Below, one piece after another: positions 1-46,552 of a stretch of 46,552 bases of DNA. Each line of letters starts with the position of its first letter. Within the stretch, counting starts at the first letter, position 1. Origin of the DNA: an uncultured Gammaproteobacteria bacterium. GTDB taxonomy: Bacteria; Pseudomonadota; Gammaproteobacteria; Arenicellales; JAANXG01. Under the pieces are notes generated by a model that did not search any database, was not told the DNA's origin, and was given only the letters and a program-made list of their open reading frames with translations. Location of the stretch: positions 1-46,552 of the forward strand of contig CAMYKW010000018.1 in assembly GCA_947259175.1 (NCBI GenBank). Reading direction: 5' to 3'. Made by a program: the position numbers and the translations under genes.

Positions 1-591
1 AAGGAACACACCACGGTCTACGGTGCGCTGTTCGCGTCGGCCTTGCTCAGCCTCATGGCCTTGCTTTCGGAGCACAACGCGCGATTTAAGTGCCGGGTTC
101 CGATAGATATCCGGGACAAGCTTGAAGGCCCCAACGGTCCAGTAACCAAGGAAGACCTCGGATGTTTCATAAGTATGTATGAGAATATCTATACAGTTGA
201 TGGAGATACTCGTTTTTGGGACCTTGCCCGTCAGGCGGACCACGATGTCAAAGCCTTCACTGAGGCAGGAGGGCCGTCGCTGTTTAACAACCTGATTCGA
301 TTTTACAGACCCCCCCAGTCCGGGAAAACGCACAAACGGGGTACACTGCACGTTGGCAACTATGGCGTGGTCGGACTTCGCGACCGCTACGGCACGTTAA
401 GCGTAGAGGAATGCGCAACATTGGCCAATAACGCTTCCGGCGGCCCATCGTTAGTTCTTGTAGCGGTGGTTATCCATCAGCGGATGAATCTTACTATGCA
501 GAGCGCTGATGTATGCGAACAGTTTTCGGAACGACTCGTAAAGGAGATCTTGATGCTACTCCAAAACGCAATTGGTGAACCCCTGTCATAG
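1..591 (+). CDS. Condensation-fold acyltransferase, C-terminal part
   Basis: The frame is open from base 1, so the gene begins upstream of the window and only about 196 residues are visible. The visible part reads like the second half of a condensation-domain / PapA5-like acyltransferase: a helix (EHTTVYGALFASALLSLMAL), then a strand with RVPIDIRDKL, where this superfamily has its VPVDLR-type segment. Later come a Val/Gly strand near NYGVVGLRD and a hydrophobic strand LVLVAVVIHQRMNL before the last helix. The HHxxxD catalytic motif would lie in the missing N-terminal half, so activity cannot be judged. The ACP, ligase and ketosynthase genes downstream suggest that it esterifies or amidates an acyl product. 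A non-ribosomal peptide condensation domain is the main alternative. Confidence 0.6.
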   Translation, partial: KEHTTVYGALFASALLSLMALLSEHNARFKCRVPIDIRDKLEGPNGPVTKEDLGCFISMYENIYTVDGDTRFWDLARQADHDVKAFTEAGGPSLFNNLIRFYRPPQSGKTHKRGTLHVGNYGVVGLRDRYGTLSVEECATLANNASGGPSLVLVAVVIHQRMNLTMQSADVCEQFSERLVKEILMLLQNAIGEPLS

Positions 592-1125
592 CAGCGCCAT
601 TGAGTACGGCCGCTGCTTCAGTCATCGCCGGGGATGCACTGAAGTGAAATTGTCCTGGGATGGCCAGGCTGGGCCGAAGTGTTAATATTGCGAACCGGAT
701 CGTATCGGACAACGCGAATTGATTAATGCGAAGTTCTTAATACCTTTTACATGGACCGAAAAATGAACGACAACCGTCGGATACCAACTGAACACTCTAA
801 CGCTTCGGCACTGCGAGTGTTGGGATTCATCGTCGGCGCTCGTCTGCATAGTGCTGACAGGCGGGGAGTTACGACCACCGCGGCTACGGATCGGATTGTC
901 GCTTGCACGACAGGAACAGTCCGTTTGACTGCCGCAGTTGAAATCTTGCGGCTCAATGGGGATTCGTTCCAGGAATTCGACAGCTACGATACCGAGGTTA
1001 CCGGGATTGCTCATACCTCGCCCGCAGTCCTCAGCCAATTGTAGGCCCGGGGTGCCGCAATCACCGGCATGGGCTGAAAGACGAATAATGCAAAGACATT
1101 CACTAGTCATCGTCCTGGAGGATTA
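592..1125. other. Intergenic stretch, no convincing gene
   Basis: About 530 bp lie between the acyltransferase and the first ACP. Short open frames exist on both strands, including one of 97 codons at 751-1044, but none shows a recognisable motif, a good ribosome site or natural residue composition. I see no RNA gene. The end of the stretch carries the ACP ribosome site, GGAGG at about 1117-1121, a few bases before the ATG at 1126. The stretch may hold the promoter of the ACP-SDR-ligase-KAS III run. Confidence 0.5.
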
Positions 1126-1437
1126 ATGGACAGGATACAAGAGCAGGTCAAAACAATTGTGTTCCATGCGGTTGACGAAATAAACCAGGATCTCAAAGAC
1201 AATGCAAAGCTGAACAAAAGTCTCGACACGATACTGTTCGGGCAAGGCGCGAAGATTGACTCGATGGCGTTGGTATCGTTAATCGTCGCTGTAGAAGAGG
1301 GAATTTCAGACGAGTTCGGAGTGGCCGTAACGCTCGCCAATGAAAAGGCCCTCTCGATGGCTCACAGCCCGTTTAAATCGCTTGGCTCGATGATCGATTA
1401 CGTGTTTGACATAGTAAGCGAAACAGATGGAGAGTGA
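1126..1437 (+). CDS. Acyl carrier protein (first copy)
   Basis: A 103-residue acidic, helical protein with the carrier signature DSMALVSLIVAVEE. Ser46 is the expected 4'-phosphopantetheine attachment site (the DSL/DSM motif). It is longer than the usual ~78 residues, with extra residues at both ends. The start is supported by GGAGG just upstream. Its end overlaps the start of the following SDR by 11 bp, so the two are probably translationally coupled. As a carrier it would hold the growing acyl chain for the cluster's ketosynthases and reductases. It is not the housekeeping AcpP, which normally sits in a fab operon and has a DSLD-type motif. Confidence 0.85.
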   Translation: MDRIQEQVKTIVFHAVDEINQDLKDNAKLNKSLDTILFGQGAKIDSMALVSLIVAVEEGISDEFGVAVTLANEKALSMAHSPFKSLGSMIDYVFDIVSETDGE

Positions 1438-2131
1438 TCGCCCCGTCATGGTGATTACGGGTACGCGCAAAGGCATCGGCCGTAATTTAGCGGAACATTA
1501 CGCCAACAACGGATACACCGTTTATGGCTGCAGCCGAAACGAGATTACCGAGGTCATCCCCAATTACACCCATTTCTGCGTGGATGTGTCCTGTGAATCT
1601 GATGTGCGCAAAATGATCTGGGAGGTGCGTTGCCGCTCGAAACGCCTCGACGTGCTTGTAAATAACGCCGGGATCGCGTCGATGAATGCCCTTTTGCTGA
1701 CACCAATGGAAACGGTGCAAAAAATCTTCAGCACTAATTTTTTGGGGACGTTCTTGTTCTGCCGTGAGGCAGCGAGGTTAATGCAGCGAAAAAAATATGG
1801 TCGCATCATTAACTTTACTACGGTTGCAGATCCTTTGAAATTGGACGGCGAGGCGATCTACGCTTCTTCCAAGGCAGCGGTCGTCAAGATGACGGAAATT
1901 CTTGCTAGAGAACTGGCTTCCTTTAACATCACGGTTAATGCTGTGGGACCCAGCCCGATCAAGACGGACCTGACCAAATCTGTTCCGGACCAGAAATTGC
2001 GAGATTTACTCGACAGGCAGGCCATAAAACAATTCGCGGGGTTCGCCGACGTAGTGAATGTGATCGATTTCTTCATCCGGCCGGAAAGCGCGTTCGTCAC
2101 CGGCCAGGTTCTCTATTTAGGAGGCGTTTAA
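1427..2131 (+). CDS. SDR oxidoreductase, FabG-like ketoreductase
   Basis: A 234-residue classical short-chain dehydrogenase/reductase. The nucleotide-binding motif TGTRKGIG is at residues 11-18, NNAG at 79-82 and the catalytic YASSK (Tyr145, Lys149) near the middle. The position where the catalytic Ser normally sits, about 13 residues before Tyr, reads INFTTVAD, so Thr132 may take its role. The length fits the FabG family. The gene overlaps the ACP upstream, and its TAA overlaps the ATG of the ligase downstream (TAATG), which indicates tight coupling. The likely reaction is NAD(P)H reduction of a 3-oxoacyl-ACP to 3-hydroxyacyl-ACP. SDR substrate prediction is weak, so this rests on the neighbours. 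Confidence 0.82.
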   Translation: MESDRPVMVITGTRKGIGRNLAEHYANNGYTVYGCSRNEITEVIPNYTHFCVDVSCESDVRKMIWEVRCRSKRLDVLVNNAGIASMNALLLTPMETVQKIFSTNFLGTFLFCREAARLMQRKKYGRIINFTTVADPLKLDGEAIYASSKAAVVKMTEILARELASFNITVNAVGPSPIKTDLTKSVPDQKLRDLLDRQAIKQFAGFADVVNVIDFFIRPESAFVTGQVLYLGGV

Positions 2132-3486
2132 TGTCTCTCGATTTTCTACAACATCGATTCATAGAGAATGCTGATCGCGAAGCGATCGTGTGGGATCATG
2201 CCGGATACACGTACGCATGGTTAACGGAACAGATGAAAGAATGGGAGCGCAAAATCCGCGAGAAGGAAATCAAACACGGCACCGTAGTTGTGCTCGAGGC
2301 GGATTTCTCGCCTATCTCAGTCGCGCTGTTCTTGGTCTTGCTAAAGCAACGGTGTATTGTTGTTCCCCTCACATCTGCTGCGACCGCAATGCGAGACATG
2401 TTTTTGGAAATCGCTCAAGGAGAGGTCGTTGTCAGGGTTGATAACAAAGATGAAACGGAGATCGTCCGGCTACCGCGCCTTGCCGATCACAAAATGTACC
2501 ATGAACTCAAAAGACGGCGGCATCCGGGAATGGTTTTATTTTCGTCGGGCTCAACCGGTAAAAGCAAAGCCGCCGTACACGACGTGACTCCCCTGTTGGA
2601 CAAGTTCAAAGTTCCTCGTCCCCCACTCCGATCGATCTCGTTCCTGCTTTTCGACCATATCGGCGGAATCAACACCATGTTGTATGTACTGTCAAATGGC
2701 GGCTGCCTGATTACCGTAAACGACAGAAATCCTGACAAAGTTCTGGAGGCAGTCCAGAAAAACAAGGTTGAGTTATTGCCCGTTACACCAACGTTTCTCA
2801 ACCTGGTCCTGATAAGCGAGGCTTATCAACGTTATGACTTAAGCTCTTTAAAAATGATAACCTATGGAACGGAACCGATGCCGGAGAGCACCCTTAAGCG
2901 GTTTCACAAGCTTTTCCCTAATCTACGTCTCCAACAGACTTATGGTCTTTCCGAAATCGGCATCATGCGATCAAAGTCCGAGACCTCGGATTCACTGTGG
3001 GTGAAGATTGGCGGAGAAGATTATGAGACCCGGGTTGTGGACGGAATTTTGCATATCAAGGCCAGATCCGCCATGCTGGGTTACCTGAACGCCCCAAGTC
3101 CTTTCACCGAGGACGGCTGGTTCAACACCAATGACAGAGTGGAAGTACGCGATGAGTACATCCGTTTCCTCGGTAGAGACTCCGAGATCATTAACGTCGG
3201 AGGAGAAAAGGTTTATCCCGCAGAGGTTGAGAGCGTGATACAGGAGGTGGACAATGTGGCGGAGGTGACTGTATATGGGGAAAAGAACGCAATTATGGGA
3301 AACATTACCTGCGCGAGGGTTAGCATGCGCAAACAGGAGGACCCTAAGAATTTTTCGTCGAGGATAAAATATTATTGCAAGAGACAATTAGAGAAGTACA
3401 AAGTACCCGTGAAGATTCATATCCTCCAGGAAAAGCAACATAGCCAAAGATTCAAAAAGAAACGAACAACAGAAACGCCGACTTAA
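2131..3486 (+). CDS. AMP-forming acyl-CoA/acyl-ACP ligase
   Basis: A 451-residue member of the ANL adenylating superfamily, shorter than the usual 500-550. The phosphate-binding loop is SSGSTGKSK at 138-146 and the adenine-binding motif YGLSE is at 271-275. TND replaces the common TGD near residue 334, followed by GRDSEIINVGGEK and VYPAEVE at about 348-367, the hinge and start of the C-terminal domain. A lysine-rich end (FKKKR, about 441-445) holds the candidate catalytic lysine. It would adenylate a carboxylic acid and load it on CoA or, given the adjacent ACP genes, on the carrier protein. The substrate cannot be read from sequence. The start overlaps the SDR stop. Confidence 0.85.
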   Translation: MSLDFLQHRFIENADREAIVWDHAGYTYAWLTEQMKEWERKIREKEIKHGTVVVLEADFSPISVALFLVLLKQRCIVVPLTSAATAMRDMFLEIAQGEVVVRVDNKDETEIVRLPRLADHKMYHELKRRRHPGMVLFSSGSTGKSKAAVHDVTPLLDKFKVPRPPLRSISFLLFDHIGGINTMLYVLSNGGCLITVNDRNPDKVLEAVQKNKVELLPVTPTFLNLVLISEAYQRYDLSSLKMITYGTEPMPESTLKRFHKLFPNLRLQQTYGLSEIGIMRSKSETSDSLWVKIGGEDYETRVVDGILHIKARSAMLGYLNAPSPFTEDGWFNTNDRVEVRDEYIRFLGRDSEIINVGGEKVYPAEVESVIQEVDNVAEVTVYGEKNAIMGNITCARVSMRKQEDPKNFSSRIKYYCKRQLEKYKVPVKIHILQEKQHSQRFKKKRTTETPT

Positions 3487-3495
3487 GCGAAGAAT

Positions 3496-4572
3496 ATGGC
3501 CGGGGGACGAGTAGAGAACGTGAAGATCACCGGTATCGCCTGTTCGGTACCGGCATCGGTAAGAACGCTGCAGGACGAACAAAGAGTATTTGGCGAGAAA
3601 GAGGCCAAACGAATCGCGAAGAATCTTGGTATTAGGCAACGTCGCGTGGCAAAGGGAGGAATTTGTGCGTCCGACCTGTGCTTTGCCGCCGCAGAAAATC
3701 TGCTTAAAAACCTCTCCTGGACGAGGAAATCGGTAGACGCCCTAATATTCGTATCCGTAACCCCTGATTATGTAGCGCCGGCAACGGCTTGCACACTCCA
3801 AAACCGACTCAAACTGGACAAACACTGTGCCGCTTTTGACATTACCCACGCTTGCTCCGGATACGTTTATGGTCTTTGGACAATCGCACATCTATTGACT
3901 GGTGGTACCATAAAAAGAGCATTGCTGCTGGTGGGTGATACGGTGAGCCGATTGGCGTCGCCTCGGGATCGATCGGTCGCCGCCCTTGTCGGTGATGCTG
4001 GGTCCGCCACCGCACTGGAATGGGACCGATCCGCCGAGCCTCTGTTTTTCGACCTGGGTTCGGACGGTGCCGGCGCAAAGCATCTCATGGTAAAAGCCGG
4101 AGCGTTTCGTCATCCAACTACCGAACTCACGAGCATTAGAACCGAAAGAGAAGGCGGAAACATCCGAAGCGACGAAGACCTTTACATGAATGGCACAGAA
4201 ATCTTCGCCTTTACACTCCGGGAGGTTCCTCGGCTCAACAAGCGGCTTCTCGAGCGCGCGGGATGGATGCTCCAGGACGTGGATGCCGTTGTGATGCACC
4301 AGGCAAACCTGTTTATCATCCGACATTTAGCCAAGAAGATGCAAATCCCAAAAAACAAGATGATCGAAGACTTGGCGGATTACGGCAACACCAGCGTTGC
4401 CTCTATTCCGATGGCGTTGACCGGAAAGCTGAACACGCAGTTGACAACCGGTTCTCGGCGTCTGGTACTTCTCGGGTTTGGTAGTGGATTGTCCTGGGGA
4501 GGAGCTGCAGTGACATGCGGACCTTTGGTCATGCCTGAAATCGCCTTCATCGCCGCAGAAGCGATCAGGTAG
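3496..4572 (+). CDS. 3-oxoacyl-ACP synthase III-like (first copy)
   Basis: A 358-residue thiolase-fold KAS III. The full triad is visible: Cys120 in DITHACSGYVYGL, His268 in MHQANLF and Asn298 in YGNTSVASIP. FabH enzymes condense an acyl-CoA primer with malonyl-ACP. This one is somewhat longer than E. coli FabH (317 residues) and resembles the accessory KAS III proteins found in surface-polysaccharide and secondary-metabolite clusters. It starts 9 bp after the ligase stop, so it shares the transcript, although the ribosome site (GAAG) is weak. It is colinear with the KAS III at 7101 through the catalytic region, with matching triad numbering, which points to a tandem duplication. Confidence 0.9.
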   Translation: MAGGRVENVKITGIACSVPASVRTLQDEQRVFGEKEAKRIAKNLGIRQRRVAKGGICASDLCFAAAENLLKNLSWTRKSVDALIFVSVTPDYVAPATACTLQNRLKLDKHCAAFDITHACSGYVYGLWTIAHLLTGGTIKRALLLVGDTVSRLASPRDRSVAALVGDAGSATALEWDRSAEPLFFDLGSDGAGAKHLMVKAGAFRHPTTELTSIRTEREGGNIRSDEDLYMNGTEIFAFTLREVPRLNKRLLERAGWMLQDVDAVVMHQANLFIIRHLAKKMQIPKNKMIEDLADYGNTSVASIPMALTGKLNTQLTTGSRRLVLLGFGSGLSWGGAAVTCGPLVMPEIAFIAAEAIR

Positions 4573-4958
4573 TCACGGCGATGAACGTGTCAATATCCTG
4601 AGTATTTCCGCGCCATCTTATCTTGAAAACCTTACAGCCGGGCGTTTAACGTTAATTCACTAATGCAAAAAGATTGTAGACTATGTTGATTCGACCTTGT
4701 GGAGCGGTGAGCTGGTCAGGCGTTCACCCGTTCGCATCGTCCTTACTGGAACTGAGTGCAAGAATGCTACGACCAACTTTTCTAGAAATTATTGTTTACC
4801 ATCATAATATCGCTGTGTTTAATTGCACGCACATGGCTGTAAGTTTTCGTATTACTTATCAATAGCATCACACTATGTGAAACGTGGAGAAGTCCGGTCG
4901 GCCGAATACTCAACTAAGCCAGGATGATACTCAGGATATACGAGAGGAAATATTAACG
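4573..4958. other. AT-rich intergenic region, probable promoter region
   Basis: 386 bp between the first KAS III and the second ACP, visibly more AT-rich than its flanks. I find no supported coding frame. The GTG at 4884 is in frame with the ACP but would add 25 residues that do not look like an ACP. The spacing and base composition suggest that a second transcript starts here, but I cannot fix a -35/-10 pair with confidence. Confidence 0.4.
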
Positions 4959-5192
4959 ATGACTAGAGCGGAATTCTTACAAGCCCTCGAAGAGTCCTTT
5001 GAGGTTGATCAGGGCACACTGGAAGGAAACGAAACGCTCGAAGACCTGGAGTGTTGGGATTCGATGTCGGCACTCATTTACATGGCGTTGGCGGATGAGA
5101 AACTGGGGATAACTGTTAGCGGTGAACAGATTATAAACTGTAAAACGGTTAACGACCTTCTCGACCTGCTGGACGACAAGCTAGCCGCTTAG
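4959..5192 (+). CDS. Acyl carrier protein (second copy)
   Basis: A 77-residue acidic protein of standard ACP length when started at ATG 4959. That start is preceded by AGAGG at 4943-4947. The carrier motif ECWDSMSALIYMALADE puts the phosphopantetheine site at Ser35. The C-terminal helix (TVNDLLDLLDDKL) is typical. A longer GTG start at 4884 is possible but adds an un-ACP-like extension. The protein is divergent from the ACP at 1126, so the cluster has two distinct carriers, perhaps one for a starter or side chain and one for elongation. The SDR gene follows 19 bp downstream. Confidence 0.88.
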   Translation: MTRAEFLQALEESFEVDQGTLEGNETLEDLECWDSMSALIYMALADEKLGITVSGEQIINCKTVNDLLDLLDDKLAA

Positions 5193-5211
5193 TTGCCTCA
5201 ACCGCTGAATC

Positions 5212-5970
5212 ATGACGAATCCCATGGATATGACGGGCAAAGTAATGATGGTCACCGGGGCCTCGTCCGGGATTGGTCGTGATACGGCGGTACTTCTCAG
5301 TCAGCTGGGAGCCCGCGTAGTTCTCGTTGGGCGCAACAAAGATCGGCTTTCGCAGACACTCGGCATGCTGCAGGGTACGCGACACACAATTGAGGCATTC
5401 GATCTAGCCAATACGGACGCGTTGCCCGAATGGATGAAATCTATTGTGCAGAAAAGTGGCAGTATCTATGGCATCGCACATTGTGCGGGAACGCAATTGA
5501 TGCTTCCTGTGAGGATGCTGAAATCCCAACAGGTGGAAGAGGTGCTGAGAACTAACGTCGTATCCGCTATCATGCTTGCCAAGGGCTTTCGTCAAAGGGG
5601 AGTCAATGATGCCGGGGGGGCGATCGTGTTCGTATCGTCGGTGATGGGCGAGGTTGGAGCACCCGGTCGTTCAGTATATTGTGCCAGCAAAAGTGCACTC
5701 CACGCGCTGACTAAATCTCTTGCCCTAGAGTTGGCGAAAGACAATATTCGTGTGAACTGCGTCGCCCCGGGAACGCTAAGAACGGAGATGCTGGAGGAAG
5801 CACAGTCCCTACTCACAGCTACGCAGATCGCCGAAATCGAACGCATGCAGCCGCTTGGTTTTGGCGCACCGCGGGATGTGGCCCACGCTTTGGCTTTTCT
5901 TCTCGCTGAGACAGGCCGGTGGATTACCGGGTCTGTATTGATCGTTGACGGCGGATATACCGCCCACTGA
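5212..5970 (+). CDS. SDR oxidoreductase, FabG-like (second copy)
   Basis: A 252-residue classical SDR. TGASSGIG is at 15-22, HCAG at 90-93 where NNAG is usual, the catalytic Ser lies in VFVSSVMG (142-143), and Tyr156/Lys160 are in YCASK. The C-terminal DGGYTAH ending is typical of FabG-like enzymes. It sits directly after the second ACP and would be cotranscribed with it. The likely job is reduction of a ketoacyl-ACP intermediate. It has all catalytic residues, whereas the SDR at 1427 has Thr for Ser. The start has only a weak ribosome site; ATG 5224 or 5230 are alternatives. Confidence 0.85.
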   Translation: MTNPMDMTGKVMMVTGASSGIGRDTAVLLSQLGARVVLVGRNKDRLSQTLGMLQGTRHTIEAFDLANTDALPEWMKSIVQKSGSIYGIAHCAGTQLMLPVRMLKSQQVEEVLRTNVVSAIMLAKGFRQRGVNDAGGAIVFVSSVMGEVGAPGRSVYCASKSALHALTKSLALELAKDNIRVNCVAPGTLRTEMLEEAQSLLTATQIAEIERMQPLGFGAPRDVAHALAFLLAETGRWITGSVLIVDGGYTAH

Positions 5971-5991
5971 ACCGGCTCAATTGTTCGCCAG

Positions 5992-6067
5992 AAGGAGATA
6001 GCTAGTGCCCACCTCCACTCATAATTCGAAAACAGCGCAAGGTCAGCGTCGTGCAGACGATGATTGA
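5992..6067 (+). other. Strong ribosome site and 20-codon mini-ORF before the methyltransferase
   Basis: AAGGAGATA at 5992-6000 is the best Shine-Dalgarno sequence of this cluster. It is followed by a GTG at 6005 that opens a 20-codon frame ending in TGA at 6065-6067. The next codon (TTG 6068) starts the open methyltransferase frame, in the same reading frame. Two readings are possible: a leader peptide coupled to the methyltransferase, or a former methyltransferase start cut off by a nonsense change. The peptide is hydrophilic (VPTSTHNSKTAQGQRRADDD) and has no recognisable function. Confidence 0.45.
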
Positions 6068-6124
6068 TTGCGAATCGTCAAGATATTGATACAACGGGTT
6101 AAGCGTACGGGAGTTGTAGCGGAC

Positions 6125-7012
6125 ATGAATAATCCGGACAGAGCACAAAATAATGTTCTTCGTGGTAAATGGAAATTGCTCGAACGCTTAGTAGAGGGGA
6201 ATGAGGATACTCTCCCTGACACTGCCGAAGCGGACAAGATACAAAGAAAACGGGAATACGAAGCGTTCAACCGGAAGCTGGGCGAGTTGAAATTTGGAAA
6301 GTATGCGTTTTTCCTCAATTACGGGTACGTACAAAACGATAATCCGAGCTTCGCCAAGGTGACACCGCGTGAAAGTGATTTCGACGCCAACTCGCGCCGG
6401 CTGGTATATGAAGTCATCGGCGACTGCCCCCTCGACGATCTCGATGTGGTTGACGTGAGTTGCGGCCGTGGCGCGGTTTCTATCGCGGTGCAGGGACATT
6501 TTCGACCTAAGTCGTACCTTGGCATCGACCTTTCTTCGGAAGCAATCGCTTTTTGCCGGGGACACCGTCAGATGCCGAATTTTCAATTTGAGGAAGGGGA
6601 CGCGGAATCCCTGCAGCTGGCAAACGAATCGCGAGATGTGGTGATTAACATCGAATCGTCCCATAATTACCCGCGTATAGGGAAATTTTTCCACGAATGT
6701 TTTCGTGTGTTGCGACCTGGGGGATGGTTTCTCTATACCGACCTCTTGGCGCCTAGTGCTTTTGACCGGCATACGCAACTACTCCAAGCGATCGGTTTTA
6801 CCAAGACGCGCGACGCGGATATTACGTCTAATGTGCTACTCGCGTGCGACGAGACCGCAGAAAGAAGAATGGCAGTCTACACAGATTCTGCGGAACGCTC
6901 ATACATGGCTGATTTTCTGGCCGCTCCGGGCTCTGAAACGTATCATGCAATGGAGCAAGGTCTGCTTTGCTACCGGCTTTTTACGTTCCGTAAGATAACG
7001 CACAACTCGTAG
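6125..7012 (+). CDS. SAM-dependent methyltransferase, class I
   Basis: A protein of 295 residues from ATG 6125, with the class I fold. Motif I is VVDVSCGRGAVSI at about 108-120, the acidic loop is GIDLSSEAIAFC at 133-144, motif II lies near GDAESLQL, and the post-motif reads RVLRPGGWFLYTD at about 194-206. Strings such as SCGRG, NIESSHNYP and FLNYGY recall methyltransferases of polyketide-derived lipids, including mycobacterial phthiotriol O-methyltransferase. An O-methylation of the cluster product is therefore likely. The frame is open back to TTG 6068. I prefer ATG 6125 because GGGAG lies 11 bp upstream, but the strong ribosome site at 5992 leaves the true start uncertain. Confidence 0.8.
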   Translation: MNNPDRAQNNVLRGKWKLLERLVEGNEDTLPDTAEADKIQRKREYEAFNRKLGELKFGKYAFFLNYGYVQNDNPSFAKVTPRESDFDANSRRLVYEVIGDCPLDDLDVVDVSCGRGAVSIAVQGHFRPKSYLGIDLSSEAIAFCRGHRQMPNFQFEEGDAESLQLANESRDVVINIESSHNYPRIGKFFHECFRVLRPGGWFLYTDLLAPSAFDRHTQLLQAIGFTKTRDADITSNVLLACDETAERRMAVYTDSAERSYMADFLAAPGSETYHAMEQGLLCYRLFTFRKITHNS

Positions 7013-7100
7013 GCTAACGTCCATTGACCTCGTCTCGATCTCCCTCCTATGCGTTAAGGTTGCAGAGTTTCAACTCAAAGATTGAATCCGTGAGGAGTCC

Positions 7101-8180
7101 ATGGCCGGCGGCAAAGTAGAGAATGCAGCGATTGCCGGTATCGCGTGCGCAGTACCGAAATCACTGAAAACAGTGGCACACGAACAGAAAGTGTTCGGAG
7201 AGAAGGAAGCCAACCGAATCGCAAAGAATGTCGGAGTTTTCCAACGCCGCGTAGCCACAGATGGTATTTGCACATCGGATTTGTGTTACTCGGCCGCCGA
7301 AAAACTACTCGAGAACCTCTCCTGGGATCGACACTCCATAGACCTGCTGGTATTTGTGTCCGTAACACCGGACTATGTCGCACCTGCAACGGCTTGCACG
7401 CTCCAACATCGGCTGAAATTGGCCAAGCACTGCGCCGCTTTTGATATCACGCACGCATGCACTGGATACATCTATGGCCTGTGGACGGTCGCACACCTTC
7501 TTAGTCCGGGAACCCTTAAGAGAGCGCTATTGCTGGTCGGCGATACTGTAACCCGGTTAGTGTCACCCGGTGATCGATCGGTTGCCTCGATTTTTGGCGA
7601 TGCCGGATCCGCTACCGCAATGGAGTGGGATAACAGCGCTCCGCCCATGTTCTTCGAGTTGGGAACGGACGGGGGTGGCGCACAGCATTTAATGGTAAAA
7701 GCCGGGGCATTTCGGCATCCAGCCACCGCGGCAACGCGAATCAGAACGGAAAGAGAAGGCGGCAACGTCCGTAGCGACGAAGACCTTTTCATGAGTGGAA
7801 CTGACATCTTCGCCTTTACACTGCGTGAAGTACCGCCTCTCACCCAAAAGGTGTTAGAACACGCGGGATGGGACCTCACAGACGTAGACGCGGTCGTCAT
7901 GCATCAGGCGAATCTGTTTATTATTAACTACCTCGCGAAAACAATGAAAATTCCAAAAGAAAAGGTGATAGAAGATCTGGCAGATTATGGCAACACAAGC
8001 GCCGCTTCGATCCCCATGGTCCTCGCAGGAAAACTGGCCGAACGTCTTGCTAGCAGCTATCAGCGCCTGGTTCTTCTCGGGTTTGGCACCGGTTTATCGT
8101 GGGGTGGAGTTGCGATGACTTGCCGCCCCGTGGTCGTCCCCGCTATTACCGAGGTCGAGGGAGACGATATTTCAAGATAG
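7101..8180 (+). CDS. 3-oxoacyl-ACP synthase III-like (second copy)
   Basis: 359 residues with a triad at the same numbers as the first copy: Cys120 (DITHACTGYIYGL), His268 (MHQANLF) and Asn298 (YGNTSAASIP). Ser121 of the first copy is Thr here. The two proteins align by eye from residue 1 to about 300 without gaps and are mostly identical, so they arose by duplication. GAGGAG about 6 bp before ATG 7101 supports the start. Keeping two active-site-complete copies suggests either two condensation steps with different primers or a heterodimer. This is the last gene of the acyl cluster; the next gene is on the opposite strand. Confidence 0.9.
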   Translation: MAGGKVENAAIAGIACAVPKSLKTVAHEQKVFGEKEANRIAKNVGVFQRRVATDGICTSDLCYSAAEKLLENLSWDRHSIDLLVFVSVTPDYVAPATACTLQHRLKLAKHCAAFDITHACTGYIYGLWTVAHLLSPGTLKRALLLVGDTVTRLVSPGDRSVASIFGDAGSATAMEWDNSAPPMFFELGTDGGGAQHLMVKAGAFRHPATAATRIRTEREGGNVRSDEDLFMSGTDIFAFTLREVPPLTQKVLEHAGWDLTDVDAVVMHQANLFIINYLAKTMKIPKEKVIEDLADYGNTSAASIPMVLAGKLAERLASSYQRLVLLGFGTGLSWGGVAMTCRPVVVPAITEVEGDDISR

Positions 8181-8247
8181 CATCAACGATTCCGTCGACT
8201 TTCGCAGGATTGCCCTTGTTCGTGCATTCGCCCGATCCGCGCCACCC

Positions 8248-9564
8248 CTACTGATTTCTCGTCGTATGCGGCCGCTCGATATTCTTGCGTCGGGCTTGAC
8301 CGCCTCGCCGCCTATCCCGGTCAGGAGCATTCTTTTTGAAGGCGGTGAGGATCTTGGCGATTTCTCGGTCTGTACGCGTATTTTCAATACGCATTGCGTC
8401 GAGAAAATCCTCCATTCCACGAAGGACCTGTTGCTTCGACATCTTCCTTCTGAACGGATTACGCTTCCAAACAGGCGGTTTCAACTTTTTCGCAAGTTTC
8501 ACCCAATTACGCGGCGGTTTAACCTCGACCAGGTGACGATACCCGCGGGGATTCCTTGCCGGAATTCGTTTCCAGGGCCAGAAGATCCAGCCGTTAACCT
8601 GGTTTTTCGGGTCTTCAAACAACTCGACCGTCTCTTTGATCCAATCGGCGGTATTCGCGCCGAACTCACAGTTCCATATCGGCACGTCATGTTTCTTGGC
8701 GATCCGCTTTATCGCTTCGAGATGCTCTTTGCGCTTGTCGGGCAGCGGAAAAAACGTGTAGGTGTGGAAGCAGTAGGACTGATTATTGGTGAGCCGCCCG
8801 GGGAAAAAAGAAAACTCCGTCGAAAACTTGCTGCCCTCGAGGATGACCATATGGTGACGATCAACTTCACGGATTGCGCTAATGATTCTCCGGTAGAGCC
8901 GAACCAGCGCCCTGCCGTTGGGCGGATGAGGCTCATTAAGAAGATCGAAGCCCGCGATAATTTCCCGCTTTCGATAGCGTGCGGCTATCGCCTTCCACAA
9001 GGCCACCGTGCGCCGCTTTTTCTCCTCCGATTCCCATAGCAGGGTCTCGCCGGGATCGGCAACAAAAATTCTCCCTTGACCCCCGGGGGCTGAATGCAGA
9101 TCGAGTATGACATAGACCCCGTGCCGCTCGCACCAGGCGAGTAGGCGGTCCAAAATCTCCCAGCCTTCCTCCTTGTAAACATACGGCCGGTCATCGTCCT
9201 CAAGCATGCGAAAGTTGAAAGGCACGCGTACCGCATTGAATCCCATGCGCGCAATCAGCCGAATGTCGCGCTCAGTAATGAAATTGTCGTGAACGCGTCG
9301 TTTGAAGTCGCGCGCTTGTTCCCGTCCGGCGAGGTCGCCCAGTGCCGTTGTCATTTCGGTTTCGGACTGGAATCCCCCGCCCCAGAGCAACCCATGCCAG
9401 AACAACCAGCCTTCGAGCAGTACCCCCCTTAGCTTGAATGGCCTATTGTCGCGATCGACGATTTGCGCACCTTCAGCGCGGACGAACCCAGCGTGCACAT
9501 CGCCAATCAAACCGATGAGAAAAAAAACGAGGACTACCGACCGTGCTGAGCGGTTGATCGTCAT
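8248..9564 (-). CDS. Glycoside hydrolase family 5, exported
   Basis: About 438 residues. A signal peptide (VVLVFFLIGLIGDVHA) is followed by a GH5 (beta/alpha)8 barrel. Family hallmarks are GFNAVRVPF at about 109-117, ILDLHSAPGGQ at 154-164, the acid/base Glu in FDLLNEPHP (about 211) and the nucleophile Glu in WNCEFGAN (about 300). GH5 enzymes cleave beta-linked glucans, mannans or glycolipids. The LLNEPH and CEFG context and HTYTFF segment fit the exo-glucanase/endoglycoceramidase side, but the substrate is open. The C-terminal ~80 residues are unusually basic and rich in Arg. It is last in a run of exported proteins, 64 bp after the sulfotransferase gene. GTG 9567 is an adjacent alternative start. 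Confidence 0.87.
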   Translation of the reverse strand: MTINRSARSVVLVFFLIGLIGDVHAGFVRAEGAQIVDRDNRPFKLRGVLLEGWLFWHGLLWGGGFQSETEMTTALGDLAGREQARDFKRRVHDNFITERDIRLIARMGFNAVRVPFNFRMLEDDDRPYVYKEEGWEILDRLLAWCERHGVYVILDLHSAPGGQGRIFVADPGETLLWESEEKKRRTVALWKAIAARYRKREIIAGFDLLNEPHPPNGRALVRLYRRIISAIREVDRHHMVILEGSKFSTEFSFFPGRLTNNQSYCFHTYTFFPLPDKRKEHLEAIKRIAKKHDVPIWNCEFGANTADWIKETVELFEDPKNQVNGWIFWPWKRIPARNPRGYRHLVEVKPPRNWVKLAKKLKPPVWKRNPFRRKMSKQQVLRGMEDFLDAMRIENTRTDREIAKILTAFKKNAPDRDRRRGGQARRKNIERPHTTRNQ

Positions 9565-9631
9565 CACGACGATAACTCAGAATCCGGCGACGAAGTCCGG
9601 CGCGGGATTGTGTGCGCGAGCATTACCGCTG

Positions 9632-11494
9632 CTAATTTCTCTTGTAGGGAGTATAAAGATCGCGCATGCGAAAGGCTCGGTATTCCAGCACCAGCGGCGT
9701 CTCGAGCATCAGCACCTGTTCGCCATCCGGCGTAACCTCAATCGACTTGGCACTCAGGGAGGGAATAGTCGATCCCGATTGAAAATGGTAATTACCGTTC
9801 GACAGGCCTTGCGCGCTGCCAAAGGCAGGAGAGTAAACACCCAAGTCCGCGTTGACGATGAGACGCGCCATCAGGTTTTGCTCATCGAGCTCGTATACCT
9901 GTCCGCGGCTGTTACATCTGAACGGCCGGCCGTCGCAGCGGGTATTTCCGTTGTCGAAAACCAGCAGTTGGTTCCCCTCGAAATGCGCGTCATGCGGATG
10001 GGAAAACCAAGGATACGGATCATTCGAGTTCGTCAGTGCAAAATCACCGTCGGGTCCGAGGCGCCACAATACCTGCCCCGTGCCGAGCCCGTCGCGATAG
10101 TCTATCTTCACCACCCAGTCTTGGTGGCGCAGGGTCAGCAACAGGTTTCCGTCCTCCGGCAGGTAATCGATAGCGTTCGCGTGGGTCCAATCATTGGCGA
10201 TGAGCGCCTGGGAGATCGGGGGGCAACCGGCGGTGACGATGGTGCATTTCTCATCGAGCACCGCTTTGCGAGTCACGTCCAGATGGTCGAATGGATTCCA
10301 AGTCCACACGACCTGCAGGTTTTCATCCAGATCCAGGATCATGTCTCCCAAGATGTCCACCCTGCCCAGCCCTTGCACGCCCCAGGTGATGCGCTCCACG
10401 GTGCCGAGAATAAGCGTGTGCCCATTGGACAGGCGCAGGGCTTCATGCGAGAAAAACACGACGGGTTCTTCACCGCGCAGTGCAAGCTGCCGGTTCAACT
10501 CCTCCACGTTGGTTTCGCGCAAGGGATTGCCAACCAGGTCGATTTCTCTCACGAGCTGATCGAATCCCCCACGGTAGTTGAGAAACAGCAACATGGTGCC
10601 GCCGGGCAACGGCCGTACCAGGTAGTTGCCCAAGGCCCAGGGAAATCGCAGATTCTCGATACCACGCCAGCGGTAATACCAGATGACGCGGCCCGACAAG
10701 TCGGTGGCCATGGGCGCCATGGAGAGCTGCGTGCCGCCAAAAATCGAGCGAAGCAGCACGCCCTCCGACAAACTCGGCTGGGCGTCCGCGCCATTGGTCA
10801 CTGTAAAGGGACGCAGCAGCAGCGAAAACCCGGTCGTCTTGCGCAGCAGCGCACTCGACCGGAGCGACGAGCGGTCTTGAATTTCATGCCCGATTTCGTA
10901 ACGGCTATGCGCCCGCAGTCCACCCACATAGAAGTTCATACTTTTTCCGGCCTGGCAGGGTTTCCACGCGGTATGCGCAAACGGCTCCGCACCGACCAAG
11001 CGGAACCGGACCCGCATCTGGCCGATAGAACATGAAGGGGCGCTGTACAGAAACACCAGCGGGTGGTCGGTTGCCGTCACCAGTGCGGCGGACCCCGTGA
11101 TACGCGAACGGATTTCGAAAGTAGTCTTGACCTGGGAAGTCTCACCGGTGTCGAGTTGTCTGGCAGTCACCTCAATGTCGTACATCCCTTCTTCGAGCGG
11201 CGTCCACTCGAAAAAGTTTTCTTGCTTGAAATCGCGCACCACATTCAGAGGAGAACCCGCCAAGCCCACACTGAATCGGTATCGCCATGGATCTGAGCCC
11301 GTGCCGCTCGAACGAGCCACCCAGGTGATCGTATTTCCTACCACCTGTCCTGACGGCGACAGCGGCACCAGTTCGAACACAGCCGTCGCCGCGCGTGCGG
11401 ACATCCACGCAGTAGCGAGCACCCCCGTGAGCACGAACGCCAGGAGTACAGAACGGCAGCGGTGAAAGTCCGCATATTTCCTAGATAACATCAT
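9632..11494 (-). CDS. Arylsulfotransferase (ASST)-family protein, exported
   Basis: 620 residues with an N-terminal signal peptide (SVLLAFVLTGVLATAWMSARA), an Ig-like N-terminal domain and a beta-propeller. Family motifs are visible in order: FSHEALRLSNGHTLILG, WTHANAIDYLPEDGNLLLT, LRHQDWVVKID and SHPHDAHF. They contain the conserved His and Arg residues of ASST enzymes, which transfer sulfate between phenolic compounds in the periplasm without PAPS. Several of these proteins have unproven activity, so 'ASST-like' is safest. The gene lies between a PD40 propeller gene and the GH5 gene on one strand, so a role in modifying an exported glycoconjugate or phenolic compound is plausible. Confidence 0.82.
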   Translation of the reverse strand: MMLSRKYADFHRCRSVLLAFVLTGVLATAWMSARAATAVFELVPLSPSGQVVGNTITWVARSSGTGSDPWRYRFSVGLAGSPLNVVRDFKQENFFEWTPLEEGMYDIEVTARQLDTGETSQVKTTFEIRSRITGSAALVTATDHPLVFLYSAPSCSIGQMRVRFRLVGAEPFAHTAWKPCQAGKSMNFYVGGLRAHSRYEIGHEIQDRSSLRSSALLRKTTGFSLLLRPFTVTNGADAQPSLSEGVLLRSIFGGTQLSMAPMATDLSGRVIWYYRWRGIENLRFPWALGNYLVRPLPGGTMLLFLNYRGGFDQLVREIDLVGNPLRETNVEELNRQLALRGEEPVVFFSHEALRLSNGHTLILGTVERITWGVQGLGRVDILGDMILDLDENLQVVWTWNPFDHLDVTRKAVLDEKCTIVTAGCPPISQALIANDWTHANAIDYLPEDGNLLLTLRHQDWVVKIDYRDGLGTGQVLWRLGPDGDFALTNSNDPYPWFSHPHDAHFEGNQLLVFDNGNTRCDGRPFRCNSRGQVYELDEQNLMARLIVNADLGVYSPAFGSAQGLSNGNYHFQSGSTIPSLSAKSIEVTPDGEQVLMLETPLVLEYRAFRMRDLYTPYKRN

Positions 11495-11750
11495 TGCTGT
11501 TCCACATACTCAAAAACCCATGTCCCTTACAGTGTGGCGTCGCACCAACGCTCGACAAAACAGTGCATGTCGACGCTTCTATCCGCCGTTTATTGGACGG
11601 CAGTGATGAAACATATCGACCGCTCCGTTGGATCGCAGTACAGAAATAGCGGCCGTCGCCAGCACCGAGGTTAAACCAGGTCACGCCAAACCACCAAACT
11701 CTTCTTGTACCGACAAAAATTCCCACAGGCGCACCGATACACTCAAATAA

Positions 11751-12893
11751 TCAACGCAGTGCCGGCGAGGGGCCGGTAGTCCCGGCAATGGCGGGATCGA
11801 GGGTGATGACAACGATCATCCCGGTCTGCTTGAGCAGGCTGGTTTGCACGTAGGCGACAATGCGGGCGCCGTCCGGGCTCCAGGCGCTGTCGGCGGCAAT
11901 CATGCGTTGGCCGGTATAACCCGCACTGCCGGAATCGTTGAAATTCGTCAGCCGTATCTTTCCGGTGCCGTCGGCATTCATCATCCACAGGTCGGTTCCG
12001 CGATTCGTGTTGCCCGCGCTGGTCATCCATACAATCTTTTCTCCGTTCGGCGAGTAGTGAGCGTGCTCGTTATACCGTTCCGATGCCAGTCGCACCGGAA
12101 TGCCTTGCTCAAGGTCCATGATGTAAATGTCGTTTTCCAGCAGTTCCAAGGCGGCAGCATGGAAATTGCTGGTGAACAGAAGCGTGCGCCCATCGACAGA
12201 CAATCCGTGATTCTCATAAAAAGCCGGTCCGCCTGGCTGGTAGTCACGGATATTGACCAGCCCAGGGCCCTGTGGGCCGAGCTCAAATTGAGCGATTTTG
12301 AGTTTCCAGAATCCGTACAGCCTCCTCTTTACCAAGGGGTTCGGCGGTTGGTACATCTCGCTCCAGGTCAAATACTTGCCGTCATGTGAGAACTGCGGAT
12401 GCAGCACACCATGCCGGGTCGTCGCCGGCCCGTTGGTCAATTGGTAAAAACGCTCACCGTCAGCGGTCGCCAACCACAGATCGCTGTGGCGACCAAAGCC
12501 GGGCTGCGCCTCGCGGGACGCGCCCGGATGGTGTACTTTTTCCGCCTGAAATACGATGTAGCGGCCTGACGGATGCCACGCCGGATTGCCGTTGTGTTTA
12601 TGCGGGACCCGTCCTCGTGTATCACAGGTGAGACATCGATCGTTGCCGCCGTCGGGGCCCATGACGTAAACGTCGTAATAGCCATCCCTCCCGACACGAT
12701 CGTAGACGATGAGGTTGCGCGCCGCAGACCAATCGACTCGGCCTCCGGATTCGCGAAGCACGTTCACATCCGTCACCGGCGATGCCGGGTCTGCCGCCGT
12801 ATTCTGACTCGATACCGCGCCGGCACACGCCTGCGCCAACAAGCACCACACCAGCGATGGTACCCGCCACTTCCCCGATGTCCTGCGGGACAC
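11751..12893 (-). CDS. PD40/TolB-like beta-propeller protein, exported (copy 1)
   Basis: 380 residues with a signal sequence. A Cys at the end of LLAQACAG could be a lipoprotein site, though the lipobox is imperfect. The rest is WD40-like PD40 repeats: NLIVYDRVGRDGYYDVYVM, NPAWHPSGRYIVFQAE, HPQFSHDGKYLTWSEM, HYSPNGEKIVWMTSAG and DSAWSPDGARIVAYVQ. A CLTC pair occurs near residue 87. GTG 12893 is supported by AGGAGA just upstream. Such propellers usually bind protein or glycan partners and show no catalytic residues. It is a clear paralogue of the protein at 16757-17926. It lies 44 bp after the FN3 gene, so it probably shares its transcript. Confidence 0.8.
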   Translation of the reverse strand: MSRRTSGKWRVPSLVWCLLAQACAGAVSSQNTAADPASPVTDVNVLRESGGRVDWSAARNLIVYDRVGRDGYYDVYVMGPDGGNDRCLTCDTRGRVPHKHNGNPAWHPSGRYIVFQAEKVHHPGASREAQPGFGRHSDLWLATADGERFYQLTNGPATTRHGVLHPQFSHDGKYLTWSEMYQPPNPLVKRRLYGFWKLKIAQFELGPQGPGLVNIRDYQPGGPAFYENHGLSVDGRTLLFTSNFHAAALELLENDIYIMDLEQGIPVRLASERYNEHAHYSPNGEKIVWMTSAGNTNRGTDLWMMNADGTGKIRLTNFNDSGSAGYTGQRMIAADSAWSPDGARIVAYVQTSLLKQTGMIVVITLDPAIAGTTGPSPALR

Positions 12894-12937
12894 GGTTTCT
12901 CCTATTCAACGCGCATCGCAGTGGGCGGCCCCCACAC

Positions 12938-14911
12938 CTAAAACAACTTATAGAACGGAAGATAGCTTTGTTGCACCAGAGCCACCGTCCGCGCAAGCCG
13001 CGACAACATGACCACAAGGTCATTCGCACGCCAGTCGGCATTCAGTACGTTTGGATTACCCGCGACTGCGGCCCGCATGCTCAACAACTCGTTGACCGCA
13101 GTGTCGTAGTCACTAAAGTAAAACAGGACCGGTATCAACGCATCGAGGCTGGCACGCAATGCGGGATCGGCCCCCCAGTCCTGCAGTGCGGTGCGCACCG
13201 AGAACAACGTAACGTGGGGGCCCAGATCCGGAATTCTGGCAATGTTGGAGGGTCCGGACAACTCGCCGGACGCGGTTTCGGCCACCACATAATAGTGATA
13301 AGGTTGCAGCGGACTGACGAACCCGGGGTCCACGAAAACCGTATCCGCGGTGGTTGCGATCTGTTGATATTCGGTGTTCGCGCTATTCAGTTTCGATCGG
13401 TAGACGCGATACGCAGCCGCGGACGGTACGCCCTCCCAAGATAGCGTCACGTAGCCGGGGAGCTGTTCCGCGTCAAATTGCTGCGGCGGCGAGAGTCTTG
13501 CGGGGTCCGGTGTCGCACGCCAAAGATTCAGGCCATCGTAAATATTCGATGCGCCAATGAACAGACCATGGGGTGTGAGCGCAAAGTTGCGTATCCCGGA
13601 ATCACGGGGGTCACCCATTGCGCTGCGCGTGACCTGGGTGTAATGCCATCCGTCGGTAGTGCCGTACAGGTCAAATCCCGCGACCGGCGTCAACTGCGGC
13701 AAACCGGTCAACCACTTGGTGGTCTGATCGAACGTGCTCACGTGGAGCACGCCGAAGGCCTCCTGCATTCTCCAAACATGGAGGTTATAGTTATTGTCGA
13801 AGCCGGCGTTCATACCGGACAGCGGCCGCTTCATGCCGTCCGGGGTGAAACGCGGCGCCCCTACCAGCAGTTCCCAGGTATCGTCCGGGAAGATTCGGTA
13901 CATCTCCGCGGGCCGATCCGTGCCCACGTGGAGCGCGCCACCCGACACATACATGCTGACCACAGACAGGCTCTTCTGGTTGGGATTGTACCCACCCTCG
14001 GCTATCACCGTGGTGAAGTTGTAGGGCGGCTCGCCCGAAGTATCCAGTTTGACCACCGAGAAATATTCCTCGTTGGCCAGACCCAAATACAGCGCACCGT
14101 TGTAACTCGCCATGTCGAACATGTTGTAGCCTTCCGCCATGGCAAACCGCCACGCGTCGTTACCGGCGGCCGGATTCTCCGCCTCGATGAGGCGCCCAAA
14201 GCCGAGAAATCCCTCGGACGCGACGGCGTACAATCGCCCGTTGTGCACCGTCATCGAACGAAAGCCGTTCCCCGGGAAGCCGTTGATGATCAGGTCACCA
14301 AGCAAGGTCCCCGGGTCCTGCGGCACCACCTCGAATGTGATACCGTCGGTGGTCCGTAAGATTTTCGCCGGCGGCACGCCCGGATTGAAGCTCTCTGAAC
14401 TAACCGCACCCACATACAGTGCCTCGGTCCCATCCGCCTCGGTGAACACCGCCATGGTGCGGTACGCGGTATCCCGCGCCATGAGTTCCCCGGGGTTACC
14501 GGGTTTGGGGACATCTGCAGGGGATTGGTAGACCCGTTCCCAACTGTCGGTCTCCGGCGTCCACCCCCAGATCTCCGCCTGCAGGGGCAGGTCCTGCGGA
14601 TTGGGCGTGCAATGGAAGTCCGGATTTGCCGGTGGATACAAAAAACTGAACTGAGGAAGCCAACGAACGATAGTCGCCTGCTGCACACAGTAAAAGTCGC
14701 GGCCCGTGCCCACATAGAGCTTGCCTTTGAACCACTTCACGGACCATGGATAGCTGTTGGAACGATCACCGAAACCCTGCTCAGCCGCAGGGACGAGGTC
14801 GTCGGTAGTGATCATCTGTGACACGGCAAATCCCGGCGCCGTGCATAACAACACAAGTGCGATGAGCCGAGCGACGCATCGATTCACCATCTCAGATACG
14901 AGTACCCCCAT
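12938..14911 (-). CDS. Exported propeller-like protein with FN3 domain
   Basis: 657 residues from ATG 14911, chosen because AGGAGAAAG lies a few bases upstream; the frame is open further to 14935. A signal peptide (VARLIALVLLCTAPGFAVS) is followed by ~420 residues of repeated strands with motifs such as LYVGTG, LYVGAVSSESF, LYAVASEGF, LYLGLANEEY, LHVGTDRPAEM and LFIGASNIYDG, which look like blades of a beta-propeller. A fibronectin type III domain lies at about 475-560 (GYVTLSWEGVPSAAAYRVYRS ... YYVVAETASG). The last ~90 residues are helical and unassigned. No catalytic motif is visible. The ribosome site sits in the 14 bp gap after the glycosyltransferase stop, so the two genes are coupled. 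Confidence 0.75.
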   Translation of the reverse strand: MGVLVSEMVNRCVARLIALVLLCTAPGFAVSQMITTDDLVPAAEQGFGDRSNSYPWSVKWFKGKLYVGTGRDFYCVQQATIVRWLPQFSFLYPPANPDFHCTPNPQDLPLQAEIWGWTPETDSWERVYQSPADVPKPGNPGELMARDTAYRTMAVFTEADGTEALYVGAVSSESFNPGVPPAKILRTTDGITFEVVPQDPGTLLGDLIINGFPGNGFRSMTVHNGRLYAVASEGFLGFGRLIEAENPAAGNDAWRFAMAEGYNMFDMASYNGALYLGLANEEYFSVVKLDTSGEPPYNFTTVIAEGGYNPNQKSLSVVSMYVSGGALHVGTDRPAEMYRIFPDDTWELLVGAPRFTPDGMKRPLSGMNAGFDNNYNLHVWRMQEAFGVLHVSTFDQTTKWLTGLPQLTPVAGFDLYGTTDGWHYTQVTRSAMGDPRDSGIRNFALTPHGLFIGASNIYDGLNLWRATPDPARLSPPQQFDAEQLPGYVTLSWEGVPSAAAYRVYRSKLNSANTEYQQIATTADTVFVDPGFVSPLQPYHYYVVAETASGELSGPSNIARIPDLGPHVTLFSVRTALQDWGADPALRASLDALIPVLFYFSDYDTAVNELLSMRAAVAGNPNVLNADWRANDLVVMLSRLARTVALVQQSYLPFYKLF

Positions 14912-14925
14912 AATCTTTCTCCTGG

Positions 14926-16242
14926 TTAGGCGCAAAGCGTGCGTTCCCTTTGCTTGGCATGGCTTCGCGCAAGCTGTTCAAGTAACCCGGCGGCACGCGC
15001 CGGTCCGTCATTATAACGCGCCCAGGTCTCCGCGAGACGGTGCGCATTGTCACCGAAGGACGGATTACCCAGGACTTGCTCCACCGCGGCACGCAGGCGT
15101 TTAGGCGTACAACGGGACGGCGAGAGGCACAACCCGGCGCCAGCCTCCTCAACCCGCCGCGCATTCTCCGGTTTATCCCATTCCGTGGGCACGATGACCA
15201 GCGGGATCCCTGCGGCAAGGATCGCGCTCACGGTGCCGGCGCCTCCGGTGGTCACCACTACATCGGTGCGCGGCAACAGGTCGCTGTGCGCGACCCAGCT
15301 TTCCACACGAATATTGGGCGCCAAGTCGCTCAGGCCGATTGCTGCAGGATCTCGGTGGCTGCCCGAAGTCATGATCACCTGCAGGGGCAGGTCAGCCAGG
15401 CCCTTTGCGGCGGCTTGCAACAGCAGGGGTTTTTGCGCATGCATCGTCCCCTCGGTGACGTGCACCAACGGCGTGCCCTCGGACAGTTCTTGGAGCCACT
15501 CTGGCGGCACTGAGTCCCGGGACTGATCCCACCGGCACGGTCCGACATAATGCACCGAGGCCGGAAGGTCTAGGCGCTGGTAATCAAATTCACGAACCCC
15601 GGGAATCAGATACAGAGGCATGCGGCCGGTGTATTCCGTAACCGTGGTGTCCAACGGCGCCAACCCGTATTGGCCCCGGATCGCGTTTGCGGTACGTTGG
15701 AAGTCGGCCACCACCAGCGGCCGCATGCGCTCGGCCATCCAGATAACCGGCCGCGACCACCAGCGCCGACGCGGCAATCCGAGTCCGTAGGGGGGAATGT
15801 CAGGACCAGGCAACAAACACGCAATCACCGTGGAATACACGGCGATGGGCAGTTTCAGCTTGTCATGCAATACGATCATCGGCCCCAGCATCGAGGTTTC
15901 GGATACGATGACGTCCGGCCGCCACGATTCTATGACCTCGGTCAAATCCTCAATCTGCGCGGGAATCGTGCCCAGCAGCCAGTCCTTAAAAAGCCTCTTG
16001 GTCCTGAGCGCGTCTCTCCAGGACGCAAAGGTCTGCCGGCGATAGAAAAGATCATCAATCCAGTCTTCATCGATGCGCACGAAGGGTATGCAGTGCAAGC
16101 CCTCCGTCGATAACGTGGCGCAGGACTTGAAACCGGTGTAGAAAGCCACTTCATGGCCGTTTCGGCTCAATGCGTGGGCGATGGGAACGAGACCATGGAA
16201 GTGGCTGTGTAACGGCCATACTGCAAATAGGAATCTCGCCAA
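14926..16242 (-). CDS. GT1/MGT-type glycosyltransferase
   Basis: 438 residues with the GT-B fold of UDP/TDP-sugar glycosyltransferases acting on small molecules or lipids. The N-terminal part has LHSHFHGLVPIAHALS with the candidate catalytic His near residue 13-15. The C-terminal donor-binding part has HVTEGTMHAQ, VESWVAHSDLLPRTDVVV and TTGGAGTVSAILAAGIPLV. Thr replaces the His of the usual HGG triplet there, which may affect donor phosphate contact. There is no signal peptide, so it acts in the cytoplasm, unlike its four exported neighbours downstream. The start is TTG 16242 with GGAAGA upstream. It heads the run GT - FN3 protein - PD40 - ASST - GH5. Confidence 0.83.
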   Translation of the reverse strand: MARFLFAVWPLHSHFHGLVPIAHALSRNGHEVAFYTGFKSCATLSTEGLHCIPFVRIDEDWIDDLFYRRQTFASWRDALRTKRLFKDWLLGTIPAQIEDLTEVIESWRPDVIVSETSMLGPMIVLHDKLKLPIAVYSTVIACLLPGPDIPPYGLGLPRRRWWSRPVIWMAERMRPLVVADFQRTANAIRGQYGLAPLDTTVTEYTGRMPLYLIPGVREFDYQRLDLPASVHYVGPCRWDQSRDSVPPEWLQELSEGTPLVHVTEGTMHAQKPLLLQAAAKGLADLPLQVIMTSGSHRDPAAIGLSDLAPNIRVESWVAHSDLLPRTDVVVTTGGAGTVSAILAAGIPLVIVPTEWDKPENARRVEEAGAGLCLSPSRCTPKRLRAAVEQVLGNPSFGDNAHRLAETWARYNDGPARAAGLLEQLARSHAKQRERTLCA

Positions 16243-16328
16243 TCCAGTCTTCCCATGTGGTCGCGCGCGGCGGCTTGCACATGGCTCCCAGGGTCAATGC
16301 GTCGCAGGGCCTGTCAGTCTACCATCTA

Positions 16329-16488
16329 GGAGCCTGTCCGGGTATTCCAACCGTAGTGACAAAGTGGGACATCCAGAGCAATTGGTGGAAGGTTCGAGGA
16401 AAATAGCGGGCTATTTGACGACCAGCTTCGGTCACACGGTCCGTCGTCCCGCTATCCAAGCAGGTGCACGAATTCTCGGACAGGCTCC
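16329..16488. mobile_element. MITE-like hairpin element with 12-bp terminal inverted repeats
   Basis: GGAGCCTGTCCG at 16329-16340 is repeated inverted (CGGACAGGCTCC) at 16477-16488, enclosing about 160 bp. Inside, ATAGCGGG (16403-16410) pairs with CCCGCTAT (16448-16455), and the nested GACGAC and GTCGTC extend the stem with a small bulge. No transposase frame fits in the element, so it would be a non-autonomous element or a solo remnant mobilised by an IS with similar ends. I see no clear target-site duplication. It lies in the ~500 bp gap between the glycosyltransferase and the second PD40 gene. The rest of that gap (16243-16328 and 16489-16756) shows nothing I can name. Confidence 0.5.
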
Positions 16489-16756
16489 CAGGGTGGCGTT
16501 TGGTTTATCGCGTCAGAAATGATCAACAAAGACCGTTAAGCCGGATCGAAACGATGCGCCCCTGCGCGTCTTGGAACTATTGCAGACAAGGAGATGACCC
16601 ATGGCCTAACTCGTGTACGGCACCGCGAGCCACCCGCCTGATACGGACACCGCTGGCCTGAATTCTTAGCGTCGTTATCGGGCTGAATGGGACTTCAGCG
16701 GCAGGCGTGCGGTCAAACTCTGGGTAACGCTTATCACGTTGCCGCTCAACTGGAAC

Positions 16757-17926
16757 TCATTCGCCCGCGGCCCGGGCGATGCTGGGCGCGAGCTCAATCA
16801 TTACGATCATTCCGTTTTGATTGAACAAGTCGGTCTGTACATAGGCGACAATGCAGGTACCGTCCGCATTCCAAGCGCTATCAGCAACTACCAGGCGTTG
16901 GCCAGGGTAAGCCCGGTTGCCGGGATTATTGAAATCTGTGAGGCGTATCTTGTTTGATCCGTCAGTATTCATCATCCACAGATCGGTACCCCCGCTCCAG
17001 TTCCCGGCGTTAGTCATCCAGACAATCTTCTTTCCATTGGGCGAGTGATGGGCGTGTTCATTGTATCTTTCGGAAGCCAGCCGTACTGGTTCTCCGCCGT
17101 GGAGATCCGCGGCATAGATGTCATTGTCGAACAGTTGGCGCACGTTGGTGTGCAGGTTGCTCGTAAATAGAATCTTGCGGTTGTCCTTCGACAAACCGTG
17201 ATTTTCGTAAAAGGCTGGTCCGCCGGGTTGGTACTCACGGATGTTGCTCAACTGTGGTCCGTTCGGACCCATGGAGAAGTCGGCTACTTTGAGCTTCCAG
17301 AAACCAAAAAACTTCTTGTCTACAAAGGGATTCGGCAGTTCGTACATCTCGCTCCAGGTCAGCAGTGTGCCATCCTGCGAAAATTGGGGATGCAGCACGC
17401 CGTGCGCCAGGCTGGCGGGACCGTCGGTTAGTTGATAAAAGACTTGTCCGTCTTCGCTCGCCAACCACAGATCACTGTGGCGGCCAAATCCCGGCTGGGC
17501 CTCGAACGAAAAACCCGGGTGTGATCTTTTTTCGGCTTGAAACACAAGGAATTCTCCGGACGGATGCCAGGCTGGATTGCCGTTGTGCCTCTGCGGGATC
17601 ACCCATGGATTGCCGCAGGTGATGCAACGTTCGTTGCCGCCGTCGGGGTGCATGACATACACGTCGTAGTATCCGTCAGCACCCTTCTTATCATACGCGA
17701 TCAACTTGTTCGTCCCCGACCAATCTACCCGGCCGGCCGACTGCACAATGGGATACGCGACCGCGGCATCGAAAACCTGGGCCAGGGCTGGCAAAGAAAT
17801 ATGCATCGATGTCACAAGGATGATGCTCAAAATCGTGACCGACCAGGACCGTTTCGTACGGTCGTATTTACATTGCTTTGCAAGGCGGCTAGTTGCCGGC
17901 CGCGAGTACACCCCCGATATCAACAT
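16757..17926 (-). CDS. PD40/TolB-like beta-propeller protein, exported (copy 2)
   Basis: 389 residues. A ~28-residue basic N-terminus precedes the signal segment VTILSIILVTSMHISLPALA. PD40 blades follow (NPAWHPSGEFLVFQAE, HPQFSQDGTLLTWSEM, HHSPNGKKIVWMTNAG, DSAWNADGTCIVAYVQ). It is a close paralogue of the protein at 11751-12893, sharing the DGYYDVYVM-PDGGN and YNEHAH strings and a CxxC pair (CITC). The start at 17926 has GGGGGTG 5 bp upstream. It precedes the glycosyltransferase run on the same strand but is separated from it by the MITE-like element, so it may be a separate transcript. Function unknown; a binding or scaffold role in the cell envelope is likely. Confidence 0.8.
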   Translation of the reverse strand: MLISGVYSRPATSRLAKQCKYDRTKRSWSVTILSIILVTSMHISLPALAQVFDAAVAYPIVQSAGRVDWSGTNKLIAYDKKGADGYYDVYVMHPDGGNERCITCGNPWVIPQRHNGNPAWHPSGEFLVFQAEKRSHPGFSFEAQPGFGRHSDLWLASEDGQVFYQLTDGPASLAHGVLHPQFSQDGTLLTWSEMYELPNPFVDKKFFGFWKLKVADFSMGPNGPQLSNIREYQPGGPAFYENHGLSKDNRKILFTSNLHTNVRQLFDNDIYAADLHGGEPVRLASERYNEHAHHSPNGKKIVWMTNAGNWSGGTDLWMMNTDGSNKIRLTDFNNPGNRAYPGQRLVVADSAWNADGTCIVAYVQTDLFNQNGMIVMIELAPSIARAAGE

Positions 17927-18278
17927 GCACGCACCCCCGCACGTTATATTTAGGCTATGTTTCTACCCTCCTCTGTATACGTATGCATTCGCGACAGTCG
18001 ATTTTTGCGTGTGTTTTTAACGTCGCTTAATAAATATATAGTACAAAATTTGGGGTTTTAGTAATCCGGAACGCAAATTTCTCCCGGCAGTGACGATCGG
18101 TTTGCGATCGGAGGCCATCGCGGACGCGCTGCGGATTGCGCTGGCAGGGGTCGGCAAACACATTCACCGCTCGTCCGTAAGCGAAGAAGATTCAAAGAAA
18201 AATATAGATTCGGTTCCCCTGGACATCTTTGTGATTTTGATATACTGAATACTACGCACCAGGCCTGTGGGAATTGCT
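17927..18278. other. AT-rich intergenic region with a possible gene fragment
   Basis: 352 bp. The first half is AT-rich and probably carries the promoter of the leftward PD40 gene. The second half has a short open frame on the + strand (GTG 18090 to TGA 18246-18248, 52 residues, with LRSEAIADALRIALAG) that reads like natural protein but matches no family I know. It may be the tail of a decayed gene. The last 40 bp include the TTTGATATACTGAATA element that also precedes the intact hemerythrin gene. Confidence 0.35.
18236..18251 (+). repeat. Upstream element shared by the two hemerythrin starts (copy 1)
   Basis: TTTGATATACTGAATA here and TTTGATATATTGAATA at 19102-19117 differ at one base and sit 43 and 41 bp before the two hemerythrin start codons. 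They mark a duplicated 5' region. The TATA-rich core could be part of a promoter. Confidence 0.6.
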
Positions 18279-18945
18279 GTGACGCTTCTTGAGTGGAGTG
18301 CAGATTATTCAGTGGGTGTCTCCAAGATCGATACTGCGATCAAGTCTGCCACGGTGACTGCTCCGTATTTTGCTTCGAGCCTATTCCAGAAACAGCAGAA
18401 TGTCTGCGGAAAAACGTTGATCGGCTCGCGATCGGAAGCCGCATCATGGTGATGGAGGCAGGGTTGACATCTCTTGACGGTCCACAAGAAGCGGAATTCA
18501 TGTACATGCCAAAAAATCCGGGAGGTTCCACGTGCCGGCCGGACGAGAAGGCCCGGCGTCTGACGGAACGTGCGCAGCGATGGTTTCAACGGCGCGGGAC
18601 CATCCTCCAGCTATTGCAGGGGCCCTGGGTTCAATTCAGGCAACGAGGTTTTGCGAAGAACCCGCGTATCCGGTGCAAGCTTACGACGCTGAGTCAAGCC
18701 TGCGCCGAATTCGACATTCAGCGAGTGGATCTGTTGAAGATCGATGTGGAAGATGCCAGTTGGTTGTTCTGAACGGGATCGATACGGCCATCTGGCGCCG
18801 AATTCAACAGGTCGTCATGGAAGTCCACCTTCCAAGCCGCCGCTCCCGCGTCGAGGAGATACTTCGAAGGGAAGGATTCAGCCGCATCCATGTCGATCCC
18901 GCGAAGTGGGCCGACGACACGCATACTCTCTACGCATTGAGATGA
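18279..18945 (+). pseudogene. Chimeric pseudogene: hemerythrin N-terminus joined to frameshifted FkbM methyltransferase
   Basis: GTG 18279 opens with TLLEWSADYSVGVSKIDT, the same start as the intact hemerythrin at 19143 (MPLLQWDQAFLVGVDKIDA). After about 20 codons the similarity stops. From about 18340, in another frame, the sequence reads as an FkbM-type methyltransferase: SVFCFEPIPETAECLRKNV, then LTTLSQACAEF and VDLLKIDVEDASW. A stop at 18770-18772 interrupts it. Adding one base near 18766 restores WLVLNGIDTAIWRRIQQVVMEVH and the C-terminus to 18945. The FkbM N-terminus is missing. So this is a fusion scar plus at least one frameshift, and no functional product is expected unless the break is a sequencing error. 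Confidence 0.7.
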
Positions 18946-19101
18946 TCGATCGACTCCCAACCGCATACTCTCGCCGGCAACAGCGGGGACTCCCCCCACA
19001 GTCGCGCCGTGGCCCTGCGACGCAGATTGCGACCGTCGTCAAGCATGAATCGCGCCAAGATTTTGAAATAACGGCTTAAGCTGCCTGGAAATCTGCCGAA
19101 A

Positions 19102-19117
19102 TTTGATATATTGAATA
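19102..19117 (+). repeat. Upstream element shared by the two hemerythrin starts (copy 2)
   Basis: TTTGATATATTGAATA, one base different from the copy at 18236-18251, lies 41 bp before the intact hemerythrin start. The conserved distance shows that the promoter or leader region was copied together with the first codons. Confidence 0.6.
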
Positions 19118-19142
19118 ACCATATTACCATGCGAGGTTGGAC

Positions 19143-19544
19143 ATGCCGCTGCTACAATGGGATCAAGCTTTTTTGGTCGGTGTCGACAAAATAGACGCGG
19201 ATCATCGCGTGTTGGTCGAACTGATAAATGAGCTTCATGAGCAGCTGAAGCACAGCGCACCGCGGACGGGGATTATCAATCGCTTTGCAGAGCTGTACAG
19301 TCACGTGACCAAGCACTTCGCCCATGAAGAGGCGATCATGCGGTCGCGCAATTATGATCAATACGAGGTACACCAGGCGGATCACCAGAGCCTGCTCGAC
19401 GAGATAACGACCATCATGTGCGACTGGGAAGGCAACTCCGGGGTCAACAGCGAGGCGACGACCAAACGTCTGTACGACTGGTTTTCGCAACACTTCCAAA
19501 CGCATGATGCGCGACTGCACAAGCTGAGGGAATTCGTCGAGTAA
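19143..19544 (+). CDS. Bacteriohemerythrin
   Basis: 133 residues, typical for single-domain bacterial hemerythrins. It opens with PLLQWDQAFLVGVDKIDADHRVLVELIN. The expected diiron ligands are present: His in DADHR, HVTKHFAHEEAIM (His and Glu), HQADHQSL and HFQTHDARL. It would bind O2 reversibly at a non-haem diiron centre in a four-helix bundle, for oxygen storage, sensing or delivery. ATG 19143 is preceded by GAGG with a 6 bp spacer; TTG 19137 is less likely. The upstream element at 19102 and the first 20 codons are duplicated in the pseudogene at 18279. Confidence 0.92.
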   Translation: MPLLQWDQAFLVGVDKIDADHRVLVELINELHEQLKHSAPRTGIINRFAELYSHVTKHFAHEEAIMRSRNYDQYEVHQADHQSLLDEITTIMCDWEGNSGVNSEATTKRLYDWFSQHFQTHDARLHKLREFVE

Positions 19545-19801
19545 GTTTCCGGACGCGCCTCGCCCGCCGCTTCGCACTCCCCAGGCCAGCAATCATCGGC
19601 GTGAACTGATGAACGTGAAGATTCGCATACCTGGGGGGGTTCCAAGGGTCAATTGGAGTCTGTAATCGCGGTCATTGAAAAGATAAAATGGTACTCTAAC
19701 GGCTGCCCTGGCCGCCGCATTCGGGGATCATCGGGGACGATGATCGACCTTACGCATGGTATACGCCCGGGACCAGGGTACTCAGGAACTGAAAAAAATA
19801 G

Positions 19802-22800
19802 ATGTCGCGAGTCATGACAAAGTTAGTTTTGTGTCTTGTTGCCTTAGTTGCGCCGATTCTGTCCGGCGCGGCGGAGACCAGAGCCGAACCTCGGGCGGCA
19901 CCGGTGGCGACACCAGAGCCGGGCAACCCGCAAAGAAAGACGCTGCTTGACGCCCTGCGTGACGAGATCAAGCGGCGCCAAGGGCGTGACGTCGTATTCG
20001 TCGTGCGCAGCCTAAAGGTATCGGACGGGTGGGCGTGGCTCAACGCCTTCGCGCAATCCAGTGACGGCAGGCGACCCTACGGCGACGTCACGGTATTACT
20101 CGAACAACGGGGTGACGCGTGGCAAGTACGTGAATTGGCGTGTCAAGATGCGAATCTTGCGAGGTGCGCGGGGAATCCACGTTTCATCGCGGGTCTCAAG
20201 CAGCGGTTTCCCGCCGCACCCCAAGCACTCTTCGCCGATGACGAAAGCCGAACACTCGCAACTCGGATCGAGTCGCGCGGTTCGGTAGCGAACTTCTCAC
20301 CCCCCGCGGCCGGACTTGTCATCGAGTTCGACCGGGAATTTCGCGGCCTGCCGGTTCAACCGCGCGCGCTGCCCGAATCGAAACCGATCATCGCCGAGCC
20401 GGACAAAGTTGCCGAACGCGGCGACACGAGGCTGCGGGCAACGACCAATACAGTGCAACAGTTGGCGACCAACCAACAGGAACTGATGGCCAAACTGACC
20501 GAGCTCGAAGACGCGTTGAAGCGTCAGCGGCAAACGACATCGCAAACTCAGTCTGCGCGGCATGCATTGGTATCCTCCTTCGCAGCCATGGACGAGAAGG
20601 TGTCGGCGCTGGCTAAATCGTTGGAGACAATCCGGTCAAGCCAACAGACACCGGAATCTTCACTCACGGACCTGCGAGAGGAATTAGACGCTCAAGGTGA
20701 AACCGCGGCACGCCTCGCTTCCTACGTCAGTGAATTTCAGTCCAAACTTGACGCCATCGGTACCCAAGTGGGCGAATTACACAGCGCGCAGCAGGAGCTT
20801 CTAGCCGGCGTACCCGCTGCGCAACGGCAACCGGGCGAGCATCCCGCTCCGGACCACGCGCAACTGCGATCCATCGAACAGTCCCTGCAGGCGTTGCAGG
20901 CGGACGGCGAGCGCTATGCCACGGAGCTGAGCGCGATAAGCGCTGAAGTCAAAACCCAAGCACAAGCCTTCGCCGAGGCGAGTGCCGCCCGCGACGCCCT
21001 GGTTGACCAGCTCGCCGCAAAGACCCGCGTGGCCGAAATCGCCGCGTCGCAGGAACAGGTCGGCGAGGCGCAGACCGCCGCACAGGCGCAGCTGCAGTCC
21101 ATCCAGGAATCCCTGCAGGCGTTGCAGGCCGACCGCCAGGGCCTCGCCTCGCAGCTGAACGAGATGGGCGCCGAGCTCAGCAGCCAGGCGCAATCCCTCG
21201 TCCAGTCGAATGCCGCCCGCGACGCGCTGGTTGCCCAGCTCGCCACAAAGACCCGCGTCGCCGAAATCGCGGCGGCGCAGCAACAGGTCGGCGATACGCA
21301 GACCGCCACCCAGGCGCAGCTGCAATCCATCCAGGAATCCCTGCAGGCGTTACAGGCCGACCGCCAGGGCCTCGCCTCGCAGCTGAACGAGATGGGCGCC
21401 GAGCTCAATAGCCAGGGGCAAACCCTCGCTCGGTTGAATACCGCGCGTGACGCCCTGGTTGCCGAGCTTGCGCCGAAAACTCGCGTGGAAGCAATCGCGG
21501 CGGCGCAGCAACAGGTTACCGACGCACAGGCTGCGACGCACATGCGACTTCAATCTATCGAAGAAACGCTGCATGCGTTGCGGGCCGGGGATCAAAACTT
21601 CACATCCAAACTGAATGAATTGAATCAAAGACTCACGAACCAACGCGGCGCCGACGCCCAGTCGTCGGCGCCGCGCAAGGCGATTGTTGATGAACTCTCC
21701 AGCCTCCGCAATCAGATCAGCATCACCGACAAGACAATCAAAGCAGAACAGGCGGATCGGAAAAAGCTGTCCGCCGAACTGGTTACCGTGCAACAGCAGA
21801 TCGAGAAACAAGCCGACGCCGCTGCCAAGTCCGCAGCGGAGAACGCGGCACTACGAGCCGAACTCGCGTCGATAAACGATCAATCGAAAGCCTTGCAACA
21901 AACTCAGCAGAACACCATCCAGCAGACCACGCAATCACAACAGCAACTCAGGCAACAGCTCGGTGCGCTTCACGCGGAACTCTCAACCATAGCCAAATCA
22001 CTTCAGCCGACAGCGGATGAGACGCAAGACCTGATCTCTGATGTAGTCGCAAAAATGACTCAACAATTAGAACAACAGCGCCAGCTAATCGGGCAGGCCG
22101 ACACGGATCGCAGTGTCCTCGCGTCCGAATTATCGTCGATCCGCAAGCAGCTCAGCGCGTTGGATGCAGCGGAACGAGTCGCGCGCGCCGACCGCGACGA
22201 GCTGTCTGCCGAAGTTGCCATCCTCAATGCACAATTTGCGTCAGGCACAGATGTGAACGCCCGGGCGGGCAGCCAATCGACGCGAACCCGGACCGGGAGC
22301 GCAGGCAGACAGATTGCGAAAAAGACCAGTCAAGGCGGCGCCGGCGCACAGACGAAACAACGTCAGGTAGTTGCGGCAACGTCACCGGCCGCCCGGCCTG
22401 GCGATCAACGACGGATCGACGGAAACACGCAGTCGCCGGGGGCAGGCGGCACATGGAAGATTACGCCGGCGCCCGAAGGCTCTGACCGGAAATACACCCA
22501 TCGAGCGTCAGGGACTATTACGCGTCTGCCTCCCGGCGCCGCCGGTGGCGGGGTGTCAAACCCCAGTCCAACTCCGGGTGAAATATCCAGCGGCGGAAAT
22601 GACACCGGCAGACCGCCGGACATCATCGGCGCCATCGACCTGCCGGTTGGATCCGAACCGCCGCCCGGCGTTTCACAACTCGCCAGCGCCGCCGCCATCC
22701 AGGCGAATCGGGATCTCAACATCATGTCCGACTTTGACGCGCTCGATCCGTTTCTGCAGGCCTGGATCGAGGACTGGGAGCGCAAGGACCTCGAGGCCTA

Positions 22801-23077
22801 TCTGGCCCATTACTCCCGTGACTTCGAACCGCCCGGGAACCTCAATCTAGCCGCATGGCGTGATCAGCGACGCAACAGCCTTCTCAAGCCGTCATTCATC
22901 GACGTGGAAATCAAGAATATTCGTAGACAATCCACCGGCGCAGCAAGCGCACAACTCACGTTCAACCAGGTATACCGCTCGAATCTGTACAACGACCAAG
23001 TGCTGAAGACACTCGTGTTGCGATGGGAGGACGAGCGCTGGAAAATTGTCAAAGAGGAAAGTCGATCTAAAAATTGA
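19802..23077 (+). CDS. Large exported coiled-coil protein with 76-residue repeats and C-terminal NTF2-like domain
   Basis: 1091 residues. A signal peptide (TKLVLCLVALVAPILSGAAE) is followed by a small globular region at about 45-140 (VVFVVRSLKVSDGWAWLNA ... GDAWQVRELAC). A long Gln/Ala-rich coiled coil runs from about 215 to 820 with tandem 76-residue repeats. A Gly/Pro/Ser-rich low-complexity linker spans about 820-960. The C-terminal domain at about 975-1090 (FLQAWIEDWERKDLEAYLAHYSRDFEP ... LVLRWEDERWKIVKE) resembles the NTF2/SnoaL-like domain found at the end of some L,D-transpeptidases and TPR proteins (Cds6-like). No enzyme motif is visible. A periplasmic structural or tethering role is plausible. 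ATG 19814 is an alternative start. Confidence 0.75.
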   Translation: MSRVMTKLVLCLVALVAPILSGAAETRAEPRAAPVATPEPGNPQRKTLLDALRDEIKRRQGRDVVFVVRSLKVSDGWAWLNAFAQSSDGRRPYGDVTVLLEQRGDAWQVRELACQDANLARCAGNPRFIAGLKQRFPAAPQALFADDESRTLATRIESRGSVANFSPPAAGLVIEFDREFRGLPVQPRALPESKPIIAEPDKVAERGDTRLRATTNTVQQLATNQQELMAKLTELEDALKRQRQTTSQTQSARHALVSSFAAMDEKVSALAKSLETIRSSQQTPESSLTDLREELDAQGETAARLASYVSEFQSKLDAIGTQVGELHSAQQELLAGVPAAQRQPGEHPAPDHAQLRSIEQSLQALQADGERYATELSAISAEVKTQAQAFAEASAARDALVDQLAAKTRVAEIAASQEQVGEAQTAAQAQLQSIQESLQALQADRQGLASQLNEMGAELSSQAQSLVQSNAARDALVAQLATKTRVAEIAAAQQQVGDTQTATQAQLQSIQESLQALQADRQGLASQLNEMGAELNSQGQTLARLNTARDALVAELAPKTRVEAIAAAQQQVTDAQAATHMRLQSIEETLHALRAGDQNFTSKLNELNQRLTNQRGADAQSSAPRKAIVDELSSLRNQISITDKTIKAEQADRKKLSAELVTVQQQIEKQADAAAKSAAENAALRAELASINDQSKALQQTQQNTIQQTTQSQQQLRQQLGALHAELSTIAKSLQPTADETQDLISDVVAKMTQQLEQQRQLIGQADTDRSVLASELSSIRKQLSALDAAERVARADRDELSAEVAILNAQFASGTDVNARAGSQSTRTRTGSAGRQIAKKTSQGGAGAQTKQRQVVAATSPAARPGDQRRIDGNTQSPGAGGTWKITPAPEGSDRKYTHRASGTITRLPPGAAGGGVSNPSPTPGEISSGGNDTGRPPDIIGAIDLPVGSEPPPGVSQLASAAAIQANRDLNIMSDFDALDPFLQAWIEDWERKDLEAYLAHYSRDFEPPGNLNLAAWRDQRRNSLLKPSFIDVEIKNIRRQSTGAASAQLTFNQVYRSNLYNDQVLKTLVLRWEDERWKIVKEESRSKN
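20864..21775 (+). repeat. 228-bp tandem repeats inside the coiled-coil gene
   Basis: Units start at 20864, 21092, 21320 and 21548, a period of exactly 228 bp (76 codons). Units 2 and 3 are nearly identical over long stretches (LQSIQESLQALQADRQGLA, SQLNEMGAEL). Unit 1 is more diverged and unit 4 decays after its first third. The pattern indicates recent unit duplication, probably by recombination, and predicts length variation between strains. Confidence 0.9.
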
Positions 23078-23333
23078 TTTGCACGGCGCACCCGATCCGT
23101 ATGTCGCACGATGGATCTGTGTGCCGCCACGTCGGACCCTTTCGTTTGCAGTACCAGTCGGTACAGCGGGAGCGCGGCAACGAGTTCGTTTGTTTCAAGC
23201 GCGCATGAACCGACCGCGGTCGCGGGGCTTGCCCACCGCAACGGTGGAGCAACCTCGGTTACAGGCCATCTCTCCCGAACTTCCGGAATCCACGGCCGAA
23301 TTCAGGCGCTGAGCGCACGAGCGACCGATATCG

Positions 23334-24209
23334 CTATTCCGATCCGGTTGCAGCGATTTCCAGCACCGCCCGGGCGCGCTTTACCACCGGAACGTCAATA
23401 ACGTTGCCGTCCAATGATGTGGAGCCCCGGCCCAAACGTTCGGCCTTTTCGAACGTGGCTACCACGCGCCGTGCGTGCTCGACGTCTGCTTGGGATGGTG
23501 AAAATGCCCGATTGATGGACGCGACCTGAGCGGGATGGATGGCGAATTTGCCCTTGAACCCGCAGCGTTTGGCGCCCGCGGCATTCCTCTCGAGGCCGGC
23601 GTCGTCTTTGAATTTAAAATACGGCGTGTCCAACGCCAGTACGCCGGCCGCCCTTGCGGCGATACACACCGTATTGCGCGCGAACGCCAAATCCGCCTCC
23701 GACTCATCGCCCACGCGTTCAATCCCCATGTCATGGGTGAAGTCCTCTGCGCCAAAGGCGATAGCGACTATTCTCGCGCTGGCGGTGCAGATTTCATGAC
23801 AGTGAACGACCGCCTGCGCGGTCTCGATCCAGGGAATCAGCGGGATTTCTCCCGCCGCTAAATCGTGTTTGGACTCGAGCGCCGAGATCAGTTCACAGAT
23901 GTCGCGAATGTCCTGCGCGGTGCGAAGCTTACCAACTGAAATAGCGTCGATGGACTTTCCGATCACCGCCGCGAGGTCCTGCTCCATCAATCCCGACTGC
24001 AGCGAATTGACCCGTGGAATGACCCACGGACCGGCTGTTTGCAACTTCGCGAGGTGCGACGCAATAACTTGGCGTGCGTTTTGTTTCTCGGACTCCGGTA
24101 CCGAATCCTCCATGTCGGGCACGTACGCGTCCGGATGGAATCCCAACGCCTTTTGCAGCATGTTGGGCTTGTTGCCGGGCACGAAGAGAAGACTCCTCAG
24201 AATCGTCAC
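23334..24209 (-). CDS. CitE-like HpcH/HpaI-family lyase (malyl- or citramalyl-CoA lyase type)
   Basis: 291 residues. The start is GTG 24209, because AAAGGAGGTGA ends just before it; the frame opens earlier but through that ribosome site. CitE-family marks are RSLLFVPGNKPNML at the N-terminus, PDMEDSVP at about 31-38, the metal-binding AFGAEDFTHDMGIER at 151-165 (Glu155/Asp156), and a C-terminal GKFAIHPAQVASINRAF. Relatives cleave or form (3S)-malyl-CoA, citramalyl-CoA or beta-methylmalyl-CoA, giving acetyl-CoA plus glyoxylate or pyruvate. No citrate lyase alpha or gamma genes are nearby, so a stand-alone CoA-thioester lyase is likely. It is the last gene of the gntR-led run. Confidence 0.82.
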   Translation of the reverse strand: MTILRSLLFVPGNKPNMLQKALGFHPDAYVPDMEDSVPESEKQNARQVIASHLAKLQTAGPWVIPRVNSLQSGLMEQDLAAVIGKSIDAISVGKLRTAQDIRDICELISALESKHDLAAGEIPLIPWIETAQAVVHCHEICTASARIVAIAFGAEDFTHDMGIERVGDESEADLAFARNTVCIAARAAGVLALDTPYFKFKDDAGLERNAAGAKRCGFKGKFAIHPAQVASINRAFSPSQADVEHARRVVATFEKAERLGRGSTSLDGNVIDVPVVKRARAVLEIAATGSE

Positions 24210-24311
24210 GCTCACCTCCTTTGAGATCAATCTACTTCAACACGACCTCGGTACCTAATGACCTCGATCCGAAGACAACTGTCCGTTATCAATTACCCTG
24301 CGTCCCTCCGC

Positions 24312-25181
24312 CTAATGAACCATGACCGTCACGATCGTAGACTCGGCGAGCAAGTGACGAGTCACGCCGCCAAACAACATCTCCCGGGCGCGGGTATGGC
24401 TGAATCCGCCGACGACCAGCAAGTCCGTTCCCGCCCGCGAACATTGCTCGAGTATCTCGGGGCCGACGGACGCACCATGTTTCTGCAACCAGTGAATATC
24501 GGCATCAATCCCATGCCACGCCAGATAATCCAGCAGCAAGTCCGCACTCTCCTGTCTTTTCTTAGATGTTAGAACCGTGACCGTTTTCATCACGGGCAAA
24601 CACGACACCATCGTCCCCAGGGCGCGGGCTGCCTCCAGGCTGTCATTCCAGCCGAACGCCGCGTGTTCTACCTGTTTGGACTGCCACTGCGGTGGAACAA
24701 ACATGATCGGGCGTCCGGCGTCGAGCATCACTGCTTGCAGCGTATCTCCCGCCGGTGACAGGCGCAACCGGGACGGGCTGAGGTGGGGTCTGGCAACTAC
24801 AATCATGTCCGCCAGGCGGGCATGGTGGACCAGGACCTCACTGGGGCGGCCATGCCCCTCGCGCCAGGCGGCGGTGACACCCGCATTCGCTACGGGTTTG
24901 TCAGTGACCGTGACATCGTATCGTTTGCAGTGCTGCTCAAAAATTTCGCGAATCGCAGCCGCCTTATCCTCAGCATGCTCGGTGATCTCGTCTTCGAAGG
25001 TATGCTTCATCTTCGCCGAAAGCCGATCGAACATGAACGGCGCGACGTCCGTCGGCCGAGCTAAGGCATGCAATGCAACGATATGGGCGGCGAACCGTTC
25101 GGCGACCACGAACGCCGCATCCAACGCTTCCACGCTCGCTTCACTGCTATCCAAAGGAACCAGGATCGTTCTTATTGTCAT
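24312..25181 (-). CDS. Universal stress protein with two UspA domains
   Basis: 289 residues from ATG 25181. The first UspA domain begins TIRTILVPLDSSEASVEALDAAF and ends around MIVVARPHLS. The second spans about residues 165-289 and ends with DLLVVGGFSHTRAREMLFGG, a G-2x-G-type nucleotide-binding end, then VTRHLLAESTIVTVMVH. Tandem Usp proteins of this kind occur beside metabolic and redox operons in proteobacteria. It sits 50 bp after the ADP-forming ligase and 102 bp before the CitE-like gene on the same strand, so it is probably cotranscribed. Its job in the pathway is unknown. GTG 25199 is a less likely start. Confidence 0.85.
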   Translation of the reverse strand: MTIRTILVPLDSSEASVEALDAAFVVAERFAAHIVALHALARPTDVAPFMFDRLSAKMKHTFEDEITEHAEDKAAAIREIFEQHCKRYDVTVTDKPVANAGVTAAWREGHGRPSEVLVHHARLADMIVVARPHLSPSRLRLSPAGDTLQAVMLDAGRPIMFVPPQWQSKQVEHAAFGWNDSLEAARALGTMVSCLPVMKTVTVLTSKKRQESADLLLDYLAWHGIDADIHWLQKHGASVGPEILEQCSRAGTDLLVVGGFSHTRAREMLFGGVTRHLLAESTIVTVMVH

Positions 25182-25230
25182 TTCATCACCATTTCCCACC
25201 GGTATCTTTTGCGTTCATGCCCGTTCGCCG

Positions 25231-27363
25231 TCATAACAAACCGGCCCCTCGCGCCCACTGATATTTGGCACCCAGCACCGCTACCGGCAGCTCTGTTGTG
25301 TATGGGTAGGCCACAATTCCGCGTTCATACAGATACTCGGAGGCCTGTTCGACCTCTACATCACCGACCAGGGAGGCGACAATGGGTTTGTGAATACCTT
25401 TGCCGCGCGCCTCCTCCACCACCCGCGCCGTCAACTCCGCGAAGACCATCGGCGGCGTGATGATCGTGTGCCAATAGCCGAGAATCAACGCGTGGATGCG
25501 ATCGTCCTCGAGGCCGAGGCGAATCGTGTTTTCGTAAGTGGTCGGCGGTTCGCCGCCGGTGATGTCCACCGGGTTTCCCGAGGCGCCGAACGGCGGAATG
25601 TACTTCTTGAACGCCGTATCCAGATCATCAGGGAACTTCATCAACGACAAATCGTTGTCCACGCACGCGTCGGATAAAAGCACGCCGGACCCTCCGGCGC
25701 CGGTAATGATGACGATATCTTCGCCTTTGGGGGTCGGCAATATCGGCAGTCCGCGTGCGAATTGCAGCAAGTCATTCAGGCTCTTCGCGCGAATGACGCC
25801 GCTTTGGCGCAGCACATCGTCATAAATCTTGTCGTTACCCGCCAGCGCGCCGGTGTGCGACGCGGCGGCCCGCGCGCCCAGTTGCGTGCGGCCGGCCTTG
25901 AGCATCACCACCGGTTTCGTCTTGGACACCCGTTGGGCGACTTCGGCGAAACTTCGGCCGTCCTTGAGATCCTCGGCATGCATCGCCATGACCTGGGTAT
26001 TGTCATCCTGCTCGAAATAAGTCAGCAGATCGTCTTCGTCCAGATCGGACTTGTTGCCGAGCCCGACGATTGCGGAGACACCCATCTTGGTGGAGCGGCT
26101 GAACCCGATGATCGACATGCCGACGCCGCCGCTTTGCGACGACAACGCAACCTTGCCCTTGACGTCATAGGGCGTGCAGAATGTCGCGCACAAATTGGCG
26201 GGAGTGTAATAAAACCCGTAGATATTCGGACCCATAATGCGCACATTGTGCTTGCGAGCCACCGCCAATAATTCATCCTGCAGAGCTTTTTCTCCCACCT
26301 CGGCAAATCCCGATGGAATCATCACCGTCCCGGGAATACCCTTCTGACCCACCTCCTCCATTGCCGACGCGCAGAACTTCGCCGGCACTGCGAATACCGC
26401 CAGGTCGACTTCGCCGGGAATATCCAGAACGCTCTTGTATGCCTTCTTCCCCAGGATCTCATCGGCTTTGGGGTTAATGGGATAAATTTCGCCGCGGTAG
26501 CCTCCATTAATGAGATTCTTCATCACCGAGTTGCCGATCTTGCCCTCCGCGTCCGAGGCGCCAATCACCGCCACCGACCTTGGGTTCATGATCGGATTCA
26601 TTGCGGCGACGATTTCCTCGCGGCTCGGCCGATACAGCTCCTGCGGCGGATCAAAGTTGACCGATATCAGCGCATCCACCGCCGTGGCGCCATCCGTTCG
26701 CGCCATGATGGGATTCAAATCGACTTCCTCGATTTCAGGAAAATCGTTTACCAGATTGGATACATTCACGATGATCGACACCAGCGCGTCGCGGTTCACC
26801 GGCTGCGCACCGCGAACTCCCTGCAAGACTTCCGCCGCCTGGATGCCGTCCAGCATCGACCGCGCGTCCTGCGAGGACGTCGGCGCCAGGCGGAACGTGA
26901 TGTCCTTTAGCACCTCCACGAGAATCCCCCCGAGACCAAACGCAACCAATTTCCCGAAGCTCGGGTCGGTTACCGCGCCGACGATCACTTCCTGGGAATC
27001 GCCGGTCAGCATTTGTTGAATCTGGACTCCGGTCACCGAGGCATCCGGTTTGTAGGCGCGCGTATTGCCGATGATCGTGTCATACCCCGACCGCGCCTCG
27101 TCGGCGTTGGCAATGCCCACTAGCACGCCACCGGCCTCCGTCTTGTGCTGAATGTCGGGCGACACGATTTTCATGACCACCGGAAAACCTATCTGTTGTG
27201 CGATCTGCACCGCCTCGTCCGATGAGCTGGCCATACCTTCCTCCGGAAGCGGTATATCATAAGCGTCACATACTTTTTTACACTCTGGAGCGGTGAGCGA
27301 ACGGCGTCCTTCGCTCTTGACCTGCTCCAATACCACGCTGACATCTTCTCTTCGGTACGTCAC
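25231..27363 (-). CDS. ADP-forming acyl-CoA synthetase, beta-alpha domain order
   Basis: 710 residues from GTG 27363, which has AAAGGAG 7 bp upstream. The N-terminal ~240 residues form an ATP-grasp domain (APECKKVCDAYDIPLPEEG, FPVVMKIVSPDIQHKTEAGGV, VDLNPIMAR). Next comes a CoA-binding Rossmann domain (RSVAVIGASDAEGKIGNSV, about 262-280), then the succinyl-CoA-ligase-type domain with LSSQSGGVG and AASHTGALAG; His503 there is the expected phosphohistidine. The enzyme would convert an acid, ATP and CoA to acyl-CoA, ADP and Pi, or run backwards to make ATP. The order is the reverse of the alpha-beta order in Pat-type enzymes. It lies 85 bp after the CoA transferase. The substrate is unknown; a small acid such as acetate or glycolate is possible. 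Confidence 0.85.
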   Translation of the reverse strand: MTYRREDVSVVLEQVKSEGRRSLTAPECKKVCDAYDIPLPEEGMASSSDEAVQIAQQIGFPVVMKIVSPDIQHKTEAGGVLVGIANADEARSGYDTIIGNTRAYKPDASVTGVQIQQMLTGDSQEVIVGAVTDPSFGKLVAFGLGGILVEVLKDITFRLAPTSSQDARSMLDGIQAAEVLQGVRGAQPVNRDALVSIIVNVSNLVNDFPEIEEVDLNPIMARTDGATAVDALISVNFDPPQELYRPSREEIVAAMNPIMNPRSVAVIGASDAEGKIGNSVMKNLINGGYRGEIYPINPKADEILGKKAYKSVLDIPGEVDLAVFAVPAKFCASAMEEVGQKGIPGTVMIPSGFAEVGEKALQDELLAVARKHNVRIMGPNIYGFYYTPANLCATFCTPYDVKGKVALSSQSGGVGMSIIGFSRSTKMGVSAIVGLGNKSDLDEDDLLTYFEQDDNTQVMAMHAEDLKDGRSFAEVAQRVSKTKPVVMLKAGRTQLGARAAASHTGALAGNDKIYDDVLRQSGVIRAKSLNDLLQFARGLPILPTPKGEDIVIITGAGGSGVLLSDACVDNDLSLMKFPDDLDTAFKKYIPPFGASGNPVDITGGEPPTTYENTIRLGLEDDRIHALILGYWHTIITPPMVFAELTARVVEEARGKGIHKPIVASLVGDVEVEQASEYLYERGIVAYPYTTELPVAVLGAKYQWARGAGLL

Positions 27364-27448
27364 GCCAGGTCTCCTTTGTATTTTAGGCAGCCGATTCGTG
27401 CCCTCATCGAATTCATGCACTTACCGGTTTTTATTGAAAGTCGCCACG

Positions 27449-28726
27449 TCAAGCACGTAGCTCATGGTATTTCTCGATCTTGGGCGGCTGCTTGGCAAAT
27501 GCGCCTGACTCACGCAAATGCTGGATGTGTTCGTTCTCGTACCCGAGAACCTCCTTGAGAATGTCGTCTGTGTGCTCGCCAAGCAACGGGGACCGCTCCA
27601 CCTCCACCGGAGAATCCGAGAGTTTGATCGGACAACCGACGTTCAGGAATTCCCCGCGTTCCGGGTGCGGCACCTGGACAACCATCTCGCGCAGCGCAAC
27701 ATGAGTATCACGCACCAGATCGTCGGTGCTCATAATCGGGCCGCAGGGCACATCAATTTCATTGAGTATCTCCATCAGTTCCCATTTAGTGTGCTTGCTT
27801 GCGAACTCGCCGATAATTCGCCACATTTCCGGCTGATTCTTTCGCCTTACGTTGATGTCGATAAAGCGCGGGTCCTCGGCAAGTTCATCGCCACCCATGC
27901 GCTTGGCGAGCGCCTTCCATACATGTTCCTGCACCACCACATACAGGTAGTCGTTTGGGCCGCCGGGTTTGCACGGCACCGCATTCCCAAGCTGTCCGCC
28001 ACCGGAATCATTGCCGGCACGGGGCGCGAAGTCTTCAAATTTCTGGATTGAGTATTCCGGCAACGGGCCGCGTTCGATACGCTGATGATCGCGGAATTTC
28101 ACGCGGCACAGGTTCATCACGCAATCCATCATCGCGCACTCGACAAATTGCCCCTTGTCGGTGCGCTCGCGCTGAATCAAGGCCGCCAATATCCCCGCCA
28201 TCAGGTGGACCCCGGTGCCGGAGTCGCCTATCTGCGCACCGGTTGCCATCGGCGGCGCGTCGAATGCGCCGGTGGTGCTCATCGACCCGCCCATGGCTTG
28301 CGCGACATTCTCATAGGCCTTGAAATTCGCATACGGGCCCTCGTTGCCGAAACCTTTTATCGACGCCATCACGATCCTGGGATTGATCTCGTGCACACGC
28401 TCCCAGCCGAATCCGAGGCGATCGAGCACACCGGGACCGAAGTTTTCCATGACCACGTCACATGACTTGAGCAGGTCACTGAACACCTCTTTACCCATTG
28501 GATTCTTCAGGTTCACGGTGATTGAGCGCTTATTGCAGTTGAGCATTGTAAAGTACAAGCTGTCCGCATCCGGGACGTCCTGCAATTGCTTACGCGTGAC
28601 GTCTCCGGTCGGGGGTTCGAGCTTGATCACATCCGCTCCAAGAAAAGCCATCAGCTGGCTGCAGGTGGGACCGGCCTGTACATGGGTCATGTCCAGTACC
28701 CGGATTCCAGAAAGTGCTTTTTCCAC
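27449..28726 (-). CDS. Class III CoA transferase, formyl-CoA:oxalate CoA-transferase-like
   Basis: 425 residues of the CaiB/BaiF family. By eye it follows Oxalobacter Frc closely: GIRVLDMTHVQAGPTCSQLM (Gln17), SLYFTMLNCNKRSI, VVMENFGPGVLDRLGF, YENVAQAMGG, then GDSGTGVHLMAGILAAL with the catalytic Asp168 (Frc Asp169), and a GGGQ glycine loop near 245. Family chemistry is CoA transfer through an aspartyl-CoA anhydride, from formyl-CoA to oxalate in Frc. The residue aligned with Frc Trp48 appears to be Gln47, so the acceptor acid may differ. Start GTG 28726 with TAGGAGA upstream; it lies 15 bp after the TPP enzyme gene, so the two form an obvious pair. Confidence 0.85.
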   Translation of the reverse strand: MEKALSGIRVLDMTHVQAGPTCSQLMAFLGADVIKLEPPTGDVTRKQLQDVPDADSLYFTMLNCNKRSITVNLKNPMGKEVFSDLLKSCDVVMENFGPGVLDRLGFGWERVHEINPRIVMASIKGFGNEGPYANFKAYENVAQAMGGSMSTTGAFDAPPMATGAQIGDSGTGVHLMAGILAALIQRERTDKGQFVECAMMDCVMNLCRVKFRDHQRIERGPLPEYSIQKFEDFAPRAGNDSGGGQLGNAVPCKPGGPNDYLYVVVQEHVWKALAKRMGGDELAEDPRFIDINVRRKNQPEMWRIIGEFASKHTKWELMEILNEIDVPCGPIMSTDDLVRDTHVALREMVVQVPHPERGEFLNVGCPIKLSDSPVEVERSPLLGEHTDDILKEVLGYENEHIQHLRESGAFAKQPPKIEKYHELRA

Positions 28727-28741
28727 GACTATCTCCTACAG

Positions 28742-30493
28742 TTATTTGTACATTGTCTGCGCCTTGGTGCCCGGCGCGTATTCGTTGGGATCGACCCAGA
28801 TATTGATCACCGCAGACTTCCCGGTGCTCCGCACTGCTTCACGCGCCCGCTGCAGCGCGTGGGCGATTTCACCCGGTTGCCTGACCTCTTCCCCATAGCC
28901 GCCGAGCATCTCGGCGAATTTCGAGAACGGGACATCGCCCAGCAGGTTACCGACATCTCCGCGCTCGTTTCCGTACTTGGTAATCTGGCCGTAGCGGATC
29001 TGGTTCATGGCGGAGTTGTTACCGATTACCGCGATGTAGGGGGCGCCGAAGCGGTTGGCGGTCTCCATATCGAATGCGGTCATGCCGAACGAACCGTCCC
29101 CGTAGTAACACAATACTTCTTTCTGCGGGTGAACGAGTTTCGACGCCATCGCGAATCCGGTACCCACACCGAGAGACCCCAATGCCCCGGGGTCCATCCA
29201 GTTCCCCGGCGCCCGGGGTTGTACCGCCTGGGCGCTAATCGTAACGACGTCGCCGCCGTCGCCAATATAAATGGTGTCTTCGGTGAGGAATTCATTGAGC
29301 TCCCAGGCCACCCGGTAAGGGTGAATCGGATCTTTATCCGATTGGAACAAAGGCATCAGCTTTTCGGTCTTTTGGGTTTCCACTGCGCGCAGCTCCGCGA
29401 GCCAGGATTCGCGTCTCGCCGCACCGTTATCCGTCGCTGCGGATGCGGCATCGTGCACCGCCTGCAGTACCGCCCCCGGATCACCGACCAGACCCAAAGA
29501 CACGTCACGGTTCTTGCCCACGGTGCGGTAATCGAGATCGATCTGCACCACCGTCGCATCTGCCCGCAGCCGCTTGCCGTATCCCATGCGGAAATCGAAC
29601 GGCGTCCCTACGATAACGATTACGTCGGCCTTGTTGAACGCATCCCTTCGCGTGCGGTGAAAGTGGTGGGGATCGCCCGGCGGCAGGATGCCGCGTCCGG
29701 CGCCATTGAAGTAAGCGGGGATGTTCAAACCACGCACCAGGTCGATTGCCTGCTGGTGACCGCGGCAAGCCCATACCTGACTGCCGAGCAGAATGGCGGG
29801 ACGCTCGGAATTGACCAGCAGATCCGCCAACGCCTCGATATTGTCCGGATCCCCCGTAGACTTGGTCGACGCCCGATAGGCGCCGACCTTGGGTATCGTC
29901 GCGTTACCGACTTCGACTTCACGGTCGAGAATGTCACGTGGGATTTCCAGATATGAAGGGCCCGGGGCGCCGGCGAAACACTCGCGCGCGGCCATGGAGA
30001 TCATATCCGCCACACGCTCGGTGGAGCGCACGCTGGCGGCAAACTTCGTGATCGGCGACAGGATGTCTACGTGGGGCAGGTCTTGCAGGGAACCCATCTT
30101 GTGCTGCGTGAGTGCGCCTTGGCCTCCGATATGCAACACCGGGCTTTCCGAACGGAATGCGGTGGCAACGCCGGTTATGGCGTTGGTGAAACCGGGGCCG
30201 GCGGTAGTGACCACGCAACCGAGCCGCCCGGTCTGGCGCGCGTAACCGTCGGCGGCATGAGCCGCCGTCTGCTCGTGTCGAACATCGATGATGCGGATGT
30301 CCTCATCGACGCAGCCGTCATAGATATCGATGATATGACCGCCGCATAGCGTAAATATGGTGTCGATGCCCTCGTGTTTCAGCGCTTTGGCCACCAGATG
30401 CCCACCGGATATTACGTCGCCGGCGCGATTCTTCCTGGCCAGGGTATCGGTCGCCGTATCGGATACGTTTAAGTCTCTTGCTCGTGTCGACAT
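28742..30493 (-). CDS. TPP-dependent lyase/decarboxylase, 2-hydroxyacyl-CoA lyase (ILVBL)-like
   Basis: 583 residues. The catalytic Glu74 is in DVRHEQTAAHAADGYAR. The TPP-Mg motif is YYGDGSFGMTAF (GDG 465-467) ending in GNN at 491-493. It pairs with the Frc-like gene, as oxc does with frc in oxalate users. However, strings such as FTLCGGHIIDIYDG, VIVIVGTPFDFRMGYGK and QPRAPGNWMDPGALGSLGVG match ILVBL/HACL2-type proteins as I recall them, not Oxalobacter oxalyl-CoA decarboxylase. It could release formyl-CoA from oxalyl-CoA (plus CO2) or from a 2-hydroxyacyl-CoA (plus an aldehyde). Acetolactate synthase is unlikely because no small subunit or ilv genes are near. AGGAGA precedes ATG 30493. Confidence 0.8.
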   Translation of the reverse strand: MSTRARDLNVSDTATDTLARKNRAGDVISGGHLVAKALKHEGIDTIFTLCGGHIIDIYDGCVDEDIRIIDVRHEQTAAHAADGYARQTGRLGCVVTTAGPGFTNAITGVATAFRSESPVLHIGGQGALTQHKMGSLQDLPHVDILSPITKFAASVRSTERVADMISMAARECFAGAPGPSYLEIPRDILDREVEVGNATIPKVGAYRASTKSTGDPDNIEALADLLVNSERPAILLGSQVWACRGHQQAIDLVRGLNIPAYFNGAGRGILPPGDPHHFHRTRRDAFNKADVIVIVGTPFDFRMGYGKRLRADATVVQIDLDYRTVGKNRDVSLGLVGDPGAVLQAVHDAASAATDNGAARRESWLAELRAVETQKTEKLMPLFQSDKDPIHPYRVAWELNEFLTEDTIYIGDGGDVVTISAQAVQPRAPGNWMDPGALGSLGVGTGFAMASKLVHPQKEVLCYYGDGSFGMTAFDMETANRFGAPYIAVIGNNSAMNQIRYGQITKYGNERGDVGNLLGDVPFSKFAEMLGGYGEEVRQPGEIAHALQRAREAVRSTGKSAVINIWVDPNEYAPGTKAQTMYK

Positions 30494-30551
30494 GATGCGT
30501 TCTCCTCAGGTGGTGATTTCAATTCAGCCCCCAGCCTTCAACGTGGCCTGA

Positions 30552-31247
30552 TCAGGAGTCCAGATAATCGGCGTACTGCTTGACGTGCTCGGCCAGATTC
30601 AAGGCGTGCTCACGCACCAGCTGCTCGGCTAAATCGGTATTTCTGTTTTCCAGGGCTTCGATAATCCTCGTGTGATCAATAATTGATTGCGACGCGCGAT
30701 TACGTTCTTTAATGGTTTGCGAACGTATCGAACGCATGTGGATAAACAGACCATCCGCGATCTGTATGAGTAATTCACACTTACTCAGACGCATGATCGC
30801 CTGATGAAATTCAATATTGGTCTGCGAATACTCGTCGATCTTCGCCCCGGGCTCGTTGGCGTCATCGAAGGTGGTGAACAACTTGCGCAAACTGGCCAGT
30901 TCCTCGTCGGTGGCTTGCTTGGTGGCCAGGCGCGCCGCCATGCCTTCAAGCGCGGCCCACACGCAAATCATTTCGAGGATTTCCCGTTTGGTCTTACGCA
31001 CCACAAAAGCACCCCGGCGCGGAATGGACTGCACCAGCCCTTCCTGCTCCAAGCGCGATATGGCCTCGCGCACCGGCGTACGGCTGACGCCAAGCTCCTC
31101 CGCCAATTTGCGTTCGTCAAGCCGGGGCGGCTCGGGTGCGGCATAGATGTCCGTGGAGGTGATCGCCTGTTTCAGGGCGCCATAAACCCTGTCCTTTAGT
31201 ACGTATTGGACGTCCATCGGCCGCAGGGGAATCTTCAGCGTCGACAT
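30552..31247 (-). CDS. GntR-family regulator, FCD subfamily
   Basis: 231 residues. The N-terminal winged helix-turn-helix is clear (LDERKLAEELGVSRTPVREAISRLEQEGLVQSIPRRGAFV, about 43-82). It is followed by an FCD ligand-binding domain with the expected helices and metal-type residues (NIEFHQAIMRLS, IIDHTRIIEALENRN, REHALNLAEHV). FadR/FCD regulators usually respond to small organic acids and repress catabolic genes. It is the first gene of the run gntR - TPP enzyme - CoA transferase - ADP ligase, and a palindrome overlapping its promoter suggests self-regulation. Two similar palindromes before tctC and the formate dehydrogenase genes make it the likely local regulator. An internal ATG at codon 12 is an alternative start. 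Confidence 0.92.
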   Translation of the reverse strand: MSTLKIPLRPMDVQYVLKDRVYGALKQAITSTDIYAAPEPPRLDERKLAEELGVSRTPVREAISRLEQEGLVQSIPRRGAFVVRKTKREILEMICVWAALEGMAARLATKQATDEELASLRKLFTTFDDANEPGAKIDEYSQTNIEFHQAIMRLSKCELLIQIADGLFIHMRSIRSQTIKERNRASQSIIDHTRIIEALENRNTDLAEQLVREHALNLAEHVKQYADYLDS

Positions 31248-31280
31248 TTGGCGTGCATCCTCAGACCTTGGGATGTCAGT

Positions 31281-31297
31281 TGGTATACATTATACCA
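31281..31297 (-). promoter_or_regulatory. GntR operator overlapping the gntR promoter
   Basis: TGGTATA-CAT-TATACCA is a perfect 7+3+7 palindrome. On the - strand it contains a TATAAT -10 box (31289-31294), with TTGGTT (31311-31316) 16 bp upstream as a -35. Bound protein would block RNA polymerase. The -10 lies about 42 bp before the gntR start. FCD regulators often bind TGGTATACCA-like sites. Confidence 0.75.
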
Positions 31298-31379
31298 TTT
31301 GCTTTGGTGCAACCAACCGAATCGATGCCGCGGTTGCTTCATTGTCGACGTTTCCGCACGCCAACGTGCCGATGGATTA

Positions 31380-32891
31380 TCACGCCGCCCCGCGAGCGCC
31401 GACTCGGTCTTTGATCAATTTCAGCAGCGGCAATACGAATAACACCAGCGCCACCACCATGATCGGCGCGGAGATCGGCCGTTCGAAAAACACCATGAGG
31501 CTGCCATTGGATATCAACAAAGCCTGGCGCAACGAGGTCTCGGCCAGCGGACCGAGCACAATGGCCAACACCGCCGGCGCCAGGGGATACTCGAGCTTGC
31601 GCATCAGATAACCGACGACGCCAAATATCAGGATCAACCATACGTCGTGCATGTCCTGGGTCGGCGCGTAGCCGCCCACGATGCACAACACGAAAATGAT
31701 CGGCGCCAGCACGGTGAACGGCAGCCGTAGCACCCAGATAAATGCGGGAATAAACGCCACATTAATCAACAAGGAAAATAGGTTGGCTGCGTACAAGCTG
31801 GCGATCAGTCCCCACACGAATTCCTGGTGCTCGACAAACAGCATCGGTCCGGGCTCCAGCCCCCAGATCACCATACCGCCCAACAAAATGGCGGTGGTGG
31901 GGGAACCCGGAATCCCCAAGGTCAGCATCGGCAGCATGGAACCGGTACTGGCGGCATTATTCGCCGACTCCGGCGCCGCCACACCTTCCGGATTGCCTTT
32001 ACCAAAGGAGTCCGGGTCTTTGGATAATGTCTTCGCCACACCGTAGGCCATCAGTGATCCGGGGGTAGCGCCGGCGGCGGGGAGAATACCCACGAAGTAT
32101 CCGAGAAAAGAACCCACTATCACCGATTTGAACGTCTCTTTGAGCGTGCGCAGATCATCGATGATCCTGCGCACCGTCACCGTGGCTTGGGAAATCTGCA
32201 CATCTCCCTTGCTGCTCTCGATGGTCCACAACATCTCGCCGATGCCGTAAATGCCAATCGCCAAAACCAGGAAATTAATGCCATGCAAGAACCCCGGTAT
32301 GTCTCCAAAGATCAACCTCGGTTGGCCGCTGATGATGTCGAGACCCACGGCGCTGAACACCAAGCCGATAAATATCGAAAACAGGGTCTTCGGGATATCA
32401 TCGCCACCCAAGCCAATGAACGTGGCAAAAGCCAACATCATCAGCGCGAATTCCTCCGCGGCTCCAAACGCCAGCGCCACCGCCGCCAACGGCGGTGCAA
32501 ACAGGGTAAACAGAATCACCGAAATCGTTCCGCCGATGAACGACGCGGTCGCCGCAGTAATCAGCGCTTTATCGGCCAGGCCCTGCATCGCCATCGGTCG
32601 TCCGTCAAAGGTGGTGGCAACGGCGGTGGACGCACCAGGTATACCGAGCATGATGGAGCTGATGGCGCCGCCGTACATCGCCCCGTAATAGATGGCGGCG
32701 AGGAAAATGATCGCGCCGGTGGGCGGCACCAGGAACGTCATCGGCAGCAGGATCGCCACGCCGTTTACCGAGCCAAGACCCGGCATGGCGCCGATGAACA
32801 AGCCCAAGGCGCACCCGAAAATCACCAGTCCCAGATTCATCGGCTGCAACGCAATGGCGAATCCCTGGATGAGGTGATCGAGTACTTCCAT
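31380..32891 (-). CDS. tctA: Tripartite tricarboxylate transporter, large membrane subunit
   Basis: 503 residues of TctA type, with about 12 hydrophobic segments. Family strings include GAMPGLGSVNGVAILLPMTF near the N-terminus, YYGAMYGGAISSIMLGIPG, GYFVGILPAAGATPGSLMAYG and MLTLGIPGSPTTAILLGGM; the repeated LGIPG motifs are characteristic. It forms the Na+- or H+-driven channel of a solute-binding-protein-dependent importer for carboxylates. It is the last gene of tctC-tctB-tctA, 8 bp after tctB. The gap to gntR downstream (31248-31379) holds the operator and promoter for gntR. The substrate is set mainly by TctC and cannot be read here. Confidence 0.93.
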   Translation of the reverse strand: MEVLDHLIQGFAIALQPMNLGLVIFGCALGLFIGAMPGLGSVNGVAILLPMTFLVPPTGAIIFLAAIYYGAMYGGAISSIMLGIPGASTAVATTFDGRPMAMQGLADKALITAATASFIGGTISVILFTLFAPPLAAVALAFGAAEEFALMMLAFATFIGLGGDDIPKTLFSIFIGLVFSAVGLDIISGQPRLIFGDIPGFLHGINFLVLAIGIYGIGEMLWTIESSKGDVQISQATVTVRRIIDDLRTLKETFKSVIVGSFLGYFVGILPAAGATPGSLMAYGVAKTLSKDPDSFGKGNPEGVAAPESANNAASTGSMLPMLTLGIPGSPTTAILLGGMVIWGLEPGPMLFVEHQEFVWGLIASLYAANLFSLLINVAFIPAFIWVLRLPFTVLAPIIFVLCIVGGYAPTQDMHDVWLILIFGVVGYLMRKLEYPLAPAVLAIVLGPLAETSLRQALLISNGSLMVFFERPISAPIMVVALVLFVLPLLKLIKDRVGARGAA

Positions 32892-32899
32892 GGTCAGGG

Positions 32900-33397
32900 C
32901 TATAGAAAGATGTCGTAGAGGGGATAGAAAAGTGGTTCGGTAAATCCCTTGGGGAGGGTGATCTTCAGGGCAATCTCAAAGAAGAAAAACGCTACGATCG
33001 GCGTCGCCACGGCGATCACACCGGTGGTCAGCCACTGATGCCCCCCCATGTAGCGCATATAGAAAACCATGAACAGGGGGATGGAAACATAGACCCCGAC
33101 GATGTGCATCAGCCCGATCATCACCGTCAGCGAACCGGCCACCAGCAAAAACATGCGCAAGGTCTGGTGGTCCATGTATGGATCAGTGGATACCGATACC
33201 GTGCTGGAGCGCCGGAACCAGCGCACCAGGATCCAAACGCAGCACACCAGCATTCCGGCGGACAACCAGAACGGGAACGCCCCACCGCCCGGCCCTTCTT
33301 CAGGGATCCAGCCGATGGGGAGTTCTGCGCTTTTCCACATCAAATAGGCCGAGAACAGCCCCATCACCACCGCCATCACCAATTCGGCTTTGCGCAT
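32900..33397 (-). CDS. tctB: Tripartite tricarboxylate transporter, small membrane subunit
   Basis: 165 residues with four predicted membrane helices (VMAVVMGLFSAYLMW; FPFWLSAGMLVCCVWILV; FLLVAGSLTVMIGLM; VIAVATPIVAFFFFEIAL). This matches TctB-family length and the typical GxGFFP-like turn, here GGGAFPFWL. It partners TctA in the membrane. The ribosome site is weak. It sits 45 bp after tctC and 8 bp before tctA. Confidence 0.88.
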   Translation of the reverse strand: MRKAELVMAVVMGLFSAYLMWKSAELPIGWIPEEGPGGGAFPFWLSAGMLVCCVWILVRWFRRSSTVSVSTDPYMDHQTLRMFLLVAGSLTVMIGLMHIVGVYVSIPLFMVFYMRYMGGHQWLTTGVIAVATPIVAFFFFEIALKITLPKGFTEPLFYPLYDIFL

Positions 33398-33442
33398 GGC
33401 GCCCGATCAATAGGTTGCTCGACGAGCTGTAACCGTTGACGG

Positions 33443-34420
33443 TTAAATCTCGCCGATATCCTTCAACATCTTTTGATGGTTGTCCTTCTCACGTTGCCAG
33501 TAGGACTTCAGGTCACCCCCGGTGAGGAATTCGCCCTGCAGGCTCTTCTTTTTCATATAACCCTGCCACTCATCGGTTTGGTAGACCTTCTTGAACACGT
33601 TGCGGTAGTAGTCTTCGGCCTCTTTGCTCATTCCCGGCGCACCTACCACGCTGCGTTGCATGAAGTACACAAAGTCCTTACCCAACTCGCGGAAAGTCGG
33701 TGCATTTTTGAACAGCGGCAGACGGTCAGGGGTAAAGGCCGCCAACGGCACGGTGTTCCCCGCCTCATAAAAACCGAGTTGTTCCGAAGGATTGTTGACC
33801 GTCGAATTGGCGTGCTTCCCGGCCAGCTCCTTTGCGACACGGCCACCACCCTTGAACGGGATGTATTTCATGTCCAGGCCATAGGCCTTGTTGAGAAAAT
33901 TGGTGAGCAACTGATCCTCTTGCCCCTTACCGGTACCGGCCATGATCCAGTTATTACCGGCGGACTTGGCCGCCTTAACGAAATCTTCCACATTCTTGAT
34001 CCCCGAGTCCTTGTGAACCCACAGCAGGAACGTGTCCTCAGCCATGCGGCCGATCGGCGAGAAGGTCATGACGTCTACACCCAAACCGGGTTGACGCAGC
34101 GGCGTCGTGTAGAAACTGTTCAGGGTGACCATGATCGTATGGTCGTCGCCGGCTTTCTGCTTCAGATGCACCAGGGCTTCGGCGCCGGAGCCACCCGGCT
34201 TGTTGATGGGAATAAACGGTTTGGAAGCAAGCTTGTGCTTTTCGATGATGCTTTGCATCAACCGCGCCATCTTGTCGGCGCCACCGCCTTTACCGGCCAT
34301 AATGACAAAATCCACGGGTTTCTTCGGCTCCCAAGCGGCCAACGCCGCGCCCGAAAAAGCCCATGCCGCGATTGCCGCCAGCACGGCAGGCAAGACTGCC
34401 GTTTTACACAGTGTCTTCAT
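33443..34420 (-). CDS. tctC: Tripartite tricarboxylate transporter, solute-binding protein
   Basis: 325 residues from ATG 34420, chosen for the strong ribosome site AGGAGGAGA directly upstream; the frame is open further but through the promoter region. A signal peptide (TAVLPAVLAAIAAWAFSGAALA) is followed by the TctC/Bug fold: PVDFVIMAGKGGGADKMAR, NKPGGSGAEALVHLKQ, a mid-protein GTGKGQEDQLLTNFLN and PFKGGGRVAKELAGKHA. Bug proteins bind carboxylates between two lobes in the periplasm. The AGKGGGADK binding-loop segment differs from the usual GGxxD start, so the ligand may be unusual. It is first in the transporter run, with an operator 116 bp upstream. Confidence 0.9.
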   Translation of the reverse strand: MKTLCKTAVLPAVLAAIAAWAFSGAALAAWEPKKPVDFVIMAGKGGGADKMARLMQSIIEKHKLASKPFIPINKPGGSGAEALVHLKQKAGDDHTIMVTLNSFYTTPLRQPGLGVDVMTFSPIGRMAEDTFLLWVHKDSGIKNVEDFVKAAKSAGNNWIMAGTGKGQEDQLLTNFLNKAYGLDMKYIPFKGGGRVAKELAGKHANSTVNNPSEQLGFYEAGNTVPLAAFTPDRLPLFKNAPTFRELGKDFVYFMQRSVVGAPGMSKEAEDYYRNVFKKVYQTDEWQGYMKKKSLQGEFLTGGDLKSYWQREKDNHQKMLKDIGEI

Positions 34421-34535
34421 TGATCTCCTCCTAAAGGTGTTATCGGTAACCCGATTATGACCCATACGGGTTATTTGTGCCCCGCACCCGAGTTGGGGTG
34501 CAACGCGGGGATTGTCGAATTCATGATCGCGATGC

Positions 34536-34554
34536 TTGGTATATCGTATACCAA
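34536..34554 (-). promoter_or_regulatory. GntR operator overlapping the tctC promoter
   Basis: TTGGTATATCGTATACCAA is a perfect 8+3+8 palindrome. On the - strand it holds a TATACG -10 (34545-34550), with TTGCGG (34567-34572) 16 bp upstream as a -35. It lies between the sucD-like stop and tctC, and leaves a leader of about 115-120 bases. Confidence 0.75.
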
Positions 34555-34601
34555 TGTCGATGTGCCCCGCAATACGCCGCGTGCGAGGAATGCGGCGGGT
34601 T

Positions 34602-35480
34602 CTAACTGCGGGCGAGCACTTCCGCCATGGTGGCGCCAATAGTCACCGGCGACTCGGCAATATGGACCCCGGCATTGCGCAGTGCGTCCACCTTGACCTC
34701 GGCGCCGCCGGTGCCGTGCTGAATGATCGCCCCTGCATGACCCATGCGCCGTCCCGGCGGCGCAAAGCGGCCGGCGACGTACGCGACCACCGGTTTTCCA
34801 CCGGGATTGGCGCGCAGGTAATCGGCCGCTTGTTCCTCCGCCTCGCCGCCGATCTCCCCGATGAGGATCACCCCTTCGGTCTCGTCGTCGTCCATAAACA
34901 ACGCCAGACAATCGCAGAAGCTCATCCCCTGTACCGGATCGGCGCCGATACCGATACAAGTGGTCTGACCGAGGTTGGCGCGGGTGGTCTGCTCCACCGC
35001 CTCATAGGTGAGCGTCCCGGTGCGGGAAACGATGCCGATCCGTCCGCGGCGGAAAATTTCCTGCGGCATGATGCCGATGCGGCACTCATTGGGCGTGATG
35101 ATTCCAGGACAATTCGGTCCGATCAAGCGGGAATTGCTTGTTTCCAGGGCCCGTTTCACGCCGACGATGTCCAACACCGGAATGCGCTCGGTCACGCACA
35201 CAATCAACGGTACACCGGCGTCAATCGCTTCGTGGATCGCCTCCGCCGCATGGATCGGCGGCACGAAAATTACGCTGGCGTCAGCGCCGGTGGCGTCGAC
35301 CGCCTCCTGGACCGTATTGAAAACCGGCAATCCCAGGTGCCTGGCGCCGCCCTTCCCCGGCCTGACACCGCCGACCATTTTGGTACCCGAAGCCAGCGCC
35401 TGTTCGGTATAAAAAGTGCCCTGCTGCCCGGTTATACCCTGGCAGATTACTTTGGTATTCGCGTCAACTAACACCGCCAT
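34602..35480 (-). CDS. Succinyl-CoA/malate-CoA ligase, alpha subunit-like
   Basis: 292 residues of SucD/MtkB type. The CoA-binding N-terminus reads [19 protein letters not shown] and [10 protein letters not shown]. Next come [29 protein letters not shown] (Thr where SucD usually has Ser), GIGADPVQG and RRMGHAGAI with the phosphohistidine. With the beta subunit it would form a succinyl-CoA-type ligase: acid + ATP + CoA to acyl-CoA + ADP + Pi. Because the neighbours are not TCA-cycle genes and a malyl-CoA-type lyase is nearby, malate-CoA ligase activity is a fair alternative. It begins 32 bp after the beta subunit gene. Confidence 0.85.
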
Positions 35481-35512
35481 GTTACTGTCACCTCAATAAT
35501 CACGTCTTCCAA

Positions 35513-36766
35513 TCAATTCACGCCTCCTGCCTTGCGCACCCGCTGCCACCACGAACGACGTTGTATCGCCTTGACCTGTTTGGCGGCTGTAACGGCTTTG
35601 TCCGCCGCGTCGGCAAGATCAGAGGCAAAAACAATGTCCGGCCCGGCGTCCTTGAGCCGGCGGATTGCGAAAGTCGCATTGGTGCCGGCTAGCCTGGCAA
35701 TCAGCGGCACCTTGAGGGGGGTTTCGCGATTGGCCATGATTATTGCATCTGCGATCGTGTCACAGCGCATGATGCCGCCACCGAACACATTCACCAAAAT
35801 GCTCGCCACACCCGGATCCGACAACAACAGCCGCAACGCATCTTTGACCCGTCCCACCTGCGCGACCGGCGGCACATCGAGAAAGTTCGCCGGCTCGCCG
35901 CCAAATAGATGAACTGCGTCGAGGGTCGCGAGCGCGGTACCCGCGCCACTGGCCAGGCAGCCGATGTTTCCGTCCAACTTGACGTAATTGATCCCATGTT
36001 GCGCCGCCTCGAGTTCCCCGAGCTGTAGTTCCGCGTCGTCGCGCAACGCTTGTATATCCGGATGCCGGAACAGGGCGTTATCGTCGAACGTCAAGGTTGC
36101 GTCCAACGCCATCACCTCACCCGTGGCGGTCACCGCTAGCGGGTTGATTTCGATCAGTGAAGCGTCCAGCTCGGTGAATATCTGATACAAGGTCTGTATA
36201 ACGCCGACGGCGGCTTCCGCCTGCCCCCCTTTTAGCGCCAGTTCGGACGCCAACTCCTGAGCAGTATCTGTTGCAAGGCCTTCGTTGGGGTCGATCGCGC
36301 GTTTAATGACCGACTCCGGATGCTCCTTTGCGATCGACTCGATGTTGACGCCACCCGCCGCCGATGCAACCAATGTGACCCGGCTCGTGTGACGGTCTAC
36401 CAGCATGCCCAGGTAAAGCTCACTGGCGACGTCACAGGCCCGTTCAACGTACACCCGTTCCACGTCACTCCCCGAGGGCCGGGTTTGGGAAGTAATCAGT
36501 GCGTGACCCAGCATCTCACCGGCGTGTTTTTCCACATCGGTGATGGAATTCGCGAGTCGCACGCCGCCTTCGCCCTGGGGGGCACCGTCGAAGTGTCCGG
36601 AGCGGCGCCCGCCCGCGTGGATCTGGGCCTTGATCATCCACGCGCCGCCGCCCATGTCCCGCGCGATACGTGTCGCTTCATCAACGGTCGAGGCAACACC
36701 GCCATCGGGTACCGGCACCCCGTATTTGGCCAGGAGTTGTTTGGCTTGATATTCGTGAATATGCAT
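35513..36766 (-). CDS. Succinyl-CoA/malate-CoA ligase, beta subunit-like, divergent
   Basis: 417 residues with an ATP-grasp fold: MHIHEYQAKQLLAKYGVPVP, WMIKAQIHAGGR, YVERACDVASELYLGMLVDR, LIEINPLAV and ILVNVFGGGIMRCD. Two changes stand out against SucC/MtkA. About eight extra residues occur in the nucleotide loop after IHAGGR (SGHFDGAPQGEGG), and PPVA replaces the conserved GGGA after NFLDV. The protein is ~30 residues longer than SucC, with a basic tail. These differences suggest an acid substrate other than succinate. AGAGGAAAA precedes ATG 36766. The gene lies 27 bp after the quinone oxidoreductase gene. Confidence 0.85.
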   Translation of the reverse strand: MHIHEYQAKQLLAKYGVPVPDGGVASTVDEATRIARDMGGGAWMIKAQIHAGGRRSGHFDGAPQGEGGVRLANSITDVEKHAGEMLGHALITSQTRPSGSDVERVYVERACDVASELYLGMLVDRHTSRVTLVASAAGGVNIESIAKEHPESVIKRAIDPNEGLATDTAQELASELALKGGQAEAAVGVIQTLYQIFTELDASLIEINPLAVTATGEVMALDATLTFDDNALFRHPDIQALRDDAELQLGELEAAQHGINYVKLDGNIGCLASGAGTALATLDAVHLFGGEPANFLDVPPVAQVGRVKDALRLLLSDPGVASILVNVFGGGIMRCDTIADAIIMANRETPLKVPLIARLAGTNATFAIRRLKDAGPDIVFASDLADAADKAVTAAKQVKAIQRRSWWQRVRKAGGVN

Positions 36767-36793
36767 GGTTTTCCTCTAAAAACTGAAGCGGTG

Positions 36794-37786
36794 TCAGGCC
36801 GCGTCGGCGACCGCCAACACCAACTTCCCAAAATGCGCGCTCTTCTCCATCGTCCGATGCGCTGCTTCCGCCTCGTCCAGACGGTACACCCTATCCACCA
36901 GCGGCACAATCGAGCGATCGGCCAAATGCGGTACAACGCGTCGCTCGAACTCCGAGATGATCGCTGCCTTCTCCTGCACCGGGCGTGAACGGAGTACGGA
37001 TCCAACGACCCGTTGCCGCTTTACCATCATCAGGGCCAGGTTCAGCTCAGCCTTCGCTCCGCCCATGACCCCGATGATCACCAACGTGCCTCCCACCGCA
37101 AGGGCTTTCATGTTGGACGCGAGATAGGCCGCGCCTATGTGATCCAGAATGACGTCGGCACCCTGCTTATCGGTAAAGCGTTTGACCTCATCGGCGAAGT
37201 CCTGGGTAGTGTAATCAATTACCAGATCCGCGCCGAGTCCTGTTACGCCCGCGATCTTTTTTGAGGATGCCGTAACTATGACCCTGGCTGCCGGCGTCAA
37301 CGCCTTGCACAGATGAATGGCGGCCGTATTGACGCCACCGCCGCCGCCGTGCAGCAAAACCGGCGCGCCGTCTTCCAGGCTTCCAATCAAGAATATGTTG
37401 AGAAAAGCGGTGAGGTAAGTCTCACAAACGCAAGCCGCCTCGTGGAAGTCCATGGTCTCCGGTATGCGCATCGTGTGGCCGGCATGGGCCACCGCGAACT
37501 CCGCGTACCCTCCGCCGCCAACCAGGGCCATGACCCGATCACCCACTTGCCATTCGCCGACGCGCTCACCGACTTCCTCCACTACGCCGGCAACTTCGAG
37601 CCCCAATATGTCCGATTCGCCGGGAGGCGCCGGGTAATGTCCTTGGCGTTGGACGACATCGGGCCGATTGACCGATGTGGCCATCACCCGGATGAGTACC
37701 TGCTCCGACCCGGGCCTGGGTGTTTCCGCATCACCGAGGTAAAGGACTTCGGGACCGCCGAAATTCTGGAGTAACACCGCTTTCAT
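36794..37786 (-). CDS. Quinone oxidoreductase / zinc-less MDR alcohol dehydrogenase family
   Basis: 330 residues of the medium-chain dehydrogenase/reductase superfamily, PIG3/QOR branch. The N-terminal GroES-like domain reads MKAVLLQNFGGPEVL and SVNRPDVVQRQGHYPAPPG. GLEVAGVVEEVG and GDRVMALVGGGGYAE follow. The nucleotide-binding segment is VLLHGGGGGVNTAAIHLCKAL near 142-162. The structural zinc cysteines are absent, as expected for QOR. It would use NAD(P)H to reduce a quinone or an enone/enoyl substrate. It sits between the formate dehydrogenase and the SucCD-like genes, 64 bp after the former. The ribosome site is weak. Confidence 0.85.
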   Translation of the reverse strand: MKAVLLQNFGGPEVLYLGDAETPRPGSEQVLIRVMATSVNRPDVVQRQGHYPAPPGESDILGLEVAGVVEEVGERVGEWQVGDRVMALVGGGGYAEFAVAHAGHTMRIPETMDFHEAACVCETYLTAFLNIFLIGSLEDGAPVLLHGGGGGVNTAAIHLCKALTPAARVIVTASSKKIAGVTGLGADLVIDYTTQDFADEVKRFTDKQGADVILDHIGAAYLASNMKALAVGGTLVIIGVMGGAKAELNLALMMVKRQRVVGSVLRSRPVQEKAAIISEFERRVVPHLADRSIVPLVDRVYRLDEAEAAHRTMEKSAHFGKLVLAVADAA

Positions 37787-37850
37787 ATTATATGCACATC
37801 AACAATCACGTTGTGGTTGACCAATTACCAGGCTGCTGCCGGCGCACCCG

Positions 37851-40610
37851 TCACGGGGGAGTCGCCGAGTCTACACGAGCCGCGCAGAATTTAAATTCAG
37901 GAATCTTGCCGTAAGGGTCAAGCGCCGGATTGGTCAGCACGTTCGCCGCCGCTTCGGCGTAACAGAACGGGATGAATATCACACCGGACGGCACGGCGGT
38001 ATCCGCACGCGCCTTGAGCTCGATGCCGCCCCGCCGGGTCGAAACTTTGACCGTTCCGCCCGCCGGAATACCCAGACGGTGCAGATCGTCGGGTGACAGG
38101 CTGGCCACCGCCTCGGGCTCGATCGCGTCCAGAACGCTGGCGCGTCGCGTCATGGCGCCGGTATGCCAGTGTTCGAGTTGCCGTCCGGTGGTGAGAATCA
38201 TCGGGTACTCATCGTCCGGAGTCTCGTCGGGGGGGGATATTGTTGTCGGAACCAGCCTACCGCGACCGCTGGTGGTGGGAAACCGGTCTGAGAACACGAT
38301 GTCCTCACCCGGGGTATCCGGCCCACCGCACGGGTAAGTGACGGCATTTTGCACTTCCAGCCGTTCCCAGGTGATATGGCTCAAAGACGGCATGACTTGA
38401 GCCATCTCGGCGAACACGTCACGCGGATGACTGTAATTCCACGCCAATCCGATACCCCGCGCCATCTCCTGAATGATCCACCAATCCTGTCGCGCGCCCC
38501 CCGGCGTTTGCAGCGCGCGCCTGCCAAGTTGCACCTGGCGGTTGGTGTTGGTGACGGTTCCGTCTTTTTCCGGCCATGCCGAAGCCGGGAGTATCACGTC
38601 GGCGAAAAACGCGGTTTCGGTCACAAACAGGTCCTGGACGACGAGGAGTTCCAGCTTTGCGAGCGCGTGGCGTGCATGGCTGACATCAGGATCGGACATC
38701 GCCGGGTTCTCGCCCATGATATACATGCCCTTGACCTCGCCGGCGTGGATCGCGGACACGATTTCCACCACCGTCAGGCCTTTTTTCGGATCGAGCGCAT
38801 TGCGCCACAGGCCTTCGAAACGAACACGGGCATCGGCCGATTCGACGGGTTGATAGTCGGGATACATCATGGGTATCAGGCCGGCGTCGGAGGCGCCTTG
38901 CACGTTGTTCTGACCGCGCAGCGGGTGGAGCCCGGTGCCCGGCCGGCCCACCTGTCCGGTAACCAGCGCCAGTGCAATCAAGCAACGCGCGTTGTCCGTG
39001 CCGTGCACGTGCTGCGATATACCCATGCCCCAAAAGATGATCGCCGCATCCGCCTGGGCGTAGGTACGCGCCACGGTGCGGATGGTCTCGGCGTCGACGC
39101 CGCAAATCGACGCCATCGCTTCGGGCGTATAGGCGGTAATGTGCCGCCGTAAGGCGTCAAATCCTTCGGTGTGCGCGTCGACATATTTCCGGTCATAGAG
39201 TTGCTCTGAGATGATGACGTTCAGCAAGGCATTGAGCAGGGCGACATCCGTGCCCGGGTTGAACTGCAGCATGTGCCGGGCATGGCGCTTGAGCGCCTGC
39301 CCCCTGGGATCCATTACGATCAAGGTCGCGCGCCTGGCCGCTTGTTTGAAATACGTGGCCGCGACCGGGTGATTTTCCGTCGGGTTGGCGCCGATCACGA
39401 TGATCACATCGGCGTCCTTGACCGCCGTAAACGGCGCGGTGACCGCGCCGGAGCCGATACCCTCCAGCAATGCCGCGACCGAAGAGGCGTGGCACAGGCG
39501 GGTGCAGTGATCGACATTATTGGTGCCGAAGCCGGTGCGCACCAGTTTCTGAAATAAGTACGCCTCTTCGTTGGAACACTTCGCGGAACCCAGTCCGGCC
39601 AACGCCTGGTGACCGTCGCGGTCCCGGATCGCCTTGAGACCTCCGGCCGCGATACGCAACGCCTCCTCCCAGCTTGCTTCGCGAAAATGGGTCAGCGGCC
39701 TTGCGGGATCGAGATCCAGATCGCCGTGTTTAGGCGCATCTTCGCGGCGGATCAACGGCGTCTCGAGACGGTGGGGGTGGCGCACGTAATCGAATCCAAA
39801 GCGCCCCTTGATACACAAGCGATTCTCGTTTGCCGGTCCCTCCCGGCCCTGGACCGCCACGATCCGATCGTGGTCGACCTGATAGGTAATCTGACATCCA
39901 ACCCCGCAGTACGGACAGACACTATCTACCGCCTGCAATGGGTCCGTTTTACCGATCCCGTCGTCATCAACGAGTGACGCCTCCATCAATGCCCCTGTGG
40001 GACAGGCCTGCACGCACTCACCGCATCCCACGCAACTGCTTTGCCCCATCGGATCATCGAAATCGAACACGATTTTTGCGTCATGACCACGATTCGCCAT
40101 GCCGATAACATCATTGACCTGCACTTCGCGGCACGCGCGAACACACAGATTGCAGTGTATGCACGCATCCAAAGCGACGTGCATCGCAGCGTGACTGATG
40201 TCCGCGGCCGGCGCAGCGCGCGACGGCAGGCGGCTGCGCTCTACGCCCAGGCGCTGCGCCCATTGCCACAACCGGGAATCCCTGTCGTGCGCGAGACTGC
40301 GCGGCGGTTGATCCGCCAGCAACAGTTCCATCACCATGCGCTGTGCAGCGCCGGCGCGCGCGTTATCGGTATGCACAACCATTCCGGGGGTCGGCGTGCG
40401 CAAACACGACGCCGCGAGCGTTCGTTCGCCTTCGATCTCGACAACGCAGGCCCGGCAATTGCCGTCGGCGCGATACCCGGGCGCCGGCGAATAACACAGA
40501 TGGGGAATATCCACGCCGCAACGCTTCGCGGCTTGCCAAATCGTTTCGTCCGGCAGGGCCTCGACCTCGCGGCCGTCGAGCACAAACTGTATCGGGCCAG
40601 GACTAACCAC
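37851..40610 (-). CDS. fdsA: NAD-dependent formate dehydrogenase, catalytic alpha subunit
   Basis: 919 residues. A NuoG-like N-terminus carries a [2Fe-2S] site (HLCYSPAPGYRADGNCRAC) and ferredoxin-type [4Fe-4S] sites (CIHCNLCVRAC, CVGCGECVQACPTG). The catalytic part begins with CPYCGVGC and continues with FGTNNVDHCTRLCHASSV, where the Cys in LCHASS is the likely Mo/W ligand (a Cys enzyme, no Sec). Later bis-MGD segments include GANPTENHPV, GMGISQHVHGTDN and PLRGQNNVQGASD. Together with the NuoEF-like partner it oxidises formate to CO2 with NAD+. The GTG start overlaps the partner's stop by 8 bp. No fdsD or fdhD gene is visible here, so maturation factors must be elsewhere. Confidence 0.93.
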   Translation of the reverse strand: MVSPGPIQFVLDGREVEALPDETIWQAAKRCGVDIPHLCYSPAPGYRADGNCRACVVEIEGERTLAASCLRTPTPGMVVHTDNARAGAAQRMVMELLLADQPPRSLAHDRDSRLWQWAQRLGVERSRLPSRAAPAADISHAAMHVALDACIHCNLCVRACREVQVNDVIGMANRGHDAKIVFDFDDPMGQSSCVGCGECVQACPTGALMEASLVDDDGIGKTDPLQAVDSVCPYCGVGCQITYQVDHDRIVAVQGREGPANENRLCIKGRFGFDYVRHPHRLETPLIRREDAPKHGDLDLDPARPLTHFREASWEEALRIAAGGLKAIRDRDGHQALAGLGSAKCSNEEAYLFQKLVRTGFGTNNVDHCTRLCHASSVAALLEGIGSGAVTAPFTAVKDADVIIVIGANPTENHPVAATYFKQAARRATLIVMDPRGQALKRHARHMLQFNPGTDVALLNALLNVIISEQLYDRKYVDAHTEGFDALRRHITAYTPEAMASICGVDAETIRTVARTYAQADAAIIFWGMGISQHVHGTDNARCLIALALVTGQVGRPGTGLHPLRGQNNVQGASDAGLIPMMYPDYQPVESADARVRFEGLWRNALDPKKGLTVVEIVSAIHAGEVKGMYIMGENPAMSDPDVSHARHALAKLELLVVQDLFVTETAFFADVILPASAWPEKDGTVTNTNRQVQLGRRALQTPGGARQDWWIIQEMARGIGLAWNYSHPRDVFAEMAQVMPSLSHITWERLEVQNAVTYPCGGPDTPGEDIVFSDRFPTTSGRGRLVPTTISPPDETPDDEYPMILTTGRQLEHWHTGAMTRRASVLDAIEPEAVASLSPDDLHRLGIPAGGTVKVSTRRGGIELKARADTAVPSGVIFIPFCYAEAAANVLTNPALDPYGKIPEFKFCAARVDSATPP

Positions 40611-42306
40611 GAAGGTCCTCGGGAAAAAATCTGAACACGCACTGCAGCGGATTGCCCGCCGCCTGGCCGAGGCCGCAGATCGATGCGTCCGTCATGGTCT
40701 GACACACCTGCGATACCAATTCCTCGTCCCACTCGGGTTCGACCATCAGCCGGACGGCTTTTTCGGTCCCCACCCGGCACGGAGTACATTGGCCACAGCT
40801 TTCGTCCGCGAAGAAACGCATCAAATTCAATGCCACGTCGCGCATATTATCGTGTTCGCTGAACACCACCACGGCTGCGGAACCGATCAGACAACCGTAT
40901 TCCTCCAAGGTGCCGAAGTCCAAAGGTACGTCGCCCAGGGATGCCGGCAGGATGCCGCCCGACGCGCCCCCGGGCAGATAAGCCTTGAACGCGTGACCGG
41001 CCTGCATACCGCCGCAGTATTCGTCTATCAATTCACGAACGGTAATACCCGCCGGCGCAAACTTGACGCCGGGCGCGTTGACCCGCCCCGAGACCGAATA
41101 ACTGCGCCACCCCTTGCGTCCGTTCCGACCGGCGCCGGCGAACCAGTCGGCGCCCTTCTCCAGGATATCGCGAATCCAATAAAGGGTCTCCACATTATTT
41201 ACCAGCGTCGGTCGCCCGAATAAACCGAGTTCCGCCACATACGGGGGGCGGTTGCGCGGCAACCCGCGTTTCCCCTCGATCGATTCAATCATGGCGGATT
41301 CTTCTCCGCAGATATAGGCGCCGGCGCCGCGTCGTATTACAACCGAGTCGCTGTGCACAAGCCCTTCGTTCACGAGCCGGGGCAACTCCTGCAACAGTAT
41401 CTCGCGGATAGCCGGATACTCGTCTCGCAGATACACGTAACACCGCCCGGCGTCCACCGCCCACATCGCGATCAACATACCTTCCAGGAATCGATGCGGA
41501 TCCCGTTCGAGATAATAACGGTCTTTGAAGGTGCCGGGTTCTCCCTCATCGGCGTTCACCGCCATCAGGCGAGGTGCGGTCTGGGTGCGTACGATACGCC
41601 ACTTGCGGCCGGCGGCGAAACCCGCCCCGCCCATGCCGCGCAGTTGCGCCGCCTCCAACGTGGTGATCACGGCTTGCGGTTCGCGTTTACCGGAGAGGCA
41701 ATCCCGCAACAGCGTGTATCCGCCGTCGCGAACGTACTGGTCATAGGTCTTAAACTGCGGCCACACCGCCTGCGTGCAGCCTTCATTGATCGCACCGAGC
41801 ACCGACGTCGTGCTGGCCCGGTCTACAGAGTAATGACCCACCGCGGCGATCGGGGCAGTGTCGCAACGTCCCATGCACGGCGCGCGCACCACACGAAACT
41901 GAGCCCCGGAATGTTCCGTCAATGCGCTCGACAAGGCTTGCGAACCCGCGAGCTCACAGGCGATACCGTCACACACGCGCACGGTCAACTCGGGCGGCGG
42001 TGTTGCGTCCTCCTTGACCACGTCGAAATGCGCGTAAAACGTCGCCACCTCATAGACCTCTGCCGGCGCCAGGCGCATCTCCTCTGCCAGAGCCAGCAGA
42101 TGCGGCGCGGACAGGTAACCGAAGCGGTCCTGAATCAGGTGCAGGCATTCGATGAGCAGATCTCGCCGCCGCGGTTGATCCTTGAGCAGCCGGCGAATCT
42201 CCGTCACCGCCCGGGGATCCGATTGCCGGCCTTTGGGGGCGCTTCTGGTGCTGGTTCGCCGTGCACCCGGATGTCCGCGTGGCGCAGCTGATTTAGCGCG
42301 ACTCAT
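40603..42306 (-). CDS. NAD-dependent formate dehydrogenase, fused NuoE-NuoF-type beta subunit
   Basis: 567 residues. The N-terminal ~170 are NuoE/FdsG-like, with the [2Fe-2S] pattern RVCDGIACELAG ... APCMGRCD. The rest is NuoF/FdsB-like: GMGGAGFAAGRKW and NADEGEPGTFKDRY for FMN/NADH binding, RRGAGAYICGEESAMIESIEGK, an SLBB segment, and SCGQCTPCRVGTEK for [4Fe-4S]. In many bacteria these are two genes (fdsG, fdsB). A fused form is known from the tungsten-type Fdh1 of Methylobacterium. It passes electrons from the catalytic subunit to NAD+. It is first in the run with fdsA, quinone oxidoreductase and SucCD-like genes. The operator lies just upstream of ATG 42306. Confidence 0.92.
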   Translation of the reverse strand: MSRAKSAAPRGHPGARRTSTRSAPKGRQSDPRAVTEIRRLLKDQPRRRDLLIECLHLIQDRFGYLSAPHLLALAEEMRLAPAEVYEVATFYAHFDVVKEDATPPPELTVRVCDGIACELAGSQALSSALTEHSGAQFRVVRAPCMGRCDTAPIAAVGHYSVDRASTTSVLGAINEGCTQAVWPQFKTYDQYVRDGGYTLLRDCLSGKREPQAVITTLEAAQLRGMGGAGFAAGRKWRIVRTQTAPRLMAVNADEGEPGTFKDRYYLERDPHRFLEGMLIAMWAVDAGRCYVYLRDEYPAIREILLQELPRLVNEGLVHSDSVVIRRGAGAYICGEESAMIESIEGKRGLPRNRPPYVAELGLFGRPTLVNNVETLYWIRDILEKGADWFAGAGRNGRKGWRSYSVSGRVNAPGVKFAPAGITVRELIDEYCGGMQAGHAFKAYLPGGASGGILPASLGDVPLDFGTLEEYGCLIGSAAVVVFSEHDNMRDVALNLMRFFADESCGQCTPCRVGTEKAVRLMVEPEWDEELVSQVCQTMTDASICGLGQAAGNPLQCVFRFFPEDLRG

Positions 42307-42338
42307 GGTATACGCCCGGCCTCCGGTAACCGAGGAAT

Positions 42339-42357
42339 TTGGTATACATTATACAAG
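42339..42357 (-). promoter_or_regulatory. GntR-type operator overlapping the formate dehydrogenase promoter
   Basis: TTGGTATA-CAT-TATACAAG is a near-palindrome of the same type as those at 31281 and 34536. On the - strand it holds a TATAAT -10 (42348-42353), with TTGCGT (42369-42374) as a -35 at 15 bp spacing. It lies in the 232 bp divergent region shared with the metallo-beta-lactamase gene. A TGGTATA half-site also overlaps the start codon region near 42305. Confidence 0.7.
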
Positions 42358-42538
42358 ATAATCGTCATACGCAAGATTTGCGCCGCGATGGCAACGTCCG
42401 GAATCAGGTGCCGCGCAATGCGGACACGGCGCGCCGCTGCGCGGGTCGTTTTCCTCGTTCGCCGGAGCTTGAGGTATAGTCCCACAACCCAGCTGCACGC
42501 ACAAAACCGCTGACCGGTGTGCGTTGATCACATCTCCC

Positions 42539-43489
42539 ATGACCGTGCAATTCATCGACTATGACGACGGCGTCACTACCATCGACGCCCAGTTCATCGA
42601 ACCGGGCATCGCGTCAATACATCTTATCGAGCAAGACGGTCAGTTCGCATTTGTCGACACCGGTACGACCCATTCGTTGCCAGCGGTTCGCGAAGTGATG
42701 CGCGCCAAACGGATCTCAGCGTATCAGGTCGCCTATGTGATCGTCACCCATGTGCATCTGGATCATGCCGGAGGCGCCGGCGCCATGATGCGGGCGTTTC
42801 CGCGTGCAAATCTCGTGGTCCATCCGCTCGGAGCCCGACACATGATCGAGCCGAGCCGGTTGATCGCAGGCACCATTGACGTGTACGGAGCCGATAAGGC
42901 GCGGCAACTCTACGGTGATATCGTCCCCATCGAAGCCTCCCGCGTGATTGTCGCCGAAGACGAATTCGAGTTGGATTTCCATGGCCGGCGGCTGCGGTTT
43001 TTGGATACCCCCGGACACGCGCGGCATCATTTTTCAATGCTGGACGCGCAATACGCGAATGTATTCACCGGCGACACCATGGGTATCTCCTACCGCGCAT
43101 TCGACTCCCACCGGGGACCATTCTTGTTTCCGACCACTTCGCCGGTACAGTGTGAGCCCGACGCCCTGCACCGGTCTATTGATCGAATTATGCGATCAGG
43201 GCCGCGGGCGATCTTTCTCACCCACTTCGGTCGCATTGCGCCCAGTGCGGGCCTAATCGACGACCTACATCGGCGCCTCGACGCGATGGTCGACATGGCC
43301 CTGAGCGTGGTCGCCCAACCCCGTCTAGAATCGCGACTGGTTCAGTTGATCGGCGCGTACCTGTTCGAGGAGGCCAAACGACATGGGGCATCGCTCACAG
43401 ACGAACAGATACGCCGCCACCTGGCGATGGACACCAAACTCAATGCCCAGGGATTGCGCGTCTGGCTGGAGCGGCGTAACAACCGGTAA
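42539..43489 (+). CDS. Metallo-beta-lactamase-fold hydrolase
   Basis: 316 residues from ATG 42539; TTG 42524 is possible and neither has a good ribosome site. The metal-binding set is complete: THVHLDHAGG (HxHxDH), HARHH near FLDTPGHARHHFSM, GDTMG, and a final His in FLTHFG. The C-terminal ~80 residues are helical (EEAKRHGASLTDEQIRRHLAMD). The family hydrolyses thioesters, lactones and phosphoesters. In this context, divergent from the formate dehydrogenase run and sharing its operator region, hydrolysis of a CoA thioester or S-formyl/S-acyl-glutathione is a reasonable guess, but the sequence does not prove it. Confidence 0.85.
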   Translation: MTVQFIDYDDGVTTIDAQFIEPGIASIHLIEQDGQFAFVDTGTTHSLPAVREVMRAKRISAYQVAYVIVTHVHLDHAGGAGAMMRAFPRANLVVHPLGARHMIEPSRLIAGTIDVYGADKARQLYGDIVPIEASRVIVAEDEFELDFHGRRLRFLDTPGHARHHFSMLDAQYANVFTGDTMGISYRAFDSHRGPFLFPTTSPVQCEPDALHRSIDRIMRSGPRAIFLTHFGRIAPSAGLIDDLHRRLDAMVDMALSVVAQPRLESRLVQLIGAYLFEEAKRHGASLTDEQIRRHLAMDTKLNAQGLRVWLERRNNR

Positions 43490-43563
43490 TCCAACGATCG
43501 CTTCAACGCAAGACCCGAGGCGCCGATCATGCCCGCAAGCGGTTCCAAGCCGGGCCTGTTGCG

Positions 43564-45501
43564 TCAGGTGTTCATGCGATTTTCTATCAAATCGTTAACC
43601 ACCGATGGATCTGCAAGGGTACTGGTATCACCGAGATTACCGATTTCGTTTTCGGCGACCTTACGCAGGATGCGGCGCATGATCTTACCGGATCGTGTTT
43701 TCGGCAAACCCGGTGCCCATTGAATGAAGTCCGGGGTGGCAATGGGACCGATTTCCTTGCGCACGTGTTGCGCCAGCGCCTTGCGCAGCTCCTCGGATGG
43801 CTCCACTCCGACCATCAGGGTCACGTAGGCATAGATCCCCTGCCCCTTGATGTCGTGGGGGCACCCGACCACCGCGGCTTCCGCCACCGCGTCATGCAGT
43901 ACCAGCGCGCTCTCGACTTCCGCGGTGCCCATGCGGTGACCCGAGACGTTGATAACGTCGTCTACGCGGCCGGTAATCCAGTAGTACCCCTCCTCATCGC
44001 GCCGGCAGCCATCGCCGGTGAAGTAATACCCCGGGTACATCTTGAAGTAGGTGTCAAAAAAGCGTTGGTGATCGCCGTACACGGTGCGCATCATTCCCGG
44101 CCACGGACGGGTAATCACCAGATTGCCGGAGGTCGCGCCTTCGAGGATATTGCCCTGTTCGTCCAGCAGCGCCGGCTGAATGCCGAAAAACGGTTTGGTC
44201 GCTGATCCGGGTTTCAGCGCAATCGCGCCCGGCAGCGGGGTAATGAGTATGCCTCCGGTTTCCGTCTGCCACCAGGTATCCACAATCGGACAGCGCTCTT
44301 CTCCGACCACGCGGTAATACCATTCCCACGCCTCGGGGTTGATCGGTTCACCCACGGTACCGAGCAATCGGATGCTTTTGCGGCCGGTGCGGGTGACGAA
44401 ATCATCGCCCTGCGCCATCAACGCGCGAATGGCGGTTGGCGCGGTATAGAAGATATTGACCTGATGCTTGTCGACGACGTCCCAAAAACGTCCGGCATCC
44501 GGATAGGTGGGGACCCCCTCAAACATCAACGTCGTGGCGCCGTTGCTCAAAGGACCATAGACGATATACGAATGACCGGTGACCCATCCGACATCGGCGG
44601 TGCACCAATAGATGTCGCCTTCGTGATAGTCGAACACGTACTTGTGAGTGATTGCGGTATAAACGTTGTAACCGCCGGTGGTGTGACACACGCCCTTGGG
44701 TTTGCCCGTGGACCCGGAGGTATACAGAATAAAAAGCGGGTCCTCGGCGTCCATTTCCTCCGGCGGGCAATCCGCAGACGCCGCATCGCAAATTTCGTGA
44801 TACCACACGTCACGGCCGTCATTCCATTCGATATCCATGCCTCCGTGCTTCACCACCACGACGGTCTCGATGCTGGGTGCATTTTCAAGGGCCTTGTCAC
44901 CATTGGCCTTGAGCGCCACCGGTTTTCCACCACGCAATCCCTGATCGGCGGTGATCAACACTTTGCATTCGGAATCGTTGATGCGGTCGCGCAGTGAATC
45001 CGGGGAGAATCCGCCGAACACCACGGAGTGAATCGCGCCGATGCGGGTGCACGCCAGCATTGCCACCGCCACCTCCGGGATCATCGGCATGTAAATGCAA
45101 ACCCGATCACCCTTGGTGACGCCCTGGTTTTTTAAGGCGTTACCAAACTTACACACCTGTTCGTGCAATTCACGATAAGTGATTTTTTTATCCACAGCGG
45201 GATCATCCCCTTCCCATATGATCGCCACTTGATCACCACGGGTTTCCAAGTGCCGATCCAGGCAGTTATATGAGACGTTCAGCTTGCCACCCTCAAACCA
45301 GCGAATTTGGGCCTTGTGGAAGTCGTAATCCATGACCCGATCCCATTTCTTGAACCAATCGACGAACTCTTCCGCCTGTTCGGCCCAGAATCCCTCAGGA
45401 TCCTCCACCGAACGCTTGTACATTTCGTTGTATTTCGGCTCGTCGATATAGGCGCGTTTGGCCACTTCGGAAGGGACCGGATACACTTTATTTTCAGACA
45501 T
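43564..45501 (-). CDS. acs: Acetyl-CoA synthetase (AMP-forming)
   Basis: 645 residues from ATG 45501, chosen for AAGGAGAAAG just upstream and because the length matches Acs (~650). The frame is open upstream but without Acs-like sequence. Motifs are [61 protein letters not shown] and, near the end, TRSGKIMRR with the catalytic and acetyl-regulated Lys. It makes acetyl-CoA from acetate. It could feed acetyl-CoA to the CitE-like enzyme, or just be the housekeeping copy. It converges with the metallo-beta-lactamase gene and carries no GntR-type palindrome upstream. Confidence 0.96.
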
Positions 45502-45985
45502 GACTTTCTCCTTCGGTGAAGTCGGGTATCGCTGACTGGGGCGGCTTGGACCCAGGCTACGGTGATTGTTATCTTCGCTGCGACGATACAACCCCTGGGC
45601 TTCCGCCGGGCTGTTGGTCGACACCAGCAGCTGGCGATGCTGCTTCGCCGCAAAGGCGTTGATTTTAAAGGGTGACGGCCGGCTGTCAATTCCCGGCGCC
45701 GAAGTCCGCGGGCGACGCAGCGACACCGCGCACAAAATCGCTCGAACGGAACCAGGGCCCGTTCCCACGGTCCCAATGAATACGTTCCGGGACCTGGGCG
45801 GATAGGCGCCACACCGCGAAAAGATGCACCGCGATGTGCGGACAAGCCGGCAAACACCGGTGCGAACCCAGCAGCGCCGACTTGCGCACCCGGCAGTCCG
45901 CAGCTACGGTTACGGCTTTCCCGCCGGAACGGCGTCTGCGCCCGCCGGCTCCGCCACCGTCAACCGGCGCTCTTGATGCAGCACC
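45502..45985. other. acs upstream region with an imperfect palindrome
   Basis: 484 bp between acs and the last gene. An imperfect 19-bp palindrome, TATCTTCGCTGCGACGATA, lies at 45570-45588 and is flanked by CCCAGG (45551-45556) and CCTGGG (45594-45599). It is about 70-90 bp before the acs start, so it could be an operator or an mRNA hairpin. I find no supported gene in the rest. Confidence 0.4.
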
Positions 45986-46450
45986 ATGCGTACGAGATCG
46001 AAATCGAATACCGCTTCCAGATCAAGAAAAGCGATTGAATATTTCAATCGGCACGTCGATGTGGACATCGTCGCCATCCTCGACGCCTCATCGGTACTCG
46101 AGGTTACGGAATTCCAGTTCTTCGAACTCGCCTATCGTGACTGGCACGGCCGCAAGGCGAACGAGCAGATCATCGAAAAATATTTCGCGGCGTACATGTT
46201 TGCCGAACGCATCCCCAGCTGGGTGCGCAGCTTCGCGCGCAAGATCCTACGTCTGCACGCCAATGGACGCTTGGATCCCAAATCCTTCGGAATCTGGCAA
46301 CGCCTCCCCAGCACCCGCATGAGGTTCTTCGCCAAGGCGTATACGGCGGCGCTCATAATCATCTTTATCGCCATCACCCTGTCGGTGTATTCGCTTCCGG
46401 AAGAAGTCATGGCGGTGTTCCGCCAGTGTTACTTCCCGCCGTGTTATTGA
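45986..46450 (+). CDS. Small protein with one membrane helix, unknown function
   Basis: 154 residues, not recognised. The first ~115 are mixed helix with natural-looking composition (VDIVAILDASSVLEVTEFQF, FFELAYRDWHG, YFAAYMFAERIPSWVRSFA). One hydrophobic segment follows at about 122-138 (AALIIIFIAITLSVYS), and the short C-terminus ends FRQCYFPPCY. With the basic residues mostly before the helix, the N-terminal part is probably cytoplasmic. The start at 45986 lacks a good ribosome site and the first ~15 residues are low quality, so a later start is possible. It is divergent from acs and may share its upstream region. Confidence 0.5.
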   Translation: MRTRSKSNTASRSRKAIEYFNRHVDVDIVAILDASSVLEVTEFQFFELAYRDWHGRKANEQIIEKYFAAYMFAERIPSWVRSFARKILRLHANGRLDPKSFGIWQRLPSTRMRFFAKAYTAALIIIFIAITLSVYSLPEEVMAVFRQCYFPPCY

Positions 46451-46552
46451 GCACTAGCCCGCATATTGCACCAGTCGCCCAGCTACTATTCCCGGCAAGC
46501 GATCAAAACGATGTTCGGCTGAGTATTCATGGAAATGACGTTGTGAGCTCCG

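Follow-up and report, generated by a model that had tools for sequence, protein, structure and literature searches.

A proposed oxalyl-CoA decarboxylase of independent descent encoded beside formyl-CoA transferase in an uncultured gammaproteobacterium

In this work we ask which reaction is catalysed by a ThDP-dependent (TPP) enzyme that is encoded directly beside a formyl-CoA transferase (Frc) gene in an uncultured Gammaproteobacteria bacterium (Arenicellales; JAANXG01). The window, by which we mean the whole stretch of DNA analysed, comprises 46,552 nucleotides (contig CAMYKW010000018.1 of assembly GCA_947259175.1, forward strand). A preliminary description of this DNA had read the enzyme as a relative of 2-hydroxyacyl-CoA lyase 2 (HACL2/ILVBL) and not as a classical oxalyl-CoA decarboxylase (OXC). 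Our analyses suggest that the gene probably encodes a second oxalyl-CoA decarboxylase (OXC-II), independent of OXC in its descent and non-orthologous to it, for which we infer the reaction itself. The gene, the clade to which it belongs, the coupling of that clade to Frc, the presence of oxalate-type neighbours in part of it and the failure to detect OXC in many of its carriers are all observed. The features of the region are as follows.

23334..24230, minus strand: CitE/HpcH-like C-C lyase (NCBIfam and Pfam profiles)
24312..25199, minus strand: universal stress protein with two Usp stretches (Pfam Usp)
25231..27420, minus strand: ADP-forming acyl-CoA ligase, fused subunits, 729 aa (Pfam; below all NCBIfam cut-offs listed)
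27449..28726, minus strand: Frc formyl-CoA transferase, 425 aa (TIGR03253, 580.6 bits, over the cut-off of 504.2)
28742..30493, minus strand: ThDP-dependent enzyme, proposed non-orthologous oxalyl-CoA decarboxylase, 583 aa (family profiles, Pfam, PDB sequence matches, tree, alignment)
30552..31247, minus strand: GntR/FCD transcriptional regulator (Pfam)
31380..32891, minus strand: TctA of a tripartite carboxylate transporter (PF01970, 492 bits)
32900..33397, minus strand: TctB (PF07331, 68 bits)
33443..34639, minus strand: TctC solute receptor (PF03401, 80 bits, residues 136-379)
34602..35480, minus strand: SucD-like CoA ligase alpha subunit (TIGR01019, over cut-off)
35513..36766, minus strand: SucC-like CoA ligase beta subunit (TIGR01016, over cut-off)
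37851..40610, minus strand: formate dehydrogenase alpha subunit (TIGR01591, 745.8, over 666.25)
40603..42306, minus strand: NuoF-like subunit (below profile cut-offs)

The interval 28742-30493, to which the enzyme had been assigned, does hold a genuine open reading frame, but on the minus strand (ATG at 30493, end at 28742); translation of the plus strand of this interval does not give the protein, in which Pfam recognises three TPP-enzyme domains. The gene starts 58 bp past the GntR gene and Frc starts 15 bp past its stop, each start being preceded by a Shine-Dalgarno-like GGAG. All likely genes from 42306 to 23334 share the minus strand, in the order formate dehydrogenase subunits, quinone oxidoreductase-like gene, SucC/SucD-like genes, TctC/B/A, GntR, TPP enzyme, Frc, ADP-forming acyl-CoA ligase, Usp and CitE-like gene. 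The identification of the neighbour as an Frc homologue is upheld by its profile score, and in alignment it shares the GDS and GGGQ motifs of E. coli Frc. The malate-CoA ligase model scores 439.8, below its 604, on the SucC-like subunit. Since the TctC reading frame overlaps the SucD-like gene, its annotated start is probably too far upstream, and the NuoF-like subunit probably belongs to the same formate dehydrogenase as the alpha subunit. The ADP-forming ligase could either prime oxalyl-CoA or make ATP from formyl-CoA; the places of the Usp protein and of the CitE/HpcH-like lyase in the pathway are uncertain. Elsewhere, the window encodes an arylsulfotransferase (ASST) family protein (9632-11494) and a long protein of 1091 residues that contains a Cds6 C-terminal NTF2-like domain and, by eye, near-identical internal repeats (19802-23077), and a tRNA search of the window found none.

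The window protein is matched by 51 NCBIfam models, and among the best 25 of these none is over its cut-off. The best, PRK05858 'acetolactate synthase' (NF004516), gives 453.7 bits against a cut-off of 587; the AcHACL-type or actinobacterial HACL model NF058623 gives 347.4 against 600, a value that a Methylibium protein exceeds with 741.8; and the OXC model TIGR03254 gives 225.5 against 739.4. Among eight plasmid records with a match of at least 60% identity, three name a 'thiamine pyrophosphate-binding protein' and five list no gene there. With model scores below cut-off and annotations vague or missing, the warning that an automated label would hide the identity of this protein proved apt. 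None of the labels OXC, HACL and acetolactate synthase (ALS) should be given to it.

Its best PDB sequence matches are AcHACL structures, and by alignment it shares 34.8% identity with AcHACL, 34.6% with a Bosea relative and 24-27% with five OXCs. Identity to ILVBL, represented in alignment and tree by a sequence which we take to be that of the human protein and which carries Ile554 and Glu557, is 32.6%, so ILVBL is not a nearer relative of the window protein than AcHACL is. Three segments had been quoted as matching human ILVBL and differing from OXC (GGHIIDIYDG and two others). All are present letter for letter, and all differ from OXC, the first and third by alignment with the O. formigenes and E. 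coli enzymes and the second by eye; against this ILVBL sequence, the second agrees at 10 of 17 letters and the third at 10 of 15, but the first at GGHI only.

In a tree of 41 rows, the 16 clade rows group together at 100/100, apart both from a branch of OXC and RuHACL-like rows (100/100) and from the AcHACL branch (100/100), and the clade still stands apart in a tree without ILVBL and three other long rows. The first of these trees has ILVBL as the sister of the clade at 92/76, a placement that is not firm for this long-branched row. AU tests reject a grouping of the clade with OXC (p 2.5e-7) and with OXC plus the RuHACL-like row (p 0.0013), and do not reject one with the AcHACL group (p 0.07). 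The view that this is not a classical OXC is supported both by profile and by tree, in which the window protein fell outside the OXC branch; assignment to HACL2/ILVBL holds only insofar as the protein lies on the HACL2/AcHACL side. The structure model (mean pLDDT 77, pTM 0.74; helix 497-505 predicted, with pLDDT below 50) matches OXC, HACL, benzaldehyde lyase, ALS and glyoxylate carboligase (Gcl) folds all at Z 32-36 among the 50 matches listed, so that subfamilies are not separable by fold. Two more distant plasmid loci were also encountered. A Bosea plasmid (L113) carries a PRK05858-like TPP enzyme (35% identity) beside CoA transferase and MmgE/PrpD genes, a different cluster, and a plasmid of the halophilic archaeon Natrinema zhouii (L133) carries an AcHACL-branch enzyme that keeps Glu at the AcHACL E493 place, with an AMP-binding ligase and a cobalamin mutase, a cluster resembling the 2-hydroxyisobutyrate pathway.

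The clade itself is tight and mostly proteobacterial, with further members in SAR324, Binatia and Actinomycetota. In the host's order and genus, 25 of 60 genomes, its own included, carry the clade gene at 73% identity or more, four as fragments, and the next protein after the clade stands at 34%. A scan of named genomes returned at least 526 relatives. The 80 that we kept share 76-93% identity, many come from metagenome bins, and their titles name Gamma-, Alpha- and Betaproteobacteria, SAR324, Binatia, 'Deltaproteobacteria' and other groups. Further members were found in plasmid records of Cupriavidus metallidurans, Phyllobacterium and Caballeronia (73-77%) and of Streptomyces and Nonomuraea (66-68%).

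Genomic context was examined over the 80 loci of these relatives (L028-L107). Frc occurs in 74 of them. The sequence leaves room of 1300 bp or more in 74 loci, and in 71 of these Frc directly follows the clade gene downstream (L040, L051 and L100 being the exceptions), a pairing that recurs in Streptomyces and Nonomuraea. A GntR homologue is present in 67 of the 80 loci, TctA in 34, an OxlT/OFA homologue in 22, an ADP-forming acyl-CoA ligase in 18, formate dehydrogenase alpha in 13 and a CitE/HpcH-like lyase in 10. The ligase likewise neighbours the clade gene in Streptomyces and Nonomuraea. A PanE-like reductase occurs in 26; PanE2, such a reductase, reduces oxalyl-CoA in Methylobacterium. 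In Phyllobacterium zundukense the clade gene is accompanied by frc, oxlT, sucCD, an acyl-CoA ligase and a 2-dehydropantoate 2-reductase-like gene. OxlT/OFA is found in 18 of 19 Paraburkholderia/Burkholderia loci, and in all six proteobacterial loci checked (L110, L091, L098, L109, L092 and L061) OxlT is over the TIGR04259 cut-off; the Streptomyces OFA transporter falls below the OxlT cut-off (136 against 335). No OxlT/OFA homologue was found in the locus DNA of 58 of the 80 loci, nor any OxlT among the genes examined around the window TPP gene; these absences and the low Streptomyces score count against the proposed role. None of the 80 loci has both OxlT/OFA and TctA, as if the transporters replace each other, and 24 have neither in their locus DNA.

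Within the host's order, Frc lies away from the clade gene, on another contig, in three of 20 loci (L015, L019 and L023). Frc over cut-off was detected in 34 of the 60 genomes, comprising 24 of the 25 with the clade gene and 10 of the 35 others (Fisher p 1.3e-7, uncorrected for kinship). OXC over cut-off was found in none of the 60; one genome (G023) holds an OXC cut by the contig end, beside its Frc. Nine of the 34 Frc genomes have neither OXC nor the clade gene (Frc regions L140-L148), and some of these regions keep TctABC, PanE-like or SucCD genes around Frc, with all three in L145. The nine genomes, and the three loci with Frc elsewhere, weigh against the proposal.

Consistent with replacement, OXC over cut-off was absent from 41 of 48 clade genomes, a set with many draft or metagenome-assembled genomes of unstated completeness; the seven with both genes are all Paraburkholderia. 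Among the 41, G074 holds a 517-bit relative whose score with the broader OXC model PRK09259 is over cut-off (561.6 against 557). Among 117 genomes of the Paraburkholderia group, the clade gene is found in 30 and OXC in 87: 11 have both, 19 the clade gene only, 76 OXC only and 11 neither, a count that agrees for the 115 with gyrB and amounts to a negative association (Fisher p 2.3e-7). Bicupin oxalate decarboxylase occurs in three of the 19 clade-only genomes. On the gyrB tree of 115 genomes, 0.7 independent pairs agree with this direction, 3.0 run opposite to it and 8.2 show no difference, giving a median p of 0.5 from pairs too few to reach 0.05. As the Fisher signal is lost on phylogenetic pairing, the exclusion is not significant after this correction, and we read it as direction, not proof.

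Two carriers of the clade gene are published oxalate users. B. tuberum LMG21444 and B. kururiensis LMG19447 are listed as oxalate users by Kost et al. (PMC3886118, Table 1), as are P. tuberum LMG21444 and P. kururiensis KP23 (given as LMG 19447) in a 2026 ISME J paper (PMC13184526, Table 2). The genomes bearing those strain names (L091 in G093 and L098 in G099) contain the clade gene, Frc and OxlT, and a search of both for OXC and bicupin oxalate decarboxylase found neither. The family probably degrades oxalate in bacteria without the textbook OXC. The 2026 paper (PMC13184526) describes several oxalotrophic strains without oxc, takes oxlT as the better marker of oxalotrophy and cites Robertson & Meyers for the view that oxalate degradation requires neither FRC nor OXC. 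In some carriers, growth on oxalate could depend on oxalyl-CoA reduction of the PanE type; these last two points weigh against the proposal. The published knock-out of oxc in P. phytofirmans PsJN abolished oxalotrophy, which at first sight speaks against the clade. The published knock-out primer matches one of the 117 genomes (G182, which we take as PsJN) within a canonical OXC gene, and the clade gene was not found in that genome; the result therefore concerns canonical OXC and says nothing against the clade. In the literature searched, mostly outside subscription papers, we found no earlier description of the clade as an oxalate enzyme.

What the enzyme does to its substrate can be approached through its active site, in which AcHACL residues are given by the PDB chain numbering minus 11, as judged from named residues. 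The ThDP glutamate (Glu74) is kept in 43 of 43 clade rows, both Gcl rows having Val. Arg282 matches R273 of AcHACL, a CoA contact, and is present in all 16 clade rows of the comparison. The stretch ending past this residue is 23 residues long in every row of the clade, OXC and HACL groups; it spans 30-31 residues, without the Arg, in ALS, Gcl, pyruvate oxidase and Xsc rows, and 26 and 29, likewise without it, in the relatives L131 and L134. The short loop and Arg282 point to a CoA thioester substrate. A second CoA-contact arginine of AcHACL, R417, is Ala421 in the clade and Gly in two Actinomycetota rows, which counts against the proposed reaction.

A rival reading is a 2-hydroxyacyl-CoA lyase of HACL2/AcHACL type, in which Frc would load a 2-hydroxyacid from formyl-CoA and the enzyme would cleave the thioester to formyl-CoA and a carbonyl compound. 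AcHACL is the closest solved relative by sequence, its grouping with the clade survives the AU test, all 43 clade rows retain its acyl-site residues H44, T88, L127 and Q128 (as H53, T97, L136 and Q137), and Tct transporters carry carboxylates, all of which count for a lyase. The glutamates discussed as acid/base catalysts, however, are gone: in all 43 clade rows E493 of AcHACL is replaced by Ile499 and E557 of HACL2 by Gly502, whereas each of the seven AcHACL-branch rows has Glu at the first of these positions (the Methylibium protein among them checked against the family cut-off, the other six named from the tree). HACL2/ILVBL is characterised by Ile554 together with Glu557 one helix turn past it, according to PMC8760513. 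The loss is not decisive, since AcHACL E493A is reported to lose only about tenfold activity. It does suit a decarboxylase, because the OXC decarboxylation step needs no such acid/base proton transfer, according to PMC8760513; lacking a shuttle acid, the site would by inference favour decarboxylation. OxlT beside the clade gene and oxalate growth without detectable OXC also argue against a lyase, and the genomic surroundings (Frc, OxlT/OFA and formate dehydrogenase) favour oxalate over 2-hydroxyacids as the substrate side. We consider the lyase reading distinctly unlikely, and the HACL2 function implied by the preliminary description is not supported for a protein with both glutamates replaced and a context of oxalate catabolism.

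A second alternative, which we judge very improbable, is a carboligase of oxalate assimilation that would condense glyoxylate, formed by oxalyl-CoA reduction, with a second glyoxylate or with a formyl-CoA unit. The PanE-like reductase in 26 of 80 loci would fit this role, as would the condensation of formyl-CoA with aldehydes by an engineered OXC described in PMC8760513; against this, Glu74 is kept where Gcl has Val, coupling to Frc (71 of 74) exceeds that to PanE, and the host's own genome has two glyoxylate carboligases. That genome, in which no OXC over cut-off was found, encodes in addition a biosynthetic ALS, another enzyme of ALS type (PRK08322) and a sulfoacetaldehyde acetyltransferase, each of these enzymes being over a cut-off, so that an ALS or Gcl role for the clade gene becomes less likely. 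An ALS-like enzyme standing beside Frc without an oxalate role is hardly credible, as the score with PRK05858, although the best NCBIfam model, is below its cut-off, the longer ALS/Gcl loop is absent, the CoA Arg is kept, the host has both ALS-type enzymes and the Frc pairing recurs in Streptomyces and Nonomuraea.

The proposed oxalyl-CoA decarboxylase would nevertheless differ from OXC in its substrate contacts. OXC Y120, E121 and Y483 are absent (L136, Q137 and I499 in the window protein), as is S553, whose pairing is uncertain (A578, with no Ser nearby), so that oxalyl recognition would need reinvention. Judged by alignment, on which we ran the active-site comparison suggested earlier, the site is neither the known OXC site nor the known HACL site. 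A C-terminal QTMYK, possibly an active-site lid, is invariant in 43 of 43 clade rows, which were retrieved with two search patterns, a C-terminal peptide among them, and it is also present in 20 alignment rows and in Streptomyces and Nonomuraea proteins found by other means.

Together these features suggest a cycle in which Frc would charge oxalate with the CoA of formyl-CoA, the ThDP enzyme would decarboxylate oxalyl-CoA to formyl-CoA and CO2, and the formyl-CoA produced would recharge Frc. Formate would exit via OxlT or be oxidised by formate dehydrogenase. In the host, the Tct transporter may import oxalate in place of OxlT.

A wider scenario, which we regard as unlikely as a whole, is that the clade represents a second, independently evolved OXC family spread across several phyla, which has replaced OXC in many carriers and explains oxc-less oxalotrophs, and whose ligase variant may couple formyl-CoA breakdown to ATP. 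If true, ATP formation from formyl-CoA via the ADP-forming ligase would be a new energy-conservation route from oxalate. The clade could explain how some oxalate-eating bacteria manage without the textbook enzyme, and it would be overlooked wherever oxalate degradation is surveyed by counting oxc genes. It also supplies a named candidate gene in two strains with oxalate use on record, and gives those who engineer OXC or the lyases a natural point of comparison, as a CoA-type ThDP scaffold without the OXC tyrosines or the lyase glutamates.

Compared with known systems, the window protein resembles each in part. PRK05858 (NF004516) gives the top NCBIfam score, yet one below cut-off, and the CoA-type features do not support its ALS label. 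RuHACL-type lyases (6xn8 and the 8vz- entries; row L122) share the CoA-dependent ThDP fold and the CoA Arg, but the RuHACL-like row L122 groups with OXC and not with the clade. Human HACL2/ILVBL is alike in the Ile at the E493 place and in two of the three quoted segments, and differs in E557, here Gly502, and in an identity of about 33%. The AcHACL type (NF058623) provides the best PDB sequence match (about 35% identity) and the shared H44, T88, L127 and Q128; unlike it, the window protein has Ile for E493 and Ala for R417 and scores below the family cut-off, and the clade has oxalate-type neighbours where Methylibium has a mutase cluster. From OXC (TIGR03254; O. formigenes 2c31, E. coli 2q27) the protein is separated by its 24-27% identity, a score far below cut-off, other active-site residues and a position outside the OXC branch, yet it shares with OXC the ThDP fold, the CoA-type loop and Arg, the catalytic Glu, the Frc partner, in part of the clade the OxlT partner, and the reaction that we propose.
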